Below, piece by piece: positions 1-64,000 of a stretch of DNA of 64,000 nucleotides (within the stretch, counting starts at the first letter, position 1; every line of letters starts with the position of its first letter). The notes under the pieces were generated by a model, which saw only the letters and a list, made by a program, of their open reading frames with translations, did no database searches and had not been told where the DNA came from. The position numbers and the translations under genes are program-made. The stretch comes from Microbacterium sp. LWO12-1.2 (lineage in GTDB: Bacteria; Actinomycetota; Actinomycetes; Actinomycetales; Microbacteriaceae), in the NCBI RefSeq assembly GCF_040675875.1, contig NZ_JBEGII010000001.1, forward strand, positions 2,356,001-2,420,000, written 5' to 3'.

Positions 1-171
1 GGTCGCAAGGGCGTGCGTCTCGGTGAGCAGCAGCACGCCCAGGTGCCATGCCGCCCCGACGCGCACGATGCGGCGACCGCGCCACCGGGATTCGCGTTCT
101 TCGCCCAGCCCTTCCTGCGGGGCGCCGGCGAGATCGTGGACTGCCTGCGTCAGCAGAGCGGATGCCGTCAT
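1..171 (-). CDS. Hypothetical protein, C-terminus cut by window edge
   Basis: Only the first 57 codons are present; the gene runs off the left edge. The visible N-terminus begins MTASALLTQAVHDLAG and contains an Arg-rich stretch followed by a hydrophobic run ending LGVLLLTETHALAT. Its ATG shares one base with the TGA of the upstream antiporter gene (TGATG), so the two are probably cotranscribed and translationally coupled. I do not recognise a family and assign no function. Confidence 0.6.
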   Translation of the reverse strand, partial: MTASALLTQAVHDLAGAPQEGLGEERESRWRGRRIVRVGAAWHLGVLLLTETHALAT

Positions 172-1385
172 CACAGTTCTCCTTGCGGAAGTTCATCGGC
201 GGGACGCGGGCCGGCGATCCGGTCGCGGTCTCCGCGCAGCAGCATCCCGAGCACCGGGAAGAACAGCACCGACAGCATGCCGGCGCCGACGAGGGCGGCC
301 GCGGTGCCCGTGTCGATCATCTTCTCATCCACGCCGATCGCGGTGACGGCGACGATGATCGGCAGACCGGTCGCGGTGAGCAGCCCGAGAGCGGCGCGGT
401 CTCGACCGGTCGCGCCGGCCGGAGCCGAGAGCTGTGCGGCAGAGCCGCGAATGACCAGCAGCGCGATCAGGAACAGCGGCACCAGCGCCATCGAGGCCGG
501 CGAGGTCAGCAGCGCCTGCAGATCGAAGTTCACGCCGGTGTACAGGAAGAAGATCGGCACGAGGAAGCCGAAGGCGATCCCTTCGAGCTTGCTCTCCACC
601 GCCTCCGCGTCCTTCTTCGGGGCGCGTGCCATGATGATCCGCCACACGGCGCCGGCGACGAAGGCACCGAGCAGCATGTCGAGGTCGAGCATCACGCTGA
701 GGCCGACGAGCGCCGCGATCAGCAGCAGCACGAACCGCACGCCGAACTGATCCGAGGTGTGCAGCGTGGCGCGCACGATCGCGTGCAGGCGTCCGTGTGA
801 CACCCGATGGGCAGCCACGACCGCCAGCACCGCGAGCAGCACGAAGGAGAGCAGGACGATGGCGGCGATCATCGTCGTGCGGGTGCTGAGGAAGATCGAG
901 ATCGCGATCAGCGGCAGGAACTCCCCGACGGCCCCGATGGCCGTGAGCGCCTTGCCGAACGGCGTGTCGAGCTCGCGGGCATCCCGCAGGATCGGCATCA
1001 AAGTGCCGAGTGCAGTGGAACTCAGCGCGATGCCGATCACCACCATGCCCTCGCCCGGGGCGAAGAAGAACCCGACACCGATGCCGAGCGCGACGCTCAT
1101 CACCCAGCCGAGCGACGCGCGCACCACGGGTCGTCCGGCCACGGCCCGGAAGTCGATCTCGGAGCCGGCGATGAAGAACAGCATCGCCAGGCCGAAGTCG
1201 CTGAGCTTCTCGAGCAGGGCGTGCGGCTCGACCCAGCCGAGCACGGCGGGTCCGACGAGGATGCCGAGCACGAGCTCGAACACGATGATCGGGACCCGCA
1301 CGATCGGTCTGACACCGCGTGCCAGCAGGGGTGCGGCGACCGCGAGCAAGGGAATCAGCACCAGTCCTACGTCGCCCGCGTTCAC
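171..1385 (-). CDS. Cation:proton antiporter, KefB/CPA2-like
   Basis: The 404-residue protein is almost entirely hydrophobic helices, with about 12 membrane segments, as in monovalent cation:proton antiporter-2 membrane domains. Typical features are the FFIAGSEID stretch near residue 70, the GIALSSTALG helix near 120, and an Asp-containing LDMLLGAFVAG segment near 235. No C-terminal RCK/TrkA-N domain follows, so it lacks the ligand-gating module of KefB/KefC. The start is GTG (NAGDVGLVL follows), 83 bp from the divergent purU start. It probably exchanges Na+ or K+ for protons at the plasma membrane; the ion is not predictable. Confidence 0.85.
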   Translation of the reverse strand: MNAGDVGLVLIPLLAVAAPLLARGVRPIVRVPIIVFELVLGILVGPAVLGWVEPHALLEKLSDFGLAMLFFIAGSEIDFRAVAGRPVVRASLGWVMSVALGIGVGFFFAPGEGMVVIGIALSSTALGTLMPILRDARELDTPFGKALTAIGAVGEFLPLIAISIFLSTRTTMIAAIVLLSFVLLAVLAVVAAHRVSHGRLHAIVRATLHTSDQFGVRFVLLLIAALVGLSVMLDLDMLLGAFVAGAVWRIIMARAPKKDAEAVESKLEGIAFGFLVPIFFLYTGVNFDLQALLTSPASMALVPLFLIALLVIRGSAAQLSAPAGATGRDRAALGLLTATGLPIIVAVTAIGVDEKMIDTGTAAALVGAGMLSVLFFPVLGMLLRGDRDRIAGPRPADELPQGEL

Positions 1386-1468
1386 GGACTCAGAGTATCG
1401 ACTCGGTCGCGATTCGCCCGGTGGCGCGCATCCACGGCAGAATCGAGGGACACCCCCGAGGAGCGTTC

Positions 1469-2320
1469 ATGTCACAGCCCGATACCGCCCGCCTCCTGAT
1501 CGCCTGCGACGACCAGCCCGGCATCGTCGCAGCCGTGGCCGGCGTGCTCTCCGCGCACGGCGCGAACATCATCTCGCTCGACCAGCACTCGACCGACTCC
1601 GAAGGCGGGCGCTTCTTCCAGCGCACCGTCATCCACCTCGAGGGCTTGTCGGCCGCGCGCCCCGCTCTCGAGGCGGACATCGCCCAGGTCGCCGAGCGCT
1701 TCGGCATGGAGTGGTCGCTGCACGACACCGCCCGTCGCAAGCGGGTGGCGATCTTCGTCTCGAAGTACGACCACTGCCTGATGGAGCTGCTGTGGCGCAC
1801 GCAGCGGGGCCAGCTCGACATCGACATCACGATGGTGGTGTCCAACCACCCCGACCTCGCCGAGTCCGTGCGGTCGTTCGGGGTGCCGTTCGTGCACATC
1901 CCCTCGGGCGACAAGCAGTCCATGGAGCAGCGTCAGCTCGAGCTCCTGCGCGGCAACGTCGATCTGGTCGTGCTCGCGCGCTACATGCAGATCCTCACCG
2001 ACGACTTCATCCGCGAGCTCGATGCCCCGGTCATCAACATCCACCACTCGTTCCTCCCCGCGTTCATCGGGGCGAACCCCTACGCACGGGCCAAGGAGCG
2101 CGGTGTCAAGCTGATCGGCGCCACCGCGCACTACGCGACCGCCGACCTCGACGAGGGGCCGATCATCGAGCAGGACGTGACGCGCGTCACGCACTCCGAC
2201 TCGGCCGCCCAGCTGCAGAGCCGCGGCGCCGACGTCGAGCGTCTCGTGCTCGCCCGCGCCGTGCAGTGGCACGCGGAGGACCGCGTGATCGTGCACGGCA
2301 AATCGACCGTCATCCTCTGA
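1469..2320 (+). CDS. purU: Formyltetrahydrofolate deformylase
   Basis: The 283-residue protein hydrolyses 10-formyl-THF to formate and THF, balancing the one-carbon pool. An N-terminal ACT domain (about residues 7-85, CDDQPGIVAAVAG) precedes a formyltransferase-type catalytic domain. The catalytic triad is visible: N190 and H192 in INIHHSFLPAF, and D228 in ADLDEGPI. The length matches the family. ATG 1469 was chosen because GAGGAG lies 6 bases upstream and the preceding in-frame sequence is not protein-like. It is monocistronic and divergent from the antiporter. Confidence 0.95.
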   Translation: MSQPDTARLLIACDDQPGIVAAVAGVLSAHGANIISLDQHSTDSEGGRFFQRTVIHLEGLSAARPALEADIAQVAERFGMEWSLHDTARRKRVAIFVSKYDHCLMELLWRTQRGQLDIDITMVVSNHPDLAESVRSFGVPFVHIPSGDKQSMEQRQLELLRGNVDLVVLARYMQILTDDFIRELDAPVINIHHSFLPAFIGANPYARAKERGVKLIGATAHYATADLDEGPIIEQDVTRVTHSDSAAQLQSRGADVERLVLARAVQWHAEDRVIVHGKSTVIL

Positions 2321-2339
2321 CGACGACCGACCCACACGG

Positions 2340-3383
2340 TCACCGGGCGGGAACGCCCTCCACGAGCTCGGCGAACGCCTCGGTAGCCGTGCCGTAGCGT
2401 GCGAGCGGCGCGGCCTGCCCCATCCACAGCGACTGCAGCTCGCCCAGGTTCTGCTGCCCCGCTGCGGCGCGGAACTTCCCGGTGAGCCAGTTCTGCATCG
2501 GGAACGGCGCGATCGTGCCGCTCGCCTCGATCGCCCGCACCGTGCGATTGCGAGCCCCGCGGGCGAGGCGTCCGCTCATCGCCCTGGTCAGCACCGTCTC
2601 ATCGGCGGACGTGCGGCGGATCGCCTCGCGGTGCGCGTCGGTGATCGCGGACTCCGCGGTGGCGAGGAAGGCCGTGCCGACCTGAGCGCCCTGCGCACCG
2701 AGGGCGAAGGCCGCGGCCACACCGCGCCGGTCGGAGATGCCGCCGGCAGCGATGACCGGCACATCGACCGCGTCGGCCACCTGCGGTACGAGCGGGAAGG
2801 TGCCGACCAGCGATTCCTCGGCGGCGCGCAGGAACGAGACCCGATGACCGGCAGCCTCCGCGCCCGTGGCCACGACGGCATCCACTCCCCCCTCGGCGAG
2901 CGCCACCGCCTCTGCGACCGTGGTCGCCGTGCCGATGACCCGGATGCCGCGGTCATGCGCCTCCGCAATCAGGGCCTCGGACGGCACCCCGAACACCACG
3001 CTGAGCACGGCGGGCGCCACGTCCCAGATGGCCTCCAGCTGTTCGTCGAGCGAGGGCAGGTACGCCTCCGGCCGTGCGGGGAGCTCTTGCCCCACCGCCT
3101 CGAAGAACGGCTGCAGGGCCTGAGCGAAGATCGCGTGCTGCGCGTTCGGCGCGACCTCGTCACCCACCGGGAGCCAGATGTTCAGCGCGAAAGGCCGCGA
3201 TGTCGCCGCCCGGAGCTCGGCTCCGGTCTGCCGGATGCGATCGCCGTCGTACCCGTACAGCCCGAAGGACCCCAGGCCGCCGGCCTCGCTCACGGCCGCC
3301 GTCAGCGACACGGAAGACAGGCCGCCGAAGGGGCCGAGGACGATCGGATGCTCGACACCGACCAGGGCACGCAGATCACTCAT
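2340..3383 (-). CDS. Nitronate monooxygenase / NPD-family flavoprotein
   Basis: This 347-residue protein has a TIM-barrel FMN-binding fold of the nitronate monooxygenase (2-nitropropane dioxygenase) family. Recognisable features are the N-terminal HPIVLGPFGG, the phosphate-binding VPVIAAGGISD near residue 215, and ALGAQGAQVGTAFLAT near residue 235. Enzymes of this family oxidise toxic propionate-3-nitronate or related nitronates using FMN and oxygen; some homologues are enoyl-ACP reductases, so the substrate is uncertain. The stop lies 19 bp from the convergent purU stop. Confidence 0.85.
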   Translation of the reverse strand: MSDLRALVGVEHPIVLGPFGGLSSVSLTAAVSEAGGLGSFGLYGYDGDRIRQTGAELRAATSRPFALNIWLPVGDEVAPNAQHAIFAQALQPFFEAVGQELPARPEAYLPSLDEQLEAIWDVAPAVLSVVFGVPSEALIAEAHDRGIRVIGTATTVAEAVALAEGGVDAVVATGAEAAGHRVSFLRAAEESLVGTFPLVPQVADAVDVPVIAAGGISDRRGVAAAFALGAQGAQVGTAFLATAESAITDAHREAIRRTSADETVLTRAMSGRLARGARNRTVRAIEASGTIAPFPMQNWLTGKFRAAAGQQNLGELQSLWMGQAAPLARYGTATEAFAELVEGVPAR

Positions 3384-3505
3384 GCCTCGAGGCTACGCCG
3401 CGCTGTGCGCCGGGGCTCCGACTGCGGCACCTTCTGTGGCAGCGCGGCATCCCGCGCCGGCATCCCGCACCCGGTGCTACCCTCGCAGCAGAGGGGAGAG
3501 CGCAC

Positions 3506-3778
3506 ATGAGCGAGTGGTTCGGACAGATGCTGAGCATCGTCCTTACGGCGCTCGGCCTGGTCTCCGTTCCGGATGCCGCCGCTCTCGGCCTCGCGATCGC
3601 CCTCATCGCGGTGACCGCTCTCACGCTCGCCCTGGTGCTGAGCCTGCAGCAAGCCACGGGCCGCACCGCGCCGCACCCCTGGCGCGCCATCGACGTCTCC
3701 ACCCTTCTCTCGCAGAGCGATCCGGATGCCGCGGGGCACCCGCGTCCGCGAGCGCCGGGAGTCGCGACCGCCGCGTAG
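3506..3778 (+). CDS. Small membrane protein upstream of yidC
   Basis: A 90-residue protein with two predicted membrane helices (about residues 8-25 and 28-47), followed by a hydrophilic, Pro/Ala-rich tail. GAGGGGAGAG precedes the ATG at good spacing. It lies 63 bp upstream of the YidC-type insertase on the same strand. Small proteins of this layout next to a YidC paralogue are familiar in actinobacteria (possibly the DUF6412 group). A link to membrane-protein insertion is inference from position only. Confidence 0.75.
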   Translation: MSEWFGQMLSIVLTALGLVSVPDAAALGLAIALIAVTALTLALVLSLQQATGRTAPHPWRAIDVSTLLSQSDPDAAGHPRPRAPGVATAA

Positions 3779-3841
3779 TCCGTTCCGACCGGGACCGCGC
3801 GGCTTTCGCCGACCCTTCCCGACCTCTCGAACGGACACTTC

Positions 3842-4624
3842 ATGGACTTCTTCGCCTTCCCACCTCTCGCTGCCCTCCTGGACGCCGCCTACGGTGCCCT
3901 CGCCGGGCTCTCCTCCCTGCTCGAACCCCTCGCCGGTGGCGCCGCATCCGCTGCCGCCGTGATCCTCGTCACCCTCCTGGTGCGCGCCCTGCTGATCCCC
4001 GTCGGCATCTCGCAGGCCAAGGCTGAGCAGACCAGGGCGCGCCTCGCGCCGAAGCTGCGCGAGATCCAGCGCCGCCACAAGAAGAACCCGGAACGGCTCC
4101 AGCGCGAGACGCTCGCGCTCTACCGCGCCGAGAACACCTCGCCGTTCGCGGGGATGCTGCCCGTGCTGGCGCAGGCCCCGGTGGTCGGCATCCTGTACAC
4201 GCTGTTCATCCGCCCCGACATCGCGGGGCACCCGAACGAGCTCCTCACCCACGACCTGTTCGGTGCCCCGCTCGGCACGAGCCTGGTGTCCGCGATCTTC
4301 GGCGGCACCGCGACACCTGCCACGTTCCTGGTGTTCGGCGTGCTGCTGGCGATCATGATCGTGGTCGCCGAGGTCACCAGACGGGTCTTCCGTCCGGCGC
4401 CGGTCGAGGGCGACTCGCCGCTCAACTCCCCGGCGATGCTGCGGATGATGAGCGCGCTGCACTATCTGACCGCGGTGTTCGCGGCGTTCGTGCCGCTGGC
4501 GGCCGCGCTGTACCTCACGGTCACGGTCGTGTGGACGCTCACGCAGCGGGCGATCCTGCGTCGCCGCTACCCGCTCCCGGTGGCGACACAGAAGCTCAGT
4601 CGGGCAGGGGAATCGGCCCGGTGA
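3842..4624 (+). CDS. yidC: YidC/Oxa1-family membrane protein insertase
   Basis: The 260-residue protein shows the conserved Oxa1/YidC core: an amphipathic N-terminal segment, the helix AAAVILVTLLVRALLIPVG, a charged coiled region (KAEQTRARLAPKLREIQRR), then three more helices with FAGMLPVLAQAPVVGILYTLF. Such proteins insert and fold membrane proteins, alone or with SecYEG. It is shorter than the main chromosomal YidC, lacks a large periplasmic domain, and is not next to rnpA/rpmH, so it is probably a secondary paralogue. Its last 29 bp overlap the tail of the convergent EamA gene. Confidence 0.88.
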   Translation: MDFFAFPPLAALLDAAYGALAGLSSLLEPLAGGAASAAAVILVTLLVRALLIPVGISQAKAEQTRARLAPKLREIQRRHKKNPERLQRETLALYRAENTSPFAGMLPVLAQAPVVGILYTLFIRPDIAGHPNELLTHDLFGAPLGTSLVSAIFGGTATPATFLVFGVLLAIMIVVAEVTRRVFRPAPVEGDSPLNSPAMLRMMSALHYLTAVFAAFVPLAAALYLTVTVVWTLTQRAILRRRYPLPVATQKLSRAGESAR

Positions 4625-5549
4625 AGACGGCGGGCGGATCGTCCTCACCACGGGACTCCGCGCGGGTCTCCTCGGCAGCCGCTCGGGTGCGCCGGCGGAT
4701 GCCGAGGGTGGCCCCCGCACTCGCAGCGACGACCAGGGCGATGGCGAGCATCCGCAGCGGCGTCGCACTCTGGCCGAGGATCAACCATCCGGCGAGTGTC
4801 GCGAAGGCCGGCTCCAAGCTGAGCAGCACCCCGAACACGCGCTGCGGCAGCCGGCGCAGCGCCGCGAGCTCGAAGGTGTACGGGATCACCGAGGAGAGCA
4901 CCGCCGTGACCGCGGCGAGAAGCAGCAGCTGCATGTCGCCCGACACCGTGACCGCGGCGGGAACGCCAACCGGCATGAGCAGCAACGCCGCGACGAGGAG
5001 CCCCATCGCCAGGCCGCCGCTGCCAGGGATCAGAGACCCCACGCGCGCGCTCATACGGATGTACATGGCCCAGAATCCGGCGGCGATCAGGATGAACACG
5101 ACGCCGAGCGGGTCGAGCGGCTCTGCTCCGATCAGTCCATCGACACCGAGCAGCACCATCCCGACCAGCGCCACCCCGACCCAGGCGGCATCAGCGAGCC
5201 GACGGGTGAGGACGGCGGCGAGGATGAGCGGTCCGAGGAACTCGATCGCGACCGCCGGCCCGAGGGGGATGCGGTCGATCGCGGCATAGAAGAACCCGTT
5301 CATCGCGGCGAGCGAGACGCCGAAGAGGACGGCGGCCGTCCACTGCTGCCGCGTCCAGCGACGCGGGCGCGGACGCACGATGACGAGCAGCAGGAGTGCG
5401 GCGATCGCGACGCGCAGCGAGGTCACGCCCCACGGGCCGAGCACCGGGAAGAGCTGAGCGGCGACTGCCGCGCCGAAGGGCAGCGACAGGCAGGATCCGA
5501 CGACGAGAGCGACGCCGACGAGAGGACGGGACGACGCTGACTGCTGCAC
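4596..5549 (-). CDS. EamA/RhtA-type DMT exporter
   Basis: A 317-residue drug/metabolite-transporter protein with ten hydrophobic helices in two repeated EamA halves. AIEFLGPLILAA and LSSVIPYTFELAALRRLP resemble the threonine/homoserine exporter RhtA. The hydrophilic C-terminus (RRRTRAAAEETRAESRGEDD) is cytoplasmic. I chose GTG 5549 (QQSASSRPLVG follows), preceded by GGAG. A longer start at 5594 abuts the SDR stop and has no ribosome-binding site. It probably exports amino acids or related metabolites. Confidence 0.82.
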   Translation of the reverse strand: MQQSASSRPLVGVALVVGSCLSLPFGAAVAAQLFPVLGPWGVTSLRVAIAALLLLVIVRPRPRRWTRQQWTAAVLFGVSLAAMNGFFYAAIDRIPLGPAVAIEFLGPLILAAVLTRRLADAAWVGVALVGMVLLGVDGLIGAEPLDPLGVVFILIAAGFWAMYIRMSARVGSLIPGSGGLAMGLLVAALLLMPVGVPAAVTVSGDMQLLLLAAVTAVLSSVIPYTFELAALRRLPQRVFGVLLSLEPAFATLAGWLILGQSATPLRMLAIALVVAASAGATLGIRRRTRAAAEETRAESRGEDDPPAVFTGPIPLPD

Positions 5550-5594
5550 GTACTCCAGCGTGGGGCATCGGCGTCGCCCGCGTCCACTCGACAC

Positions 5595-6479
5595 TCAGAG
5601 GTGCTTGCCTCCTGTGACGGGGAGCACGGCGCCGGACACGTACATCGACTCGTCCGAGGCGAGGTAGACATAGGCTCCGGCGAGCTCGGCGGGCTGGCCC
5701 GCACGCCCCAGCGGGGTGTCCTGACCGAAGGTCGCCAGCCGCTCGGCATCCCATCCGGTGGCCGGGATCAACGGCGTCCAGATGGGCCCTGGGGCCACAG
5801 CGTTCACGCGGATGCCGCGCGGACCGGCCTCCTCGGCGAGCGCCTGCACGAAGGCCACCTGGGCGGCCTTTGTCATGGCGTAGTCGATGAGCCCCGGCGA
5901 GGGGTTGTAGGCCTGAACGGATGCCGTCACGATGATGCTCGCCCCTGCGGCGAGATCCGGATAAGCGGCGCGGGCGGTCTGCACGAGACCTGTGAGGTTG
6001 GTGTCGAAGACCCGCCGCATGTCCTCGGTCTTCAGAGTGCCGAAGCCGTCGATGTCGTGCTGGTAGCCGGCGTTGAGCACGAGGATGTCGAGCCCGCCGA
6101 GAGCAGCCCTGGTCTGCGCCACGATGCCGGTCGCGAAGCCTTCGTCTCGCAGGTCGCCCGACAGGCTGAGGGCTGTGCGCCCCGCGTCGCGGATGTGCGC
6201 GATCGTCTCGTCGGCGTCGTCCTGTTCCTCGGGCATGTGCGCGATCGCGACATCGGCACCCTCCCGCGCGAAGGCGATCGCGACGGCCCGTCCGATCCCG
6301 GAGTCTCCCCCGGTGATCAGTGCACGACGGCCGCTCAGCCGGTCGTGCCCGCGATACGTGGATTCGCCGTGGTCCGGCGTGGGACTGGTCTGTGCGGTGA
6401 GACCGGGCTGATCCTGGCGCTGATCGGGGAACCCGTCGGGGCGATGGGCATGGCGGGGGTCGATGGGGGTGTCGGTCAT
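5595..6479 (-). CDS. SDR-family NAD(P)-dependent oxidoreductase
   Basis: A 294-residue short-chain dehydrogenase with the long N-terminal extension (HRPDGFPDQRQDQPG) typical of the YhdN/GSP39 stress-associated subgroup. The cofactor loop TGGDSGIG (56-63), NAG (136-138), catalytic S187, Y200 and K204 (YAMTK) are all present. The start is set at the ATG preceded by AAGGAG with a 7-base spacer, not the upstream in-frame ATG that contains this site. The EamA exporter follows closely and may be cotranscribed. The substrate is unknown; a carbonyl or sugar-alcohol substrate is plausible. Confidence 0.9.
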   Translation of the reverse strand: MTDTPIDPRHAHRPDGFPDQRQDQPGLTAQTSPTPDHGESTYRGHDRLSGRRALITGGDSGIGRAVAIAFAREGADVAIAHMPEEQDDADETIAHIRDAGRTALSLSGDLRDEGFATGIVAQTRAALGGLDILVLNAGYQHDIDGFGTLKTEDMRRVFDTNLTGLVQTARAAYPDLAAGASIIVTASVQAYNPSPGLIDYAMTKAAQVAFVQALAEEAGPRGIRVNAVAPGPIWTPLIPATGWDAERLATFGQDTPLGRAGQPAELAGAYVYLASDESMYVSGAVLPVTGGKHL

Positions 6480-6598
6480 CGGGATCTCCTTCATCGAGGT
6501 GTCTTCCGACTCTCGACGAGGTCGCCGTCACCGCCCAGGGGGTTGACAGTCTCCGCTCATCCCGGCGACGATCGTCGCGCGCCCGACGTTCCGGTGCG

Positions 6599-6946
6599 TC
6601 AGCCGGGCAGGGAGACCGGGGTCTCGCTGGTCTTCGGCGCCTCGCCCGACTCGGACGGCTCCGGCACGAGGTAGAGGCCGGAAGGCGCGTTCGAGGTGAA
6701 CGCGAGAGCTTCGATCCAGGCCCGGTTGATGGAGGGCTGGCGGCTGCCGAAGTACTTGAACACCAGGGAGCTGCCCGGATGGATCCACACCGTGGTGCGT
6801 CCGCCGCCGACGCTGGAGTCTTCTCGCCAGCTGAACGGGAACGGCTCTCCACGACGGAGCTTCGCCGTGATCACGAGCTGCAGATGCGTGAGGGCCCGAT
6901 CTTCGATCTCGGTCTTCACGCCGCCTTCGTAGATGAACTTGCCCAT
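6599..6946 (-). CDS. Small conserved actinobacterial protein (DUF7882-like)
   Basis: A 115-residue protein beginning MGKFIYEGG, with FSWRED, GGGRTTVWIHP and a tail rich in Pro, Ser and Glu. Similar small proteins occur in many Microbacteriaceae and are sometimes mislabelled as ATP-dependent DNA ligases; nothing here supports ligase activity, since there is no nucleotidyltransferase KxDG motif. The ATG at 6946 starts the conserved region; only a weak AGAGAT lies upstream. The function is unknown. Confidence 0.75.
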   Translation of the reverse strand: MGKFIYEGGVKTEIEDRALTHLQLVITAKLRRGEPFPFSWREDSSVGGGRTTVWIHPGSSLVFKYFGSRQPSINRAWIEALAFTSNAPSGLYLVPEPSESGEAPKTSETPVSLPG

Positions 6947-7176
6947 GCGGAATGATCTCTTTCTCTGCCAGGACGGTCTCGGTCGGTCTGACACTTTCCC
7001 TCTGCGTAGCGTAAGTCCTCCTGGGCGATGCTGCACTACGCGCGGGGAACCGCGCGCGTCGCCCCCGCGCCGTGCCGGGGCAGCAATGGGCCTGCGACGC
7101 CACGAAGTCAACCCCCTCCATCCTTGTCTTCTCTGCGCCTAGAGTCGGTGATCCACCAGCCGAGGAGGCGATGAGG

Positions 7177-7671
7177 ATGAGCGATCCGCAGACACCCGAG
7201 CAGGGTTACACCCCGACCACCACCCATGCGGAGTGGGGCGCAGGAGAACCGCGCCTGCGTATCTCCCGCGACGAGGAGCGCACCGAGTACCTGCTCGATG
7301 CGGATGTCGTGCGCATCGGCTCCGCCGAGGGCAACGAGCTGCGGCTCGCCGACACCGACCCGGTGCACGCGACCATCACCCACGACGAGCGCGACGAGTA
7401 TGTGCTCACGCTGCACGGCGACGGCGAGACCAGCGCCAGCGCCGGCACGGACGGCACGCACCAGGGCAAGGACTCGCAGACGTTGCGCACCGGCGCACAG
7501 TTCAGCGCCGGCCCCTGGACGTTCGTGTTCGCCCGCGAGGAGTTCGCCGACCACGGCCGCCCGTTCGGCGGACGCAAGGGCGGCGAGTACGACGACCAGG
7601 AGTTGCAGCCGCCACGGCCCGACTACAGCGACGACGCGAACGCCTCGGCAGCGGACGACCGCACCACCTGA
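7177..7671 (+). CDS. FHA-like domain protein
   Basis: A 164-residue acidic protein. Residues about 20-120 resemble a degenerate forkhead-associated fold: VVRIGSAEGNELRLAD, then HATITHDERDEYVLTLHG, where Ser-His pairs of true FHA domains are partly replaced. The C-terminus is hydrophilic and probably disordered. ATG 7177 is preferred over 7171 because GGAGG then has an 8-base spacer. If it binds phosphothreonine, a Ser/Thr kinase partner would be expected; none lies in this window. Confidence 0.65.
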   Translation: MSDPQTPEQGYTPTTTHAEWGAGEPRLRISRDEERTEYLLDADVVRIGSAEGNELRLADTDPVHATITHDERDEYVLTLHGDGETSASAGTDGTHQGKDSQTLRTGAQFSAGPWTFVFAREEFADHGRPFGGRKGGEYDDQELQPPRPDYSDDANASAADDRTT

Positions 7672-7697
7672 GTCGGACTCCGGGGTCTTCTTCCTGC

Positions 7698-8477
7698 CTA
7701 CGACTCGTGGGAGGGGAAGACCGCCGGACGTCGCTCGGCGAACGCGGCGAGCCCCTCGCGGGCATCCGCACTCGTGAACGCCGCCTGGCCGAGAACGGCC
7801 TCCCGGCGGAACGCCTCGTCCTCGGGGAGGTCGGCGAGCGCGCGGACGGCGCTCTTGATGGTCGCCACCGCGGTCCAGCTGCGCGAGAGCAGGTCCTCAG
7901 CCACGGCGAGCGCGGAGGACTGCAGGTCACCTGCGGGAACGACCCGGTTGAGGATGCCGTAGCGCAGCGCCGTCGCGGCGTCGATCTTCGTGCCTCGGAG
8001 CATCAGATCCATGGCCCAGGCATAGGGGATCTGCCGGATCAGCCGCACGAGCGTTCCCCCCGCGGGGACCACCCCCACGCCGGTCTCGGGCAGCGCGAAC
8101 TCCGCGTCCGCTGACGCGAGACGGATGTCGGTCGAGAGCAGGATCTCGAAGCCGCCCCCGAGGCACAGTCCGTTCACAGCGGCGACGACGGGCTTGTCGA
8201 GGGTCGTGTGCTTCTGATGTGCGGCATCCCACTCGCTGATGTCGAAGCGCCCCTCGGTGAGGGCGGGGATCGACTCTCCCAGGTCGGCGCCCACGCAGAA
8301 CGCCCGCTCCCCTGCACCGGTGAGGATCGCCGCACCGATGCGGTCGTCGTCGCGCACCTCGGCGAACGCCTCGCCCAACTGCTCGTACATCGCGAGGGTG
8401 AGGGCGTTGAGCTTCTCGGGGCGGTCGATCGTGATGACCGCGAGCGCGCCGTCACGGTCGAGACGGATGCGGCCCAT
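7698..8477 (-). CDS. Enoyl-CoA hydratase/isomerase family protein
   Basis: A 259-residue crotonase-fold enzyme. It shows the N-terminal IDRPEKLNALT, the oxyanion-hole segment AFCVGADLGE and the second oxyanion segment NGLCLGGGFEILLSTDIRLA, followed by FALPETGVGVVPAGG, in which the Glu matches the catalytic Glu of hydratases. It starts with a one-base overlap (TGATG) with the upstream CoA-transferase gene, so the two act together: CoA activation of an acid, then hydration or isomerisation of the unsaturated thioester. The substrate is not identifiable. Confidence 0.92.
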   Translation of the reverse strand: MGRIRLDRDGALAVITIDRPEKLNALTLAMYEQLGEAFAEVRDDDRIGAAILTGAGERAFCVGADLGESIPALTEGRFDISEWDAAHQKHTTLDKPVVAAVNGLCLGGGFEILLSTDIRLASADAEFALPETGVGVVPAGGTLVRLIRQIPYAWAMDLMLRGTKIDAATALRYGILNRVVPAGDLQSSALAVAEDLLSRSWTAVATIKSAVRALADLPEDEAFRREAVLGQAAFTSADAREGLAAFAERRPAVFPSHES

Positions 8478-9742
8478 CAGATCGTCCCGGCGGCGCGGAG
8501 ATCCTCGATCTCCTCGGGCGTGTAGCCCAGGAGGTCGCGGAAGATCGCGGCGGTGTGTTCGCCGGTGTCCGGGGCGATGCCCCGGGCGCGTGGTGGGGTG
8601 CGGTCGAGCTTGACCGGGGAACCGAAGGTGCGCAGCGACCCGTATCCCGCGTACTCGGCATCCACCACCATGTCCCTGGCGGCGATCTGCGGGTCTGCCA
8701 CCACCTCGGCGATGTCCTTGACCCCGCTCAACGGCACGAGATCGCCGGCGAGCGCTTCGAGTTCCGCCTTGGTGCGTCCGGCGAACCAGCGCTCGACCAT
8801 GGGCTTGACCCGTTCCGCGTAGACGGCCTCGTCGAACCGGACGCCCATCGTGTGCAGGTCGGGGTTGTCGTCGAACTCGCCGGGTGCTCCGAAGATCTCG
8901 CAGGAGATCTTCCAGAACTTGTCGGTGTATCCCCCGAAGAAGACGAACCCGTCCTGGCACGCGAACAGCTCGTATGGGCGCACGAACGGATGCTGGTTGC
9001 CCAGTGGCTCCGGCACGATCCCCTCTGTCGTGTAGGAGACGACGGCGTTCTCGGTGAGCGTCAGCACGGAGTCCTGCTGCGACACATCGACGAGCTGGCC
9101 TTCGCCGGTGCGCTCGGCATGCCGCACCGCCGCGAGCACCCCGATCACGCCGTACAGGCTCGCGGCGAGGTCGCCGATGATCGTGCCGACGCGGGTGGGT
9201 GGTCCGCCCGCCGGGCCGTTCATCGACCAGAGTCCCCCGGTGGCCTGCGCGCTGTTGTCGTAGGCGGGGCGGCCACGATAAGGGCCTGACTGCCCGTAGC
9301 CGCTGAGCGCCGCGTAGACGAGACGCGGATTGACCTCGCGCAGCCGCTCATGCCCCAGCCCGAGGCGGTCCATGGTGCCAGGACGGAAGTTCTCGACCAG
9401 CACATCGGCCTGCGCGACCAGTCGCTCCAGCGCGATCTTGCCTTCGGGGTGACGCAGGTTCAGCGTGACGCCGAGCTTGTTGCGGTTGTATTGCGCGAAG
9501 AAGCCGCTGAACGCGTCGGCACCGTCGCGCTCCAGCATCGGCGGGAAGGTGCGCGTGTAGTCGGGGTCGTCCGGGTGCTCGACCTTGATCACCGTGGCGC
9601 CCAGGTCGGCGAGGATCATCGAGCAGTACGGACCGGCGACCACGCGCGTCACGTCGATCACGACCACACCGGCGAGAGAACCCGGGCCGGCATCCAGCCC
9701 TCCGAGAGATTCCAGTCGTGCGCGGAGCTCGTCGTCGATCAT
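8477..9742 (-). CDS. CaiB/BaiF family CoA-transferase
   Basis: A 421-residue class III CoA-transferase. DVTRVVAGPYCSMILADLGA at the N-terminus and VLVENFRPGTM near residue 110 are family hallmarks; the Asp nucleophile is expected in the AYDNSAQATGG segment. It transfers CoA between carboxylic acids. It is clearly paralogous to the second CaiB at 52396-53625, sharing ADVLVENFRPGTM and the YTDKxW segment. The ATG at 9742 is preceded by AAGGGA. It is coupled to the hydratase downstream. Confidence 0.92.
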   Translation of the reverse strand: MIDDELRARLESLGGLDAGPGSLAGVVVIDVTRVVAGPYCSMILADLGATVIKVEHPDDPDYTRTFPPMLERDGADAFSGFFAQYNRNKLGVTLNLRHPEGKIALERLVAQADVLVENFRPGTMDRLGLGHERLREVNPRLVYAALSGYGQSGPYRGRPAYDNSAQATGGLWSMNGPAGGPPTRVGTIIGDLAASLYGVIGVLAAVRHAERTGEGQLVDVSQQDSVLTLTENAVVSYTTEGIVPEPLGNQHPFVRPYELFACQDGFVFFGGYTDKFWKISCEIFGAPGEFDDNPDLHTMGVRFDEAVYAERVKPMVERWFAGRTKAELEALAGDLVPLSGVKDIAEVVADPQIAARDMVVDAEYAGYGSLRTFGSPVKLDRTPPRARGIAPDTGEHTAAIFRDLLGYTPEEIEDLRAAGTI

Positions 9743-9922
9743 CGTGTGGTCCCTTCTGCGACGCACGCTCCGGCCTCGACGGTGGAGCGGCGGGTACGGC
9801 CGTCCGCCCAGCTTCTCAGCGCGGCTACCGGAGGGATATGTGACAACCACACACAGCGCACCGCGACTTCCGGGTCGATGCGACCATATCGCGGCTCTGA
9901 CGACGTCGGAACCGGCGCGCGC

Positions 9923-11011
9923 TCAGCGGCCGGGCACCAGTCCGATCCGCAGAGGTGCTCCCGGCGCCGCCGCCGCGAGCAGCGCCTCGTCGATCTCAGC
10001 GAGCGCGCGCACCGCTCCCACCGCATCGCCGAACGGGTAGGCGCGACCGCGGCCGGCCAGGAAGCCGACGGCGGCGGCCAACTCGGCGCCGGTGTAGTTG
10101 TGGACCCCGGCGATCGTGACCAGGCGTCGCACGATGCTCTCGGCGTCGAGAGGCACCGGATCGGTCGGGAAGACGCTGCCGACCAGGACCACGGTGCCGC
10201 CGACCGCGACGCCGGCGAGCGCCTCGGCGACGGCATGACCCGACGCCTCGATCACGACATCCGGCTCGCGATCGAGAGCGGTCGCCCCGAACCGGGTCGC
10301 CAGCGCGCGGCGCTCGGGATTCGGATCGAGCACCTCGACGAGCGCGCCCTGATCCGAAGCGATCGCCGCCGCCGAGAGACCGACCAACCCGGCGCCGTGG
10401 ATCCGCACCGTCGCCCCCTCGAGCTCCCTGCCCTGCGCTGCCCTGGCCACCGCGGCCCAGGCGGTCGCCGTCGCGCACCCGGCGGGGGCGAGCACCGCGG
10501 CCGGCAATGCTTCAGGGACGCGCACGATCGCGGTTCCCGCGCGCAGCTGCATGTGACTGCCGAACGCCCCTGTCAGGTCGCCGTGCACGCCGATGCGGTC
10601 GTGGCCGTACTTGCCGAGTTCCCGGCACTTCTGCGGCACCCCGCGCAGGCACCGGTCGCAGCGGTTGCAGGAGATGGTCACCGACCACACCACGCGATCG
10701 CCGATGCGCAGCGGGGTGCCGTCGACCGCGAGGGCTCCCTCATCGCCGATCGCGATCACCCGCCCGACGCTCTCATGGCCGAGCACCAGCGGCGTCGGTG
10801 CGGAGCGACGGCCCTGCACGGTGTGCACATCCGACCCGCAGATCGTCGACATCTCCACCGCGACCAGCACGTCGGCATCGCCGAGCGCGACACCGGGCAC
10901 CGCGATCATCTCGTGCCGGTGTCCCTCGCCGATCCACACCATCGCGGTGGCTGCGGGCCGCAGAGCCACGTCCCTGCGGTGTCCGGGTGGCCTGATCAGC
11001 AACGTGCCCAT
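9923..11011 (-). CDS. Zinc alcohol dehydrogenase of the phosphonate catabolism cluster (HpnZ-like)
   Basis: A 362-residue medium-chain dehydrogenase. Catalytic-zinc ligands are C58 in TICGSDVH and H79-E80 in VLGHES. The structural-zinc tetrad C115, C118, C121 and C129 has canonical spacing. The NAD(P)-binding loop GAGLVGLSAA follows. It is the last gene of the phn operon, 13 bp after the HAD phosphatase stop. A phosphonate-associated alcohol dehydrogenase subfamily (HpnZ) is known from such neighbourhoods. Here it could interconvert the aldehyde released by C-P cleavage and its alcohol, which is inference. Confidence 0.85.
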   Translation of the reverse strand: MGTLLIRPPGHRRDVALRPAATAMVWIGEGHRHEMIAVPGVALGDADVLVAVEMSTICGSDVHTVQGRRSAPTPLVLGHESVGRVIAIGDEGALAVDGTPLRIGDRVVWSVTISCNRCDRCLRGVPQKCRELGKYGHDRIGVHGDLTGAFGSHMQLRAGTAIVRVPEALPAAVLAPAGCATATAWAAVARAAQGRELEGATVRIHGAGLVGLSAAAIASDQGALVEVLDPNPERRALATRFGATALDREPDVVIEASGHAVAEALAGVAVGGTVVLVGSVFPTDPVPLDAESIVRRLVTIAGVHNYTGAELAAAVGFLAGRGRAYPFGDAVGAVRALAEIDEALLAAAAPGAPLRIGLVPGR

Positions 11012-11024
11012 GGGATGCTCCCGC

Positions 11025-11732
11025 TCACGAGGTCGCGACGAGGGGCAGCAGACCACGCTCGGCAAGCGCTCCGCGGAGCCCGGTGACATCGCGGAGCACG
11101 GCATCCGCGCCGGCCGCGTCCAGTGCCACGCGGTCGTGTGCCCCCGTGAGCACCCCCGCGACGAACCCTGCACCGGCCCGGCGTCCTGATTCGACATCGC
11201 TCACGGTGTCTCCCGCCACGGCCACCGCCGCGACCGAGGAGGTCCGCGTGCGCAGCAGCGCGGCGAGGACCAGGTCGGGAGCAGGACGCCCGCGGCCCGC
11301 ATCCACCGGTGAGAGGGCGAGATCGACCAGGCCGTTCCAGCCGAGACCGTCCAGCAACGCGTCACGCGTGACCGGGGCGAAACCGGTCGTCAGCACCACG
11401 CGCAGCCCCGCATCCTTGAGGGACTGGATCGCATCCGCAGCGCCGGGGATCTCGGTGACCCCCTGCTCCTCCACGATCTCGGCGTATGCACCTTCGAAGG
11501 CGGTGGTGGCGCGGGCGGCCGCGGCGACGTCGCCGCCGGCGAGGTGAGTGAAGACGTCGATCTTCGACTGGCCCATCGTCGCGCGCACATGGTCGAGGGC
11601 CTCGGCCCAGGGCATCCGTTCGGCGACGCCGGTGCGCTCGGCGGCGCGCTGGAACGCCTGCTCCACGACGCCGTCGTCGAGCACTGTGGTTCCGGCCATG
11701 TCGAGGACGACGAGTTCGAGAGGGGTGGTCAT
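11025..11732 (-). CDS. Phosphonatase-like HAD hydrolase
   Basis: A 235-residue HAD-superfamily protein. Motif I is DMAGTT (D11 nucleophile, Ala at the position phosphonatases use), motif II lies near LTTGF, and motif IV is AGDTVSDVESG. The cap carries MGQSKID, with K57 aligning by eye with the Schiff-base Lys of phosphonoacetaldehyde hydrolase (MGxxKxxH). It belongs near the PhnX-like group linked to phosphonate genes. Its ATG overlaps the FAD oxidoreductase stop by four bases. The likely reaction is phosphonoacetaldehyde to acetaldehyde plus phosphate, inferred from context and K57. Confidence 0.85.
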   Translation of the reverse strand: MTTPLELVVLDMAGTTVLDDGVVEQAFQRAAERTGVAERMPWAEALDHVRATMGQSKIDVFTHLAGGDVAAAARATTAFEGAYAEIVEEQGVTEIPGAADAIQSLKDAGLRVVLTTGFAPVTRDALLDGLGWNGLVDLALSPVDAGRGRPAPDLVLAALLRTRTSSVAAVAVAGDTVSDVESGRRAGAGFVAGVLTGAHDRVALDAAGADAVLRDVTGLRGALAERGLLPLVATS

Positions 11733-12886
11733 GATGTTCCTTCCATTGCAGGTGCCCACCCGAAGGCGGCGGTGAGATTCTCTTCAGCGAGCCCCAGCCC
11801 CGTGGTCATGCCGATACCGGTCGTCGCCGCGAGCACGAGTGCTCCCTCGTCGCCGCGTTCGATCAGGAACTCGGTCGGTCCCTTGGCATAGACGCCCTGC
11901 CAGCGCTCCAGCACGCGCGGCGTCGGCATGTCGAACAGTGCTTCGGCTTCGGCGAGGAATGCCGAGAACGCGGCCTCTGGCTGGAACGGCGCGGGCTGCA
12001 CGGCCGAGGCGTGCGAGTCGCCGATGATCAGCGTGCCGTCGGGCAGCTGCGTGTACATCTGGTTCAGATCGAGCGCGGCGAGGTCGGGGCGCTCGGCGTG
12101 CAGCCGCTCACGGAGCCGATCCGCGTGCGGGGTGCCGGCGAACCTGCCGTACCGCACGAGCGACCAGCCGGTCAGGAGCGGGGCCGAGAGCGGATGCGGC
12201 ACCGACACCGCCGCGCGCATCATGTCGAGGGCGCAGCGCTCGATCGCGTTCCGCTCGGCGATCTCGGGCAGCAGCTGATCGAGGTCGTGGTTCACGGCGA
12301 CCACCACGTGCGCGGCCGTGATCGCCCCGCGAGTCGTGTCGACGCGTCCGCCGCCGAGCCCGGTGACCGCGGTGCGGAACCGGAAGTCCACGCCGAGGGT
12401 CGCGAGATGGCGGACGATGGCGTCCGCGGCCGCACGCGGGTCGGTCTGCAGGTCGGTCGCGATGTGCGCGCCGCCGATGATGGCCTCGCGACGCAGCGGT
12501 GCAAGGCGCAGCAGCTCCTTCGCATCCAGCATCCGGATGCCGTCGTCATCGTTCGCGGCAGCGGCGAGCACAGCGATCTCCTCCTCGTGGCGCGCCGCCA
12601 CGAGCGTGCCCGACTCTCGCAGCCAGAATCCGGCGTCGCGGGACAGGCGCAGCCAGAGCTCACGCGAGGCATCCGCGTAGCGACGGGCCTCACCGCTCTG
12701 CGCTCCGATGCAGAGGTGTCCGAAGTTGCGGATCGTCGCACCGACGGGCGACCCCGTGCGGTCGATCACGATCACGCGCAGACCGCGACGCACCGCGGCA
12801 TAGGCAGCGCCGAGTCCGACGATGCCGGAGCCCACGACCACGACGTCCGCACGGTTGTGGCCGGGAGTCATCGCCCCACCAGTCAT
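11729..12886 (-). CDS. FAD-dependent oxidoreductase of phosphonate catabolism (HpnW/PbfC-like)
   Basis: A 385-residue DAO-fold flavoprotein with the FAD-binding VVVGSGIVGLGAAYAAVRRG at residues about 16-35, VIDRTGSPVGATIRNFGH after it, and a C-terminal TTGIGMTTGLGLAEENL. Members of this clade sit beside phosphonate transporters, and related enzymes oxidise (N-alkyl) 2-aminoethylphosphonate to phosphonoacetaldehyde. That product would feed the HAD hydrolase encoded next. The start ATG overlaps the phnE TGA (ATGA), with GGAAGG upstream; a second ATG five codons later is possible. Confidence 0.85.
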   Translation of the reverse strand: MTGGAMTPGHNRADVVVVGSGIVGLGAAYAAVRRGLRVIVIDRTGSPVGATIRNFGHLCIGAQSGEARRYADASRELWLRLSRDAGFWLRESGTLVAARHEEEIAVLAAAANDDDGIRMLDAKELLRLAPLRREAIIGGAHIATDLQTDPRAAADAIVRHLATLGVDFRFRTAVTGLGGGRVDTTRGAITAAHVVVAVNHDLDQLLPEIAERNAIERCALDMMRAAVSVPHPLSAPLLTGWSLVRYGRFAGTPHADRLRERLHAERPDLAALDLNQMYTQLPDGTLIIGDSHASAVQPAPFQPEAAFSAFLAEAEALFDMPTPRVLERWQGVYAKGPTEFLIERGDEGALVLAATTGIGMTTGLGLAEENLTAAFGWAPAMEGTS

Positions 12887-14712
12887 CGGAACACCTTCCG
12901 CATCCACATCGCGAGCCCTTCGACGACCAGCACCGTGACCAGGATCATCAGCACGATCGCCGTCACGGTCTCGTAGCGCGACCCCTGGCTGGCGTTGAGC
13001 AGGTAGTAGCCCACGCCGCCGCCTCCGACGATGCCGAGGATGGTCGCGGCGCGGATGTTCGTGTCGAGCATGTAGAAGCTGTGCCCGATCAGAGCCTGCA
13101 TCCCCTGCGGCACCGTGGCTGCGGTGTACGTCTGCATCCGTGTCGCGCCGACCGCACGCAGCGCGCGCTCGGGTCCGCGATCGACCTCTTCGAACGAGTC
13201 GGCGATCAGCTTGCCGAGCAGGCCGATGCCGCCGATCGCGAGCGCGATCACTCCGGCCTGCGGGCCGAGGCCGGTGATCACCACGAGCACGATCGCCAGG
13301 ATCAGCTCGGGGATGCCCCGGATGCCCACGAGCAGGAACCGCGCGGTGCCGCGCACTCCCGCACCCGGGGCGACGTTGCGGGCCGCGAGCGACCCCAGCA
13401 CGATGGAGGGCAGCAGCGTCAGAACGGTCGCGGCGAGGGCGATGGCGACCGTGTCGCGCATCGCATCGATCATGGCGGCGGCGTCGTAGCTGCCGAACGA
13501 CGGCGGCCAGAACTTCGCCGCCACTTCCGGCAGCTTGGCCCAGAAGGTGACGAAGTCGAGCCAGTTGATGTCGCTGACGAGCACGCTGCCGAGCACGACG
13601 AGCACCGCGACCGCGCCGGCCGCCGTGTTGCGCACGCGCTCCGGCGTCCAGGGGCGGCGCACCGCCGTCTGCGGGCTCGCGGCCCACGCAGCACGACGGG
13701 TGGACGCCGCAGCCGTGGTCGCGCCGAGGCGGGGGTGGATGAGGCGGTCGATCCAGGAGCGGGTCTGGCGCTCCTGGCCGAGCATCGCCCCACGGACCAG
13801 GCTGGAGATGAGCTCCATCGCGACGCAGAGCAGGAAGATGACCAGCGCGATGCCGAGGCCCTTGCCGTAGTTGAGCGATTTGAAGGCGTACGACATCTCG
13901 AGCCCCAGCCCGGCGACGCCGACGTAGCCGAGCACGACGCTGCCGCGAAGATTGATGTCGTTGCGGTGCAGCACCGTGGCGACCCAGCTGGGCAGCACCT
14001 GCGGCAGGATGCCGGCACTGAACTCCTGCAGCTTCGACCCACCCGCGGCGCGGATCGCCAGCCGCGGCCCCTCGTCGATCTGCTCGATCGCATCCGCGAA
14101 CATCTTCGAGATCATGCCGATCGAGTGGATGCCGATCGCGAGGATTCCGGGCAGTGTGCCCAGCGAGAACATCAGCACGAACGCCATCGCAAGCACCACA
14201 TCGGGCAGCGCGCGCGTGAGCACGCCGACGAAGCGCGCCGCGGCACGCCATCCGTTGCCGGGTGTCGTGTTGGAGGCGGCGAGGTAGGCGATCGGCACCG
14301 AGAGGACGGCGGCCAGCAGGGTGCCGACCAGCACGAGGCCGACGGTCAGTGCGATCAACCAGAGGAGATCGCCGGGCTCAGGGAACGAGAGTCCGCCGAC
14401 GCGCGCCATGAAGTCCTCGGCGTTGCCCCAGCTCTGCACCATCGCCGGGATCGAGATGCCGACCTCGTTCACCGCGAGGATGCCGAGCACGACCAGGGCG
14501 AGCAGCGTCAGCGAGGCCGCGACGCGCTCCGGGGAGATCGGGTTCTTGGGCGCGCGCTCCGCGACGGTGGACGCCGGGCCACCCCCGCGGGGCCCCGAGC
14601 CTCCACCCTGGGCCGCCGAGCCACCACCTTGGGCCGCTGAGCCACCGCCCTGGGCCGCCGAGCCACCACCCTGGGCCGCTGAGCCTGTCGAAGCGCCGCC
14701 GAGCAGGGTCAT
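12883..14712 (-). CDS. phnE: Phosphonate ABC transporter permease, fused double PhnE
   Basis: This 609-residue protein holds two PhnE-type permease domains in tandem (about residues 60-310 and 365-609), each with the cytoplasmic coupling helix: DAIEQIDEGPRLAIRAAGGS in the first, SFEEVDRGPERALRAVGAT in the second. One polypeptide thus replaces the usual homo- or heterodimer. The N-terminus carries four SAAQGGG heptads from a 21-bp repeat (14609-14692), probably a flexible cytoplasmic extension. It is coupled by ATGA overlap to phnC upstream and the oxidoreductase downstream. Confidence 0.93.
   Translation of the reverse strand: MTLLGGASTGSAAQGGGSAAQGGGSAAQGGGSAAQGGGSGPRGGGPASTVAERAPKNPISPERVAASLTLLALVVLGILAVNEVGISIPAMVQSWGNAEDFMARVGGLSFPEPGDLLWLIALTVGLVLVGTLLAAVLSVPIAYLAASNTTPGNGWRAAARFVGVLTRALPDVVLAMAFVLMFSLGTLPGILAIGIHSIGMISKMFADAIEQIDEGPRLAIRAAGGSKLQEFSAGILPQVLPSWVATVLHRNDINLRGSVVLGYVGVAGLGLEMSYAFKSLNYGKGLGIALVIFLLCVAMELISSLVRGAMLGQERQTRSWIDRLIHPRLGATTAAASTRRAAWAASPQTAVRRPWTPERVRNTAAGAVAVLVVLGSVLVSDINWLDFVTFWAKLPEVAAKFWPPSFGSYDAAAMIDAMRDTVAIALAATVLTLLPSIVLGSLAARNVAPGAGVRGTARFLLVGIRGIPELILAIVLVVITGLGPQAGVIALAIGGIGLLGKLIADSFEEVDRGPERALRAVGATRMQTYTAATVPQGMQALIGHSFYMLDTNIRAATILGIVGGGGVGYYLLNASQGSRYETVTAIVLMILVTVLVVEGLAMWMRKVFR
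14609..14692 (-). repeat. 21-bp tandem repeat inside phnE, seeded by the TTCGACAGGCTCAG element
   Basis: On the plus strand TGGGCCGC recurs at 14609, 14630, 14651 and 14672, exactly 21 bp apart. At the gene-start end (14679-14692) sits the reverse complement of TTCGACAGGCTCAG, the same 14-mer found at 24550, 35232 and in the 43717 array. In frame it encodes (SAAQGGG)x4, so copy changes would not break the reading frame. Confidence 0.9.
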
Positions 14713-15602
14713 GAGACGGGCGCCTTCACGGGCGCATCCGCCGGTACCGACGCTGCATCGATCACGGCATCCGTCAGTTCCACCTGCACGGCCCTGAGCT
14801 CGGCGGTGGTGGTGGCGACGCGGCCGTAGATCTCCATGACCTCGGACTTGGTGAGGTCGGTCGTGGGGGTGTCGAGCACGATCTCGCCGTGGCGGAGGCC
14901 GACGATGCGGTCAGCCCAGTTGATGGCCAGATCCACCTGATGCAGGCTGCAGACGACGGTGAGCCCCTCGTCGGCGGCGATCTCGCGGATCAGCGCCATG
15001 ACCTGGTCGCTGGATTCCGGGTCGAGGGAGGCGACCGGCTCGTCGGCGAGCAGGATGTCGGGCTTCTGCATCAGGGCGCGGGCGATCGCCACGCGCTGCT
15101 GCTGTCCGCCGGAGAGCGTGTCGCTGCGCTGGTACGCGCGGTCGAGGAGTCCGACCCGGTCGAGGTGCTCGAGTGCCTGGATCTTCGCGGCCTTCGAGTA
15201 GCCCCACAGTCCGAGGCGCGGTCCGCGCACCCGCGAGAGCGATCCGGTGAGCACGTTCTCGAGAACCGTGAGCGAGGGCACCAGCTCGAACTGCTGGAAG
15301 ATGAAGCCCACCCGGCTGCGCAGTGCGCGCAGCGCCGTGCCACGCAAGCTCGGCACCTGAGCCCCCAGCACCTCGACATCGCCGGAAGTGGGAATCTCGA
15401 GGCCGTCGAGGTGCCGCAGCAGCGTCGACTTGCCGGACCCGGAGAGTCCGAGCAGCACGACGATCTCGCCGCGCGAGACCTGGAGCGAGGCATCCTTCAG
15501 TGCGGTGGTCGACCCGAAGGTCTTCGTCACACCGGTCAGGCGGATCAGCGCGTCGCGGGCGGGGCTGGTCGGGGCGGGGGCGATCGGGGCGGGGGCGGTC
15601 AT
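14709..15602 (-). CDS. phnC: Phosphonate ABC transporter ATP-binding protein
   Basis: A 297-residue ABC ATPase. Walker A is GLSGSGKST, the Q-loop lies in FIFQQFELVP, the signature is LSGGQQQR, Walker B is ILLADEP, and the switch His is in CSLHQVD. The family-typical LTGSLSRVRG stretch of PhnC proteins is present. It energises PhnE to import phosphonates delivered by PhnD. Between phnD and this start lie 140 bp holding a long stem-loop (15645-15721), which may set the phnD to phnC expression ratio. Confidence 0.95.
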   Translation of the reverse strand: MTAPAPIAPAPTSPARDALIRLTGVTKTFGSTTALKDASLQVSRGEIVVLLGLSGSGKSTLLRHLDGLEIPTSGDVEVLGAQVPSLRGTALRALRSRVGFIFQQFELVPSLTVLENVLTGSLSRVRGPRLGLWGYSKAAKIQALEHLDRVGLLDRAYQRSDTLSGGQQQRVAIARALMQKPDILLADEPVASLDPESSDQVMALIREIAADEGLTVVCSLHQVDLAINWADRIVGLRHGEIVLDTPTTDLTKSEVMEIYGRVATTTAELRAVQVELTDAVIDAASVPADAPVKAPVS

Positions 15603-15644
15603 GGCGCGGGGCTCCTGCGGGTCGAAGGTCGTGGATGTGGGATT

Positions 15645-15721
15645 CGCCCTTCGTCTCGCCGCGGCCCGCTCAGGATGCGGAGGTTCTCGGTTCCTGAGCG
15701 GGTGCAGCGAGACGAAGGGCG
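15645..15721 (-). repeat. Long imperfect stem-loop between phnD and phnC
   Basis: Arms 15645-15675 and 15692-15721 are near-perfect reverse complements around a 16-base loop. The outer 15 bases (CGCCCTTCGTCTCGC) and inner GCTCAGGA pair exactly. It sits in the only sizeable gap of the phn operon, after the binding-protein gene. Stem-loops there commonly protect the 3' end of the binding-protein message or attenuate downstream expression; here that is inference. The arm sequence resembles a repeat common in high-GC actinobacteria. Confidence 0.85.
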
Positions 15722-15742
15722 GCGGTATGCGGTGTCAGGCGG

Positions 15743-16672
15743 TCAGGCCTTGCACTGCTCCGCTTCGGTTTCCTTGCAGATGTCGCGGATCAGGTCGTAA
15801 TACGCGTCGTCGACCGGCTTCGTGGCGTAGAAGACGCTGCGGAAGGAATCCGTGTCGGCGCCCTCGATGCCCGCGGCGATGATGTCGTCGATCGTGATCT
15901 CGGACAGGCCGTCGATGAGCTTCTTCGAGATGTCATCCGGGAGGGTGGACGAGTACACCAGCGGGGCGCCGGGGACCATCGTCTCGTCGATGACCTTCAC
16001 CTTGTCGGACTTCTCGACCTCGGAGTCCTCTGCGAAGCCGACCTCGCACTCGACGCCTTCACCGGTCTTCTGCACGCTCACGTCGTGCTTGCCCGCGAAG
16101 ACGGGGGTGATGTCGGTCTGGGGGTCGATGCCCGCCTCGAGCAGGTTGTACGACGGGAACAGGTAGCCCGAGGTCGACGACGGGTCGACGAAGCAGACCT
16201 TCTTGCCCTTGAAGTCGGCGATGCTCGAGATGTCGCTGTCCGTGGGGACGATCGCCTGCGAGAAGTAGCCCGGCTCCTGGCCTTCCTCGGTGACGATCGA
16301 GGAGATCGGGGTGAGCTTCGCGCCGTTGTTGGTCGCGGTCACGTAGGTGAAGCCGGAGAAGGAGGCGACGTCGACCTTGCCGGCGACGGCGGCCTCGATC
16401 AGTGCGGCGTAGTCGGTGGACTCGTGGTACTCGACGGTCTTGCCGGTGATCTCGGCGATGTAGTCCATGAGCGGCTGGTAGTTGGTCTCGGTGTCGACCG
16501 AGTCCGGCACGACACCGAAGACGAGGGTGTTCTCGTCGACGGCGAACCCGCTGCCGGCGGACGTCTCGTCAGCGCCGGGGGCGCCGGTCGCCTCGGCCGA
16601 ACCGGAGCATGCAGCGAGACCGAACGCGAGTGCCGCGACACCGACGAGGGCGGGGAGAGCACGAAGCTTCAT
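15743..16672 (-). CDS. phnD: Phosphonate ABC transporter substrate-binding lipoprotein
   Basis: The 309-residue precursor has a lipoprotein signal with lipobox LAAC (Cys22), then an acidic linker and a PhnD-type periplasmic-binding fold: FGVVPDSVDTETNYQPLMDY, SFSGFTYVTATNNGAKL, and CFVDPSSTSGYLFPSYNL, the last containing the phosphonate-binding Ser/Thr cluster. It captures phosphonates outside the cell and hands them to PhnE. It is the first gene of the operon, divergent from the GntR regulator. AAAGG precedes the ATG. Confidence 0.94.
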   Translation of the reverse strand: MKLRALPALVGVAALAFGLAACSGSAEATGAPGADETSAGSGFAVDENTLVFGVVPDSVDTETNYQPLMDYIAEITGKTVEYHESTDYAALIEAAVAGKVDVASFSGFTYVTATNNGAKLTPISSIVTEEGQEPGYFSQAIVPTDSDISSIADFKGKKVCFVDPSSTSGYLFPSYNLLEAGIDPQTDITPVFAGKHDVSVQKTGEGVECEVGFAEDSEVEKSDKVKVIDETMVPGAPLVYSSTLPDDISKKLIDGLSEITIDDIIAAGIEGADTDSFRSVFYATKPVDDAYYDLIRDICKETEAEQCKA

Positions 16673-16728
16673 GAGGACCTTTCAAGGGTGGGAGGGGTGA
16701 TCCACGGAAGACTCTCTCAGCCGGAGAG

Positions 16729-16762
16729 CCGAGAAATATACCTAACTCGGAAGAGTTCAACC
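16729..16762 (-). promoter_or_regulatory. Candidate phnD promoter with overlapping inverted repeat
   Basis: On the minus strand GGTTGA (16757-16762) and TATATT (16735-16740) are separated by 16 bases. The -10 lies inside an inverted repeat with CCGAG/CTCGG arms (16729-16750). AT(A/G)TACCTA occurs both here and at the gntR promoter (near 16832), so both may be GntR half-sites. Assignment by eye only. Confidence 0.45.
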
Positions 16763-16830
16763 CTCGTTCACCGAGCATTTCCCTGGATGAACTCTGCGCG
16801 AATGCCCCCGGCCGAGCGGAAGTGATCAAG

Positions 16831-16836
16831 TAATGT
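16831..16836 (+). promoter_or_regulatory. Probable -10 of leaderless gntR transcript
   Basis: TAATGT lies 6 bases before the GTG start at 16843, and no Shine-Dalgarno fits between. That places the transcription start at or next to the start codon. The sequence TGTACCTA overlapping it resembles the motif in the phnD promoter, suggesting autoregulation. Confidence 0.4.
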
Positions 16837-16842
16837 ACCTAT

Positions 16843-17586
16843 GTGACCGAAGCTGTGTACACCCAGATCGCCGAGGAGCTGCGCGCGCAGATCGCCGCCG
16901 GCGCGCTGCGCCCCGGAGACGACGTACCGACCGAAGCGGAGCTCGCCGCGCAGTGGCACACGTCACGCGGGCCGATCCGCAACGCCCTGGCCGCCCTGCG
17001 GAGTGAGGGACTCATCGAGACCAGCAGAGGCAGGCCCGCTCGCGTGGTCGCGCGAAAGGCGAATCAGGCCGTGGACGTGTCGGTGCCGTTCACGAGGTGG
17101 GCGCGGGATCTGGGCGTCACGCCCGGTGCGCAGACGCAGGAGTTGAGCCTGCGAAGGGCGGGCACGCACGCTGCGGCTTTGGGCGTGGATGCGGATGACA
17201 CGATCGTGAGCGTGGTGCGGCTGCGGTTGCTCGACGGGCGCCCGACGATGCTGGAGCGACTGTTCTACACCGAGGCGGCGGGACGACGGCTGTTCGAGGT
17301 CGATCTCGATGAGGTGTCGATCACCGAGCACCTCGCCGCACAGGGGCATCCGATCGTGAGCCTGCAGCACGTGATCGACGCCGTGGCGGCGGATGACCAG
17401 GATGCCGCGCTGCTGCGGGTCCCACAGGGCACGCCGATCCTGCGACTCAGCCGCACGTCCCGCGATGCGGAGGGACGGGTCTTCGAGGCGTCGGAGGACC
17501 GGTATCTCAGCGAGGTCGTGCGTTTCACGGTCGCCGCGTCGGGCATCTCGACCGATGGCCACTACATGCGCGCGGTGGGCGGGTAG
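16843..17586 (+). CDS. GntR/HutC-family regulator of the phosphonate operon
   Basis: A 247-residue regulator: an N-terminal winged helix (residues 1-70, with PTEAELAAQWHTSRGPIRNAL as recognition segment) and a C-terminal UTRA ligand-binding domain (about 90-235). It is divergently transcribed from phnD with 170 bp between, the usual arrangement for a local regulator. The GTG start appears leaderless. The effector is probably a phosphonate or catabolite such as 2-aminoethylphosphonate, by position only. Confidence 0.88.
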   Translation: MTEAVYTQIAEELRAQIAAGALRPGDDVPTEAELAAQWHTSRGPIRNALAALRSEGLIETSRGRPARVVARKANQAVDVSVPFTRWARDLGVTPGAQTQELSLRRAGTHAAALGVDADDTIVSVVRLRLLDGRPTMLERLFYTEAAGRRLFEVDLDEVSITEHLAAQGHPIVSLQHVIDAVAADDQDAALLRVPQGTPILRLSRTSRDAEGRVFEASEDRYLSEVVRFTVAASGISTDGHYMRAVGG

Positions 17587-17603
17587 GCGGCTATGCTCCC
17601 CGG

Positions 17604-17939
17604 ATGACGACGACGCGCAAGGACACCCGCAGCCGCGGTCGTGCTGTGGCACTGCTGATGGGTGCGCTCATCCTCGTCGCCGGCCTCTCGGCATTCTTCG
17701 TCTGGTTTCGCGCCATCAGCATCCCCCACTGCGGCCAACGATGCGACTTCACGACGCTGTACTGGACACCTCTCGCGTTCGCGATGTTCGCCGTCATCAT
17801 CATCGCCACCACGATGGCCCTTTCGTGGGTGTTTTCCTCTCGTCGCCGCGTGTGGTGGATCCCACTCGGGGCGATCGTCGTGACTCTCGTGGGCGCGCAG
17901 ATCGCCCAGATCGTGAGCGATCGCGCACTGCTGTTCTGA
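17604..17939 (+). CDS. Hypothetical membrane protein
   Basis: A 111-residue protein with three predicted membrane helices (about residues 13-34, 52-75 and 83-105). A Cys pair, IPHCGQRC, lies in the first extracytoplasmic loop and may form a disulfide. It starts 17 bp after the gntR stop and may be read through from it. I recognise no family. Confidence 0.65.
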   Translation: MTTTRKDTRSRGRAVALLMGALILVAGLSAFFVWFRAISIPHCGQRCDFTTLYWTPLAFAMFAVIIIATTMALSWVFSSRRRVWWIPLGAIVVTLVGAQIAQIVSDRALLF

Positions 17940-18066
17940 TGCAGGGATCGAGACTGTTGTGGGGGGGGCGGCGTCCTCGCCGGAGACGTTCTGCGCTGCC
18001 GGCGTTTCGGCGTCGCATGCTCGACGTAGAGTCGAAGGGATTCGATACGCATTCGGAGGGACTCTG

Positions 18067-18558
18067 ATGGGGATGCGCGCGGCCTACACACTCGTGGATG
18101 AACTGACGCTCGACCGGCTGGTGTCGTTGGCGCCCGAGGTGCTCGTGTCGACACTGGAGGATCTCGAATCGGGCGGCTCGCCGACGGTCTATCTCGACAA
18201 GATGTGGGACGGCTTGCACTTCCTGCTCACCGGCGTCTCGGCTGCTTCCCCGCGCGACGACGATCCGCTGAGCGAGTCGGTCGTGGGCGTGCACGTCTTC
18301 GGCGGCGAGGACTTCGTCGGCTGCACCGAGAACGACGAGCTGCAGACGATCATCGAGGCGCTGGATTCGCTGGACCGCGACGAGGTGATCGTTGCCGCCG
18401 ACTTCACGGCATTCGCGAAAGCCGGTATCTACCCGAATATCTGGGACGACGATCCTGACACTCTCCGCCGCGAGCTCACGGCAGCGTGGGATGCCCTGGC
18501 TGGCGTGCACCGCAGAGCCGCCGACGAAGGTCATCATCTCGTGATCAGCATCTTCTGA
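18067..18558 (+). CDS. DUF1877 / YfbM-like protein
   Basis: A 163-residue protein with the YfbM-family layout: MGMRAAYTLV at the N-terminus, then VYLDKMWDGLHFLLTG near residue 40 (the conserved Asp-Lys-x-Trp-x-Gly-Leu-His core), and a C-terminal YPNIWDDD segment. E. coli YfbM is a structural-genomics protein without a defined role. A GGAGGG tract lies upstream of the ATG. It is monocistronic, facing the HNH endonuclease gene. Confidence 0.8.
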   Translation: MGMRAAYTLVDELTLDRLVSLAPEVLVSTLEDLESGGSPTVYLDKMWDGLHFLLTGVSAASPRDDDPLSESVVGVHVFGGEDFVGCTENDELQTIIEALDSLDRDEVIVAADFTAFAKAGIYPNIWDDDPDTLRRELTAAWDALAGVHRRAADEGHHLVISIF

Positions 18559-18630
18559 CGCGGCGCGGGCGGCAGCGTGCACCGCGGACCTCCACACACG
18601 ACTGGCCTGCGAGAGCCACCACGCTCTCCG

Positions 18631-18812
18631 TCGCTGCAGTCGCACCTCGGCACTCGCCGTCTCTTCGTCTCTTCGCTGCAATCGCACGCCGGCACTCGCC
18701 GCCTCTTCCCCTCTTCGCTGCAATCGCACGCCGGCACTCACCGTCTCACCGCCTCTTCGCTGCAGTCCCACGCCGCCACTCACGCTCTCACCGGCTCTTC
18801 GCTGCGGTGAAC
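18631..18812. repeat. 42-bp tandem repeat array at the 3' end of the HNH gene
   Basis: TCGCTGC recurs at 18631, 18673, 18715, 18757 and 18799, every interval exactly 42 bp. Units share TCGCTGCA(A/G)TC and (G/C)GCACTC(G/A)CC. The fifth, diverged copy overlaps the last codons and stop of the HNH endonuclease gene (18788). On the minus strand one frame reads as 14-residue repeats of the type RRRVPACDCSEET just beyond the stop. There are no unrelated spacers, so this is not a CRISPR array. Confidence 0.9.
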
Positions 18813-20290
18813 GCGGCGGTGAGTGTGGGTCGTGGTGTGCGCCATCGTCGGTGTGGGTCCCACCAGGCGGGTCCGCGGACGGTGGGGAGACCGTTGTCCA
18901 TGCGGATCTCCCACCCGGAAGTCTCCAAAGTGCGGTGGTGGTGCCAACACAACGCAACACCGTTGTCGGTGTGTGTCGGCCCGCCGCGGGAGTGCTCTTG
19001 CACGTGGTGGATCTCGCACCACGAGGCCGGGACGTGACACCCGGGGATCAGGCACTCGGTGTCGCGGAGGGCGATCGCTCGCCGTTGGTGGGTGGTGAAG
19101 ATGCGGTCGGTGTTACCGATGCCGACGATGCGGCCGTCGGGGTCGAACAACACCCGTTGGATCGTGCCGCCGCAGGCGGTGTGTCGGGCTGCAGCGATCG
19201 TGGTCGGGGTATCGATCCCGTCCACCGACGCCCACCCGTGCCCGGTCGCATAGTCTTCCGCGGTCACGGACACGATCAGTGTCGGTGCCGCCCCACCGAG
19301 TTTCGGCATCTCGTCATGGCGGGCGGCGATCCCCAGCACCGCCGCCAACGCATCGTGCTGCTTCTGCGCCCGGGTGCGCGGGTCGACCTGCCCGCCCGGA
19401 TCCCCGGACGGCAACACGTCACCATCCCGATCCGCACGATCCTGCGCATCCCGCGCATCCTCGTCGTCGGAGGGGACGAACTGCACCCCCGGCAGGGGTG
19501 GGCCGTCGACTTTCGGGTTCAGATACGCGTCCCAGATCCGCTGCAACTGTCCCGCGGTCTCCGGCAACAGGTCCCCGTGGATGGGGATGAGTCCGTTCTT
19601 CGCCCGGCCCAGGATCACCCCGCGACCCCGCATCGCCGCTTCTTCGGCGGGCTCGGCACCATCCGGATCGAGATACGCCGCGATCACTCGGGCGAACACC
19701 CGCAGATCTTCCGGAGTCGCCACCGGTGCCGCATCAACGAAGCTGTGGACCCCGGGTTCGTCGTCATCGATCGAGACGCCGCGAGCCAGACGTGCGAGTT
19801 CCGCATCGGCCCGCATCCGCACTTCGTCAGCGATTCGACGCCGCCCTTTCTCGAGCGGCCCGATCGCCGCGAGCAGCCCCGCTATTCCGATCGTCCCGTC
19901 GAGAAGTGCCTCCCTCAACGCCGGCCAACGCGCAGGCTGCATGCCTCCCGAGGAGATGTTGATCTCACGGTGGACGGCCCTTGCGGCGTGAACGACACGG
20001 CTCGCGCCCGTTGCGTCGACCCTCAGCACGCGTTGCAGGAGCTCATGCATCGTGCGGCATCCGAACGTGCCACAGAACGCCGGATCCCCCGACCCCGACG
20101 GCCGAGCGGCCACCGAGGCCACGGTCTCGACGACGATGGCTTCCGCCTTCCGGTGCGCCTCTCCTACGAGCCGCAGCAGTCGCATCTTGGCATCATCAGA
20201 CAGTGCTACGAAGGACCCCTCACCGAGCACCTGTTCCAGGTCGCTGACGACCCGCTCCAGGATCTCCTCGGCGCTGTTCATACCCCTCAT
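18788..20290 (-). CDS. DUF222-domain HNH endonuclease
   Basis: This 500-residue protein has the two-part layout seen in many copies per actinobacterial genome: an N-terminal helical DUF222 region (to about residue 330) and a C-terminal HNH nuclease motif (RDTECLIPGCHVPASWCEIHH, then GGPTHTDNGVALCWHHH), with zinc-binding Cys and catalytic His present. The biological role is unsettled; phage defence and mobile-element association have been proposed. An alternative ATG lies three codons in (20281). The stop codon sits inside a 42-bp repeat array. Confidence 0.88.
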   Translation of the reverse strand: MRGMNSAEEILERVVSDLEQVLGEGSFVALSDDAKMRLLRLVGEAHRKAEAIVVETVASVAARPSGSGDPAFCGTFGCRTMHELLQRVLRVDATGASRVVHAARAVHREINISSGGMQPARWPALREALLDGTIGIAGLLAAIGPLEKGRRRIADEVRMRADAELARLARGVSIDDDEPGVHSFVDAAPVATPEDLRVFARVIAAYLDPDGAEPAEEAAMRGRGVILGRAKNGLIPIHGDLLPETAGQLQRIWDAYLNPKVDGPPLPGVQFVPSDDEDARDAQDRADRDGDVLPSGDPGGQVDPRTRAQKQHDALAAVLGIAARHDEMPKLGGAAPTLIVSVTAEDYATGHGWASVDGIDTPTTIAAARHTACGGTIQRVLFDPDGRIVGIGNTDRIFTTHQRRAIALRDTECLIPGCHVPASWCEIHHVQEHSRGGPTHTDNGVALCWHHHRTLETSGWEIRMDNGLPTVRGPAWWDPHRRWRTPRPTLTAAFTAAKSR

Positions 20291-20499
20291 TCAATTCGAG
20301 GCCACCGACATTCACTGCCCTTTTACTCCTGTTCAGAGCAGTATTCCAGCATGCTCTCTTCATCGACTGCCACTCCACGAGAGTCCAGGAAAACGACTTC
20401 TCCGCAGGCACCGGAACTTACGGGCAAATGGGAGCCGGCCCTCGTCAGATGCGCGCACAGTCATCTGCATGCACCTGCACACAGCACCCGTCACCTGCC

Positions 20500-21369
20500 C
20501 TACACCGCCAGCAGCACGATCCCCCCGACCACGACGAGCGACGCCGCGATTCGCCACCCCGGCCGAGACTCCCGCAGCACGAACACCCCGAACAGGCTCA
20601 CGAGCACGACACTCACCTCGCGCAGGGGAGCGACGAGCGCGACCGGCGCGATCTGGATCGCCGTCAGAACGAGGATGTACGACAGCGGCGAGAGTATCCC
20701 GAATGCGACGATGCGACGCCATTGCGCGCGCCCCAGCGCCCAGACCGCGCGCCAGCGACGACGCACTGCGATCGAGTAGAACGGCACCTGCAACAGCGTG
20801 GTACCGACCATGAACGCGACCGGAGACAGGTTCCACGTGCGGATGACATGCGCGTCCCAGATCGTGTAGATCGCGATCATCACGCCGGTCAGCAGGCCGA
20901 AGACGAGCCCGAGGTCGACGCCCCGTCGCGCGCCTGCCACCCCTCGACCACGGTCGACCAGCCCGATCGCGACCACTCCCGCGATCACGGCCGCGACGCC
21001 GACGAGCGCGACAGCCGATGGCCGCTCCCCGAGCACGACCATCGCGATGATGACCGAGAGGAACGGGCCGGTACCACGCGCAGTGGCGTAGACGGTGGAG
21101 AGGTTCCCCTCCTGATATCCGCGCTGCAGCACCGCCATGTAGCCGACGTGCAACAGGGCCGAGACGCCCACGCCGAGCGCGAAGGACCCGAGGTCTTCTG
21201 CGCCGAGCCCTCCCGTGAACGGGACGGCTCCCGCCCACACCACGGTGCTGCCGACGGCACCCCACCAGAGGAACGGAGCCCCCGCGCGACTGATGCCGTG
21301 GGCGACGATGTTCCATGCCGCGTGCGAGACCGCGGCGCCGATGACCAGGATGAAGGCGAGAGACGACAT
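20500..21369 (-). CDS. EamA-family DMT transporter
   Basis: A 289-residue protein with ten predicted helices in two EamA repeats. STVYATARGTGPFLSVIIAMVVLGERPS ends the first half and LSYILVLTAIQIAPVALVAPLREVSVV marks the second. Only weak similarity to the other EamA protein (4596-5549) is apparent by eye. AAGGG precedes the ATG. The transported compound is unknown. The downstream HNH gene is 209 bp away and probably separate. Confidence 0.85.
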   Translation of the reverse strand: MSSLAFILVIGAAVSHAAWNIVAHGISRAGAPFLWWGAVGSTVVWAGAVPFTGGLGAEDLGSFALGVGVSALLHVGYMAVLQRGYQEGNLSTVYATARGTGPFLSVIIAMVVLGERPSAVALVGVAAVIAGVVAIGLVDRGRGVAGARRGVDLGLVFGLLTGVMIAIYTIWDAHVIRTWNLSPVAFMVGTTLLQVPFYSIAVRRRWRAVWALGRAQWRRIVAFGILSPLSYILVLTAIQIAPVALVAPLREVSVVLVSLFGVFVLRESRPGWRIAASLVVVGGIVLLAV

Positions 21370-21655
21370 GACGAGACCCTTCCGTTCGGCGCGGGCGCGA
21401 CGAACAGGGTCCTCCGGGCTTTTGTCCTGTCAGATGACGGTTCCCCTGCGGAGAGGAGCCGTGGCGCCGCTCGGACCAGTCGGGCGCGAACCCCGGAACC
21501 CTAGGCGCTATCGCGATCACCCTAACGCGGCCGGATGAACGCCCGGCAAACGACACAGCGCCCGGCCACAGATGCGAACCCGAAGCACTCCGGTCGAGGA
21601 CCACCTCGCCACCGCGACTACGCTCGAAGAACGCCCGTCTTCAGGAAGGCACAAC

Positions 21656-22939
21656 ATGCCCGTCACCCCGGTCGCCCTCTCGCACGCCGAGGACCTCGCC
21701 GACTTCATCGCCGCCTCGCCGTCGAGCTACCACGCCGCGGCAGAGCTCGCTCGCCGCCTCGAAGCGGTCGGCTTCACCCGCCTGAACGAGGAGGACGTCT
21801 GGCCGTCGCAGGCCGGCGGACGCTACGTCGTCGTCCGCGATGGCGCGGCGATCGCCTGGGTCGTCCCGACCGACGCTGCCGCGACCACACCCGTGCAGAT
21901 CTTCGGCGCACACACCGACTCGCCCGGCTTCAAGCTCAAGCCGCAGCCCACGACCGGAACCCGCGGCTGGCTGCAGGCCGCCGTCGAGGTGTACGGCGGA
22001 CCGCTGCTGAACTCGTGGCTCGACCGCGAACTGCGCCTTGCCGGCCGACTGGCGCTCGCCGACGGCCGGGTCGTGCTCGCCGCCACCGGAGCGCTCCTGC
22101 GCCTGCCGCAGCTCGCGATCCACCTCGACCGCAGCGCGAACTCCGGGCTCGCTCTCGACAAGCAGGTCGAGACGCAGCCGGTGTGGGGACTCGGCGACCC
22201 GACCCAGGCCGACATCCTCGCCGAGCTCGCTCGGTCGGCGGATGTCGCGGCATCCGACATCCGCGGCTACGACGTTCTGATCGCCGACACAGCACGCGGC
22301 GCCGTGTTCGGCAAGGACGACGCGTTCTTCGCCGCCGGGCGACTCGACGACCTCGCCTCGGTGCACGCCGGCCTCGTCGCCCTCGAAACGTACGACCCGG
22401 CAGCCTGGGCGCCGATCGCCGTGCTCGCCGCCTTCGACCACGAGGAGCTCGGGTCGGCATCCCGCTCCGGTGCGGCCGGCCCGTTCCTGGAGGACGTGCT
22501 CGAGCGCGTCTACGCCGAGCTCGGCGCTGACTCCTCCGCACGACGCCAGGCCTACGCCTCGTCGTGGTGCCTGTCCAGCGATGTCGGACACTCGGTGCAC
22601 CCGAACTATGTCGCCAAGCACGACCCTGTGGTGCAGCCGGTGCTCGGGTCCGGACCGATCCTCAAGCTCAACGCCAACCAGCGCTATGCGACGGATGCCG
22701 TCGGCACCGCATCCTGGCGCGCCTGGTGCGAGCGCGCGGGCGTGCACACACAGGAGTTCGTGTCGAACAACGCGGTGCCGTGCGGATCGACGATCGGGCC
22801 GATCACGGCAACGCGCCTCGGGATCCGCACGGTCGACGTGGGCATCCCGATCCTCTCGATGCACTCCGCCAGGGAGCTCGCAGGGGTCTCCGACCTGCAC
22901 GACCTGACCCGCACGGCACAGGCCTTCTTCGCGGGCTGA
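21656..22939 (+). CDS. M18-family aminopeptidase
   Basis: A 427-residue zinc aminopeptidase of the M18 (aspartyl aminopeptidase, ApeB-like) family. Metal/catalytic elements are visible: H86 and D88 in GAHTDSPGFKLKP, D231-D232 in GRLDDLAS, E263-E264 in FDHEELGS, and a C-terminal His in ILSMHSAREL. It removes N-terminal, often acidic, residues from peptides in the cytoplasm. The start ATG has GGAAGG upstream. It is monocistronic, divergent from the EamA gene. Confidence 0.93.
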   Translation: MPVTPVALSHAEDLADFIAASPSSYHAAAELARRLEAVGFTRLNEEDVWPSQAGGRYVVVRDGAAIAWVVPTDAAATTPVQIFGAHTDSPGFKLKPQPTTGTRGWLQAAVEVYGGPLLNSWLDRELRLAGRLALADGRVVLAATGALLRLPQLAIHLDRSANSGLALDKQVETQPVWGLGDPTQADILAELARSADVAASDIRGYDVLIADTARGAVFGKDDAFFAAGRLDDLASVHAGLVALETYDPAAWAPIAVLAAFDHEELGSASRSGAAGPFLEDVLERVYAELGADSSARRQAYASSWCLSSDVGHSVHPNYVAKHDPVVQPVLGSGPILKLNANQRYATDAVGTASWRAWCERAGVHTQEFVSNNAVPCGSTIGPITATRLGIRTVDVGIPILSMHSARELAGVSDLHDLTRTAQAFFAG

Positions 22940-22968
22940 CCCTCCGCGCACGAAGAGCGAACAGCAAA

Positions 22969-23026
22969 CGGACACCCGGACACCCGGACCCCCGGGCACC
23001 CGGGGACCCGGACACCGGACACCCGG
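22969..23026. repeat. 8-bp tandem repeat after the M18 gene
   Basis: About seven contiguous copies of CGGACACC, with single-base variants (CGGACCCC, CGGGCACC, CGGGGACC) and one 7-base copy, between the M18 stop and the NCS1 permease start. It could form GC-rich structure; no T-run follows, so I do not call it a terminator. Confidence 0.8.
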
Positions 23027-23028
23027 CG

Positions 23029-23048
23029 ATCACCGACCGGTCGGCGAT
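23029..23048. promoter_or_regulatory. Imperfect 20-bp palindrome upstream of the NCS1 permease
   Basis: A perfect 12-bp palindrome CCGACCGGTCGG (23033-23044), extended by ATC/GAT arms with one mismatch pair, lies about 50 bp before the permease ATG. The position suits an operator. No regulator gene is adjacent, so the binding protein is unknown. Confidence 0.4.
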
Positions 23049-23099
23049 TTCTGACGCATCACGCGCCGCAGATGCCCTCGGCAGTGCCAGGATGTTGCC

Positions 23100-24542
23100 A
23101 TGACGGACATCAAGCCGGCCCTCATCGAGCGTGCGGGCATCGAGATCATCCCCGAATCCGACCGCACCGCCAAGCCCCGCGACCTCTTCTGGCCGTGGTT
23201 CGCGGCGAATGTGTCGGTGTTCGGCATGTCGTACGGATCGTTCGTGCTGGGCTTCGGCATCTCGTTCTGGCAGGCGACCATCGTGTCCGTCATCGGCATC
23301 GTGGTCTCCTTCCTGCTCTGCGGGCTGATCGCCATCGCCGGCAAGCGCGGTTCCGCACCGACCATGGTGCTCTCGCGCGCCGCGTTCGGGGTGCACGGAC
23401 AGAAGGTGCCCGGCATCGTCTCCTGGCTGACATCGATCGGGTGGGAGACCTTCCTCGCGATCCTCGCCGTGCTCGCCACCGCGACCGTCATCACCCAACT
23501 CGGCGGCGACGGAGACAGCATCGCCCTGAAGATCACCGCCACCGTGATCGTCGCCGCACTCATCGTCGCGGCATCCGTGCTCGGCTACCACACGATCATG
23601 AAGCTGCAGTCGGTGCTCACCTGGGTCACCGGCGTCGTCACCGTGCTGTACATCGTGCTCGCCGCCCCCAGCATCGACATCGCCGCCGTGATGGCGCGGC
23701 CGGACGGCGGCATCGGCCAGGTCATCGGCGCCCTGGTCATGGTCATGACCGGTTTCGGGCTCGGCTGGATCAACATCGCCGCCGACTGGTCCCGCTACCA
23801 GAAGCGCACCGCATCCGACGGGGCGATCGTGGCGTGGAACACGATCGGCGGCTCGATCGCCCCGATCATCCTGGTCGTGTTCGGTCTGCTGCTCGCCGGG
23901 TCCAACGAAGACCTCTTCAACGCGGTTCAGGCCGACCCCGTCGGCGCGCTCGCGACGATCCTGCCCGTGTGGGTACTGGTGCCGTTCCTGTTGACCGCCG
24001 TCCTCGCGCTGGTCTCCGGTGCGGTACTGGGCATCTACTCGTCGGGCCTCACGCTGCTCAGCCTCGGCATCCGCATCCCGCGCCCCTCTGCTGCCGCGAT
24101 CGACGGCGTGATCCTCACGATCGGCACGATCTTCGTCGTCTTCTTCGCGACGGACTTCCTCGGGCCCTTCCAGAGCTTCCTGATCACCCTCGGCGTCCCG
24201 CTCGCCTCGTGGGCCGGCATCCTGATCGCCGACATCCTGCGCCGTAAGAGGGACTACGACGACGAGGCCCTGTTCGACGAGAACGGTCGCTACGGCGCCT
24301 GGGACTGGACATCGATCGGCACCATGATCGTCACCAGCGTGATCGGCTGGGGCCTCGTCGTGAACAACTTCGCGGAGGACGCCGCCTGGAACAACTGGCA
24401 GGGGTATCTGCTGTTCCTGATCGGCGGGAAGGACGGCGAGTGGGCCTACGCGAACCTCGGCGTGTTCTTCGCACTCGTGCTGTCGTTCCTCGTGACCTAC
24501 TTCGCGCGGGCGGGGAAGATCCGTCGGCAGGAGCGAGCGTGA
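23100..24542 (+). CDS. NCS1-family nucleobase/cytosine permease
   Basis: A 480-residue transporter with 12 predicted helices. The N-terminus has the NCS1 signature around PRDLFWPWFAANVSVFGMSYG, followed by GSAPTMVLSRAAFGVHG and NIAADWSRYQKR, as in CodB/purine-cytosine permeases. It imports a nucleobase or related heterocycle with Na+ or H+. The following isochorismatase-type hydrolase overlaps it by four bases (GTGA), so uptake and hydrolysis of the same compound are likely. Confidence 0.92.
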   Translation: MTDIKPALIERAGIEIIPESDRTAKPRDLFWPWFAANVSVFGMSYGSFVLGFGISFWQATIVSVIGIVVSFLLCGLIAIAGKRGSAPTMVLSRAAFGVHGQKVPGIVSWLTSIGWETFLAILAVLATATVITQLGGDGDSIALKITATVIVAALIVAASVLGYHTIMKLQSVLTWVTGVVTVLYIVLAAPSIDIAAVMARPDGGIGQVIGALVMVMTGFGLGWINIAADWSRYQKRTASDGAIVAWNTIGGSIAPIILVVFGLLLAGSNEDLFNAVQADPVGALATILPVWVLVPFLLTAVLALVSGAVLGIYSSGLTLLSLGIRIPRPSAAAIDGVILTIGTIFVVFFATDFLGPFQSFLITLGVPLASWAGILIADILRRKRDYDDEALFDENGRYGAWDWTSIGTMIVTSVIGWGLVVNNFAEDAAWNNWQGYLLFLIGGKDGEWAYANLGVFFALVLSFLVTYFARAGKIRRQERA

Positions 24543-25129
24543 CGGACCCTTCGACAGGCTCAGGGACCCACGGCGAGCAGGAAGCGGATGCCTGGCTGAT
24601 CGTGATCGATCCGCAGGCGATCTTCGCGTCGCCCGATTCCGCGTGGGGTTCTCCGTTCTTCGCCGAGGCGATGCCGCGCATCCGTGCGCTGGCCGCATCC
24701 TTCGGCGAGCGCGTGCTCGTGACGCGATGGATGCCGACCGCCGACCGCTCGACGTCGTGGGGCGACTACTTCGCCGCCTGGCCGTTCGCCGACCAGCCGT
24801 CGAGCGACGCGCTGTTCGCTCTCGTACCCGAGGCCGCTGCGCTGTCCGCGCATCCCACGCTCGACCTGCCGACCTTCGGCAAATGGGGCCCCGAGATCGA
24901 GGCAGTCGTCGGTCGCGGTGCGCACGTCGTGCTCACCGGGGTCTCGACAGACTGTTGCGTGATCTCGACGGCCCTGGCGGCAGCGGATGCCGGCGCGCAC
25001 GTGACCGTCGCCGCCGACGCGTGCGCGGGGTCCACGGCCGAGAACCACGCCGCCGCCGTGCAGGTCATGGGCCTCTACCCGCCGCAGATCACGATCAGCG
25101 ACTCCGCGACGGTGCTCGCGGCCCGTTGA
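24539..25129 (+). CDS. Isochorismatase-family cysteine hydrolase
   Basis: A 196-residue hydrolase with the family triad: D24 in VIDPQ, K115 in FGKWGPEI, and nucleophile C140 in TGVSTDCCV. Relatives cleave amide or ester bonds in carbamoyl acids, nicotinamide, N-carbamoylsarcosine and ureido compounds. Coupling to an NCS1 permease suggests a step in pyrimidine, purine or nicotinamide-like degradation. The GTG start has AGGAG upstream. Codons 3-9 (DPSTGSG) come from the dispersed element at 24550, so the first dozen residues are probably not part of the fold. Confidence 0.9.
   Translation: MTDPSTGSGTHGEQEADAWLIVIDPQAIFASPDSAWGSPFFAEAMPRIRALAASFGERVLVTRWMPTADRSTSWGDYFAAWPFADQPSSDALFALVPEAAALSAHPTLDLPTFGKWGPEIEAVVGRGAHVVLTGVSTDCCVISTALAAADAGAHVTVAADACAGSTAENHAAAVQVMGLYPPQITISDSATVLAAR
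24550..24563 (+). repeat. TTCGACAGGCTCAG element in the hydrolase N-terminus
   Basis: A single copy of the 14-mer followed by GGACCCA, as in the 35232 and 43717 copies, lies in frame just after the GTG start. Only the non-conserved N-terminal extension is affected. Confidence 0.9.
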
Positions 25130-25158
25130 ATCCCGCGGCGGACCGATAGTCCACACCC

Positions 25159-25240
25159 GACGATTCGCGGAGCCCACGACGTTCTGCGGAGATTTCTCCG
25201 CGAGAAGCTCCGCGAATCGTCACTCGGTCCGTGAATCGTC
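25159..25240. repeat. 82-bp intergenic repeat, copy 1
   Basis: This lies between convergent stops of the isochorismatase and metallo-hydrolase genes. It contains a perfect 15-bp inverted repeat (25159-25173 with 25207-25221, arm GACGATTCGCGGAGC) and an inner hairpin GCGGAGA/TCTCCGC. It aligns without gaps to copy 2 at 26593-26674, sharing GACGTTCTGCGGA in the centre. It may serve as a bidirectional terminator. Confidence 0.85.
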
Positions 25241-25246
25241 CACCGG

Positions 25247-25957
25247 TCAGTCCGCCGCCCGCACGGCAGCGGCGATGTCGGCCGGCGTTCCGCGCCAGGG
25301 CGCACCGTGACCGGGCAGCACCCACGACGCCGCGACTCCGGCCAGTCGGTCGAGCGAGGCGCGCGCCTCGCTCGGCTCGTCGGTGAACGGCGCGGGCTGT
25401 GCTCCCGTGCGACCGGTGAGGACATGCCGCGTGGTCAGTGCGTCGCCCACGAACACCGCGTCGGCGAGGGGCACATGCACGGCGATGCTGCCCGGGGAGT
25501 GCCCCGGCATCCCGATCACGACCGGCGCTCCCGGCAGGTCGAGCACATCCCCGTCTGCCACTTCGGTGACCGCGGTCACGTGGTGGGTGCGCAGCGCGTT
25601 CTTGCGGATGCCGTAGGCGAAGAAGCCGAGCGTCGGGCCCAGACGCGCGGGGCCCATCGAGGTCTTGGGCTTCTCCCCTGTGCGCACGCGGTGGGCATCG
25701 GCGGCGTGGATGAACACCGGCACTCCGGTCTCTCGCCGCAGGCGCTCCGCGAAGCCGATGTGGTCGCCGTCGCCGTGGGTCAGGACGATGCCGCGGATGT
25801 CGGACAGCGGCCGCCCGATCTCGGCGAGTTCGCGCTGCAGATCGTGCCAATGTCCGGGAAGGCCGGCGTCGATCAGGGTGATGCCGTCCGGCAGGTCGAC
25901 GAGGTAGGAGGCGACGATGTCGTTGCCGAGCCGGTGCAGATGCGGTGCGAGCTTCAT
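25247..25957 (-). CDS. Metallo-beta-lactamase-fold hydrolase
   Basis: A 236-residue single-domain MBL protein. The metal motif is THGDGDH (H61, D63, D65, H66), with Asp replacing the central His of the common HxHxDH; the later GMPGHSPGS, VFVGDALTT and LPGHGAP provide the remaining ligands. The substrate is unknown; hydrolysis of a thioester, lactone or similar is possible. It shares an operator region with the divergent tetR at 26038, which probably controls it. A ribosome-binding site GAGGATC precedes the ATG. Confidence 0.88.
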   Translation of the reverse strand: MKLAPHLHRLGNDIVASYLVDLPDGITLIDAGLPGHWHDLQRELAEIGRPLSDIRGIVLTHGDGDHIGFAERLRRETGVPVFIHAADAHRVRTGEKPKTSMGPARLGPTLGFFAYGIRKNALRTHHVTAVTEVADGDVLDLPGAPVVIGMPGHSPGSIAVHVPLADAVFVGDALTTRHVLTGRTGAQPAPFTDEPSEARASLDRLAGVAASWVLPGHGAPWRGTPADIAAAVRAAD

Positions 25958-25977
25958 GGCGGATCCTCTCAGGATGA

Positions 25978-26025
25978 TTGCGATGGCTACGTTACGTAGC
26001 TATCATGGCTATTGTCAATAGCCAT
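25978..26025. promoter_or_regulatory. Overlapping divergent promoters and two palindromic TetR operators
   Basis: For tetR: TTGCGA (25978-25983), 17 bases, TATCAT (26001-26006). For the hydrolase on the minus strand: consensus TTGACA (26013-26018), 18 bases, TAACGT (25989-25994). Two exact palindromes cover them: GCTACGT-T-ACGTAGC (25986-26000), and one with 10-base arms ATGGCTATTG around a single T (26005-26025). TetR binding should therefore repress both genes. Confidence 0.75.
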
Positions 26026-26037
26026 CGAGGAGTGCAC

Positions 26038-26562
26038 ATGCCGACACCCGAACGCACGTCAGCCGAGGCGATCGTCTCAGCCGGACGCGAGATCCTCGAG
26101 ATCGCGGGCCCGACCGGGCTCACGATGCAGGCCGTGGCAGAGCGCGTCGGAGTGCGCGCCCCCTCGCTCTACAAGCGCGTGCGCGACCGTGATGCGCTGC
26201 ATGCCGCCGTGGCCACGGCATCCATCGACGCGCTCACCGCCCGGCTCGACGCCGCGGGCGATGACCTGGCTGACCTCGCGAACACCTATCGCTCCTTCGC
26301 GCAGGAGCACCCCGAGGGCTTCCGGATCATGTTCACGGCGGCCTCCCCGCACGATGCGCTCGAGCGCTCGGCGGCACCGCTCATCCGCGCCGCATCCGCT
26401 CTGGTCGGCGAGGATGACGCGCTCGACGCCGCCCGCTTGTTCACCGCGTGGGCGACGGGCTTCCTGCAGATGGAACTCTCGGGCGCGTTCCGCCTCGGCG
26501 GCGACGTCGACCGCGCCTTCGACTACGGCTTGCAGCGCCTGATCGCCGGCCTGACGCGCTGA
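26038..26562 (+). CDS. TetR-family regulator
   Basis: A 174-residue repressor. Its N-terminal helix-turn-helix (GLTMQAVAERVGVRAPSLYKRV, residues about 25-46) has the WHG-type C-terminal domain common in this subgroup (EHPEGFRIMFTA). GAGGAG lies 7 bases before the ATG. It is divergent from the MBL hydrolase, with two palindromes in the 80-bp gap, so it very likely represses both. The inducer is unknown. Confidence 0.92.
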   Translation: MPTPERTSAEAIVSAGREILEIAGPTGLTMQAVAERVGVRAPSLYKRVRDRDALHAAVATASIDALTARLDAAGDDLADLANTYRSFAQEHPEGFRIMFTAASPHDALERSAAPLIRAASALVGEDDALDAARLFTAWATGFLQMELSGAFRLGGDVDRAFDYGLQRLIAGLTR

Positions 26563-26592
26563 GACCGCACCCGGGACTCATCCGCTCGGGGT

Positions 26593-26674
26593 GACAGATC
26601 ACGGAGTCGAGGACGTTCTGCGGACGGATCGCCGTCGATGGCTCCGGGATCCGTCATGAGTTCCGCGATCCGTC
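26593..26674. repeat. 82-bp intergenic repeat, copy 2
   Basis: This lies after the tetR stop and is collinear with copy 1 (25159-25240) in the same orientation. The centre GACGTTCTGCGGA and GCTCCG before the right arm are identical. The inverted repeat is more diverged here. The two copies bracket the MBL hydrolase/tetR pair. Confidence 0.8.
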
Positions 26675-26741
26675 GGCCGCACACGATCACCAGTTCAGCG
26701 GCCGACCGGAATACTGGCACACTGATGCGCAAGGGGGTTCC

Positions 26742-27797
26742 ATGACTACGCTGCCGCACGCCGAAGAGTCCGCCCGGCCCAAGAAGATCCGCCGGCCGTG
26801 GCACCGCACGAAAGTCGCCATCGCCTGCGTCGTTGGTGTCACCGCGGTCGTCGCCGTCGTCGGCTCGCTCACCCCGTGGCCCTCGGCGATGATCATCCGC
26901 GCGGTGTTCACCAAGGGCGGCGACGAGACGGCCGCCGAGATGGACCGCCACGTCCCCGACACGAAGCTCACCGAGACGCTCGATGTCGCGTACGGCGATG
27001 ACGGTGCCGACACCACGATGGATGTCTTCACCCCGGCATCCGCCGACGGCCCCCTGCCGACGATCGTGTGGATCCACGGCGGTGCCTGGATCTCGGGCGC
27101 CAAGGAGAACGTCGACCCGTATCTGCGCATCCTCGCGGCCGAGGGATACACGACCATCGGCGTCAACTACACGATCGGCCCCGAGGGCGTGTACCCGCTC
27201 GCGGTGCACCAGCTGAACGATGCGCTCGCCTACATCGACGCGCACGCCGCGGAGCTGGGCGTCGACCCCACGCAGATCGTGCTCGCGGGAGACTCGGCCG
27301 GCGCGCAGCTCGCCAGCCAGATGGCGACCCTCATCACGAACCCCACGTACGCCGAGATCATGGACATCACGCCGTCGATCGACGCCGACCAGCTCACCGC
27401 GACCGTGCTCAACTGCGGTGTCTACGACCTCTCGGCCCTCGCGCAGCTCGACGGCATCGCCGGATGGGGCTTCAAATCGGCGATGTGGGCCTACTCGGGC
27501 ACGAAGACCTGGGCGGAGGACTCGACAGGCGCGACCATGTCGACCGTGGACTGGGTGACGAAAGACTTCCCGACGACCTATATCTCAGGCGGCAACGGCG
27601 ACGGCCTCACCTGGCTGCAGTCGATCCCGATGGCGCAGCGCCTGGAAGAGCTGGGGGTCGATGTGACCACCCAGTTCTGGCCCGCGCCGCACCAACCGGA
27701 GCTCCCCCACGAGTACCAGTTCCACCTCGACATGCCCGATGCGCAGACGGCTCTGCAGAAGACGATCGACTTCCTGGGCGCACACACCACGCGCTGA
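26742..27797 (+). CDS. Membrane-anchored alpha/beta hydrolase (esterase)
   Basis: This 351-residue protein has one N-terminal membrane helix (residues about 25-43), then a secreted alpha/beta hydrolase domain of the carboxylesterase/HSL type. The oxyanion motif is WIHGGAW, the nucleophile elbow GDSAGAQ, and the likely catalytic His lies in HEYQFHLD near residue 325. It should act outside the membrane on short-chain esters or acetylated compounds. AAGGGGGTTCC precedes the ATG. It is monocistronic. Confidence 0.87.
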   Translation: MTTLPHAEESARPKKIRRPWHRTKVAIACVVGVTAVVAVVGSLTPWPSAMIIRAVFTKGGDETAAEMDRHVPDTKLTETLDVAYGDDGADTTMDVFTPASADGPLPTIVWIHGGAWISGAKENVDPYLRILAAEGYTTIGVNYTIGPEGVYPLAVHQLNDALAYIDAHAAELGVDPTQIVLAGDSAGAQLASQMATLITNPTYAEIMDITPSIDADQLTATVLNCGVYDLSALAQLDGIAGWGFKSAMWAYSGTKTWAEDSTGATMSTVDWVTKDFPTTYISGGNGDGLTWLQSIPMAQRLEELGVDVTTQFWPAPHQPELPHEYQFHLDMPDAQTALQKTIDFLGAHTTR

Positions 27798-27827
27798 CGA
27801 CATCCGCTCGTCACCGCGCACCCGGGG

Positions 27828-27874
27828 GTAGGCGAAAACACGGACGTAGGCCGAATCCGGCTGAATCGCCCTAC
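27828..27874. terminator. Possible shared hairpin between convergent genes
   Basis: GGTAGGCGA (27828-27835 region) pairs with TCGCCCTAC (27866-27874), with one bulged C, around a loop that itself repeats GTAGGC-CGAA. It sits in the 120-bp gap between convergent esterase and decarboxylase genes. No U-run is present, so its terminator role is tentative. Confidence 0.35.
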
Positions 27875-27917
27875 GCCCGATCCATCGCCGACGCTCGGTC
27901 GGTCCGCAGGAACCTGA

Positions 27918-29291
27918 CTACTTCATGGTGTCGAGGATGCCGACCAGGTCGTCGAAGGTGGTGAGCGGGTTCAGGATGGCGAAGCGGGTGTTCGGGCGAC
28001 CGCCGTGCGAACTGGGCACCACGAACGCCCGCTGCGAATCGAGCAGCGCGGCCGACCAGCGGTCGTAGTCCGCACGCTCCCAGCCGTCGCGCTCGAAGAC
28101 GACGACCGACAGCTGCGGGTCGCGCACCAACCGCAGCTCGGGTCGACGCGAGATCTCGGCGGCGATCTTCTTGGTCAACGCGATCGTGGCGCTCACGGCA
28201 TCGCGATACGCCGTCACACCGTACGTCGCGACCGAGAACCACATCGGCAGCCCGCGCGGACGTCGGGTGAGCTGGATCGAGTAGTCCGAGGGGCTGAACT
28301 CATCGGCGTCGGTCAGCGTGTCGAGGTATTCGGCGTGCTGCGTGTGCGCCCGGCGGCCGCTGTCGGGGTCGCGGTAGATGAGAGCGCAGCAGTCGAACGG
28401 AGCGAACAGCCACTTGTGCGGATCGACGATCACGGAATCAGCCCGCTCGACCCCGGCGAAGATGTGCCGGGCCTCGGGCGCGAGCATCGCGGTGAGGCCG
28501 TAGGCGCCGTCGATGTGCAGCCAGAAATCGAACTCATCCTTGAGTGCGGCGATGCTCTCGATGTCGTCGACGATGCCGAAGTTCGTCGAGCCGCCGGTCG
28601 CCACGACCGCGCAGATCTCATCGCCGTGCTCGCGCAGCGCCTCACGCACGCCGTCGGCGCGCAGCACGCCGTCGTCGCCCGCCGGGACCAGCAGCACATC
28701 GGCGTCCATGACCTTCGCCGCCGATTTGTTCGAGGAGTGCGCTTCGACACTGCAGACGATCTTCCACCGCCGCGGCAGCTCCTTGCCCTGGGCGATCAGT
28801 CGCGCCTTGGCGGCCTCGCGCGCCGCGACCAGCGCCGAGAGGTTGCCGATCGTGCCGCCCTGCACGAACACCCCGCCTGCGGTCTCCGGCAGCCCGAACT
28901 CGCGCGCGAGCCACGAGAGCACCTCGTTCTCGGCGTGCACGGCGCCCGCGCCTTCGAGCCAGCTGCCACCGTAGAGCCCGGATGCCGACACCACCAGGTC
29001 GAACGCGATCGCCGCCATGGTCGGCGCGGTCGGGATGAACGACAGGTACAGCGGGTGGCTCGTGGTCAGGCAGGCCGGCGCCAGGATGTGCTCGAACACG
29101 CTCAGCGCCCGCGGCGCACCGAGACCCGCATCCGTGATGGTGGGCCCGACCAGTCGGTGCAGCTCTGCTTCGGTCTGCGGCTTGTCGAGCGGCACGTCAG
29201 CGGCGAGCATGCGACGACGCGAGTAGTCGAGCACGGCATCGACGATCGCGGTGGATTCGGGCGAGGCCGCGTGCATGCGCACAGCATCCAT
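27918..29291 (-). CDS. PLP-dependent decarboxylase (group II)
   Basis: A 457-residue enzyme of the glutamate/aromatic-amino-acid decarboxylase superfamily. H185 (EAHSSNKSA) stacks on PLP, D261 in LHIDGAYG binds the pyridine nitrogen, and K293 in VDPHKW forms the Schiff base. GGTIGN near 145 binds phosphate. The substrate could be an aromatic amino acid, diaminobutyrate or glutamate. Proximity to agmatine deiminase and kynurenine genes hints at amine metabolism. AAGGAAAC precedes the ATG. The TetR gene ends 11 bp upstream on the same strand, so the two are probably cotranscribed. Confidence 0.9.
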   Translation of the reverse strand: MDAVRMHAASPESTAIVDAVLDYSRRRMLAADVPLDKPQTEAELHRLVGPTITDAGLGAPRALSVFEHILAPACLTTSHPLYLSFIPTAPTMAAIAFDLVVSASGLYGGSWLEGAGAVHAENEVLSWLAREFGLPETAGGVFVQGGTIGNLSALVAAREAAKARLIAQGKELPRRWKIVCSVEAHSSNKSAAKVMDADVLLVPAGDDGVLRADGVREALREHGDEICAVVATGGSTNFGIVDDIESIAALKDEFDFWLHIDGAYGLTAMLAPEARHIFAGVERADSVIVDPHKWLFAPFDCCALIYRDPDSGRRAHTQHAEYLDTLTDADEFSPSDYSIQLTRRPRGLPMWFSVATYGVTAYRDAVSATIALTKKIAAEISRRPELRLVRDPQLSVVVFERDGWERADYDRWSAALLDSQRAFVVPSSHGGRPNTRFAILNPLTTFDDLVGILDTMK

Positions 29292-29301
29292 GGACGTTTC
29301 C

Positions 29302-30024
29302 TTACTGTCGGGACGAGAGGGATGCGCGCTCCGGCGCACCGGGTGAAGGCAGACCGGGTGAAGGCAGACCGGGAGAAGGCAGACCGAGCGAAGACACACC
29401 GGGCGAAGGTGCGGGATCGTCGGGGTGATCGAGGGCGACCGACAGCACCCGTCGCGCGAGATCCGCGCGATCGTGCGGCGCCCACTTCACCAGCGAGTGG
29501 GCGTTCATCCCGTCGATCATGGCGAGCAGCATCCAGGCGGCGGTATCGGTGCGCGATGCGGCGATCTCGCCCGCGGCGACGGCACGCGAGAGGTGCTCCT
29601 CGATCGCGCTCTGCCAGAGATCCATCTCGGTACGCACCCGCGCGGCGAGCGTCTCGTTGCGCACACCGAGCGCCCACGCCTGCACCCAGACGAGCGTGAC
29701 ATCGTCGCGACTCCCGTCGAGCAGGGTCTCGACCATGCGGAACAGGTCGTCGCGCACCGCACGTTCCTGGCCGAACTCCGCCATGACCTCTTCGCGTTCC
29801 GCGCCGACGATCTCGCCGAACACCTCGGCGAGGAACGCGTCCATGACGGGCCGATAGTGCGCGACCAGTGCGGGAGTCACCCCGACGCGCTGGGCGACCG
29901 CGCGCACCGTCAGACTCTCGAGTCCGCTCTCGCGCGCGAGACCGACGGCTCCATCGAAGATCACGCGATCGCGCTCCTCCGGCGACATGCGCCGGGGAGT
30001 CGCACCTGTTGACGTGGTCTTCAT
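29302..30024 (-). CDS. TetR-family regulator with a repetitive C-terminal tail
   Basis: A 240-residue BetI-like TetR protein. The DNA-binding region is about residues 15-65 (SLTVRAVAQRVGVTPALVAHY), the ligand domain extends to about 200, then a Pro/Gly/Ser tail made of GLPSP repeats follows, encoded by the 15-bp tandem repeat at 29338-29412. The start is taken as ATG 30024; GTG directly before it is equally possible. It is divergent from agmatine deiminase and upstream of the PLP decarboxylase, so it may control both. Confidence 0.88.
   Translation of the reverse strand: MKTTSTGATPRRMSPEERDRVIFDGAVGLARESGLESLTVRAVAQRVGVTPALVAHYRPVMDAFLAEVFGEIVGAEREEVMAEFGQERAVRDDLFRMVETLLDGSRDDVTLVWVQAWALGVRNETLAARVRTEMDLWQSAIEEHLSRAVAAGEIAASRTDTAAWMLLAMIDGMNAHSLVKWAPHDRADLARRVLSVALDHPDDPAPSPGVSSLGLPSPGLPSPGLPSPGAPERASLSSRQ
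29338..29412 (-). repeat. 15-bp tandem repeat in the tetR 3' end
   Basis: Five contiguous 15-bp units begin ACCGGG(T/A)GAAGGC; the fourth is more diverged. In frame they give a five-residue GLPSP-type repeat at the regulator's C-terminus. Unit length keeps the frame, so the tail can expand or contract without truncation. Confidence 0.9.
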
Positions 30025-30033
30025 CACGGGCTA

Positions 30034-30061
30034 CCGTAACACCTGTTGATCGCATGTTCAA
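30034..30061 (-). promoter_or_regulatory. Candidate tetR promoter and shared ATGTTCAA site
   Basis: On the minus strand TTGAAC (30055-30060) is followed after 17 bases by TACGGT, ending a few bases before the GTG/ATG start, so the transcript may be leaderless. ATGTTCAA (plus strand, 30054-30061) recurs at the kynA promoter (32976-32983). It may be a common operator for this regulator. Confidence 0.4.
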
Positions 30062-30091
30062 TAGAGCCGACTCGGCAGCGAGGAGATCCCC

Positions 30092-31120
30092 ATGAGCTGG
30101 CGCATGCCTGCGGAGACCGCACGTCACGAGCGCACCTGGATGGCGTTCCCCGCGGAGGGCGAGACCCTCGGCGGCACGGATGCCGCCCGCGAGGAGGGCT
30201 ACGCGACCTGGACAGCCGTAGCCCATGCGGTCGCCGAGTTCGAGCCGGTCACGATGCTGGTCGATCCGAGCGAGATCGCCCGCGCCCGGCGCATGCTGAG
30301 CGGGAGCATCGAGATCATCGAAGCCCCCGTCGACGAGTTCTGGATGCGCGATGCCGGACCGACGTTCGTGCTCGACAACGAGCGCCCCGGCACGCTCGGC
30401 GCGGTCGACTGGATCTTCAACGGCTGGGGAGCGCCCGAGTGGGCCGAGTGGCGCAAGGCCGCCCAGCATGCGCGCATCATCGCCGACGCCGTCGGGGCCG
30501 AGCTCGTGAGCTCGACGCTCGTGAACGAGGGCGGCGGCATCCACGTCGACGGCGAGGGGACCGTGCTGCTCACCGAGACCGTGCAGCTCGATCCGCGCCG
30601 CAACCCCTACGCCGATCGACAGCGCGTCGAAGCAGAGATGGCACGCACGATCGGCGCGACGAAGGCCGTCTGGCTGCCCCGCGGACTCACCCGCGACTAC
30701 GACGACTTCGGCACCAACGGCCACGTCGACATCGTCGCCACGATCGTGTCGCCGGGGCGACTGCTGCTCCACGACCAGCAGAACCCCGATCACCCCGACC
30801 ACGCCGTCACCCGCGACCTGCGCGCGCTCCTGTCGGAGCAGACGGATGCCGCCGGCCGCCGCTTCGAGATCATCGACCTCCCCGCCCCGGCCACGCTGCG
30901 CGACGAGGAGGGGCCGGTGGACTGGAGCTACGTCAACCACCTCGTGACGAACGACGGCGTGGTGGCGTGCGGCTTCGGAGACGAGCAGGCGGATGCCGTG
31001 GCGCGAGAGATCCTCACCGGCGCCTACCCCGGGCGTCGCGTGGTGACGGTCGACGCCCGCCCGCTGTTCGACCGCGGCGGCGGCATCCACTGCATCACGC
31101 AGCAGCAGCCCGCGCTCTGA
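30092..31120 (+). CDS. aguA: Agmatine deiminase
   Basis: The 342-residue protein belongs to the peptidyl-arginine-deiminase/agmatine deiminase family, which converts agmatine to N-carbamoylputrescine and ammonia. Catalytic C334 is in GGGIHCITQQQP; EFWMRDAGPTF and NEGGGIHVDGEG supply conserved Asp/Glu, and TNGHVD the His. No N-carbamoylputrescine amidase of the AguB/nitrilase type is adjacent. The amidase encoded 43 bp downstream could act on the product or on another amide; this is untested. Confidence 0.93.
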   Translation: MSWRMPAETARHERTWMAFPAEGETLGGTDAAREEGYATWTAVAHAVAEFEPVTMLVDPSEIARARRMLSGSIEIIEAPVDEFWMRDAGPTFVLDNERPGTLGAVDWIFNGWGAPEWAEWRKAAQHARIIADAVGAELVSSTLVNEGGGIHVDGEGTVLLTETVQLDPRRNPYADRQRVEAEMARTIGATKAVWLPRGLTRDYDDFGTNGHVDIVATIVSPGRLLLHDQQNPDHPDHAVTRDLRALLSEQTDAAGRRFEIIDLPAPATLRDEEGPVDWSYVNHLVTNDGVVACGFGDEQADAVAREILTGAYPGRRVVTVDARPLFDRGGGIHCITQQQPAL

Positions 31121-31163
31121 TCACGACCGGACCGAACCGACCCTGCGACTCGAAGGAGACCCG

Positions 31164-32882
31164 ATGTTCGAGGTGACCGAGGCGACCATCGCCGAGCTGC
31201 GCACGGCGCTCGAATCGGGCGCGGCGACGGCGGTCGAGCTGGTCGACGCATATCTCGCCCGCATCGCGGCCTACGACGCCCCCGGCACAGCGACCGCACT
31301 GAACGCCGTGATCGTCGCGAACCCGGAGGCCCGCGCCGAGGCGGCGGCATCGGATGCACGACGCGCGCGCGGCGAAACGCACGGCCCGCTCGACGGCATC
31401 CCGTACACCGCGAAGGACAGCTACCTGGTGCGCGGGCTCACCGCCGCGGCCGGCAGCCCTGCCTTCGCGGGGCTGGTCGCGCAGCGCGACGCCTTCACCA
31501 TCGCACGACTGCGCGCGGGAGGGGCGATCTGCCTCGGCCTGACGAACATGCCCCCGATGGCGAACGGCGGCATGCAGCGCGGGGTCTACGGCAGGGCCGA
31601 GAGCCCGTACTCGGCCGACTGGCTGACGGCCCCGTTCGCCTCCGGTTCATCCAACGGCTCCGGCACGGCGACGGCCGCGAGCTTCGCGGCCTTCGGCCTC
31701 GGCGAGGAGACCTGGTCGTCTGGTCGCGGCCCCGCCACGAACAACGCCCTGTGCGCGTACACGCCCTCGCGCGGGGTGATCTCGGTGCGCGGCAACTGGC
31801 CGCTGGTGCCGACCATGGACGTGGTGGTGCCGCACGCCCGCAGCATGGCCGACCTGCTCGAAGTTCTCGATGTGATCGTGGCCGACGACGTCGAGACCCG
31901 CGGCGATTTCTGGCGCACGCAGCCCTGGGTCGCGCTGCCGACCGCCTCCTCGGTGCGGCCGGAGTCGTACCCGGCGCTCCAGACCGACGCGGCGAGCGCC
32001 CTCGCCGGAGCTCGCATCGGCATCCCTCGCATGTACATCAACGCGGATCCGGATGCGGGAACGGCGGAGCATCCCGGTATCGGCGGACCGACCGGGCAGC
32101 GCATCGAGACGCGGGCATCGATCGTGGAGCGCTGGGAGGCCGCGCGGCGCGACCTCGAAGCGGCCGGGGCGACCGTGGTGGAGATCGACTTCCCCGTGGT
32201 GTCGAACTACGAAGGCGACCGTCCAGGCGCTCCGACCATCGCGACCCGCGGACTCGTCTCGCCCGAGTACCTGCAACAGGAGATCGTCGACCTCTCGGCG
32301 TGGGGGTGGGAGGACTTCCTGCAGGCGAACGGCGACCCTGTGCTGCACACCCTCGCGGACGTGGACGGCGCGGCAATCTTCCCGCATCCGGCGGGCGCGC
32401 TGCCCGATCGCTACACCGGATTCGATGACGACATCGCCGAGTATCCGGATTGGGTGCGCAACCACCCCGGCACCGGCATCGAGGACATGCCCGAGCTCGC
32501 CGCCGGATTGCGGGGACTGGAGGAGACTCGTCGTCTCGACCTGGAGGCCTGGATGGACCAGCTCGCACTCGACGCAATCGTCTTCCCGGCCGTGGCGGAC
32601 GTGGGGCCGGCCGACATGGACGTGAACGCGGCATCCGCCGACCTCGGCTGGCGCAACGGCGTCTGGATCGCGAACGGCAACCTCGCGATACGCCACCTCG
32701 GTATCCCGACCGTCACGGTGCCGATGGGCGTGATGCGCGACATCGGCATGCCGATCGGACTCACCTTCGCCGGACGGGCCTACGACGACTCCGCACTGCT
32801 GCGACTCGCTGCGGGCTTCGAGGCGATCGGTGCTCCGGGCGAGCGGCGCGTACCGCCACCGTGCACGCCGGCGTTGCCGTAG
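31164..32882 (+). CDS. Amidase-signature family amidase
   Basis: A 572-residue amidase. The Ser-cisSer-Lys triad can be placed: Lys in IPYTAKDS near residue 85, the cis-Ser in FASGSSNGSG near 158, and the nucleophile Ser in ETWSSGRGPA near 185, equivalent to the usual DTGGSIRxPA. The insertions relative to short amidases are long. It starts 43 bp after aguA on the same strand and is probably cotranscribed. The substrate is unknown; a carbamoylated or acylated amine is possible. Confidence 0.88.
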   Translation: MFEVTEATIAELRTALESGAATAVELVDAYLARIAAYDAPGTATALNAVIVANPEARAEAAASDARRARGETHGPLDGIPYTAKDSYLVRGLTAAAGSPAFAGLVAQRDAFTIARLRAGGAICLGLTNMPPMANGGMQRGVYGRAESPYSADWLTAPFASGSSNGSGTATAASFAAFGLGEETWSSGRGPATNNALCAYTPSRGVISVRGNWPLVPTMDVVVPHARSMADLLEVLDVIVADDVETRGDFWRTQPWVALPTASSVRPESYPALQTDAASALAGARIGIPRMYINADPDAGTAEHPGIGGPTGQRIETRASIVERWEAARRDLEAAGATVVEIDFPVVSNYEGDRPGAPTIATRGLVSPEYLQQEIVDLSAWGWEDFLQANGDPVLHTLADVDGAAIFPHPAGALPDRYTGFDDDIAEYPDWVRNHPGTGIEDMPELAAGLRGLEETRRLDLEAWMDQLALDAIVFPAVADVGPADMDVNAASADLGWRNGVWIANGNLAIRHLGIPTVTVPMGVMRDIGMPIGLTFAGRAYDDSALLRLAAGFEAIGAPGERRVPPPCTPALP

Positions 32883-32974
32883 GCCCACTGCGGTCTTGAG
32901 CGCAGCGCCCCGGCGCATCGTGGAGGCACCGAGCCACGAACATTTCATACTTCTGACGCTCGACACGATCATGA

Positions 32975-32980
32975 TATGTT
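32975..32980 (+). promoter_or_regulatory. -10 of a probably leaderless kynA transcript
   Basis: TATGTT ends 6 bases before the kynA ATG at 32987, and no Shine-Dalgarno fits. A weak -35 (CTGACG) lies 16 bases upstream. The overlapping ATGTTCAA (32976-32983) matches the site in the tetR/aguA intergenic region. Confidence 0.45.
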
Positions 32981-32986
32981 CAACGC

Positions 32987-33844
32987 ATGAGCACCGAGCA
33001 GCAGAACGAGCGCGCACTCGAAGACGGCATCGTCACCGACATGTCCGGCCGCATGACCTACGGCTCCTACCTGTCGCTCGACCAGCTGCTCACCGCGCAG
33101 AACCCGGTCAGCGTTCCCGAGCACCACGATGAGCTGCTGTTCATCATCCAGCACCAGACCACCGAGCTCTGGCTCAAGCAGCTCCTGCACGAGTTGTCCT
33201 CCGCCCGCGAGCTCCTGGCCAGTGACGATCTGCGCGAAGCCCTGAAGCGAGTCGCCCGCGTCAAGCGCATTCAGGACGTGATGACGCAGCAATGGGCGAT
33301 CCTCGCGACCCTCACGCCCACCGAGTACGCGCAGTTCCGCGGTGCGCTCGGCAGCTCCTCCGGGTTCCAGTCGGTGCAGTATCGCGCGGTGGAGTTCGCC
33401 CTCGGAAACAAGAACGAGAAGATGCTGAGCGTCTTCCGCGACCACCCCGCCAACCTCGCACTGCTGACAGCCGAGTGGGAGAAGCCCACGCTGTACGACG
33501 AGTTCCTGCGCTACGCCTCGCGCCGCGGCCTCCCGATCCCCTCCGAGATCCTCGACCGCGACGTGCGCGAGCCCTATCGGGAGACACCCTCGCTCGTGCC
33601 CGCGATCCGTGAGATCTACCAGAACCACCAGGAGAACTGGGATCTCTACGAGGCGTGCGAGGACCTGGTCGACCTCGAGGACAACTTCCAGTTCTGGCGT
33701 TTCCGGCACCTGAAGACCGTGGCCCGCACGATCGGCATGAAGGTCGGCACCGGGGGCTCGAGCGGCGTCGGCTTCCTGCAGCGCGCCCTCGACCTCACGT
33801 TCTTCCCGGAGCTGTACACGGTGCGCACGGAGATCGGCGGCTGA
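32987..33844 (+). CDS. kynA: Tryptophan 2,3-dioxygenase
   Basis: A 285-residue heme dioxygenase opening L-tryptophan to N-formylkynurenine. FIIQHQTTELWLKQLLHEL (H56 near the substrate) and the C-terminal FRFRHLKTVARTIG, whose His ligates heme, plus GTGGSSGV, which contacts the substrate, are characteristic. The length is typical. It is the first gene of a coupled four-gene operon: its TGA shares one base with the next ATG (TGATG). Confidence 0.96.
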   Translation: MSTEQQNERALEDGIVTDMSGRMTYGSYLSLDQLLTAQNPVSVPEHHDELLFIIQHQTTELWLKQLLHELSSARELLASDDLREALKRVARVKRIQDVMTQQWAILATLTPTEYAQFRGALGSSSGFQSVQYRAVEFALGNKNEKMLSVFRDHPANLALLTAEWEKPTLYDEFLRYASRRGLPIPSEILDRDVREPYRETPSLVPAIREIYQNHQENWDLYEACEDLVDLEDNFQFWRFRHLKTVARTIGMKVGTGGSSGVGFLQRALDLTFFPELYTVRTEIGG

Positions 33845-34884
33845 TGTTCGCGGCGACGTTCTTCGACGGCGAGGAATGGCGCGAGGGCGCCATCGGCCTC
33901 GTCGACGGGCGACTGCTGCTGCGCGACGAACCCGCCCCCGCCGACGCGCCTCGACTCGACGGCGTGATCGTCGGCGGATACACCGACCACCACGTGCACC
34001 TGCAGCTCGTCGACCACACGCTGTTGGCCGGCTCGGCGCTCGGCCGGGTGGTCGACCTCGGCGCGAATCCCGAGGTCGTGGCGCAGCTCGCGGTTCACAA
34101 CTCCTCAATGAACTCGCCCCGCGCGGGTTCGGGGGCGACCTCCGCCCCCAGAGCCGCTGTTCTTGAGGAGTTACGAACACCACACCGACCAGAGATCGTC
34201 TTCGCCGGCGCCTTCCTCACCCCGCCCAGCGGCTACCCGTCCGACCGCGACTGGGCCCCTGGGGGCTCGGTGCGTGAGGTCGGCGACGCCGCGTCAGCCG
34301 CCCGAGCCGTGAGGGAGATGGCGGATGCCGGCGCCTCCTGCATCAAGGTCGCGAGCAACGCGCACGCGGGTCTGGTGTTCGACGACGCACTGTTCCGCCT
34401 GATCGTCGAGCTCGCTGCGGAGCGCGGCCTCGACGTCACAGCTCATGCCGAAGGCCAGGGCGAGGCGCAGCGCGTCGCCCGCCTGGGTGCCCGTCGCCTC
34501 GCGCACGCCCCGTTCACCGAACGCCTCAGCGACGACGAGATCGCCGAGCAGGCGGCATCCGTCTCCTGGATCTCGACGCTCGCGATCCACAGCGGCGCAG
34601 ACCTGACCGTCGCCATCCACAACGTCCGACGCTTCCACACGGCGGGCGGCACCGTGCGCTACGGCACCGACATGGGCAACGGCCCCACGCCCGTCGGCCT
34701 GAACGGTGCCGAGCTCCGGGCACTCCGCGACGCCGGCCTCGATGACGCGGCGCTCCTGCGTGCGCTCGCGCCATGCGACCCCCGCGACGCGTCCGCGCTG
34801 CTGCTCCTCCTGCCCGGCCGCTCCCCCGCGACCGCCGACCCCTCGCTCGCCCGCCCGCTCACCCCCGCCGATCTGAAGGTGTGA
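33844..34884 (+). CDS. Amidohydrolase-family protein, candidate N-formylkynurenine formamidase
   Basis: A 346-residue metal-dependent hydrolase. Ligands are visible: HHVH in GYTDHHVHLQ, a carboxylatable Lys in ASCIKVAS, His in DVTAHAEG, His in RRLAHAPF and Asp in RYGTDMGN. It lies between kynA and kynU where a formamidase is expected, and no KynB-type or alpha/beta-hydrolase formamidase is nearby, so hydrolysis of N-formylkynurenine is a reasonable inference. Residues about 84-112 come from a palindromic insertion (34093-34178) that keeps the frame open. Confidence 0.85.
   Translation: MFAATFFDGEEWREGAIGLVDGRLLLRDEPAPADAPRLDGVIVGGYTDHHVHLQLVDHTLLAGSALGRVVDLGANPEVVAQLAVHNSSMNSPRAGSGATSAPRAAVLEELRTPHRPEIVFAGAFLTPPSGYPSDRDWAPGGSVREVGDAASAARAVREMADAGASCIKVASNAHAGLVFDDALFRLIVELAAERGLDVTAHAEGQGEAQRVARLGARRLAHAPFTERLSDDEIAEQAASVSWISTLAIHSGADLTVAIHNVRRFHTAGGTVRYGTDMGNGPTPVGLNGAELRALRDAGLDDAALLRALAPCDPRDASALLLLLPGRSPATADPSLARPLTPADLKV
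34093..34178. repeat. 86-bp palindromic element inserted in the amidohydrolase gene
   Basis: Sixteen-base arms GTTCxxAACTCCTCAA, inverted and identical at 14 of 16 positions, bound an 86-bp segment. The inner 10 bases AACTCCTCAA (34099-34108) and TTGAGGAGTT (34163-34172) match exactly. The encoded residues are Ser/Arg/Ala-rich and interrupt the otherwise family-like sequence between AQLA and PEIVFAGAFL. This resembles small non-autonomous palindromic elements that insert in frame. Confidence 0.75.
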
Positions 34885-34885
34885 C

Positions 34886-36175
34886 ATGACCGACTCCCTC
34901 GACACCCGCCTGCTCGACCGCGCCCGCGCCCTCGACGCCGCCGACCCGCTGCACGCGCATCTCGCGGCCTTCGCCGACGCCCCGGGCGTCACCGCGTACC
35001 TCGACGGCAACTCCCTCGGACGACCGCTGCGCGACACCCCCGAGAAGCTCGCCGCCTTCGTGCGCGAAGACTGGGGCACTCGGCTGATCCGCTCGTGGGA
35101 CGAGCAGTGGATGGCACTGCCCATGGAGCTCGGCGACCGGATCGGCCGGGTCGCCCTCGGAGCCGCGCCCGGCCAGACCGTGGTCGCCGATTCGACCAGC
35201 GTGCTGATCTACAAGCTGCTGCGTGCGGCCCTTCGACAGGCTCAGGGACCCACCGGCAGAGCTCAGGGACCCACCGGCGAAGCTCAGGGACCCGACGTCG
35301 AGACCTCCCGCACCGAGATCGTGATGGAGGCCGGCAACTTCCCGACCGACCGCTTCCTGGTCGCCGGTGTCGCCGCCGAGACCGGCATGACCGTGCGCTG
35401 GCTCGAACCGGACCCGGTGCACGGCGTCACGGTCGACGATGTCGCGGCCGTCGTCTCCGAGCGCACCGCCCTGGTCTCGCTCAGTCACGTCGACTACCGC
35501 TCCGGCGCTCTCGCGGATATGCCGGCGATCACGGATGCTGTCCACGCGGCCGGAGCCCTGATGATGTGGGACCTGTGCCATTCCGCGGGCGTGATCCCGA
35601 TGCAGCTCGACGACTGGGGTGTCGACATGGCCGTGGGCTGCACCTACAAGTATCTGAACGGCGGGCCCGGTTCCCCGGCCTTCGCGTATCTGCGCCGTGA
35701 TCTGCAGGGCGTGCTGCGCCAGCCGATCCAGGGTTGGTGGAGCGCCGCCGACATCTTCGCCATGGGACCGGAGTACGTGCCGGCCGACGACATCCGTCAG
35801 CTGCTCAGCGGCACGCCGCCCGTGACGTCGATGCTCGCGATGCAGGGAATGCTCGACCTGATCGAGCAGTCGTCGATCGCGCAGATCCGCGCCAAATCGG
35901 TCTCCCTCACCGACCTCGCCGTCGAGGCCTACGACGAGGTGCTCTCACCGCTGGGCGTGCGGCTGCTGAGTCCTCGTGATGCAGCCCTCCGCGGCGGGCA
36001 CGTCACGGTCGGGCATCCGGACTTCCGTGCGGTGACGCAGCGGCTGTGGGCGGACGGGATCATCCCCGACTTCCGTTTCCCCGATGGCATCCGACTCGGA
36101 CTCTCACCCCTGAGCACCTCGCACGTCGAGACCGTGACGGGCGTGCTCGCCATCCGCGACGCTCTGCGCGCATGA
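34886..36175 (+). CDS. kynU: Kynureninase
   Basis: A 429-residue PLP enzyme that cleaves kynurenine to anthranilate and alanine. K255 in GCTYKYLNGGPGSP is the Schiff-base Lys; YLDGNSLGRP near the N-terminus, DLCHSAG and GWWSA are family motifs. Residues about 115-137 (RQAQGPTG and two further AQGP units) are encoded by the TTCGACAGGCTCAG element with its 21-bp tail repeats, in a surface loop before the MEAGNFPTDRF strand. The start follows the amidohydrolase stop by one base. It overlaps the PaaX gene by four. Confidence 0.95.
   Translation: MTDSLDTRLLDRARALDAADPLHAHLAAFADAPGVTAYLDGNSLGRPLRDTPEKLAAFVREDWGTRLIRSWDEQWMALPMELGDRIGRVALGAAPGQTVVADSTSVLIYKLLRAALRQAQGPTGRAQGPTGEAQGPDVETSRTEIVMEAGNFPTDRFLVAGVAAETGMTVRWLEPDPVHGVTVDDVAAVVSERTALVSLSHVDYRSGALADMPAITDAVHAAGALMMWDLCHSAGVIPMQLDDWGVDMAVGCTYKYLNGGPGSPAFAYLRRDLQGVLRQPIQGWWSAADIFAMGPEYVPADDIRQLLSGTPPVTSMLAMQGMLDLIEQSSIAQIRAKSVSLTDLAVEAYDEVLSPLGVRLLSPRDAALRGGHVTVGHPDFRAVTQRLWADGIIPDFRFPDGIRLGLSPLSTSHVETVTGVLAIRDALRA
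35232..35302 (+). repeat. TTCGACAGGCTCAG element with 21-bp repeats inside kynU
   Basis: The 14-mer at 35232-35245 is followed by CTCAGGGACCCACCGGC units beginning at 35241, 35262 and 35283, exactly 21 bp apart. In frame they encode AQGPTG(R/E) repeats within kynureninase, a module absent from the family consensus as I know it. Confidence 0.9.
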
Positions 36176-37017
36176 CCACCGAGGCGCACACGACAGTCGA
36201 CGCACCGGCGGCACCCGGAGTGCTCGACGACATCGATGCGCGCCCCGGCAGCACCGCATCGCTGCTGCGCACACTCATCGGGCTGTTCCTGCGTCCGCTC
36301 GGCGGCTGGATCTCGGCGGCCGACCTCGTCGCGCTCGCGGACGATCTCGGCATCCCCACGGCGCAGGCGCGCACCGGCATCACACGCCTGAAGCAGAAGG
36401 GACTCCTGCTCGCGGAGCGCGAAGACGCGATCGGCTACCGCCTGAATCCCGCCGCCGTGCCGATGCTGGAGCGCGGCGACCGACGCATCTTCGCGATGCG
36501 CGAGATGCAGGACCAGGATCCGTGGTGCCTGATCTCGTTCTCGATCCCGGAGAGCGCACGCAGCGTGCGTCATCAGCTGCGCCGGCGGCTGCAGTGGATC
36601 GGGGCCGGTACCGTCTCGCCGGCGCTGTGGATGTGTCCCGGACACCTGCAGGGCGAGGTCGAGCTGCTCCTCGATGAGTTGGACGCGCGCCGGTGGGTCA
36701 CGCTGTTCCAGGCCGGCGCTCCGCAGACAGCCGTTCCCCTGGTCGACGCAGCAGCCGAGTGGTGGGATCTGCAGGCGTTGCGCGCCGAGCACCACGTGTT
36801 CCAACGCTCACTCGAGGCCCTTCCCGCGGAACCGTTCGCCGCCTACGTGCAGCTGATCGACAGCTGGCGGGTGCTCCCCTACGTCGACCCCGGCCTTCCG
36901 CCGTCGATGCTGCCCGCCGACTGGCCGGGACGTCGCAGCTTCGACGAGTTCGCGCGGCTGTCGGCAGCGCTCGCCGCGCCCGCGCTCGCGCACGTGCACG
37001 CGGTCACCGACCGCTGA
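36172..37017 (+). CDS. PaaX-family transcriptional regulator
   Basis: A 281-residue PaaX-like protein: an N-terminal winged helix (about residues 30-100; GWISAADLVALADDLGI and ARTGITRLKQKGLL) and a C-terminal effector domain with FSIPESARSVRHQLRRRL. PaaX represses phenylacetyl-CoA catabolism in other bacteria; here it overlaps kynU (ATGA) and most likely regulates the kyn operon, with a CoA-thioester or anthranilate-derived effector as inference. Confidence 0.88.
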   Translation: MTTEAHTTVDAPAAPGVLDDIDARPGSTASLLRTLIGLFLRPLGGWISAADLVALADDLGIPTAQARTGITRLKQKGLLLAEREDAIGYRLNPAAVPMLERGDRRIFAMREMQDQDPWCLISFSIPESARSVRHQLRRRLQWIGAGTVSPALWMCPGHLQGEVELLLDELDARRWVTLFQAGAPQTAVPLVDAAAEWWDLQALRAEHHVFQRSLEALPAEPFAAYVQLIDSWRVLPYVDPGLPPSMLPADWPGRRSFDEFARLSAALAAPALAHVHAVTDR

Positions 37018-37075
37018 GCCCGCGGGCCTCGTACGACGCCTCGGCCTGCGACATCGCGGGCGAGGGACAGCAGCG

Positions 37076-38086
37076 TCACGCCGCGCCTGGGCTCGGCGCC
37101 GCCGTCGTCGCCCTCACGACCAGGCGCGTCGGCAATGTCACGTGCATCTCCTCGACGGGCTGCCCGGCGAGGAGCGTGAACACCATCTCGGCCGCGACAC
37201 TCCCCAGCCGGCGCATCGGCTGCTGGATCGTCGTGAGAGGCAGGGCTCGGCGCGACGCTTCGGGCACGTCGTCGAAGCCGATCACGGAGAGGTCTTCCGG
37301 CACGCGCAACCCCAGCTCGTGCGCCACCTCGATCACGGCGATGGCCGACAGATCGTTCGCCGCGAAGACGGCCGTCGGGCGCGACGGTCCCGCCAGCAGC
37401 AACCGGGCCGAATCCCTCGTCGTCTCGAGCTCGTAACGCCCCGCGCGGATCAGGTCGGGGTCGACGGGGATGCCGGCGTCGGAGAGCGCGCGGCGATACC
37501 CGGCGTCACGGAGGCCGGCGGAGCGGAGGTCGGGTCTCCCGCCGAGGAAGCTGATCCGGCGGTGTCCGAGTTCGAGCAGATGCCGGGTCGCGGTCAGTGC
37601 ACCGCCGAAGCTGTCGGATTCGACGGTCGGCAGATCCGCACGACCCGTGTGCGGATCGATCGCGACGACGGGGATCCCGGTCGACGCGCCGACGACGGTG
37701 GGTGTGACCATGATCGCCGCGTCGATGAGCGTGCCGGAGAGCCGGCTGAGCGATCTCCGCTCCCACCCCTCGCCCTGGCCGTGCCGTGACCCGCTGTACG
37801 CCAGCAGGTCGACGGCCGTGTCGTTCACCGCGGCTCCGACACCTTTGAGGATCTCGGCGCTGAACGGCTCGAAGCCGGCCAGGAGCACCCCGATGACACC
37901 CGTGCGGCGGGCCCTCATGCTGCTGGCGACCAGGCTCGATTCGTAGCCGAGCTCCTGCACGACGTCGAGCACGCGCTTGACCGTCGCATCCGCGATCCCG
38001 TAGCGCCCGTTGACGGCCTTCGAGACCGTCGACACCGAGACTCCTGCCGCCTGTGCGACGTCGTGGATCGTGGTTCTCCCGCTCAT
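37076..38086 (-). CDS. LacI-family regulator of the sugar importer
   Basis: A 336-residue LacI protein with an N-terminal HTH (TIHDVAQAAGVSVSTVSKAVNG), hinge helix region (SSLVASSMRARRTG) and a periplasmic-binding-like sugar domain (AVFAANDLSAIA; SVIGFDDVPEA). It is divergent from an oligosaccharide ABC importer and GH3 glycosidase operon. A palindrome GTTTTCGAAAAC lies between, so it should repress the importer operon until its sugar inducer binds. Confidence 0.93.
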   Translation of the reverse strand: MSGRTTIHDVAQAAGVSVSTVSKAVNGRYGIADATVKRVLDVVQELGYESSLVASSMRARRTGVIGVLLAGFEPFSAEILKGVGAAVNDTAVDLLAYSGSRHGQGEGWERRSLSRLSGTLIDAAIMVTPTVVGASTGIPVVAIDPHTGRADLPTVESDSFGGALTATRHLLELGHRRISFLGGRPDLRSAGLRDAGYRRALSDAGIPVDPDLIRAGRYELETTRDSARLLLAGPSRPTAVFAANDLSAIAVIEVAHELGLRVPEDLSVIGFDDVPEASRRALPLTTIQQPMRRLGSVAAEMVFTLLAGQPVEEMHVTLPTRLVVRATTAAPSPGAA

Positions 38087-38121
38087 GATTGCTCAGCGTA
38101 TCCGCGAGTGTCCTCACAATG

Positions 38122-38143
38122 GAAACTGTTTTCGAAAACGTTT
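38122..38143. promoter_or_regulatory. LacI-type operator upstream of the sugar ABC operon
   Basis: Perfect 12-bp palindrome GTTTTCGAAAAC (38128-38139), extended by AAAC on the left and GTTT on the right with a one-base offset. TTGACG (38142-38147), a plausible -35 of the importer operon, abuts it, so bound repressor would block the polymerase. Confidence 0.6.
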
Positions 38144-38250
38144 GACGACTCTCGGCAACGGGATCAGACTGCATCCCGACGCGGTCTCACCTTGCTGCCG
38201 CGGCGCCTGCATCGATGCGGCGCACAACTCTCGATGAGGAGAACGATCAC

Positions 38251-39540
38251 ATGAACAGCACACGGCGTTCCTTGGTCTCCGCGGCCGCACTCGCAGCCGT
38301 CGGGGCACTCGCTCTGAGCGGGTGCACAGCCAGCACCCCGGAAGAGGGCGGGGATTCGGCGATGACCCTCTGGCACAACTCCACCACCGGCCCCGGGGTC
38401 AAGTTCTGGGAAGACACGGTCGCCGCCTTCGAGAAGGAGAACCCCGGGGTCACGATCGACATCCAGTCGATCCAGAACGAGGACCTCGACGGCAAGCTCC
38501 AGACGGCGCTCAACTCCGGCGACGCTCCCGACATCTTCCTGCAGCGCGGCGGCGGCAAGATGGCGGCCATGGTGAAGGCCGGTCAGCTCAAGGACCTGAC
38601 CGACGTGATCAGCGGCCCCGCGGCGGAGGAGATCCCCGACGCGGCGTACTCCGCCAACAGCCTCGACGGCAAGCGATACGCGATGCCGGTGGCCGTGCTC
38701 CCCGGCGGCCTGTTCTACAGCCAGGATCTGTTCGATGAGGCGGGCATCACCGAGAACCCCGCCACGCTCGACGAGCTCGAGACGGCGACCGAGAAGCTGA
38801 AGGCAGCAGGAATCGCGCCGATCGCCCTGGGCGCGAAGGATGCCTGGCCCGCCGCGCACTGGTACTACTGGCTCGCGCTGCGCGAGTGCAGCGAAGACAC
38901 CCTCGCCAAGGCCGCCGACGAGATGAACTTCGACGACGAGTGCTGGGTGCGCGCGGGAGAAGACCTGCAGGCGTTCGCCGACACCGAGCCGTTCAACGAC
39001 GGCTTCCTCACCACCACCGCGCAGCAGGGTGCAGGCAGCTCGGCGGGACTCATCGCCAACCACCAGGCCGGCATGGAACTCATGGGCGCTTGGAACCCCG
39101 GTGTGATCGGATCGCTGACGCCCGACCAGAAGCCGCTGGCCGACCTGGCCTGGTTCCCGTTCCCCGAGGTCGAGGGCGGCGAAGGCCAGCCCGGATCGAT
39201 GATGGGCGGCGTCGACGGATACTCGTGCTCGGTCGATGCGCCTGATGCCTGTGTCGACTTCCTGAACTACCTCGGCACGTCAGAGGTGCAGACGGCCTAC
39301 TACAAGGCCTTCAACGCTCCCCCGGTCAACACCGTCGCGCAGGAGGCCGTGACCGAGCCGTACCTGCAGTCGATCCTCGAGGCGTACAACGCGGCACCGT
39401 ACGCGTCGCAGTGGCTCGACACCGTCTACGGACAGAACGTGGGCAACGCGCTCAACGTCGCCGTGGTCAACATGCTCGCCGGTCAGGGAACCCCGGAGGA
39501 CATCGTCAAGGCCGTCCAGGATGCCGCAGCCAAGGCATAA
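38251..39540 (+). CDS. Sugar ABC transporter substrate-binding lipoprotein (CUT1)
   Basis: A 429-residue precursor with a lipobox LSGC and a family-1 solute-binding fold (MTLWHNSTTGPG; NSGDAPDIFLQRGGG; MPVAVLPGGLFYSQDLF). It captures an oligosaccharide outside the membrane. GAGGAG precedes the chosen ATG; an earlier in-frame ATG at 38215 has no such site and would not give a proper signal peptide. The first permease gene starts inside its last codons. The GH3 enzyme in the same operon suggests a beta-glucoside or beta-xyloside. Confidence 0.93.
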   Translation: MNSTRRSLVSAAALAAVGALALSGCTASTPEEGGDSAMTLWHNSTTGPGVKFWEDTVAAFEKENPGVTIDIQSIQNEDLDGKLQTALNSGDAPDIFLQRGGGKMAAMVKAGQLKDLTDVISGPAAEEIPDAAYSANSLDGKRYAMPVAVLPGGLFYSQDLFDEAGITENPATLDELETATEKLKAAGIAPIALGAKDAWPAAHWYYWLALRECSEDTLAKAADEMNFDDECWVRAGEDLQAFADTEPFNDGFLTTTAQQGAGSSAGLIANHQAGMELMGAWNPGVIGSLTPDQKPLADLAWFPFPEVEGGEGQPGSMMGGVDGYSCSVDAPDACVDFLNYLGTSEVQTAYYKAFNAPPVNTVAQEAVTEPYLQSILEAYNAAPYASQWLDTVYGQNVGNALNVAVVNMLAGQGTPEDIVKAVQDAAAKA

Positions 39541-40459
39541 GGCGGCCGCCCGGCTGGAAGTCATCCTTCTGGCCGGGCCCGCCCTCCTGGTCTTCCTCGC
39601 CTTCGTCATCTTCCCGGTGCTGATGGCGGCCTACTACGGCTTCTTCAGCTGGCAGGGCTACGGTCCGCCGACGGACTTCGTGGGTCTGAAGAACTATCTG
39701 ACGATCCTGCAGGATCCGCTGTTCCACGATGCGCTCGCGCACAATGGCTTCATCCTGGTCTTCTCCCTCGTGCTGCAGGGGCCGGCGGCGATCCTGCTGG
39801 CACTTCTCCTCAATCGGCGGATGCGCGGGCAGTCGCTCATCCGCGTGCTGATCTTCATCCCGTATGTGATCTCCGAAGTCGTGGTCGGCACGGGGTGGAG
39901 CCTGATGCTGCAGACGAGCGGGGCGTTCAACGACCTGCTGAAGAACATGGGACTCGGCTTCCTCGCGAACGACTGGCTGTCGAATCCCGACATCGCCATC
40001 TGGACGCTGATGGTGATCATCACCTGGAAGTACGTCGGCTTCGCCGTCATCCTCTTCCTCGCCGGCCTCCAGGGCATTCCCGAGGAGCTGCACGAGGCCG
40101 CGGCGATCGACGGCGCCTCATACTGGCAGATCCAGTGGCGCATCACGCTGCCGCTGCTCGCTCCGACGCTGCGCATCTGGGCGTTCCTGTCGATCATCGG
40201 CTCGCTGCAGCTGTTCGATCTCGTCTACATCATCTGGGGGCAGTACATCGCCTCCACCGCCGGCACCTCGACCATGGCGACCTACATGGTCTCCGAGGGG
40301 CGCAACGCCGGCAACTTCGGATACGGCAACGCGGTCGCGGTGGTGCTGTTCCTCATCTCGCTCGTGGTGGCGCTGATCTATCAGCGCGCTGTGCTCAAGC
40401 GCGACACCGACGGCGCTCTCACCGGCGCCCCCGCACGGAAGAAGAGGACCAGGGCATGA
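39521..40459 (+). CDS. Sugar ABC transporter permease (MalF-like)
   Basis: A 312-residue CUT1 permease with six helices and the cytoplasmic coupling motif EELHEAAAIDGASYWQIQW before TLPLL. The ATG overlaps the binding-protein gene by 20 bases; the N-terminus (HKAAARLEVILLAGPALLVF) is as expected for the family. The following permease overlaps by four bases. The ATPase of this importer is not in the operon; CUT1 systems often share an MsmK-like ATPase encoded elsewhere. Confidence 0.92.
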   Translation: MPQPRHKAAARLEVILLAGPALLVFLAFVIFPVLMAAYYGFFSWQGYGPPTDFVGLKNYLTILQDPLFHDALAHNGFILVFSLVLQGPAAILLALLLNRRMRGQSLIRVLIFIPYVISEVVVGTGWSLMLQTSGAFNDLLKNMGLGFLANDWLSNPDIAIWTLMVIITWKYVGFAVILFLAGLQGIPEELHEAAAIDGASYWQIQWRITLPLLAPTLRIWAFLSIIGSLQLFDLVYIIWGQYIASTAGTSTMATYMVSEGRNAGNFGYGNAVAVVLFLISLVVALIYQRAVLKRDTDGALTGAPARKKRTRA

Positions 40460-41346
40460 CCGCCACCTCGCTACTCGTCACGCAACGGCCGGCGCGGCCT
40501 GGACGTCCGGACCGACCGGCACGGGCACGACTGCCCTGGGCCAACCCCACCGTGTACTTCGTGGCGCTGATCGTGGTCGGGCTCATGTTGGCCCCGATCG
40601 CGTACATCATCATCGGCGGGTTCCGCACGAACGCCCAGATCACGACCGACCCGTCTGGTCTGCCGCAGCCGTGGATCCTGTCGAACTACCTCGACGTCAT
40701 CACCGGCGGGGTGTTCTGGCGGCAGGTGCTCAACTCCACGATCGTCGCACTCGCCACCACGATCGGCGTGGTCGCACTCGGGCTGATGGCCGCGTATGTG
40801 CTGGCCAGGTATCGGTTCGCGGGGCGTGGAGTGCTCTACGCGTTCTTCGCCGCCGGGCTCATGTTCCCGCTGACCGTCGCGATCACCCCGCTGTACATCG
40901 TGGTGCGCAACCTCGGCCTGATGAACTCGCTCGGCGGGGTCATCCTGCCGCAGATCGCGTTCGCGCTGCCGACCACGATCATCATCCTGGTGCCGTTCCT
41001 GCGCGCCATCCCCGACGAGATCCAGGAGGCGGCCTTCATCGACGGATGCAGCCGGATCGGCTTCTTCTGGCGGATGGTGCTGCCCCTGTCGATCCCCGGA
41101 GTGATCACGACCGGCATCCTGGCCTTCATCGGCAGCTGGAACGGGTACCTCCTGCCGCTGTTCGTGCTCAACGACGCCGCGGCGTTCACACTGCCGCTGG
41201 GCGTGCAGTCGTTCGCATCGCAGTACTCGGTCGACACGGCGAAGGTGCTGGCGTTCACCTCGCTGTCGATGATCCCTGCGCTGATCTTCTTCAGCCTGTT
41301 CGAGCGTCGCATCGTCGGCGGCCTGACCGGCGCCGTCAAGGGTTGA
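40456..41346 (+). CDS. Sugar ABC transporter permease (MalG-like)
   Basis: A 296-residue CUT1 permease with six helices and the coupling motif DEIQEAAFIDGCSRIGFFW. It has a short Pro/Arg-rich cytoplasmic N-terminus. It pairs with the preceding MalF-type permease (ATGA overlap) to form the channel. The GH3 gene begins two bases after its stop, so import and hydrolysis are one transcriptional unit. Confidence 0.93.
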   Translation: MTATSLLVTQRPARPGRPDRPARARLPWANPTVYFVALIVVGLMLAPIAYIIIGGFRTNAQITTDPSGLPQPWILSNYLDVITGGVFWRQVLNSTIVALATTIGVVALGLMAAYVLARYRFAGRGVLYAFFAAGLMFPLTVAITPLYIVVRNLGLMNSLGGVILPQIAFALPTTIIILVPFLRAIPDEIQEAAFIDGCSRIGFFWRMVLPLSIPGVITTGILAFIGSWNGYLLPLFVLNDAAAFTLPLGVQSFASQYSVDTAKVLAFTSLSMIPALIFFSLFERRIVGGLTGAVKG

Positions 41347-41348
41347 AC

Positions 41349-43709
41349 ATGTCGGTCGAATCCCCACAGAAAGAGATGGACGTGTCCTCCACATCCCGAC
41401 CCCGATTCTCCGACCGCGTCGAGAACCTCCTCGAGCAGATGACGCTGGAGGAGAAGCAGGCGCAGCTGGTCGGCTTCTGGGTCGATCAGGGTGACGACCT
41501 CGTCGCCCCGATGGCCGGCGAGAAGAAGACGTCCACGCGCTACGAAGAGGCGACCGCCGACGGGATCGGGCATCTGACCCGCGTGTACGGCACCCGTCCG
41601 GTCGATCCGATCGAGCGCGCGCAGTGGCTCTGGAGCGAACAGGCGCGCCTGCAGCGGGAGACCCGCCTCGGCATCCCCGCCCTGGTGCACGAGGAGTGCC
41701 TGACCGGGCTCGCCGCGTGGAAGGCGGCCACGTTCCCCACTCCGCTGGCCTGGGGCGCGTCGTTCGATCCCGACCTGGTGGAAGAGGTGGGACGTGCGAT
41801 CGGATCGTCGATGCGGGAGCTCGGAATCCATCAGGGACTCGCCCCGGTGCTCGACGTCGTCCGCGACCCGCGCTGGGGCCGCGTCGACGAGTGCATCTCG
41901 GAGGACCCGCTCGTGGTCGGCACCGTGGGCACCGCCTACGTGCGCGGCATGCAGTCGGAGGGCGTGCATGCGACCCTCAAGCACTTCGTCGGGTACTCGG
42001 CATCGCGCGCCGGTCGCAACCACGCCCCGGTGTCCGCGGGTCGCCGCGAGATCGAGGACGTGCTGCTGCCGCCGTTCGAGATGGCGGTGCGCGAAGGCGG
42101 GGTGCGCAGCGTCATGAACTCCTACACCGACATCGACGGAGTGCCCGTCGCCGCCGATCCGTACTACCTCGACGAGGTGCTGCGAGAGCGCTGGGGATTC
42201 GACGGGGTCGTGGTCTCGGACTACTTCGCCGTGGACTTCCTGCGCAGCATGCACCACGTCGCGGCGGACCCGGCGCAGGCCGCTGCTCTGGCGATCACGG
42301 CCGGGATCGACGTCGAACTGCCGTCACCCGACGCGTACACGACCCTCGCCGCGCAGGTGCGCGAGGGGTCGCTCGACCAGGGCATCCTCGACCGCGCCGT
42401 CGGACGCGTGCTCGCTCAGAAAGAGGAGCTGGGCCTGCTCGACACGGACTTCACGGCTGCAGACGTCACCGCACCCGATTCGATCGACCTGGACTCCCCC
42501 GCCCATCGCGCTCTCGCCCGCCGCCTGGCCGAGGAGTCGATCGTGCTGCTGAGCAACGACGGCGTGCTTCCGCTCGATCCGTCCGGGTCTTCGCGCATCG
42601 CCGTGATCGGACCGAACGCCGACAGCGCTGAGGCGCTCATGGGCTGCTACTCCTTCGTGAACCACGTGCTGGCGCACCATCCGGATGTGCCGGCCGGCAT
42701 CGCACTGCCGAGCCTGCTCGACGGGCTGCGTGCCGAGCTCCCCCTGTCCACGATCACCCACAGCGTGGGGTGCGAGGTCGAGGGCGAGGACCGCAGCGGA
42801 TTCCCGGCCGCGGTGGCGGATGCCGCTGCGGCCGATGTCGCGCTCGTCGTGATCGGCGACCGCGCGGGACTGTTCGGGCGCGGCACGGTGGGCGAGGGCA
42901 ACGACGTCGACTCCCTGGAGCTTCCCGGCGTGCAACGCGAGCTGATCGAAGCGGTGGTCGCGACCGGAACGCCGGTCGTGGTCGTCACCCTCACCGGGCG
43001 GCCGTACGCCCTGGACTGGACGCTGCCGCACCGCGAGACCACAGCCGGTGCGACCGCGGGGCTCGGTTCGGTGAACTCCCCTGCCGCTGCCGTCGGCCCT
43101 GTGCGGACGGAGCGGCTCGTTCCCGCGGCGGTGCTCCAGTCGTTCTTCCCCGGCGAGGAGGGGGGACCGGCGATCGCCGCCGTGCTGAGCGGTCTCGTGT
43201 CGCCGTCGGGTCGCCTGCCGGTGTCGCTGCCGCGCTCGGCAGGGGCGCAGCCGTACTCGTACCTGCATCCCGCTCTGGGCGGGCGCACGGATGTGACCAG
43301 CGTCGATCCCACGCCGGCGCGGCCGTTCGGCTTCGGGCTCGGGTACACGAGCTTCACGCACGAACGGCTGACGGCCGATGCCTCGGTGCCGGCGGGAGGG
43401 GAGTTCCGCGCATCGGTGCTGGTGCGCAACTCCGGCTCGCGAGAGGGAACGGATGTCGTGCAGCTCTACGCCCACGACGAGGTCGCGAGCGTGGCGCGCC
43501 CGGTGGCGCAGCTGGTCGGATTCCGGCGCGTGCGCCTGGCGCCCGGCGAGGAACGGCGCGTCGAGTTCGCGGTTCCCACCGAGCGCCTCGCGTTCACCGG
43601 CACCGACGGCATCCGTCGAGTGGAGCCGGGGCGGATCCGGCTCTGGGTCGGCGAGGCGTGCGACCACGAGGAGACGGCGACCACCATCGAGATCGTGCCG
43701 ACAGCCTGA
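41349..43709 (+). CDS. Glycoside hydrolase family 3 beta-glycosidase
   Basis: A 786-residue GH3 enzyme: an N-terminal TIM-barrel domain with KHF (K211-H212), nucleophile D291 in GVVVSDYFAVD, an alpha/beta sandwich domain (about 395-650, with SIVLLSNDGVLPL), and a C-terminal fibronectin III-like domain (GEFRASVLVRNSG onward). There is no signal peptide, so it acts in the cytoplasm on imported oligosaccharides as a beta-glucosidase or beta-xylosidase. A second ATG nine codons in is possible. Confidence 0.93.
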   Translation: MSVESPQKEMDVSSTSRPRFSDRVENLLEQMTLEEKQAQLVGFWVDQGDDLVAPMAGEKKTSTRYEEATADGIGHLTRVYGTRPVDPIERAQWLWSEQARLQRETRLGIPALVHEECLTGLAAWKAATFPTPLAWGASFDPDLVEEVGRAIGSSMRELGIHQGLAPVLDVVRDPRWGRVDECISEDPLVVGTVGTAYVRGMQSEGVHATLKHFVGYSASRAGRNHAPVSAGRREIEDVLLPPFEMAVREGGVRSVMNSYTDIDGVPVAADPYYLDEVLRERWGFDGVVVSDYFAVDFLRSMHHVAADPAQAAALAITAGIDVELPSPDAYTTLAAQVREGSLDQGILDRAVGRVLAQKEELGLLDTDFTAADVTAPDSIDLDSPAHRALARRLAEESIVLLSNDGVLPLDPSGSSRIAVIGPNADSAEALMGCYSFVNHVLAHHPDVPAGIALPSLLDGLRAELPLSTITHSVGCEVEGEDRSGFPAAVADAAAADVALVVIGDRAGLFGRGTVGEGNDVDSLELPGVQRELIEAVVATGTPVVVVTLTGRPYALDWTLPHRETTAGATAGLGSVNSPAAAVGPVRTERLVPAAVLQSFFPGEEGGPAIAAVLSGLVSPSGRLPVSLPRSAGAQPYSYLHPALGGRTDVTSVDPTPARPFGFGLGYTSFTHERLTADASVPAGGEFRASVLVRNSGSREGTDVVQLYAHDEVASVARPVAQLVGFRRVRLAPGEERRVEFAVPTERLAFTGTDGIRRVEPGRIRLWVGEACDHEETATTIEIVPTA

Positions 43710-43716
43710 CTACTCT

Positions 43717-43870
43717 CCCTTCGACAGGCTCAGGGACCCAGGGGTTCGACAGGCTCAGCCCTTCGACAGGCTCAGGGACCCAGGGGTTCGACAGGCTCAG
43801 CCCTTCGACAGGCTCAGGGACCCCGGGGTTCGACAGGCTCAGCCCTTCGACAGGCTCAGGGACCCAGGGG
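43717..43870. repeat. 42-bp tandem array of the TTCGACAGGCTCAG element
   Basis: Units start at 43717, 43759, 43801 and 43843 (the last partial), each holding two copies of the 14-mer separated by GGGACCCAGGGG-type sequence; a single A-to-C change marks unit 3. The array fills the gap between convergent GH3 and zinc-finger genes, where it may also act as a transcriptional block. There are no unique spacers, so it is not CRISPR. Confidence 0.92.
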
Positions 43871-43904
43871 TTGCTGAGCCCATCGGGGACCCGGAGCTCC
43901 TGTC

Positions 43905-44390
43905 TCAGGCGTCGAGCGCGTGGACGAACGCCCGCACGTGCTCGCCGAGGCGCAGGATGCGCTGGTCCCGCGCGGCCTCACGGTCGAAGCCGGGGTAGGC
44001 CAGCGGCGGCAGCCGACGCACGTTCACCGAGCATTCGAAGTTCGCGCACACGAGCGTGCCCACGGTGTCGCCCTTGCGACCGGCGGGACCGCTCTTGCGC
44101 GCGGTGAACAGCTGCACGTCGTTGCGCAGCGTCACGTCGTCGCACCACGAGCACTGGGCCCGGGCGATCACGCGCTGCTCCGCCTGCTGCAGCAGGACGC
44201 CGGTGAGGATGTCATCGACCTCGACGAGCACGTAGGCGCGTCGGGGCGACTTGGGATCGGACCAGCCGAGGTAGTCCAACCGGCTGAAGTCGATGTCGCG
44301 GAAGCCAGCGGGAAGGTTCAGGTCGGAGGCCTCTTTGCGGGAGGCGTTGCGGAAGGAGGCGCGGATGGCGCGCTCGTCGATGGGACGCAT
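43905..44390 (-). CDS. FBP-family treble-clef zinc-finger protein
   Basis: A 161-residue protein resembling the C-terminal domain of actinobacterial fibronectin-binding/elongation-factor-G-binding (FBP) proteins. It has IRASFRNASRKE, FRDIDFSRLDYLGWSDPKS, then zinc ligands in CSWCDD and CANFECS. Related proteins bind EF-G on the ribosome (fusidic-acid resistance, FusB type), so a ribosome-associated role is possible, but the assignment is by eye. It is monocistronic, with its start at ATG 44390. Confidence 0.8.
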   Translation of the reverse strand: MRPIDERAIRASFRNASRKEASDLNLPAGFRDIDFSRLDYLGWSDPKSPRRAYVLVEVDDILTGVLLQQAEQRVIARAQCSWCDDVTLRNDVQLFTARKSGPAGRKGDTVGTLVCANFECSVNVRRLPPLAYPGFDREAARDQRILRLGEHVRAFVHALDA

Positions 44391-44710
44391 GGGATGAGTG
44401 CTTTCGTACGATGCTCGCCGAGAAAGGCGAGCGGGATGACAAGGAGAGGACGGCATCCGAACGGACACCGGGTACGACGCGGCTCCGGGGACGGGTGTTC
44501 CGCCTCCGGCTGGTCGTCAGCCTCTGCCGCCGGCGCGGGATGCGCCTGCAGCTCCCCTCTGCGCCACACGGGCACTCATCGAAAACAGCACCCGGCGAGT
44601 TTACACCCGAGGACACGCCCGGGATTTGTTTCGCCTCGTGTCACGGCGGGTTCCCTCCCGCGAGGAGCCGACCTACTCTTGCGGGAACATCCGCTCACGA
44701 AGGAGACCCC
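44391..44710. other. 320-bp divergent intergenic region
   Basis: This region separates the zinc-finger gene from the small gene at 44711. I see no convincing gene. It holds an inverted pair GACACG (44612-44617) / CGTGTC (44637-44642) around GGGATTTGTTTC, and a possible -10 TACTCT upstream of 44711. The lower G+C near 44600-44635 suggests promoter DNA. Confidence 0.4.
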
Positions 44711-45058
44711 GTGTCCACGCCGCTGAATCGCCTCTCACCCACCTCGGTGCGCGAGCGTTCGGCCTGCATGTGCGCGCAGGGACACGGATGCTCGTCCTTC
44801 GCCCCCGGGCACGCACTGCACCTGATCCAGGCGCGGATCGCCTCGGCCACGCCGGCCGAGTGGGTGGACGGCATCGTCGAGTCGGCGGATGCCACAGGCG
44901 GCGAGCTCGTGGTGCGCACGCTCGACGGAGACGCCCACGCGCTCTGGAACAGCGCGGGCGCTGCTCTCGAGGCTGCCCCGGGCACACCTGTGGCGCTGCA
45001 CCGCCGCTACGGCGTGCTGTCCGTCGGGCGCACGCAGTTCAACGTCGCCGCGCTCTGA
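44711..45058 (+). CDS. Small hypothetical protein with N-terminal CxC...GHGC
   Basis: A 115-residue protein starting GTG with AAGGAGA five bases upstream, which decides the start. The N-terminus carries SACMCAQGHGC, a potential metal- or cluster-binding motif; the rest (DGIVESADATGGELVVRTLDGDAHALWN, about residues 53-80) looks like a small beta barrel. Its stop is 24 bp from the convergent copper-protein stop. I recognise no family. Confidence 0.65.
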   Translation: MSTPLNRLSPTSVRERSACMCAQGHGCSSFAPGHALHLIQARIASATPAEWVDGIVESADATGGELVVRTLDGDAHALWNSAGAALEAAPGTPVALHRRYGVLSVGRTQFNVAAL

Positions 45059-45082
45059 TCAGGAAGTGGTGATCGGCTCGGC

Positions 45083-45484
45083 TCAGGCCGACGCCATCAT
45101 CATCGACCGCATCGCCATGCAGGCGTCCATGCACGCCTTGCACGCCTGAGCGCATATCCGGCAGACGTCGCTGTCGTCCGCGTGCATCATGCACTCGTCC
45201 ATGCACGTCTGACACATCGCGATGCAGGCATCGAGCATCGCCATCATCGACGCGGGGGTCATCCCCTGCATCCGCATCATCGAGCGCATCATGGTGTTCG
45301 CCATGTCCGCGCAGTTCATGCAGGCCGGCGAGCAGTCCATCATCTGAGTCGAACACACCGTGCACGCCTGTTCGCACGCCGCGCAGGCATCCATGCAGGC
45401 CTGCATGACCGACATGTCCATCGCCGCCATGTCGGGCATCGCCTTCATGCTCTTCGACATCTCATCCATCATCATCGAGTCCAT
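45083..45484 (-). CDS. Four-helix-bundle copper-binding protein (DUF326/Csp-like)
   Basis: A 133-residue protein with 17 Cys and about 35 Met. The Cys occur in CxxxC repeats (ACMDACAACEQAC; CIAMCQTCMDEC; CRICAQACKACMDAC) on predicted helices, as in DUF326/copper-storage proteins that bind many Cu(I) ions in a four-helix core. No signal peptide or Tat motif is visible, so it is probably cytosolic. The long Met-rich N-terminal extension (MDSMMMDEMSKSMKAM) is unusual. No CsoR or copper ATPase is adjacent. Confidence 0.88.
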   Translation of the reverse strand: MDSMMMDEMSKSMKAMPDMAAMDMSVMQACMDACAACEQACTVCSTQMMDCSPACMNCADMANTMMRSMMRMQGMTPASMMAMLDACIAMCQTCMDECMMHADDSDVCRICAQACKACMDACMAMRSMMMASA

Positions 45485-45632
45485 CGCACACCGCTTCCCT
45501 CGTGGCTTCCGCCTCATGATCGCGGGCCGGACCACCCGCCTGTCGCCAGGGTAGTCCGCTGCGCCACCCACGTCGATGGGCGGGATCACCGCGCTCCGAC
45601 AGTGCCCCGTGCCCTCGCTGACGCGGGCCCTG

Positions 45633-46811
45633 TCAGCCGCGCGCGAGACGCCGCCAGGCGAGCTCGGCGAGCACCGTAGCCTGCAGGGCGAGCACGCCGT
45701 CGTCGAAGACCGCGTCGTCGGAGTGCAGCGGCACGGATCGCTCGCCGGCAGCGCCGAGGAACACCAGGGTGCCGGGCACCTCCTCCAGAACATAGGAGAA
45801 GTCCTCCGACGCCATGTACGGCGCCTCCCGCCGGATGACGCGCTCGACGCCGACGAGCTCGTCGAGCACGGCGATCACCTCGCGCGTCTCTGCGGGGTCG
45901 TTGTAGGTGACCGGATACGACGCGATGAAGGTCGTGTCGAGCGTGCAGCCGTTCGCCTCGGCGATGCCGCGCAACAGCGCCGGCAGCTCGTCACGCACGA
46001 CATCGAGTGTCGCGGTCGAGAGCGTGCGGATGTTCGCTTCCAGGCTCACGCTCGCCGCCAGGATGTTGCTCGCCTCGGAGTCGCTCGACAGCCGCGTGAT
46101 CGAGATCACGGCCTGGTCCGTGGCCGGAAGCCGCCGTGCGGCGAAGGTCTGCACCGCCAGGATGAGCTGCGCGGCCACGGGCACGGGGTCGATCGCGAGG
46201 TGCGGGAAGGCGGCATGGCCTCCGCTGCCGCGCACGACCATCTGCAGCGCGTTGGCGCTGGCCATCATCGCTCCTTCGCGCACCACGAGCTGCCCTGCCG
46301 GCACCGCGCTGTCGACGTGGATCGCATAGGCGGCGACCGGTCGCTCACCCGCGGCGTCGAGCACGCCCTCGTCGATCATGAGGCGCGCGCCCGCCTGCCC
46401 CTCCTCGCCGGGCTGGAACATGAACACCACCGTGCCGGGGAGCTCGTCACGCTGTGCCGCGAGCAGCCGCGCGGCGCCGAGCAGACCGGCCATGTGCAGG
46501 TCATGTCCGCACGCGTGCATCGCCGCGCCCTGCGCCGCGAAGTCGAGTCCGGATGCCTCCGTGATCGGCAGTCCGTCCATGTCCCCGCGCAGCAGCACGA
46601 CGGGCCCCGGCAGACCGCCCCGGAGCACGGCGGTGACGGACGAGAGCGCGGTGCCGACCGAGATCTCCAGATCGAGGTCGGCGAGCTCCCGCAGGATGAT
46701 CCGCTGCGTCCGGGGCAGATCGGTGCCGACCTCGACGGCCCCGTGCAGCTCTCGCCGCAATGCGATGAGACGATCCCGCAACGCCGCGGCCGCCGTATCG
46801 AACCGGGTCAT
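45633..46811 (-). CDS. M20-family amidohydrolase
   Basis: A 392-residue metal-dependent amidohydrolase of the hippurate/N-acyl-amino-acid hydrolase (M20D) type. Metal ligands are in GDMDGLPI, MHACGHDLH, QPGEEG, the His of YAIHVD and the C-terminal YMASEDFSY. It cleaves an N-acyl amino acid or similar amide. It is the last gene of the mvaA operon, coupled by ATGA overlap to the YtcJ-like gene upstream. Confidence 0.9.
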   Translation of the reverse strand: MTRFDTAAAALRDRLIALRRELHGAVEVGTDLPRTQRIILRELADLDLEISVGTALSSVTAVLRGGLPGPVVLLRGDMDGLPITEASGLDFAAQGAAMHACGHDLHMAGLLGAARLLAAQRDELPGTVVFMFQPGEEGQAGARLMIDEGVLDAAGERPVAAYAIHVDSAVPAGQLVVREGAMMASANALQMVVRGSGGHAAFPHLAIDPVPVAAQLILAVQTFAARRLPATDQAVISITRLSSDSEASNILAASVSLEANIRTLSTATLDVVRDELPALLRGIAEANGCTLDTTFIASYPVTYNDPAETREVIAVLDELVGVERVIRREAPYMASEDFSYVLEEVPGTLVFLGAAGERSVPLHSDDAVFDDGVLALQATVLAELAWRRLARG

Positions 46812-48385
46812 GAGACACGCTCCCCGCGGATCCAGGTCTCGGCGACGCGCACCCCGGAGATCTCGTCGTCCGGCACCGTGAACACGTCGCGGTCGAGCAC
46901 CGCGAAGCTGCCGTCGAATCCCGGCGCCAGCTGACCGACCCCCTCCAGCGGCGAGAGCAGTCGCGCGCGCCCCGTATACAACAGCAGAGCCTGCGGCACC
47001 GTGATCGCCGCCTCAGGACCGAAGTCGATGCCGTTGTAGGTGCGCCGCCGCACTGCGGCCTCGACCGAGAGCATCACGTCATCCGCTCCACTCCAGGCCG
47101 TGGCCGGCCGGTCGGACGACAGCGCGAGCGGGTCGAGACCCGCGTACAGGCGCGCGATCGGATACGCATCCGGCACCTGCTCGGCACGCAGCGCTTTCTC
47201 GTATCCGTCGTACTCGGCGAAGAAGAACACGGTGTGCGTGGCGATGCCGAAGCGCATGCGGGCGGAGCGGAGGCGGGCGAGGTAGTCGTCGCTCACGATC
47301 GTCGCGTGCTCGATGCGCACCGAGGGGATGCCGTCGAGCCACGGCTCCGCCTCGGCGAAGAGCTCGACCACGCGGTCGAGCGCGCGGTCGCCCATCGCGT
47401 GCACCGCGAGCTGCACGTGATTGCGGCGGGCCCAGTCGGCCGCGGCCAGCACGTCGGCGTCGTCGACCAGGCGCAGACCGTGATCGCAGGATTCCGGGTA
47501 CGCCTCGTGCACCCACGCGGTGCGGTTGGAGTAGGCGCCGTCGAGCACCACCTTCACGCCGGCGACGCGGATCTGGCCTTCGCGATCGCCCTCGACGAGA
47601 TCCGCGAGAGGTGCGGCGGGGTCCCACCCGGGGTACAGCGCGACGCGGGTGCGCAGGCCGCGCTCGACCGCCGCGCGGAACGTCGCCACCGGGTCGTCGA
47701 TCCGGCTGGAGAGCAGATCGCACACGGCGACGATGCCGCGCGAGGCGAGCTCCTCGCCGAGGGCGACCACGGCATCGATCTGCGCGTCACGGGTGGGGGC
47801 GGGGATGAAGGCGGCCACCGCGCCGACCGCGGCGATCTCGGTGAGCACTCCGTTCGGCCGTCCTTCCGCGTCGCGCTCGAACCGCGACCCCTCCGGATCG
47901 ACGGTGTCCGCCGTGATGCCGGCGATCTCGAGCGCACGGGTGTTGCACACCGCGGAGTGCGCGTCGCAGCGCCACACCAGCACCGGGCGTGTGGTGCTCA
48001 CCCGGTCGAGATCCGCGGCGGTCGGCATACGGCGCCCGGGGAACTTGGTGTCGTCGAATCCGCGGCCGAGCACCCAGGCCTCGGGGTCGGCAAGGGCGTC
48101 GGCATGAGCGCGCAGCACAGCGACCAGATCGTCCGCCGACGTCACGGCGGGCGGGAAGCACTCCGCCGCCGGTGCGGTCCCGGCGATCAGAGCCGGATGC
48201 GTGTGGCTGTCGATGAGGCCGGGCAGCACCGTGCGCCCGCCCAGGTCGATGCCCGCTTCGTCCGAAACCTCACCCGCATCGCCGACCCAGTCGATCAGGC
48301 CATCGGTGATGCGGAACGCCGAGGCGAAGCTCGTCTCGGTCTCTCCCGTGAAGACCTTCGCGTTCGTGAACAGCGTGTGTGTCAT
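46808..48385 (-). CDS. YtcJ-like metal-dependent amidohydrolase (second copy)
   Basis: A 525-residue amidohydrolase-superfamily protein. Metal ligands are HTH in LIDSHTHP, a Lys in RVAGVKVVLDG, His in LAVHAMGDRA and His in VRIEHATI; the Asp is in LSSDRPA. YtcJ/NfdA-type enzymes hydrolyse N-substituted formamides and other amides. It lies 43 bp after its paralogue and overlaps the M20 gene by four bases. Two different YtcJ-like proteins in one operon suggest two successive or alternative amide cleavages. Confidence 0.88.
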   Translation of the reverse strand: MTHTLFTNAKVFTGETETSFASAFRITDGLIDWVGDAGEVSDEAGIDLGGRTVLPGLIDSHTHPALIAGTAPAAECFPPAVTSADDLVAVLRAHADALADPEAWVLGRGFDDTKFPGRRMPTAADLDRVSTTRPVLVWRCDAHSAVCNTRALEIAGITADTVDPEGSRFERDAEGRPNGVLTEIAAVGAVAAFIPAPTRDAQIDAVVALGEELASRGIVAVCDLLSSRIDDPVATFRAAVERGLRTRVALYPGWDPAAPLADLVEGDREGQIRVAGVKVVLDGAYSNRTAWVHEAYPESCDHGLRLVDDADVLAAADWARRNHVQLAVHAMGDRALDRVVELFAEAEPWLDGIPSVRIEHATIVSDDYLARLRSARMRFGIATHTVFFFAEYDGYEKALRAEQVPDAYPIARLYAGLDPLALSSDRPATAWSGADDVMLSVEAAVRRRTYNGIDFGPEAAITVPQALLLYTGRARLLSPLEGVGQLAPGFDGSFAVLDRDVFTVPDDEISGVRVAETWIRGERVS

Positions 48386-48428
48386 GCCGGATCTCCCACC
48401 CGTTCGTGTCGTGCCAAGAGTGCGCTCC

Positions 48429-49904
48429 TCAGATCCGGCGCCAGGTGAAGCGCCCGGCGAGCAGCGTCGCCGCCACCGGCATCCCGCGCAGCGCGTCGCG
48501 GTCGGCGGCATACGGGTCTCCGTCGCTGAGCACGAGGTCTGCCGGCTGCCCGACCGAGAGGCTGCTGCGCACGGATGCCGCCAGTGCGACGTCCAGCGGC
48601 AGGCGCTGCTCCGGATGCCAGGCATCGCGGTCTCCACGGCTGCGCGCCGTCGCCGCGCTCAGCGAGACCCAGGGGTCGAGCGGGGCGACCGGGGCGTCGG
48701 AGCCGAGTCGCAGGGCGGCACCGGCCCGGTGCAGAGAGCCGAACGCGAACGCCCGCGCGGTGCGACCCGCCCAGTGGTGATCGGCGACGTCGCGGTCGTC
48801 CATCGCGTGCTCGGGCTGCACGCTGGCGATCAGCCCGAGGGCGGCGAAGCGGGCGAAGTCGTCCTCACGCACGAGCTGCGCGTGCTCGATCACCCCGCGC
48901 ATGTCGAGCGCCTCGAAGGTGTCGAGCACCTCGGAGTTCGCCCGGTCGCCGATCGCGTGCACTGCGGCTTCGACTCCCCCGGCGCGGGCGATGCCGAGCA
49001 GACGCCGCAGCTCCTCGACCGGAACGCTCTCCAGGCCGCACGCGTGCGGGTGGCCCGGATCCATGCCGGGGTACGGGTCCCAGCACCACGCGGTACGGGT
49101 GTTGAGCGAGCCGTCGACGACGACCTTCAGACGACCGAACTCGATCAGCCCGCGCTCGTCGACGATGTCGCCCGTGCGCAGGCCCTGCGCGATCGCCCCC
49201 TCCAGCCGGTCGGGCCACACCGCGATGTCGACGCGGAGGGCGTCGAGGCCCTGCGCGGTGCGCTCGGACCACTCGGCGACGTTGTCGGTGTTCTCGTACT
49301 CGACCACGCCGACCACGCCGCGGGCCGCCGCGGCATCCGCCGCCTCCCGGTACGCCGACAGCGACAGCCCCCTGGCCTCGTCGAAGGAGTGCAGCAGCGC
49401 GATCCACGGCCCCTCGCGCAGCAGGCCTGTGTCGTCGAGCTCGATGCCGAAGCGCGACTGGGCGGCACGGTTCATCCATCCGCAGTGCAGGTCGCCGCTG
49501 ACGAGGACCACCGGCACGTCCGACACGGCGGCGTCGAGGGCGGCGACCGAGGCGGGCACAGGCCAGAGCCCGTCGCGGAAGCCGTAGCCCATCAGCACGC
49601 CGTCGACGAGAGGCCACTCCTCGGCGCGCGCCCGACGCACGACCTCGAGCACATCGGCTGCGCTGCGCGTCTCGGTGAGATCGACGCGACGACGGCGGAT
49701 GACGTGCTGCGTGAAGTGCACGTGCGCGTCCCAGAACCCCGGGCCGATCCAGCGGCCGGCGCCGTCGACCGCCTCCCCCTCGGCAGGGGTCCTGCCCGCC
49801 GGGGCGATCGCGGCGATCAGTCCGTCACGCACGACCACGTCGACGGGCTCGGCACCGTCGTACGGCCGGACGTTCTGCAGGGTCAGGGCGGAGGCGTGGC
49901 TCAT
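48429..49904 (-). CDS. YtcJ-like metal-dependent amidohydrolase (first copy)
   Basis: A 491-residue protein with HVH in GPGFWDAHVHF, the carboxylated Lys in GRLKVVVDGS, His in AAVHAIGDRA and IEHAQLV, and Asp in RLGSDAPVAP. It is diverged from the next gene but has the same domain order. It starts 10 bp after the ornithine-cyclodeaminase-like gene in the mvaA operon. It probably hydrolyses an amide or formamide; the substrate is unknown. Confidence 0.88.
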   Translation of the reverse strand: MSHASALTLQNVRPYDGAEPVDVVVRDGLIAAIAPAGRTPAEGEAVDGAGRWIGPGFWDAHVHFTQHVIRRRRVDLTETRSAADVLEVVRRARAEEWPLVDGVLMGYGFRDGLWPVPASVAALDAAVSDVPVVLVSGDLHCGWMNRAAQSRFGIELDDTGLLREGPWIALLHSFDEARGLSLSAYREAADAAAARGVVGVVEYENTDNVAEWSERTAQGLDALRVDIAVWPDRLEGAIAQGLRTGDIVDERGLIEFGRLKVVVDGSLNTRTAWCWDPYPGMDPGHPHACGLESVPVEELRRLLGIARAGGVEAAVHAIGDRANSEVLDTFEALDMRGVIEHAQLVREDDFARFAALGLIASVQPEHAMDDRDVADHHWAGRTARAFAFGSLHRAGAALRLGSDAPVAPLDPWVSLSAATARSRGDRDAWHPEQRLPLDVALAASVRSSLSVGQPADLVLSDGDPYAADRDALRGMPVAATLLAGRFTWRRI

Positions 49905-49914
49905 GGTGCTCCGT

Positions 49915-50943
49915 TCAGGCGGCGGGGACGGGGACCGTGGTGAACCCGAACAGGTCCTTGGGGTCCTCGGGGGCGGCGACCAGGTCGATCTCGCGGGAGA
50001 GGTCGGTGCCGGCGACGCTGTCGCGCAGGTGCCGCAGCGCCGAGTAGTCCTCGATCGCGAAGCCCACCGAGTCGAAGATCGTGACCTGCTCCGCGGAGGT
50101 GCGACCGGGCGCGGCACCGGTGAGCACCCGCCAGAACTCCGTGACCGGGAAATCGGGAGCGACGTTCTGGATCTCGCCCTCCACACGCGTCTGCGGCGTG
50201 TACTCGACGAACACCGGCCCGCGCTCGAGGATCCGCGGATCGAGCTCGGTCTTGCCGGGACAGTCGCCGCCGATCGTGTTGATGTGCATGCCGGGGGCGA
50301 CGTCGGCATCCGTCAGCACCTGCGCGACCGCCTTGTCGGCGGTGCACGTGGTGACGATGTCGGCGCCGGCCGTCGCCTCGGACGCCGAAGCGCACACGAC
50401 GACCTCGAAGCCGCGCGGCACGAGGTTGCGCACCAGCTTGGCGGAGGCCGCCTCATCGACGTCGAACACACGCAGTCGCCGGATGCCGAGCACCGCGCGG
50501 AACGCGAGCGCCTGGAACTCCGCCTGACTGCCCGCGCCGATCATCGCCATCGTGGACGAGTCCGGACGTGCGAGCGCACGGGCGACCATCGCCGACGTGG
50601 CGGCGGTGCGCAGCGCGGTGAGCACCGTCATCTCGGCCAGGAACACCGGGTAGCCGTTGTGCACGTCGGCGAGCACCCCGAACGCCGTGACGGTCTGGAA
50701 GCCGCGCGCCGGGTTGAACGGATGCCCGTTGACGTACTTGAACGCGTAGAGGTCGGGATCGCTGATCGGCATCAGCTCGATCACGCCGAACGGGGTGTGG
50801 TTGGCCACCCGCTCGCTCTTGTCGAACGACTCCCAGCGACGGAAGTCGGACTCGATCGTGTCGGCCATCTCGGCCATGATCCGTTCGGCACCGTGCGTCG
50901 CGATCCAGGTCACCATGTCGGCGACGCCCACGAAGGCGGTCAT
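49915..50943 (-). CDS. Ornithine cyclodeaminase / mu-crystallin family protein
   Basis: A 342-residue NAD(P)-binding protein with the family Rossmann motif IGAGSQAEFQ near residue 140, FKYVNGHPFNP near 70 and INTIGGDCPGKTELDP near 235. Members cyclise ornithine to proline, reduce imino acids, or act as alanine dehydrogenases. In this operon a role in handling the amino-acid or imine part of the substrate is plausible. It is coupled by ATGA overlap to the PaiB-like gene. Confidence 0.88.
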   Translation of the reverse strand: MTAFVGVADMVTWIATHGAERIMAEMADTIESDFRRWESFDKSERVANHTPFGVIELMPISDPDLYAFKYVNGHPFNPARGFQTVTAFGVLADVHNGYPVFLAEMTVLTALRTAATSAMVARALARPDSSTMAMIGAGSQAEFQALAFRAVLGIRRLRVFDVDEAASAKLVRNLVPRGFEVVVCASASEATAGADIVTTCTADKAVAQVLTDADVAPGMHINTIGGDCPGKTELDPRILERGPVFVEYTPQTRVEGEIQNVAPDFPVTEFWRVLTGAAPGRTSAEQVTIFDSVGFAIEDYSALRHLRDSVAGTDLSREIDLVAAPEDPKDLFGFTTVPVPAA

Positions 50944-51578
50944 GCCCGGGTCTCCCGTCCGTGCACGCGCACCATGCGCGCCGCGAGCTGCGGATTCTCG
51001 TACGGACCCGGTTCCCCGAGTGCGGCGATCACGCGGTCGACCACTTCGGCCGGCTTGTCCTGACTCATCTTCTCTTTCGCTTCGAATCGGTCGACCCGGA
51101 GTCGGAACCCGACCGTGCCGTGCACGATCCGCTCCGCGTAGGCGGTGTTCTCCAGTGTCTGGTGCATCAGATAGGGCTCCGGCAGCGGGCTCTCGAAGTG
51201 CGCGACCAGACGGTCCAGCACCCGCAGGTTCTCGTCGTCGGACAGGATCTCGGGGGTGCCGTGCAGGTGCGCGACCGCGAAGTTCCAGGTCGGCACGGCG
51301 GGCGAGGTGTCGTACCAGCTGGGCGAGACGTACCCCTGCGGCCCGTAGACGATCACCATCACCTCGTGCGCACCGAGCTCGTGCAGCCGCTCATCCGGAC
51401 GACCGACATGGCTCACGAGCACGATGCCCTCGGCATCCTCCTCGAGCAGGAGCGGGTAGTGCGAGGCGACCAGTCCCTTGCCGGGCACGAAGCTGACGAT
51501 CGTGCCCCACGGGTTCTCGCGCACCAGGGCACGGATGCCCTCGACGTCGTCGAACACGTAGTCCGGGGTGTGCCTCAT
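50940..51578 (-). CDS. PaiB-like FMN-binding protein
   Basis: A 212-residue protein of the PaiB/negative-transcriptional-regulator family: FVPGKGLVASHYPLLLEED, the signature YVSPSWYDTSPAVPTWNF near residue 95, and a C-terminal SQDKPAEVVDRVI. The fold is a split-barrel FMN-binding type. In Bacillus, PaiB affects sporulation and protease genes, but many homologues are probably flavin or heme enzymes. Its placement inside a catabolic operon, overlapped on both sides, favours an enzymatic role here. Confidence 0.85.
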   Translation of the reverse strand: MRHTPDYVFDDVEGIRALVRENPWGTIVSFVPGKGLVASHYPLLLEEDAEGIVLVSHVGRPDERLHELGAHEVMVIVYGPQGYVSPSWYDTSPAVPTWNFAVAHLHGTPEILSDDENLRVLDRLVAHFESPLPEPYLMHQTLENTAYAERIVHGTVGFRLRVDRFEAKEKMSQDKPAEVVDRVIAALGEPGPYENPQLAARMVRVHGRETRA

Positions 51579-52399
51579 GAGTCTCTCCAGGTGATGTCGG
51601 CCGTGGCGAGCACGACGTCGGCGGCATCCAACGCGGTGACCACGGTGCGATCCCCGTCGTCGCGCCCCACGACGCGGACGGATCGATCGACCAGGGTCGG
51701 GGCGATCGCACGCACATCGAGTCGCGCCGCCTCGCGCTGCGGGTGATGTCTGCGCGCGGCGTCCATGAGCAGGATACGGGTGAGCGGGCCGTGAACGAGC
51801 AGATCGGGCAGACCCTCGACGTCGCGCGCCCAGGCGCGGTCGTAGTGGATGAGGTGCGTGTTGAAGGTCAGCGCGGAGAATCGGAACAGCTGTCGCGCAT
51901 CGAGTGCGACCTCGTCGGACCAGTCTGCAGCGGCGACGGCATCCGCATCCGTGCGCGGCGACCGCACCGGGGCATCGGGGTCGGCTGCCTCCAGGAACAC
52001 GTCGTGCCACACGCTGCGGATCGCCGGCTCCCCGTCGACCGCATACTCGCGCTCGACATCGACGAAGACCAGTCGTCCGCGCGAGCCGTGCTTCTCGACC
52101 ACAGACCCGAGCCGCGTGGTCTGCACCACCTCGTCGCCGACGCGCAACGGGCGCAGGAACTCCGTGGTCTCGCCCGCGTACATCCGCCGCGGCAGATCGA
52201 TCTCGGGAATGATGCCGTCGCGGGCGGGAGTTCCGTCCGGGCGCAGGTCCGCCAGCGGCACCGCGAACGGGAAGAGCACGCCCTCCCAGGCAGCGGGCAG
52301 CACGGCGCCGACCTCACGGACCTCCTCCTGCGCGGCGAAGGTGCCGCGGTAGCCCTCGACCACCGAGACGAGCACGGTCTCGGTGCGCACGACACTCAC
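51575..52399 (-). CDS. FAS1-like/MaoC-type hydratase (mesaconyl- or itaconyl-CoA hydratase-like)
   Basis: A 274-residue two-part protein. The N-terminal half is a FAS1-like dehydratase hotdog (LRPLRVGDEVVQTT), and the C-terminal half has FNTHLIHYDRAWARDVEG and LLVHGPLTRILLM, as in mesaconyl-C4-CoA and 3-methylfumaryl-CoA hydratases. It hydrates a branched, carboxylated enoyl-CoA. Between a CaiB transferase and HMG-CoA lyase, 3-methylglutaconyl-CoA or itaconyl-CoA are candidates. The GTG start overlaps the CaiB stop (GTGA). Confidence 0.85.
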   Translation of the reverse strand: MSVVRTETVLVSVVEGYRGTFAAQEEVREVGAVLPAAWEGVLFPFAVPLADLRPDGTPARDGIIPEIDLPRRMYAGETTEFLRPLRVGDEVVQTTRLGSVVEKHGSRGRLVFVDVEREYAVDGEPAIRSVWHDVFLEAADPDAPVRSPRTDADAVAAADWSDEVALDARQLFRFSALTFNTHLIHYDRAWARDVEGLPDLLVHGPLTRILLMDAARRHHPQREAARLDVRAIAPTLVDRSVRVVGRDDGDRTVVTALDAADVVLATADITWRDS

Positions 52400-53625
52400 G
52401 GCAGCACGCCCGCGCCGCGCAGCTCGGCGATGCGCGCGGCGTCGTAGCCGGCGAGATCGGCGAGCACCTGATCCGCATGCTCGGCCAGGCGGTTCGCGGT
52501 GCGGCCGGGAGTGGCGGGCGTCGCCGAGAGCTTGATCGGCTGCCCGAACATGCGCAGCACGCCCAGATCGCCGTAGTCGGCCGTCACGATCATGTCGCGC
52601 TCTGCGGTGCCGGGATCGTCGACGACCTCGGCGATCGTCTTCACCGCTGTCAGCGGCACGACGTCGCCGGCGAGCTCCTCCAGCTCGGCCTTGGTGCGAT
52701 CGGCCAGCCAGGCCGCCACGATGGGCTTGACCCTGCGCTCGTAGACCTCGGCGTCGAACCGCTTGCGCATGGTGTCGATCTCGGGGTCTTCCTTGTGCTC
52801 GGGAGTTCCGAACAGATCGCAGCTCGCGTTCCAGAGCTTGTCGGTGTACGCGCCGAAGAACACCTGGCCGTCCGCACAGTCGAACAGCTCGTACGGGCGC
52901 ACCCAGGCGTGCTCGTTGCCGGCCGGTGCGGCGACCTTGCCCGTCACCGTGTAGTCCACGACGGCGGTCTCGGTCAGGGCCAGGATGCTGTCGACCTGCG
53001 CGACGTCGACCAGCTGCCCCTCGCCGGTCGCCTCCGCATGGCGCAGCGCGGCGAGCGTGCCGATCACCGCGAACAGGGTCGCGGAGACGTCGCCGATCGT
53101 CACGCCCACGCGCACCGGCGGCTGGTCGGGGTAGCCGTTCATCGACCACAACCCGCCGGCGGCCTGCGCGGTGTTGTCGAAGGCCGGTCGGCGCGTGCGG
53201 GAGCCGGAGTGGCCGTAGCCGGAGATCGCCGTGTAGACCAGGCGCGGGTTGATCTCGTGCAGCACGTCCCACCCCACGCCGAGCTTCGCCATGGTGCCGG
53301 GGCGGAAGTTCTCCACCAGCACGTCGGCCGAGCGCACCAGGTCCTTGAGCACCTCCACGCCCTCCGGGCTCGCGAGGTCGAGGCCCACGCCGAGCTTCCC
53401 GCGGTTGTACTGCGCGTAGTAGGCGCTGAACTCCTCGTCGCCGTGCGTCAGGTACGGCGGGAACCCCCGCGAGACGTCGGGATCGCGCGGGTTCTCGATC
53501 TTGATGACCGTCGCGCCCAGGTCGGCGAGCATCTGAGCGGCGTAGGGGCCGGCCAGCACGCGCGACAGGTCGAGCACCGTGACTCCGGTGAGCGCGCCCG
53601 GCGCGGGGAGCGTGGGATCGGTCAT
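52396..53625 (-). CDS. CaiB/BaiF family CoA-transferase (operon copy)
   Basis: A 409-residue class III CoA-transferase with VLDLSRVLAGPYAAQMLADL, VLVENFRPGTM and PAFDNTAQAAGG carrying the probable Asp nucleophile. Related enzymes include SUGCT, which exchanges CoA among succinate, glutarate and hydroxymethylglutarate, and the itaconate/mesaconate transferases. Translational coupling to HMG-CoA lyase upstream and the hydratase downstream implies activation of a branched dicarboxylate. Confidence 0.92.
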   Translation of the reverse strand: MTDPTLPAPGALTGVTVLDLSRVLAGPYAAQMLADLGATVIKIENPRDPDVSRGFPPYLTHGDEEFSAYYAQYNRGKLGVGLDLASPEGVEVLKDLVRSADVLVENFRPGTMAKLGVGWDVLHEINPRLVYTAISGYGHSGSRTRRPAFDNTAQAAGGLWSMNGYPDQPPVRVGVTIGDVSATLFAVIGTLAALRHAEATGEGQLVDVAQVDSILALTETAVVDYTVTGKVAAPAGNEHAWVRPYELFDCADGQVFFGAYTDKLWNASCDLFGTPEHKEDPEIDTMRKRFDAEVYERRVKPIVAAWLADRTKAELEELAGDVVPLTAVKTIAEVVDDPGTAERDMIVTADYGDLGVLRMFGQPIKLSATPATPGRTANRLAEHADQVLADLAGYDAARIAELRGAGVLP

Positions 53626-54602
53626 GGTGTCGGAGCCTCCTGTGCGGTGTCGGGGGTGTCGAGTCCGGCGGCGGCGAGCGCCCGCGCCACGTTCGACGGC
53701 GCACGGATACCGCGGACCCGCGAGAGCCACTCGGTCGTCGCCGCGAGGGCGCCGAGGTCGAGGCCGGTCTCGATGCCCAGGCCGTGCAGCATCCACACCA
53801 GGTCCTCCGTCGCGAGGTTACCGGTTGCGCCCTTGGCGTAGGGGCAGCGACCCAGGCCGCCGACCGAGGCGTCGAACTCGGCGATGCCCAGCAGCAGCGC
53901 GGCATGCACGTTCGCGAGCGACTGGCCGTAGGTGTCATGCAGGTGCAGCGCGATGCCGGAGAGCGGGATGCCGGCGGCGAGGGCCTCGGTCACGACGCGG
54001 GTCGTGAGTCCGGGGGTGGCGACGCCGATCGTGTCGCCCAGCGCGATGGTCCTGGCGCCGGCGTCGTGCAGCGCGGTCGCCGCGGAGGTCACCGCTGCCG
54101 TGTCGACCTGCCCCTCCCAGGGGTCGCCGAACGCCATCGACACGTAGCCGCGCACGGGGATGCCCTCGGCCGTGGCCGCGGCGATGACCTCGGTCGCCCG
54201 GTCGATCGCCCCGCTCCTGGTGGTGTTGAGGTTCGCCTTCGCGAACGACTCCGTGGCGCTGACCACGACCGCGACCTCGCGGATGCCCGCATCGATCGCG
54301 CGCTGGAGTCCGCGCAGGTTCGGCACCAGGGCGACGGCACGCGCTCCCTCCGGCACCTCGACCGCCGCCACGACCTCCGCGGCATCCGCGAGCTGCGGAA
54401 TCCACGTCGGCGGCACGAAGCTCGTCACCTCGAGATCGCGCGACCCCGCGGCGTACAGCCGGCGGCAGAGCTCGGCCTTGACGCCGGCGGGGATGATGTC
54501 GGTCTCGGCCTGCAGTCCGTCGCGCGGTCCGACCTCGTACACGGTGACGCGTGCGGGAAGTCCGGGTTGCGGCTGCACGCGCGGCGACGGCTTCGGAGTC
54601 AT
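53622..54602 (-). CDS. mvaB: Hydroxymethylglutaryl-CoA lyase
   Basis: A 326-residue lyase that splits HMG-CoA into acetoacetate and acetyl-CoA. The catalytic signature SVGGLGRCPYAKGATGN contains the active Cys; VGPRDGLQ supplies Arg-Asp, and HLHDTYG the metal His pair. It has one change (Arg for Gly) in the usual GLGGCP, seen in other bacterial lyases. Some relatives act on citramalyl-type CoA esters, so this is possible here too. The overlap with the mvaA stop is four bases. Confidence 0.94.
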   Translation of the reverse strand: MTPKPSPRVQPQPGLPARVTVYEVGPRDGLQAETDIIPAGVKAELCRRLYAAGSRDLEVTSFVPPTWIPQLADAAEVVAAVEVPEGARAVALVPNLRGLQRAIDAGIREVAVVVSATESFAKANLNTTRSGAIDRATEVIAAATAEGIPVRGYVSMAFGDPWEGQVDTAAVTSAATALHDAGARTIALGDTIGVATPGLTTRVVTEALAAGIPLSGIALHLHDTYGQSLANVHAALLLGIAEFDASVGGLGRCPYAKGATGNLATEDLVWMLHGLGIETGLDLGALAATTEWLSRVRGIRAPSNVARALAAAGLDTPDTAQEAPTP

Positions 54603-55879
54603 GCGCCGGTCTTCTCTGCCCGCAGCTCGGCCAGCACCTCTCGTGCGTACTCGACGCGGATGCGCCGCTCGGCCACGATGCGCGCCGCGACCTCGCCGAT
54701 CTCGTCGACCTCGGCGCCGGCGCTCGCGGCGATCGTGCGCGCGTGCAGGGTCATGTGTCCGCGCTGGATGCCCTCGGCGGCGAGCGCCCGGCATGCGGCG
54801 AGGTTCTGTGCGAGGCCGACGGCCGCGACGATGCTCGCGAGCTCGCGCGCGGTCTCGACGCCCAGAAGGCGCACCGCGGCCTGCGCGGTGGGGTGCGCTC
54901 TGGTCGCTCCTCCCACGAGGCCCACGGCGAGCGGAACCTCGAGGGTGCCGACGAGGTTGCCTGCGGCATCCTGCTCGAACTGCGACAGCGCCGAGTATCC
55001 CCCCAGGCGCGCGGCGTGCGAGTGGCATCCGGACTCCACGGCTCTGGTGTCGTTGCCGGTCGCGAGCACGACGGCTGTGATGCCGTTCATGATGCCCTTG
55101 TTGTGCGTGGCCGCGCGGTACGGGTCGGCCTCGGCGAAGGCGCTGGCCGCGACGATGTCGGACACCACCTGCGCGCCGCCCAGGAGCTCGGCGTCGAACA
55201 CGGCGCGGGCACGGGTGAGCCGCAGCTCGGCCTTGTTGGTGAGGATGCGCAGCAGCGTGCGGGTGTCGGCGAGCTCGGCGATGCGAGGAGCGATGGCCTC
55301 GGCCATGGTGTTCACGGCGTTCGCGCCCATCGCGTCGCGCACATCGACGTGCAGGTGGACGATCACCTGGGCGCCGACCCGGGTGGGGAGCACGCGCACC
55401 GAGATGTCGAAGGCGCCGCCGCCGAGGGAGACGAGCACCGGATCCTGCTCGTTGGCGAGGGCGAGGAGCTCCTCGCGGGCTTCCAGCAGGGCGAAGCGGG
55501 TGCCGTGCGGGTCGACCGCGTCGAGCACCTGGATCTGGGCGATCATCACATCGCCGGTGTAGGAGGTGGTGAACCCGCCGTGCACCCGCGCCATCCGGGC
55601 CGCGTTGGACGCGGCGGCCACGACGCTGGGCTCCTCGGTGGCCATCGGGATCAGCCGGTCGACACCGTCGACCGTGAAGTTGGTGGCGACGCCGACCGGG
55701 ATGCCGATGAGCCCGACGACGTTCTCGATCATGTGATCGGCCTGCGCCAGCGACAGGCCGGCGTGCGGCTGCAGCGCTTCCAGGGCCGTCGCGTCGAGTC
55801 CCGCTCCGCCGGCGACGAGGGTCAGGCGCTCGTCCGGGGTGTGGTCGCGCAGACCTGAGATTCGGCTGTTGATCGTCAT
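54599..55879 (-). CDS. mvaA: Class II (degradative) HMG-CoA reductase
   Basis: The 426-residue protein lacks a membrane anchor and matches the Pseudomonas mevalonii type. Catalytic residues are visible: E52 in IENVVGLIGIPVG, Lys in ILTNKAELR, Asp in TGNDTRAVE, and His in QRGHMTLHAR. Paired with an HMG-CoA lyase and without other mevalonate-pathway genes nearby, it probably oxidises mevalonate to HMG-CoA. It is the first gene of a nine-gene coupled operon. AAGGAAGG is the ribosome-binding site, enclosed by a hairpin (55880-55908). Confidence 0.95.
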   Translation of the reverse strand: MTINSRISGLRDHTPDERLTLVAGGAGLDATALEALQPHAGLSLAQADHMIENVVGLIGIPVGVATNFTVDGVDRLIPMATEEPSVVAAASNAARMARVHGGFTTSYTGDVMIAQIQVLDAVDPHGTRFALLEAREELLALANEQDPVLVSLGGGAFDISVRVLPTRVGAQVIVHLHVDVRDAMGANAVNTMAEAIAPRIAELADTRTLLRILTNKAELRLTRARAVFDAELLGGAQVVSDIVAASAFAEADPYRAATHNKGIMNGITAVVLATGNDTRAVESGCHSHAARLGGYSALSQFEQDAAGNLVGTLEVPLAVGLVGGATRAHPTAQAAVRLLGVETARELASIVAAVGLAQNLAACRALAAEGIQRGHMTLHARTIAASAGAEVDEIGEVAARIVAERRIRVEYAREVLAELRAEKTGA

Positions 55880-55908
55880 CGGCGACCTTCCTTGATGGGC
55901 GGTCGCCG
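55880..55908 (-). promoter_or_regulatory. Hairpin enclosing the mvaA Shine-Dalgarno
   Basis: CGGCGACC (55880-55887) and GGTCGCCG (55901-55908) are perfect 8-bp inverted arms around a 13-base loop. On the minus strand the AAGGAAGG ribosome-binding site lies in the loop and inner stem, and the stem ends at the base before the ATG. It could gate translation of the whole coupled operon. Confidence 0.6.
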
Positions 55909-55925
55909 GATCCTCGGCGCCGCGG

Positions 55926-55944
55926 TTCTAGGACGACACTAGAA
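55926..55944. promoter_or_regulatory. Operator-like inverted repeat in the mvaA/pucR gap
   Basis: TTCTAG and CTAGAA, perfect 6-bp arms around 7 bases, lie in the divergent gap, about 47 bases before mvaA. TAGTGT on the minus strand within it could be a -10. It is a candidate binding site for the GAF/PucR regulator. Confidence 0.4.
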
Positions 55945-56085
55945 GCGGCGTCCGTCGCCGACGATGGGCGGATCACTCAGCGAACGGGTGCCGGTGTATG
56001 CGATTGACACACCTGCGTGATCTCCCCCATGCTCGACACTGAAGACCTACGCTCTCCCGCGCCCCCGAACGCCGAAGGAGCTCTC

Positions 56086-57990
56086 ATGAGCCGCGCATCC
56101 GACGCGATCTCCACCCTGCTCGATGCCGCCCACGACAGCGATCTGGTCGGCCCCACCGCGGTCAGTGATGCGCTCGCCCAGCTGGGCGCCTCGGAGGGGG
56201 ATGCGGCCGAGATCGCCGAGCTCGTGCACCGCTCGCAACGTGAGCTCTCGCGGCTGCGTCGCCGCGAGCACGAGCTCTCGGCCCTGTTCTCCAGCGCCCG
56301 TGAGCTCGCGGAGCTGCGCGACAGCGATGCCGTGCTCGCCCGGCTCGTGCAGCGGGCCCACACCATGATGGGTGTCGACCTGGCCTACCTGTCGGAGTTC
56401 GACCCCGACACCCGCGAGCTGCGGGTGCGCGAGACCAGCGGTTCCGTCAGCGCGTCGTTCCAGACGCTGCGCGTGCCGCCAGGACGGGGGCTGGCGAGCG
56501 TGGTGGTCGAGTCGCGGATGCCGCAGTGGGTGTCGGACTACTCGGAGTACGCGAGGGAGCGCCACGACTCGGGAATCGACGACGCCGTATCGGCCGAGGG
56601 TCTGGTGTCGCTGCTCGGGGTACCCATGGTGACCTCCGACGACGTGCTCGGCGTGCTGTTCGTGGCCAACAGGGAGGCGCGCAGCTTCACCCCCGACCAG
56701 GTCGCGCTGCTCACGGCCGTGGCCGACCACGCGTCGATCATCCTGCAGACCACCCAGACGCTGCGCGACCTGCAGGAGTCGGAGGACGAGAGCCGCACCA
56801 CTCTGGCCAGCCTCACTGCGCACCTCGTGGAGCGCGACCGCGCCAACACCGTGCACCAGGAGCTGGTGCAGGCCGTGCTCGCCGGCGGCGGATTCGGTCC
56901 TGTGGCCGAGACTCTCGCCTCGGCGCTCGGCCGGGCGGTCGCGATCATCGACGCGCAGGAGCAGATCATCGCCGCGGCCGGGCTACCCCTTGCCCCCAGC
57001 ATGCTGACGCTGCCGGAGCCCGTGCGCGAAGCGATCGCCGAGAGCCGTCGCTCCGGATACTGCGTCGCGGTGCCGGAAGGGGGCGTGCGCGCCGTCGCCG
57101 CCCTGTCAGCCGGCAGTCGGCACTTCGGCGCACTGCTGCTCGGCGACGGCGACTTCGAGCTCGGTGCCGTGGATCTGCGCACGATCGAGCGGGCCGCGCA
57201 GGTGGGCGCCCTGCTCGAGCTGCAGCAGGAGGCCGCATCGGGAGCCGACCTGCGCATCCGGAGCGAACTGGTCGCCGATCTGCTCGACGACGTACCGGAG
57301 CGCCGCGCCGATGTCGAGCGGCGTGCCCGCCGGCTGGGCGTCGATCTGCAGGTGCTCGACTCGCTGATCCTCGTCTCGGTGCCGGGCGACCAGCACACGG
57401 CCGCGCTGCGGGAGCTGAGCAGACAGCTCGACGACCGCTCTCTCGTGGGCGAGTACCGCGGGTTCGTCGTCGCCGCGTACAGCGCCGAGCGCACTGTCGT
57501 CGAGGTCGAGCGCCTGCGCGCGCACGTCGCCTCCGCGATCCAGCATCCGGTCTCCGTCGTCGTGCCCCGCCCGGCATCCGGCGCCCTGCCGGAGGCCTTC
57601 CAGACCGCGATGCGCACGGCCCGACTGATCGCGGCGCTCGAGCTCACCGACATCACCGCACAGGTCGACGACTTCCTCCCGTACTCGGCGATCCTCGACA
57701 CGGATGTGCGGGCGCTGAGCGCGTTCCTGCGCGACACGATCGGTGCCGTCCGCCGCTACGACGAAGAACGCGGGGCCGATCTGCTCGGCACACTGCGCGC
57801 CTTCGTGCGCAACAACGCCAGCCCCACGCGTACGGCCCGCGCACTGAACTTCCACACCAACACGATCCTGCAGCGACTCGACAGGCTCGACCACGTACTC
57901 GGCGCATCCTGGCGCGATGACGAGCGGATGTTCCGTATCGGCATCGCCGTGCGGCTCGACGAGCTGCGCGACCGCCTGCAGGCCCGCTGA
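56086..57990 (+). CDS. GAF-domain PucR/CdaR-type transcriptional activator
   Basis: A 634-residue regulator. An N-terminal helical region with a coiled coil (RELSRLRRREHELSALF) leads into a GAF sensor domain (about 75-225, VPPGRGLASVVVES), a short coiled linker, a middle CdaR-like domain, and a C-terminal PucR helix-turn-helix (TLRAFVRNNASPTRTARALN). AAGGAG lies upstream of the chosen ATG. It is divergent from the mvaA operon and is the obvious candidate regulator; the GAF domain probably senses a pathway metabolite. Confidence 0.9.
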   Translation: MSRASDAISTLLDAAHDSDLVGPTAVSDALAQLGASEGDAAEIAELVHRSQRELSRLRRREHELSALFSSARELAELRDSDAVLARLVQRAHTMMGVDLAYLSEFDPDTRELRVRETSGSVSASFQTLRVPPGRGLASVVVESRMPQWVSDYSEYARERHDSGIDDAVSAEGLVSLLGVPMVTSDDVLGVLFVANREARSFTPDQVALLTAVADHASIILQTTQTLRDLQESEDESRTTLASLTAHLVERDRANTVHQELVQAVLAGGGFGPVAETLASALGRAVAIIDAQEQIIAAAGLPLAPSMLTLPEPVREAIAESRRSGYCVAVPEGGVRAVAALSAGSRHFGALLLGDGDFELGAVDLRTIERAAQVGALLELQQEAASGADLRIRSELVADLLDDVPERRADVERRARRLGVDLQVLDSLILVSVPGDQHTAALRELSRQLDDRSLVGEYRGFVVAAYSAERTVVEVERLRAHVASAIQHPVSVVVPRPASGALPEAFQTAMRTARLIAALELTDITAQVDDFLPYSAILDTDVRALSAFLRDTIGAVRRYDEERGADLLGTLRAFVRNNASPTRTARALNFHTNTILQRLDRLDHVLGASWRDDERMFRIGIAVRLDELRDRLQAR

Positions 57991-58116
57991 GGCGCGGCAT
58001 CCGCTGTTTCGTCCGTGGGAAAACAGAGATGACCCTGCGTCGCTGCGGCGGGTCGGCCCGCGACGCGCCGCACTCACCGCGAATGGTCTCCGTTCCCACC
58101 CGGATGCGAGAACGCC

Positions 58117-58935
58117 CTACGTGCGGTACAGCACCGGCATCGACTCCAGCAGTGTGCGGGTGTACGGATGCTGCGGCGCGTTCATGACCTGCTCGCCGGT
58201 ACCTTCCTCGACGACCTTGCCCTGGTGCATCACGGCCACGCGGTGCGCGATGTGGTGCACGACCGCGAGGTTGTGGGTGATGAACAGGTAGGTCACGCCT
58301 GTGCGCTCCTGCAGACGTACGAGCAGGTTCAGCACCTGCGCCTGCACCGAGACGTCGAGAGCGGATGTCGGCTCGTCGAGCACGATGAACTCGGGGTCTG
58401 CGGCCATGGCCCGCGCGATGGCGATGCGCTGGCGTTGACCGCCCGAGAACTCATGCGGGTAGCGGTTCACGGCATCCGCCGGGATGCCCACCTGCTCGAG
58501 GGACTCGTACACGCGCATCGTGCGGTCCTTCGGCGGCATGCCCGCCGCGACCAACGGTTCGGCGACCGAGCGGCCGATCGCGAAGCGCGGGTCCAGCGAA
58601 TCGTTGGGGTCCTGGAACACCATCTGCACGCGCCGCCGGTGGCGCCGCAGCGCCGAGCCACGAAGTCCGGTGACGTCGCCGCCGTCGAACTCGATCGCGC
58701 CGGAGGTGGGCTTGCGCATGAGCAGGATGGCCCTGGCGAGCGTGCTCTTGCCGGAGCCGGACTCCCCCACCAGCCCCAGAGTCTCGCCGCGGCGGACGTG
58801 CAGGCTCACGTCGTCCAGCGCGACCATGGCGTTGTCGCCGTGGCCGAATCGCTGCGTGACGTTCTTCACGCGCAGCACGTCATCCGGTGCGGCACCGGCC
58901 TTCACCGATACGTCACTCACGATGCCCTCACTCAC
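58117..58935 (-). CDS. Peptide-type ABC transporter ATP-binding protein (DppF-like)
   Basis: A 272-residue ATPase: Walker A GESGSGKST, Q-loop in VFQDPNDSLDP, signature FSGGQRQR, Walker B FIVLDEP, and the oligopeptide C-terminal motif APQHPYTRTLLESMP. The GTG start overlaps the dppD-like stop (GTGA), with GGAGG upstream; another GTG five codons in is possible. It forms the nucleotide-binding pair with the next-described ATPase. It is the last gene of the importer operon, convergent with the PucR gene. Confidence 0.93.
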   Translation of the reverse strand: MSEGIVSDVSVKAGAAPDDVLRVKNVTQRFGHGDNAMVALDDVSLHVRRGETLGLVGESGSGKSTLARAILLMRKPTSGAIEFDGGDVTGLRGSALRRHRRRVQMVFQDPNDSLDPRFAIGRSVAEPLVAAGMPPKDRTMRVYESLEQVGIPADAVNRYPHEFSGGQRQRIAIARAMAADPEFIVLDEPTSALDVSVQAQVLNLLVRLQERTGVTYLFITHNLAVVHHIAHRVAVMHQGKVVEEGTGEQVMNAPQHPYTRTLLESMPVLYRT

Positions 58936-59801
58936 GATGCCTCCTCCAGGACGGCCGGGACCGTGTCGAAGTCGTTGTCTGCCGGGATGACCGCGAGCGC
59001 GGAACGAACGGGCACCGACGGACGAGGGATGCTCTCCAGCAGCGCCTTCGTGTACGGATGCTGCGGATCCTCCAGCACGCGCTGCGTCGTGCCGGACTCC
59101 ACGATGCGCCCGCGGTACATGACAGCGATCCGCTCGCAGAGCTGACCGATGACCCCCAGATCGTGGCTGATGAACAGCACGCCCATCCCGGTCTCGTCGC
59201 GCAGGGTACGGATCAGATCGAGGATCTGCGCTTGCACCGTCACATCCAGGGCCGTGGTCGGTTCGTCGGCGACCAACAGCGTCGGGTCTGCGGCCACCGC
59301 GATCGCGATGACCACGCGCTGCCGCTGACCCCCGGAGAGCTGGTGCGGGTAGTAGCCCATGCGGCGCTCCGGCTCGGGCATGCGCACGAGCTTGAGGATG
59401 TCGAGCGCCTTGGCGCGCGCCGCCTTCTTGTCGGCGAGGCCGTGGATGAGGAGCACCTCCGCGATCTGCGCGCCGATCCGCATGCACGGGTTCAACGCGG
59501 ACATCGGCTCCTGGAAGACCATGGAGGCGCGGACGCCTCGCACCCCCGCCCAGTCGCGTTCGGCGGCATCCTTCATATCGGACCCCGCGACGGTCATCGT
59601 CTGCGCGGTGACCGTCGCGGAGTCGGGCAGCAGCCCCATCATCGCCAGGGCGACGCTGGACTTGCCGCTGCCCGACTCCCCGATGACGCCGACGATCTCC
59701 CCCGCGCGGACGCGGAGCGACACCTCGGACACCGAGGGGGCAGCACCCCCGTATGCGATGGACAGGTCTTCGACCCGGAGAGCGTCGACGTCGGTGCTCA
59801 T
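58932..59801 (-). CDS. Peptide-type ABC transporter ATP-binding protein (DppD-like)
   Basis: A 289-residue ATPase with Walker A GESGSGKSS, VFQEPMSALNPCMRIG, signature LSGGQRQR, Walker B LLVADEP, and EDPQHPYTKALLESIP. It couples ATP hydrolysis to import through the DppB/DppC-type permeases. It overlaps the binding-protein gene upstream and the second ATPase downstream by four bases each. Confidence 0.94.
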   Translation of the reverse strand: MSTDVDALRVEDLSIAYGGAAPSVSEVSLRVRAGEIVGVIGESGSGKSSVALAMMGLLPDSATVTAQTMTVAGSDMKDAAERDWAGVRGVRASMVFQEPMSALNPCMRIGAQIAEVLLIHGLADKKAARAKALDILKLVRMPEPERRMGYYPHQLSGGQRQRVVIAIAVAADPTLLVADEPTTALDVTVQAQILDLIRTLRDETGMGVLFISHDLGVIGQLCERIAVMYRGRIVESGTTQRVLEDPQHPYTKALLESIPRPSVPVRSALAVIPADNDFDTVPAVLEEAS

Positions 59802-61369
59802 TCGGTCAACCAGGCCGAGTCGAGCAGGGAACGGGAGTAGAACGCGTCGCTCTCGTAGCCGTGCAGCTTGTTCGCATCCCAGACCTCGAAGTACACCGGT
59901 ACGGCGGCGGGCACGATCTCCAGCACCTGCTCCGCGGTCTCCTCGGCCAGCTGGTCGATGAGCTCGTTGTACTCCTCGGGTGTGGCCGCGGCCATGGCCT
60001 GCGTCAGCAGCTCACGGGCCTTGTCGGCATCGGGGTTGCCGTCCCAGTGGTTGTACACGCCGCCCTCCAGCAGCACGGGCTGGAGGTAGAAGGCGGCAGA
60101 TGCGCGAGGGCTTCCCGGGATCGCGACCAGGTCGGTCCAGGACTCACCGGTGGTGAAGATCGGCGCGATCTCCGACAGCGGCGTCGCCTTGAGGTTCAGC
60201 GTGATGCCTGCCTCGGCCAGCTGCTGCTGCATCATCTCGTAGACCGGGTGGTGCGACTGCGCCACGTCGCCCATGTAGCTGAGGGTGATCTCGGGGTTCG
60301 GCTGTCCGGCCTCTTCGAGGAGCTTCTTGGCCTCGTCGACATCGCGCGTGTAGTAGGGCAGGTCGGCGGCGTCGGGGGCACCCGGGTCGCCGGCCGGCGG
60401 CACGAACGAGATACCCGCGTTGCCGAGCATCGCGGTGTCGACCAGCGCCTGGCGGTCGAGGGCGAGCGAGAACGCGCGACGCACGTTCACGTCGGCGAGG
60501 GGTCCCGCCTCCGGGTTGATGTAGATCGCGAGGTTCTGGCGGAAAGGCGGGTCGCCGAGCGTGAATCCGGAGGACTCGGCCTGGTTCGCCAGGCTGCCGT
60601 CGATGAACGACGCTGCCTGCACGCTGCCCTGCTGCACGGCGGCGAGCAGGGTGCTCTCGTCGGGGTACAGCTCGAAGACGATCGAGTCGAGGTTGGGAGC
60701 CTCACCCCAGTAGTTGTCGTTCTTGTCGAGTGTGACACTGACGCCCTGCGACCACTCGGTGACCTGGAAGGCGCCGGTGCCGAAGGTCTGCGTCTGGCGC
60801 TCCTCCTCCGTGGCCTTGCCGTAGCCCTCTTCGCTCACGATGAAGAAGGTCTGGCGCGCGGAGACGGCGTCGAGGAACGTGCCGTCGGGCTGAGTGAAGT
60901 GGAACGTCACCTCGTGGTCGCCGGTGGCTTCCACGCTCTCCATGTTGGCGAGGTAGGTGGCGTTCGAGCCCCCGTCCTTGCGCGTCTCGAACGAGTAGAC
61001 GACGTCGGAGGCGTCGAACGGGCTGCCGTCGGCGAAGGTCACGTCGTCGCGGAGCTGGAACACCCAGGTGAGCTCGTCGGGCTGATCCCACTCGGTCGCC
61101 AGCGCCGGGTTCACGGTGCCGTCGTTGTCACGTGTGAGCAGGGTGTCGTAGGCGATCGCGTCGATGATCTCGGCCGCGACTGCGGTAGCGACCATCGGGT
61201 CGATACCACCGGCGGAGGGTTCTGCGGGGACGCCCCAGGTCAACGTGCCGCCGGCGACGGGCTCGCCCTCCGCGCCGTTGCTCGGGGTCTCGCCTCCGGA
61301 CGTACAACCGGTGAGCGCCAGGGCGCCGGCGACGATGACCGCCGCGCCGTAGAGGTATGGCTTCTTCAT
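59798..61369 (-). CDS. Peptide/nickel-type ABC substrate-binding lipoprotein
   Basis: A 523-residue family-5 solute-binding protein. The signal peptide ends in lipobox LTGC; LTWGVPAEPSAGGIDPM opens the mature fold, then TWVFQLRDDVTFADGSPFDASDV, the family-5 hallmark. Substrates of this family range from di- and oligopeptides to nickel, glycosides and acylated amino acids. Its location next to an amide-hydrolase operon suggests import of an amide- or peptide-linked compound. It is encoded mid-operon between permease and ATPase genes. Confidence 0.93.
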   Translation of the reverse strand: MKKPYLYGAAVIVAGALALTGCTSGGETPSNGAEGEPVAGGTLTWGVPAEPSAGGIDPMVATAVAAEIIDAIAYDTLLTRDNDGTVNPALATEWDQPDELTWVFQLRDDVTFADGSPFDASDVVYSFETRKDGGSNATYLANMESVEATGDHEVTFHFTQPDGTFLDAVSARQTFFIVSEEGYGKATEEERQTQTFGTGAFQVTEWSQGVSVTLDKNDNYWGEAPNLDSIVFELYPDESTLLAAVQQGSVQAASFIDGSLANQAESSGFTLGDPPFRQNLAIYINPEAGPLADVNVRRAFSLALDRQALVDTAMLGNAGISFVPPAGDPGAPDAADLPYYTRDVDEAKKLLEEAGQPNPEITLSYMGDVAQSHHPVYEMMQQQLAEAGITLNLKATPLSEIAPIFTTGESWTDLVAIPGSPRASAAFYLQPVLLEGGVYNHWDGNPDADKARELLTQAMAAATPEEYNELIDQLAEETAEQVLEIVPAAVPVYFEVWDANKLHGYESDAFYSRSLLDSAWLTE

Positions 61370-62334
61370 AGCTGACTCTCTTCTGTGTGGGTGGTGCCTC
61401 GGGTAGTGCTGTTCTCTCGGGTGGAGCTGTTCTTCGGCGCCCGGCCGGCACGTTTCCGGCCGAGCGAGAAGGCGGGTTCCCGCCGGGGGGCGAGCCAGTC
61501 CTGCAGTCCGTCGGCGAGCAGGTTCCACGCGGCGGAGAGCAGGATGATGACCAGTGACGGCAGGATGATCAGGAGCGGCTGCACCTGCATGAATCGCGTG
61601 AACTCGCTGATCATGCGACCGGCGGAGGGCTCCGGCGCCTGCACGCCCTGGCCGAGGTAGCTGAGTGCGGCCTCGATCAACACGATCTGCGAGGCGACGG
61701 ACGCGAACTGCACGAACAGCGGCGTCAGCACGTTCGGCAGCAGGTGCTCCATCACGATGCGCGGACCGCGTACGCCGGACAGACGCGCGGCGAGCACGAA
61801 GTCGCGGTCGCGCATGGCGATCACCGGCGCCCGCATGACCCGGGCGAAGCCGGGGGCGAACACCAGACCGAGGGCCAGGATCAGCGGGCCCGCTCCGTTG
61901 CCGATCACGACGCCGACGACCAGGGCGACCAGGATGGCCGGCAGCGCGAGCAGTGCGTCGACGATGCGCATGATGACCGCATCCACCCAGCCGCCGACAT
62001 ACCCGGCGATGAGCCCCAGCGTGGTTCCCACGATCGCGCCGAGCAGCGCACCGGCACCGGAGATGATCAGGCTGGTGCGTGCGGCCAGCGCGAGACGGGT
62101 GAACGTGTCGCGACCGAGGTTGTCCGTGCCGAGCCAGTTCGTCGCCGAAGGCCCTGACATCGGCGGACCGGCGGTGCCCAGTGGATCGTACGGCGGCCAC
62201 AGGCTCATCCATCCCGCCAGCAGCAGGATGCCGGCGAGGATGCCGGCTCCGGCCCAGAACGACGGGCCGAGGTGCGGGCGGCGACGACGGCGGCCGGCGG
62301 TCGAGGCCAGGGCGAGTTCGCGGGTGACAGTCAT
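61366..62334 (-). CDS. Peptide-type ABC transporter permease (DppC-like)
   Basis: A 322-residue permease with the N-terminal family segment PPYDPLGTAGPPMSG...HWLGTDNLGRD-like (here NWLGTDNLGRDTF), six helices and the coupling loop DRDFVLAARLSGVRGPRIVMEHLLPN. The C-terminal tail (GRKRAGRAPKNSSTRENSTT) is longer and more hydrophilic than usual. It pairs with the DppB-like permease upstream; four-base overlaps occur at both ends. Confidence 0.93.
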   Translation of the reverse strand: MTVTRELALASTAGRRRRRPHLGPSFWAGAGILAGILLLAGWMSLWPPYDPLGTAGPPMSGPSATNWLGTDNLGRDTFTRLALAARTSLIISGAGALLGAIVGTTLGLIAGYVGGWVDAVIMRIVDALLALPAILVALVVGVVIGNGAGPLILALGLVFAPGFARVMRAPVIAMRDRDFVLAARLSGVRGPRIVMEHLLPNVLTPLFVQFASVASQIVLIEAALSYLGQGVQAPEPSAGRMISEFTRFMQVQPLLIILPSLVIILLSAAWNLLADGLQDWLAPRREPAFSLGRKRAGRAPKNSSTRENSTTRGTTHTEESQL

Positions 62335-63281
62335 CGCGTGTGAACCCTCACTCGGGGGTCGATCAGGGGGTAGATCAGATCGACGATGAAGTTGATGGCG
62401 ACGTAGACCGCTCCGATCAGCAGAACGGTCGCCTGGATGATGGGGTAGTCCGAACTGCGGATGCCGGTGAGCAGCAGTTGCCCCATTCCGGGGAGTGAGA
62501 ACACCTGCTCGATCACGACGGTGCCGCCGACCAGGGCGGCCAGCTCGATGCCGACGACCGTGGTCACGGGGATCAGGGCGTTGCGCAGCGCGTGCCGCCC
62601 CACCAGGCGCGAGGGCGATGCGCCTTTCGCCCTCGCCGTGCGCACGAAGTCCTGACCGAGCGTGTCGAGCAGTGTGCCGCGCGTGTAGCGGGCGATGATC
62701 GCCGCCAGCACGATCCCGATCAGCAGGGCAGGAAGAATCAGCACCCCGAACGCACGCAGCGGGTTGCCCGCCGCGCCCGAGTAGCCCACCAGCGGCAGCT
62801 TCAGGGTGAGCGAGTTCACCAGGATCAGCACGGCGCCGAGCACGAACGGCGGCGTCGCGAGGAGCACGAACGAGGTACCGCGCACGATGTGGTCGCTCGG
62901 GCGACGCCAGCGGGTCGCGGCGAGGATGCCGGCAGGCAGACCGAGGATGACGCCGAACAGCGTCGCCATCAGGGCGAGCGTGAGGCTGAGCGGCAGGCGG
63001 GTCGCGATCATGTCGGAGACCTGGCCGGGGACGGTGATCGCTGCACCGAAGTCCCCGCGCAGCACCCCGCTCAGCCACACGAAGTACTGGGTGATGGCGG
63101 GTTGGTCGAGCCCGAGTTCCTGGCGCAGCGCGTCGAGCGCGGCCGGGTCCGGGTTGGCCGGGTCCGCGAAAGACGCGAGCGGATCGCCGGGGATGATGCG
63201 GACCATCGAGAAGACGAGGACCGACAGCACGAACAGCACGAACAGGGACGACAGCACCCGCGTGAGTATGTAGCGCGCCAT
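62331..63281 (-). CDS. Peptide-type ABC transporter permease (DppB-like)
   Basis: A 316-residue permease with six helices. MARYILTRVLSSLFVLFVLS opens the protein, followed by IIPGDPLASF, and the coupling motif DFVRTARAKGASPSRLVGRHALRNALIP is present. Its ATG directly follows the TGA of the 30-codon small ORF (TGAATG), so translation is probably coupled to that ORF. No independent Shine-Dalgarno is obvious. Confidence 0.93.
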   Translation of the reverse strand: MARYILTRVLSSLFVLFVLSVLVFSMVRIIPGDPLASFADPANPDPAALDALRQELGLDQPAITQYFVWLSGVLRGDFGAAITVPGQVSDMIATRLPLSLTLALMATLFGVILGLPAGILAATRWRRPSDHIVRGTSFVLLATPPFVLGAVLILVNSLTLKLPLVGYSGAAGNPLRAFGVLILPALLIGIVLAAIIARYTRGTLLDTLGQDFVRTARAKGASPSRLVGRHALRNALIPVTTVVGIELAALVGGTVVIEQVFSLPGMGQLLLTGIRSSDYPIIQATVLLIGAVYVAINFIVDLIYPLIDPRVRVHTR

Positions 63282-63374
63282 TCAGCAGCCCGTCTTCGGT
63301 GACATAGTCGTCACGGTATCGAGACGGCAGCCCGGCGATAACGGTGCTTCGACCCAGCGAACCAGGTGCGTCAT
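63282..63374 (-). CDS. 30-residue small ORF upstream of the importer genes
   Basis: ATG 63374 is preceded by a perfect GGAGGT with 8-base spacing, the strongest ribosome-binding site in the neighbourhood. The peptide begins MTHLVRWVEAPLSPG and ends TMSPKTGC, with two Cys (residues 16 and 30). Its TGA abuts the DppB-like ATG. It contains a TTA codon, rare in this sequence. It may be a regulatory leader peptide, a coupling ORF or a genuine small protein; I do not recognise it. Confidence 0.6.
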   Translation of the reverse strand: MTHLVRWVEAPLSPGCRLDTVTTMSPKTGC

Positions 63375-63418
63375 GGGTGAAACCTCCATATCAGCGGCTG
63401 TCGGGGAGCCGTGGCGGA

Positions 63419-64000
63419 TCAGCGGGTCAGGGCGGGAGGGGCGAACGCGGAGATGTCGTCCGACGTCTCGCCGTCGAGTGCGAGCTCGGACAGGATCCGC
63501 CCGAACGCCGGAGTGAACTTGAAGCCGTGTCCTGCCGACAGCGCGACGATGATGTCGGGGTGCGCAGAGAGCGGCCCCAGCACGAAGCGGCGGTCGGGTG
63601 TGAGCGCGTACTGGCAGGTCACGGTGCGCAGCTCGGATCCCGCATCGGGGATCAGTCCGCGCACGAATGCCCCCAGCTCGTCGGCGAGCTCCCGCGAGGG
63701 GACGAAGGTGCGCTCGGCCGGCGTCATCCGGTTCTCCGACACGTCGCGTGCGGCCTTGACCGTCGGCTCCCCGAAGGTCGGGAACCCGTAGAAGCACTCC
63801 TCGTCCTCCCAGATCCACACCGGGAACCGATCGGGTCCGAGCGGCTCCGGGTTCTCCGGGCGGAAGTACGTCACCTGCTCCTGCATGATGTCGAGCGGGA
63901 TGGCGGCGCCGAGCGGTTCCAGCAGTGTGTTGGTCCACGCGTCGGCGGCGACGATGACCTTGTTCGCGCGGACCGCGCCGTTGGCCGTGCGGACGATCAC
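63419..64000 (-). CDS. Sarcosine-oxidase-like FAD amino-acid oxidase, N-terminus beyond window
   Basis: The C-terminal 193 residues of a DAO-fold flavoenzyme are present. TCQYALTPDRRFVLGP matches the region of monomeric sarcosine oxidase in which a Cys (here in TCQY) covalently binds FAD, and SAGHGFKFTPAFG matches the flavin-binding C-terminal loop. Such enzymes demethylate sarcosine or N-methyl amino acids, making formaldehyde and hydrogen peroxide. It lies 44 bp upstream of the small ORF and importer on the same strand. The N-terminal Rossmann motif is outside the window. Confidence 0.9.
   Translation of the reverse strand: MIVRTANGAVRANKVIVAADAWTNTLLEPLGAAIPLDIMQEQVTYFRPENPEPLGPDRFPVWIWEDEECFYGFPTFGEPTVKAARDVSENRMTPAERTFVPSRELADELGAFVRGLIPDAGSELRTVTCQYALTPDRRFVLGPLSAHPDIIVALSAGHGFKFTPAFGRILSELALDGETSDDISAFAPPALTR

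Follow-up and report, generated by a model that had tools for sequence, protein, structure and literature searches.

A Microbacterium operon proposed to break down fungal anhydromevalonyl-hydroxyornithine siderophores

Introduction

What would a bacterium consume with a degradative HMG-CoA reductase, an HMG-CoA lyase, a CoA-transferase, a hydratase, three hydrolases, an ornithine cyclodeaminase and a PaiB-like protein encoded side by side? Such a gene set lies in the window analysed here, a 64-kb stretch of DNA from Microbacterium sp. LWO12-1.2. Judging from its genes, the operon is probably a catabolic pathway for fungal siderophores, or fragments of them, that contain N5-anhydromevalonyl-N5-hydroxyornithine (fusarinines, coprogens).

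Operon layout and conservation

Nine co-directional minus-strand genes, from mvaA to the M20 gene, span 45633..55879. They are given here in order, followed by the neighbouring genes and a second CoA-transferase/hydratase pair in the same window.

54599..55879, minus strand: mvaA, degradative class II HMG-CoA reductase (TIGR00532, 419 bits against a cut-off of 260)
53622..54602, minus strand: HMG-CoA lyase, HMGL (PRK05692, 340 bits against a cut-off of 246)
52396..53625, minus strand: CaiB1, class III CoA-transferase (PF02515)
51575..52399, minus strand: MaoC/FAS1_DH-type hydratase (best PDB match 8khg, 138 bits)
50940..51578, minus strand: PaiB-like protein, putative haem N-hydroxylamine dehydratase acting on N5-hydroxyornithine (FMN_bind_2, PaiB)
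49915..50943, minus strand: ornithine cyclodeaminase (PRK07589, 537 bits against a cut-off of 350)
48429..49904, minus strand: YtcJ-like amidohydrolase 1 (YtcJ-1), putative hydroxamate (N5-acyl) hydrolase (PF07969, 159 bits)
46808..48385, minus strand: YtcJ-like amidohydrolase 2 (YtcJ-2, Amidohydro_3; PF07969, 270 bits)
45633..46811, minus strand: M20 hydrolase, putative N2-acyl remover (PF01546)
56017..57990, plus strand: PucR-type regulator with a GAF domain, divergent from mvaA (PF13185, PF13556)
58117..63281, minus strand: Dpp-type ABC importer (gene calls)
58117-58935 and 58932-59801, minus strand: importer ATPases
59798-61369, minus strand: importer solute-binding protein
61366-62334 and 62331-63281, minus strand: importer permeases
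8477..9742, minus strand: CaiB2, second CoA-transferase, 60% identical to CaiB1 (tree)
7698..8477, minus strand: ECH2, crotonase-type hydratase, partner of CaiB2 (gene calls, PDB matches)

The junctions from mvaA to the M20 gene are, in order, -4, -4, -4, -4, -4, 10, 43 and -4 bp, so that the recomputed gaps bear out what a preliminary description of this DNA had claimed: seven of eight junctions overlapping or at most 10 bp, and the eighth 43 bp. Its coordinates and nine-gene count agree with the gene positions, and its family calls (reductase, lyase, CoA-transferase, hydratase, two YtcJ-like proteins and M20) with our profile matches. It had also named conservation of gene order as its own check, and loss of that order in relatives as grounds for refutation. 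The order is kept: in 20 congeneric (Microbacterium) loci, each fetched as a 20-kb stretch, the core mvaA>HMGL>CaiB>MaoC is contiguous without exception. Because this core order recurs in 20/20 loci, the arrangement is not due to chance.

The remaining genes are more variable. YtcJ-1, which carries metal-site-like motifs and whose near PDB matches are uncharacterised hydrolases only, is present in 17/20 congeneric loci and YtcJ-2 in 16/20. The M20 gene, which scores above the cut-off of TIGR01891 and below those of CpsA and DoeB2, is found in 5/20 stretches, many of which end short of its position. The PucR-type regulator and the Dpp-type importer lie beyond the nine genes originally described and adjoin the operon both here and in many relatives, the regulator in 19/20 stretches and a DppD counterpart in 12/20. 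An alternative, later ATG for the regulator is possible at 56086.

Enzymes of the proposed mevalonate arm

Mevalonate catabolism in Pseudomonas mevalonii is encoded by mvaA-mvaB, and the operon likewise places a degradative reductase beside an HMG-CoA lyase, with both products above their cut-offs and the genes overlapping. The reductase has the motifs ENVVG, HNKG, ATGND and RGHM, and its best PDB matches are 6dio and 1qax; the lyase has GPRDGLQ, HLHDTYG and GLGRCPYAKGATGN, and its best match is 2ftp. Since HMG-CoA synthase (PF08540) was not found in the organism's own genome (the control was positive in 4/14 named genomes), the reductase does not appear to be needed for isoprenoid biosynthesis. 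Unlike the P. mevalonii pair, this operon adds a CoA-transferase, a hydratase, an ornithine cyclodeaminase, a NohD-like protein and three hydrolases.

CaiB1 does not reach the equivalog cut-off of any named CaiB family and matches YfdE (4hl6) and SUGCT (9br6) in the PDB, with only a weak match to CaiB itself (1xk6, 103 bits). By both sequence and predicted model (pLDDT 82, TM 0.86 to 8khg), the nearest solved relative of the MaoC-type hydratase, which carries the motif TFNTHLIHYD, is the itaconyl-CoA hydratase PaIch rather than SidH. Some databases label it 3-methylfumaryl-CoA hydratase. ECH2 has its best PDB match in 3rsi (184 bits), with the fungal SidH 7oeq far below (105 bits). The hydratase gene is the immediate same-strand neighbour for 50/52 CaiB1/CaiB2 sequences, with one gene between in the other 2/52, and on the CaiB tree (45 of 61 CaiB sequences) hydratase type, crotonase or MaoC, switches once. 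Crotonase-type lineages may take the free acid, because PaiB and YtcJ are both lacking in the vicinity of most of their loci.

In the carnitine system, the CoA-transferase CaiB and the crotonase-type CaiD recycle CoA between a hydrated and a dehydrated acid. CaiB2/ECH2 is a pair of the same make-up, although the acid would be different. A precedent for such recycling by a CaiB/hydratase pair is itaconate degradation: in the cited parts of PMC12290011, itaconate CoA-transferase shifts CoA from citramalyl-CoA to itaconate and, together with the hydratase, turns itaconate into citramalate.

Enzymes predicted to act on ornithine and N-hydroxyornithine

The product of 50940..51578, previously described as a flavoprotein, is more likely, judging from its sequence, to be haem-binding and to belong to the NohD/piperazate-synthase/PaiB group, whose fold its model shares. 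The best Foldseek matches of this model are structures of NohD, a haem N-hydroxylamine dehydratase (36-38% identity), some with N-hydroxylated ornithine bound, and others are piperazate synthases solved with N5-OH-ornithine. Thus the protein has the fold of NohD and of the piperazate synthases KtzT/PipS, and NohD is the closest by identity (34-38% vs 23-32% to piperazate synthase/PaiB). Residues T97, K170 and K175, in the protein's own numbering and not aligned to NohD, are invariant in 12/12 and 30/30 sequences; PDB titles name T98 and K167 as active-site residues of NohD. Those titles also give N-hydroxyornithine as the NohD substrate, and we propose the same for the PaiB-like protein, although, unlike NohD and KtzT/PipS, it is encoded in a putative catabolic operon. 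The source annotation names PaiB-family genes as transcriptional regulators.

The next gene, earlier called ornithine-cyclodeaminase-like, was placed in the right family and can now be named more firmly: it passes the equivalog cut-off, its best PDB match is the ornithine cyclodeaminase 1u7h (385 bits), and its motifs include KYVNGHP and, aligned to 1u7h, GGDCPGK, which fits the GGD-type catalytic loop of this enzyme. In 4/20 congeneric loci the PaiB-like gene is preceded, at 9-11 bp, by a PutA gene (Pro_dh + Aldedh); one of these (L202) has no cyclodeaminase between PaiB and YtcJ. Because the PaiB-like protein and the cyclodeaminase both point there, we assign the substrate an N-hydroxyornithine/ornithine half.

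The proposed pathway

The peptide-type ABC importer (58117-63281) would take up desferri siderophore or fragments, the M20 hydrolase would take off the N2-acyl group, and a YtcJ-type amidohydrolase would split the hydroxamate into anhydromevalonate and N5-hydroxyornithine. In the nitrogen arm, the PaiB-like haem protein would dehydrate N5-hydroxyornithine to an imine; hydrolysis of the imine would give glutamate semialdehyde/P5C, and PutA would oxidise this to glutamate; ornithine cyclodeaminase would convert any ornithine to proline, another PutA substrate. In the carbon arm, free anhydromevalonate would become mevalonate through the joint action of CaiB and the hydratase of MaoC type (anhydromevalonyl-CoA to mevalonyl-CoA), CaiB using each mevalonyl-CoA as the CoA donor for a further anhydromevalonate; MvaA would then turn mevalonate, CoA and 2 NAD+ into HMG-CoA, and HMGL would cleave this to acetyl-CoA and acetoacetate.

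According to the cited parts of PMC11380514, fungi make anhydromevalonyl-CoA from mevalonate via SidI and SidH and load it onto N5-hydroxyornithine, so that the carbon arm would run the SidI/SidH steps in reverse. We favour a siderophore substrate because the genes imply two products, N5-hydroxyornithine/ornithine and a mevalonate-type acid, which together make up N5-anhydromevalonyl-N5-hydroxyornithine, the building block of fusarinines and coprogens. Each reaction on these substrates is one that we infer from the observed gene content, conservation, protein families and catalytic motifs. We lean, a little less firmly, towards complete use of the siderophore, with the fungal steps reversed by a self-priming CaiB/hydratase pair and a haem dehydratase feeding proline/glutamate metabolism.

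The preliminary description thus holds in seeing a co-transcribed-looking unit, convergence on HMG-CoA, amide hydrolysis and a branched C5/C6 acid, but it missed the N-hydroxyornithine/ornithine half; the proteins point to a hydroxamate of N5-hydroxyornithine specifically, rather than to any N-acyl amino acid or peptide. Its three routes into HMG-CoA are better drawn as a single linear path that leads from anhydromevalonate through mevalonate to HMG-CoA, with the 3-methylglutaconate route as a possible variant.

Siderophore importers and alternative explanations

Modest support for the siderophore link comes from CaiB/hydratase pairs that adjoin siderophore importers in two lineages or lie near one in a third. 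In 5/5 Plantibacter genomes examined, a divergent FecCD/Peripla_BP_2 importer lies 164-228 bp from the start of the CaiB1-MaoC pair. The best match of its binding protein is the ferric-siderophore receptor DesE (95 bits), and an iron-box-like site (14-15/19 match) lies between pair and importer. CaiB2-ECH2 is ~1 kb from another FecCD/SIP set in genome G1298, and FecD plus a binding protein lie ~5.5 kb from PaiB-mvaA-CaiB2-ECH2 in genome G1009. The chance of such an association, estimated from the importer density of one genome, is ~0.02. Against the siderophore reading, these neighbourhoods cover ~3 of ~20 lineages and are absent near most other loci; the 64-kb window has neither a FecCD gene nor an iron-box-like site (<=3 mismatches), and the counterpart of the G1298 importer in the window's genome (72-86% identical) lies away from the operon. 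PaiB, YtcJ-1 and the cyclodeaminase are missing from 3/20, 3/20 and 7/20 of the congeneric stretches, respectively, and the Plantibacter cyclodeaminase (L131) sits elsewhere, beside arginine-metabolism-like genes. The affinity of the hydratase to itaconyl-CoA hydratase rather than SidH also counts against it, and, for the PaiB-like protein, NohD cannot be told apart from piperazate synthase or PaiB by VIA Z.

The acyl group might instead be 3-methylglutaconyl, as in ferrichrome A, which we regard as rather unlikely: CaiB would activate 3-methylglutaconate, the hydratase would form HMG-CoA for HMGL to split, and the reductase would serve free mevalonate. SUGCT, which CaiB1 matches, uses dicarboxylic acids; breakdown of ferrichrome A by Pseudomonas FC-1 was reportedly a subject of study in the 1960s, to judge from titles that PMC11800396 cites; and the window holds both CaiB/hydratase pairs, which could share out two acids, or cis/trans anhydromevalonate. 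Ferrichromes also bear several kinds of acyl group, among them a glutaconyl type and both cis- and trans-anhydromevalonyl, in the cited part of PMC8781417. The reductase would, however, be superfluous, yet its gene comes first in 20/20 congeneric operons. Nor do we think it likely that a mevalonate/HMG scavenging operon has picked up unrelated amidohydrolase, cyclodeaminase and PaiB genes, with the amide genes serving to use peptides or N-acyl amino acids in general. Loci with PucR-mvaA-HMGL and a TctA-like transporter only do occur (5/80: L003, L004, L006, L021, L037) and look like plain mevalonate use, but such use needs neither CaiB nor hydratase, the genes in the window are tightly coupled, the block PaiB>OCD>Ytc1>Ytc2 (OCD, the cyclodeaminase) recurs in 13/20 congeneric loci, and a PaiB-like gene adjoins mvaA in a distant genome (L160) too.

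Degradation of itaconate, mesaconate or a 3-methylmalate-type acid, with CaiB as itaconate CoA-transferase, MaoC as itaconyl-CoA hydratase and HMGL as citramalyl-CoA lyase, would suit the closeness of the hydratase to PaIch and its 3-methylfumaryl-CoA hydratase label. Near the operon of genome G1469 lies a group of CitE-like, MaoC-like and CaiB3 genes, which favours this alternative and weighs against the siderophore reading. We nevertheless judge it very improbable: the operon's lyase scores as HMG-CoA lyase, a profile search of the nine genes found no CitE-type gene (the citramalyl-CoA lyase family), such as the clusters in the cited parts of PMC12290011 possess, and the reductase, cyclodeaminase and NohD-like genes would have no place. 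We give equally little credence to degradation of N5-hydroxyornithine/piperazate peptides with another acyl group, in which the PaiB-like protein would act as piperazate synthase or regulator, since its identity is higher to NohD and the mevalonate arm would be left unexplained.

Discussion

With fungal SidI/SidH/SidF biosynthesis the proposed pathway for anhydromevalonyl siderophores would share intermediates, as far as the cited parts of PMC11380514 describe them, but it has no SidI ligase and its hydratase is MaoC-type or a crotonase distantly SidH-like. The itaconate cluster ict-ich-ccl, in the cited parts of PMC12290011, likewise pairs a class III CoA-transferase with a MaoC-type hydratase to hydrate a methyl-branched enoic acid in free form by CoA recycling, as we propose here; the operon differs in having an HMG-CoA lyase for the citramalyl-CoA lyase, plus a reductase and an ornithine arm.

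Our literature search found no described pathway with this gene set and no bacterial gene set for anhydromevalonyl siderophore catabolism. Bacteria that degrade deferrioxamine B have reportedly been described, again in titles that PMC11800396 cites, and, like them and the ferrichrome A degrader Pseudomonas FC-1, the operon's hosts would consume hydroxamate siderophores; we know of no gene set for either. Work on how bacteria degrade fungal siderophores reportedly goes back to the 1960s. A defined operon would provide enzymes that cut hydroxamate siderophores and would make it possible to ask if bacteria of soil, plant surfaces and cheese farm the iron carriers of fungi or disarm them. It would also show what PaiB-family genes now labelled as regulators do: if our reading is true, part of this family may be N-hydroxyornithine catabolic enzymes.

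Operon content and conservation

Gene calls place the nine minus-strand genes where the preliminary description had put them, and the computed junctions from mvaA to the M20 gene (-4, -4, -4, -4, -4, 10, 43 and -4 bp) bear out the close coupling it reported. Profile searches assigned the products to degradative HMG-CoA reductase (mvaA), HMG-CoA lyase (HMGL), class III CoA-transferase (CaiB1), FAS1_DH/MaoC-type hydratase, FMN_bind_2 (PaiB-like), ornithine cyclodeaminase, Amidohydro_3 (two genes, YtcJ-1 and YtcJ-2) and M20 families; the reductase, lyase, hydratase, cyclodeaminase and hydrolases carry catalytic-type motifs. The close PDB relatives of YtcJ-1 are all uncharacterised. A PucR-type regulator gene is transcribed divergently from mvaA, with a Dpp-type importer on its far side. 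Other features of the window are as follows.

7698-9742 (-): CaiB2, which matches CaiB1 at 60%, and the crotonase-type hydratase ECH2
11025-16672 (-): phosphonate uptake/breakdown-like genes (HAD hydrolase, FAD oxidoreductase, ABC importer), judged by reading the translations alone
32987-36175 (+): tryptophan/kynurenine breakdown-like genes, judged in the same way
45083-45400 (-): small Met/Cys-rich protein directly downstream of M20 (MDSMMMDEM...CMDACAACEQAC), perhaps metal-binding
63419-64000 (-): DAO-family oxidase running past the window edge; it matches at 73% a protein encoded near this importer elsewhere, in other genomes, and could be the leading gene of the Dpp operon

An mvaA match at E 1e-60 or better is present in 16 of 299 genomes surveyed across the family, ten of them at 76% identity or more (window's genome counted). 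Within the genus, which is Microbacterium to judge by the names of proteins almost identical to those of the window, CaiB is found at E 1e-130 or better in 23 of 198 genomes; 22 of these, again counting the window's, carry CaiB1 at 83% or more (20 newly fetched loci, the window and genome G258), and genome G1298 has the second type only. The preliminary description had proposed conservation of gene order as a check, and the core mvaA-HMGL-CaiB-MaoC is contiguous in all 20 fetched congeneric loci. These also include PucR (19), PaiB (17), YtcJ-1 (17), YtcJ-2 (16), the cyclodeaminase (13) and a nearby alpha/beta hydrolase (13); the counts for M20 (5/20) and DppD (12/20) are too low because the fetched stretches are 20 kb or less. 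The block PaiB-cyclodeaminase-YtcJ-1-YtcJ-2 occurs in 13 of the 20, and the longer block that begins with MaoC in 10. All five Plantibacter genomes share the arrangement PucR/mvaA-HMGL-PaiB-YtcJ-1-YtcJ-2-M20, with CaiB1-MaoC and the cyclodeaminase located elsewhere in the same genomes.

Pairing of CaiB with a hydratase

Among the best 80 named loci, eight contain a CaiB of this kind (identity at least 50%, coverage at least 40%), and all eight have a hydratase on the same strand 3-30 bp away: MaoC-type in Murinocardiopsis, crotonase-type in Streptomyces, Brevibacterium, Aquamicrobium, Sciscionella, Conexibacter, Luteimonas and Xanthobacter. Over all annotated loci, the hydratase is the next gene for 50 of 52 CaiB1/CaiB2 sequences, YtcJ-1 intervening in the other two, and for none of the nine sequences of a further type, CaiB3 (locus L064, where the CaiB reading frame is truncated to 85 aa, is not part of these counts). 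In a tree of 45 CaiB sequences, left after removal of 16 near-copies from 61, a single change of hydratase type suffices. These neighbourhoods and the tree argue that CaiB and the hydratase work as a pair in which, judging by gene order, crotonase and MaoC types substitute for each other; this interchange suggests that hydration itself is what counts, whatever the fold of the enzyme. In relatives, the CaiB2/ECH2 pair is accompanied by its own PucR-type regulator.

Predicted route through mevalonate

Profile and PDB matches agree in placing the HMG-CoA reductase with the degradative enzymes, and a search of the window's genome found no HMG-CoA synthase. CaiB1 does not reach the cut-off of any named CaiB family and has YfdE and SUGCT among its PDB relatives, and the operon hydratase resembles itaconyl-CoA hydratase in PDB matches and in a model. 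For itaconate, a transferase and a hydratase convert the free acid to citramalate via CoA recycling (PMC12290011). The same cycle could convert anhydromevalonate to mevalonate, and would be the one route we can see in which CaiB, hydratase, reductase and lyase are all required, one after another. Fungi run the opposite conversion, from mevalonate to anhydromevalonyl-CoA, by SidI and SidH, after which SidF joins the acyl group to N5-hydroxyornithine (PMC11380514). In fusarinines, N-hydroxyornithine is acylated with anhydromevalonic acid; the acyl groups of ferrichromes are of several kinds (PMC8781417). ECH2 showed no special closeness to fungal SidH in its PDB matches.

We rejected itaconate or mesaconate degradation as the leading interpretation, since the operon's lyase is of HMGL type and neither the reductase nor the ornithine genes would fit. 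Plain growth on mevalonate suits five of the best 80 named loci, in which PucR-mvaA-HMGL occurs with a TctA-like transporter instead, but not the window's gene set. PaiB was first considered as a flavoprotein that would reduce the N-OH group; the fold search favoured a predicted haem N-hydroxylamine dehydration in its place. As a separate observation, CitE-like, MaoC-like and CaiB3 genes lie close to the operon in genome G1469 (locus L211, 11437-14000), a possible itaconate-type set.

Siderophore importers and other neighbours

The siderophore hypothesis predates our discovery of importer neighbourhoods. In all five Plantibacter genomes, a divergent importer (a Peripla_BP_2 binding protein, two FecCD permeases and an ATPase) lies 164-228 bp from CaiB1-MaoC, and the top PDB match of its binding protein is the ferric-siderophore receptor DesE. 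The intergenic region matches a DtxR/IdeR-type box at 14-15 of 19 positions, a match reached by 1 of 1000 shuffles. In G1298, roughly 1 kb separates CaiB2-ECH2-PucR2 from a set of FecCD, Peripla_BP_2 and SIP genes; in genome G1009, FecD and a Peripla_BP_2 protein lie about 5.5 kb from PaiB-mvaA-CaiB2-ECH2; and three of the five Plantibacter genomes have an additional FecCD set about 3 kb past M20. Some points weigh against this evidence. By our own count the association covers three lineages out of about 20, and a crude null built on that count and on the importer density of one genome gives a chance of about 0.02. The importer of G1298 is common within the genus in the sense that the window's genome has a 72-86% identical counterpart at another site. 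The 64-kb window itself has no FecCD importer and no match to the iron-box consensus at three or fewer mismatches.

The palindrome GTGTG-N(3-11)-CACAC is present as a single copy between PucR and mvaA in each of the five Plantibacter mvaA stretches and in that of genome G143 (L104-L109), and once between FecD and CaiB1 in locus L128; it is a possible operator. We set it aside as support, given its absence from the window, the differing spacing (9 vs 5) and chance copies in loci L005, L159 and L162.

Several recurring neighbours fit a siderophore substrate but prove little: a DAO-family oxidase in relatives, the alpha/beta hydrolase, and an S-Me-THD-like/hydantoinase-A pair that adjoins the operon with a second Dpp-type importer (L123, L154-L155, L007). 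Opening of diketopiperazine rings by such a pair would suit coprogens. If the alpha/beta hydrolase is an esterase, its activity would match the ester linkages in fusarinines, as noted for fungal esterases in PMC11800396.

Function of the operon

The preliminary description knew of no pathway with this gene set, and our searches of open-licence PMC papers for anhydromevalonate, fusarinine degradation, mevalonate catabolic operons, and siderophore catabolism involving HMG-CoA or ornithine cyclodeaminase likewise returned no description of it. The operon brings known kinds of enzyme together in a new combination. From its gene content, conservation and enzyme families, it probably degrades siderophores built from anhydromevalonyl-hydroxyornithine.
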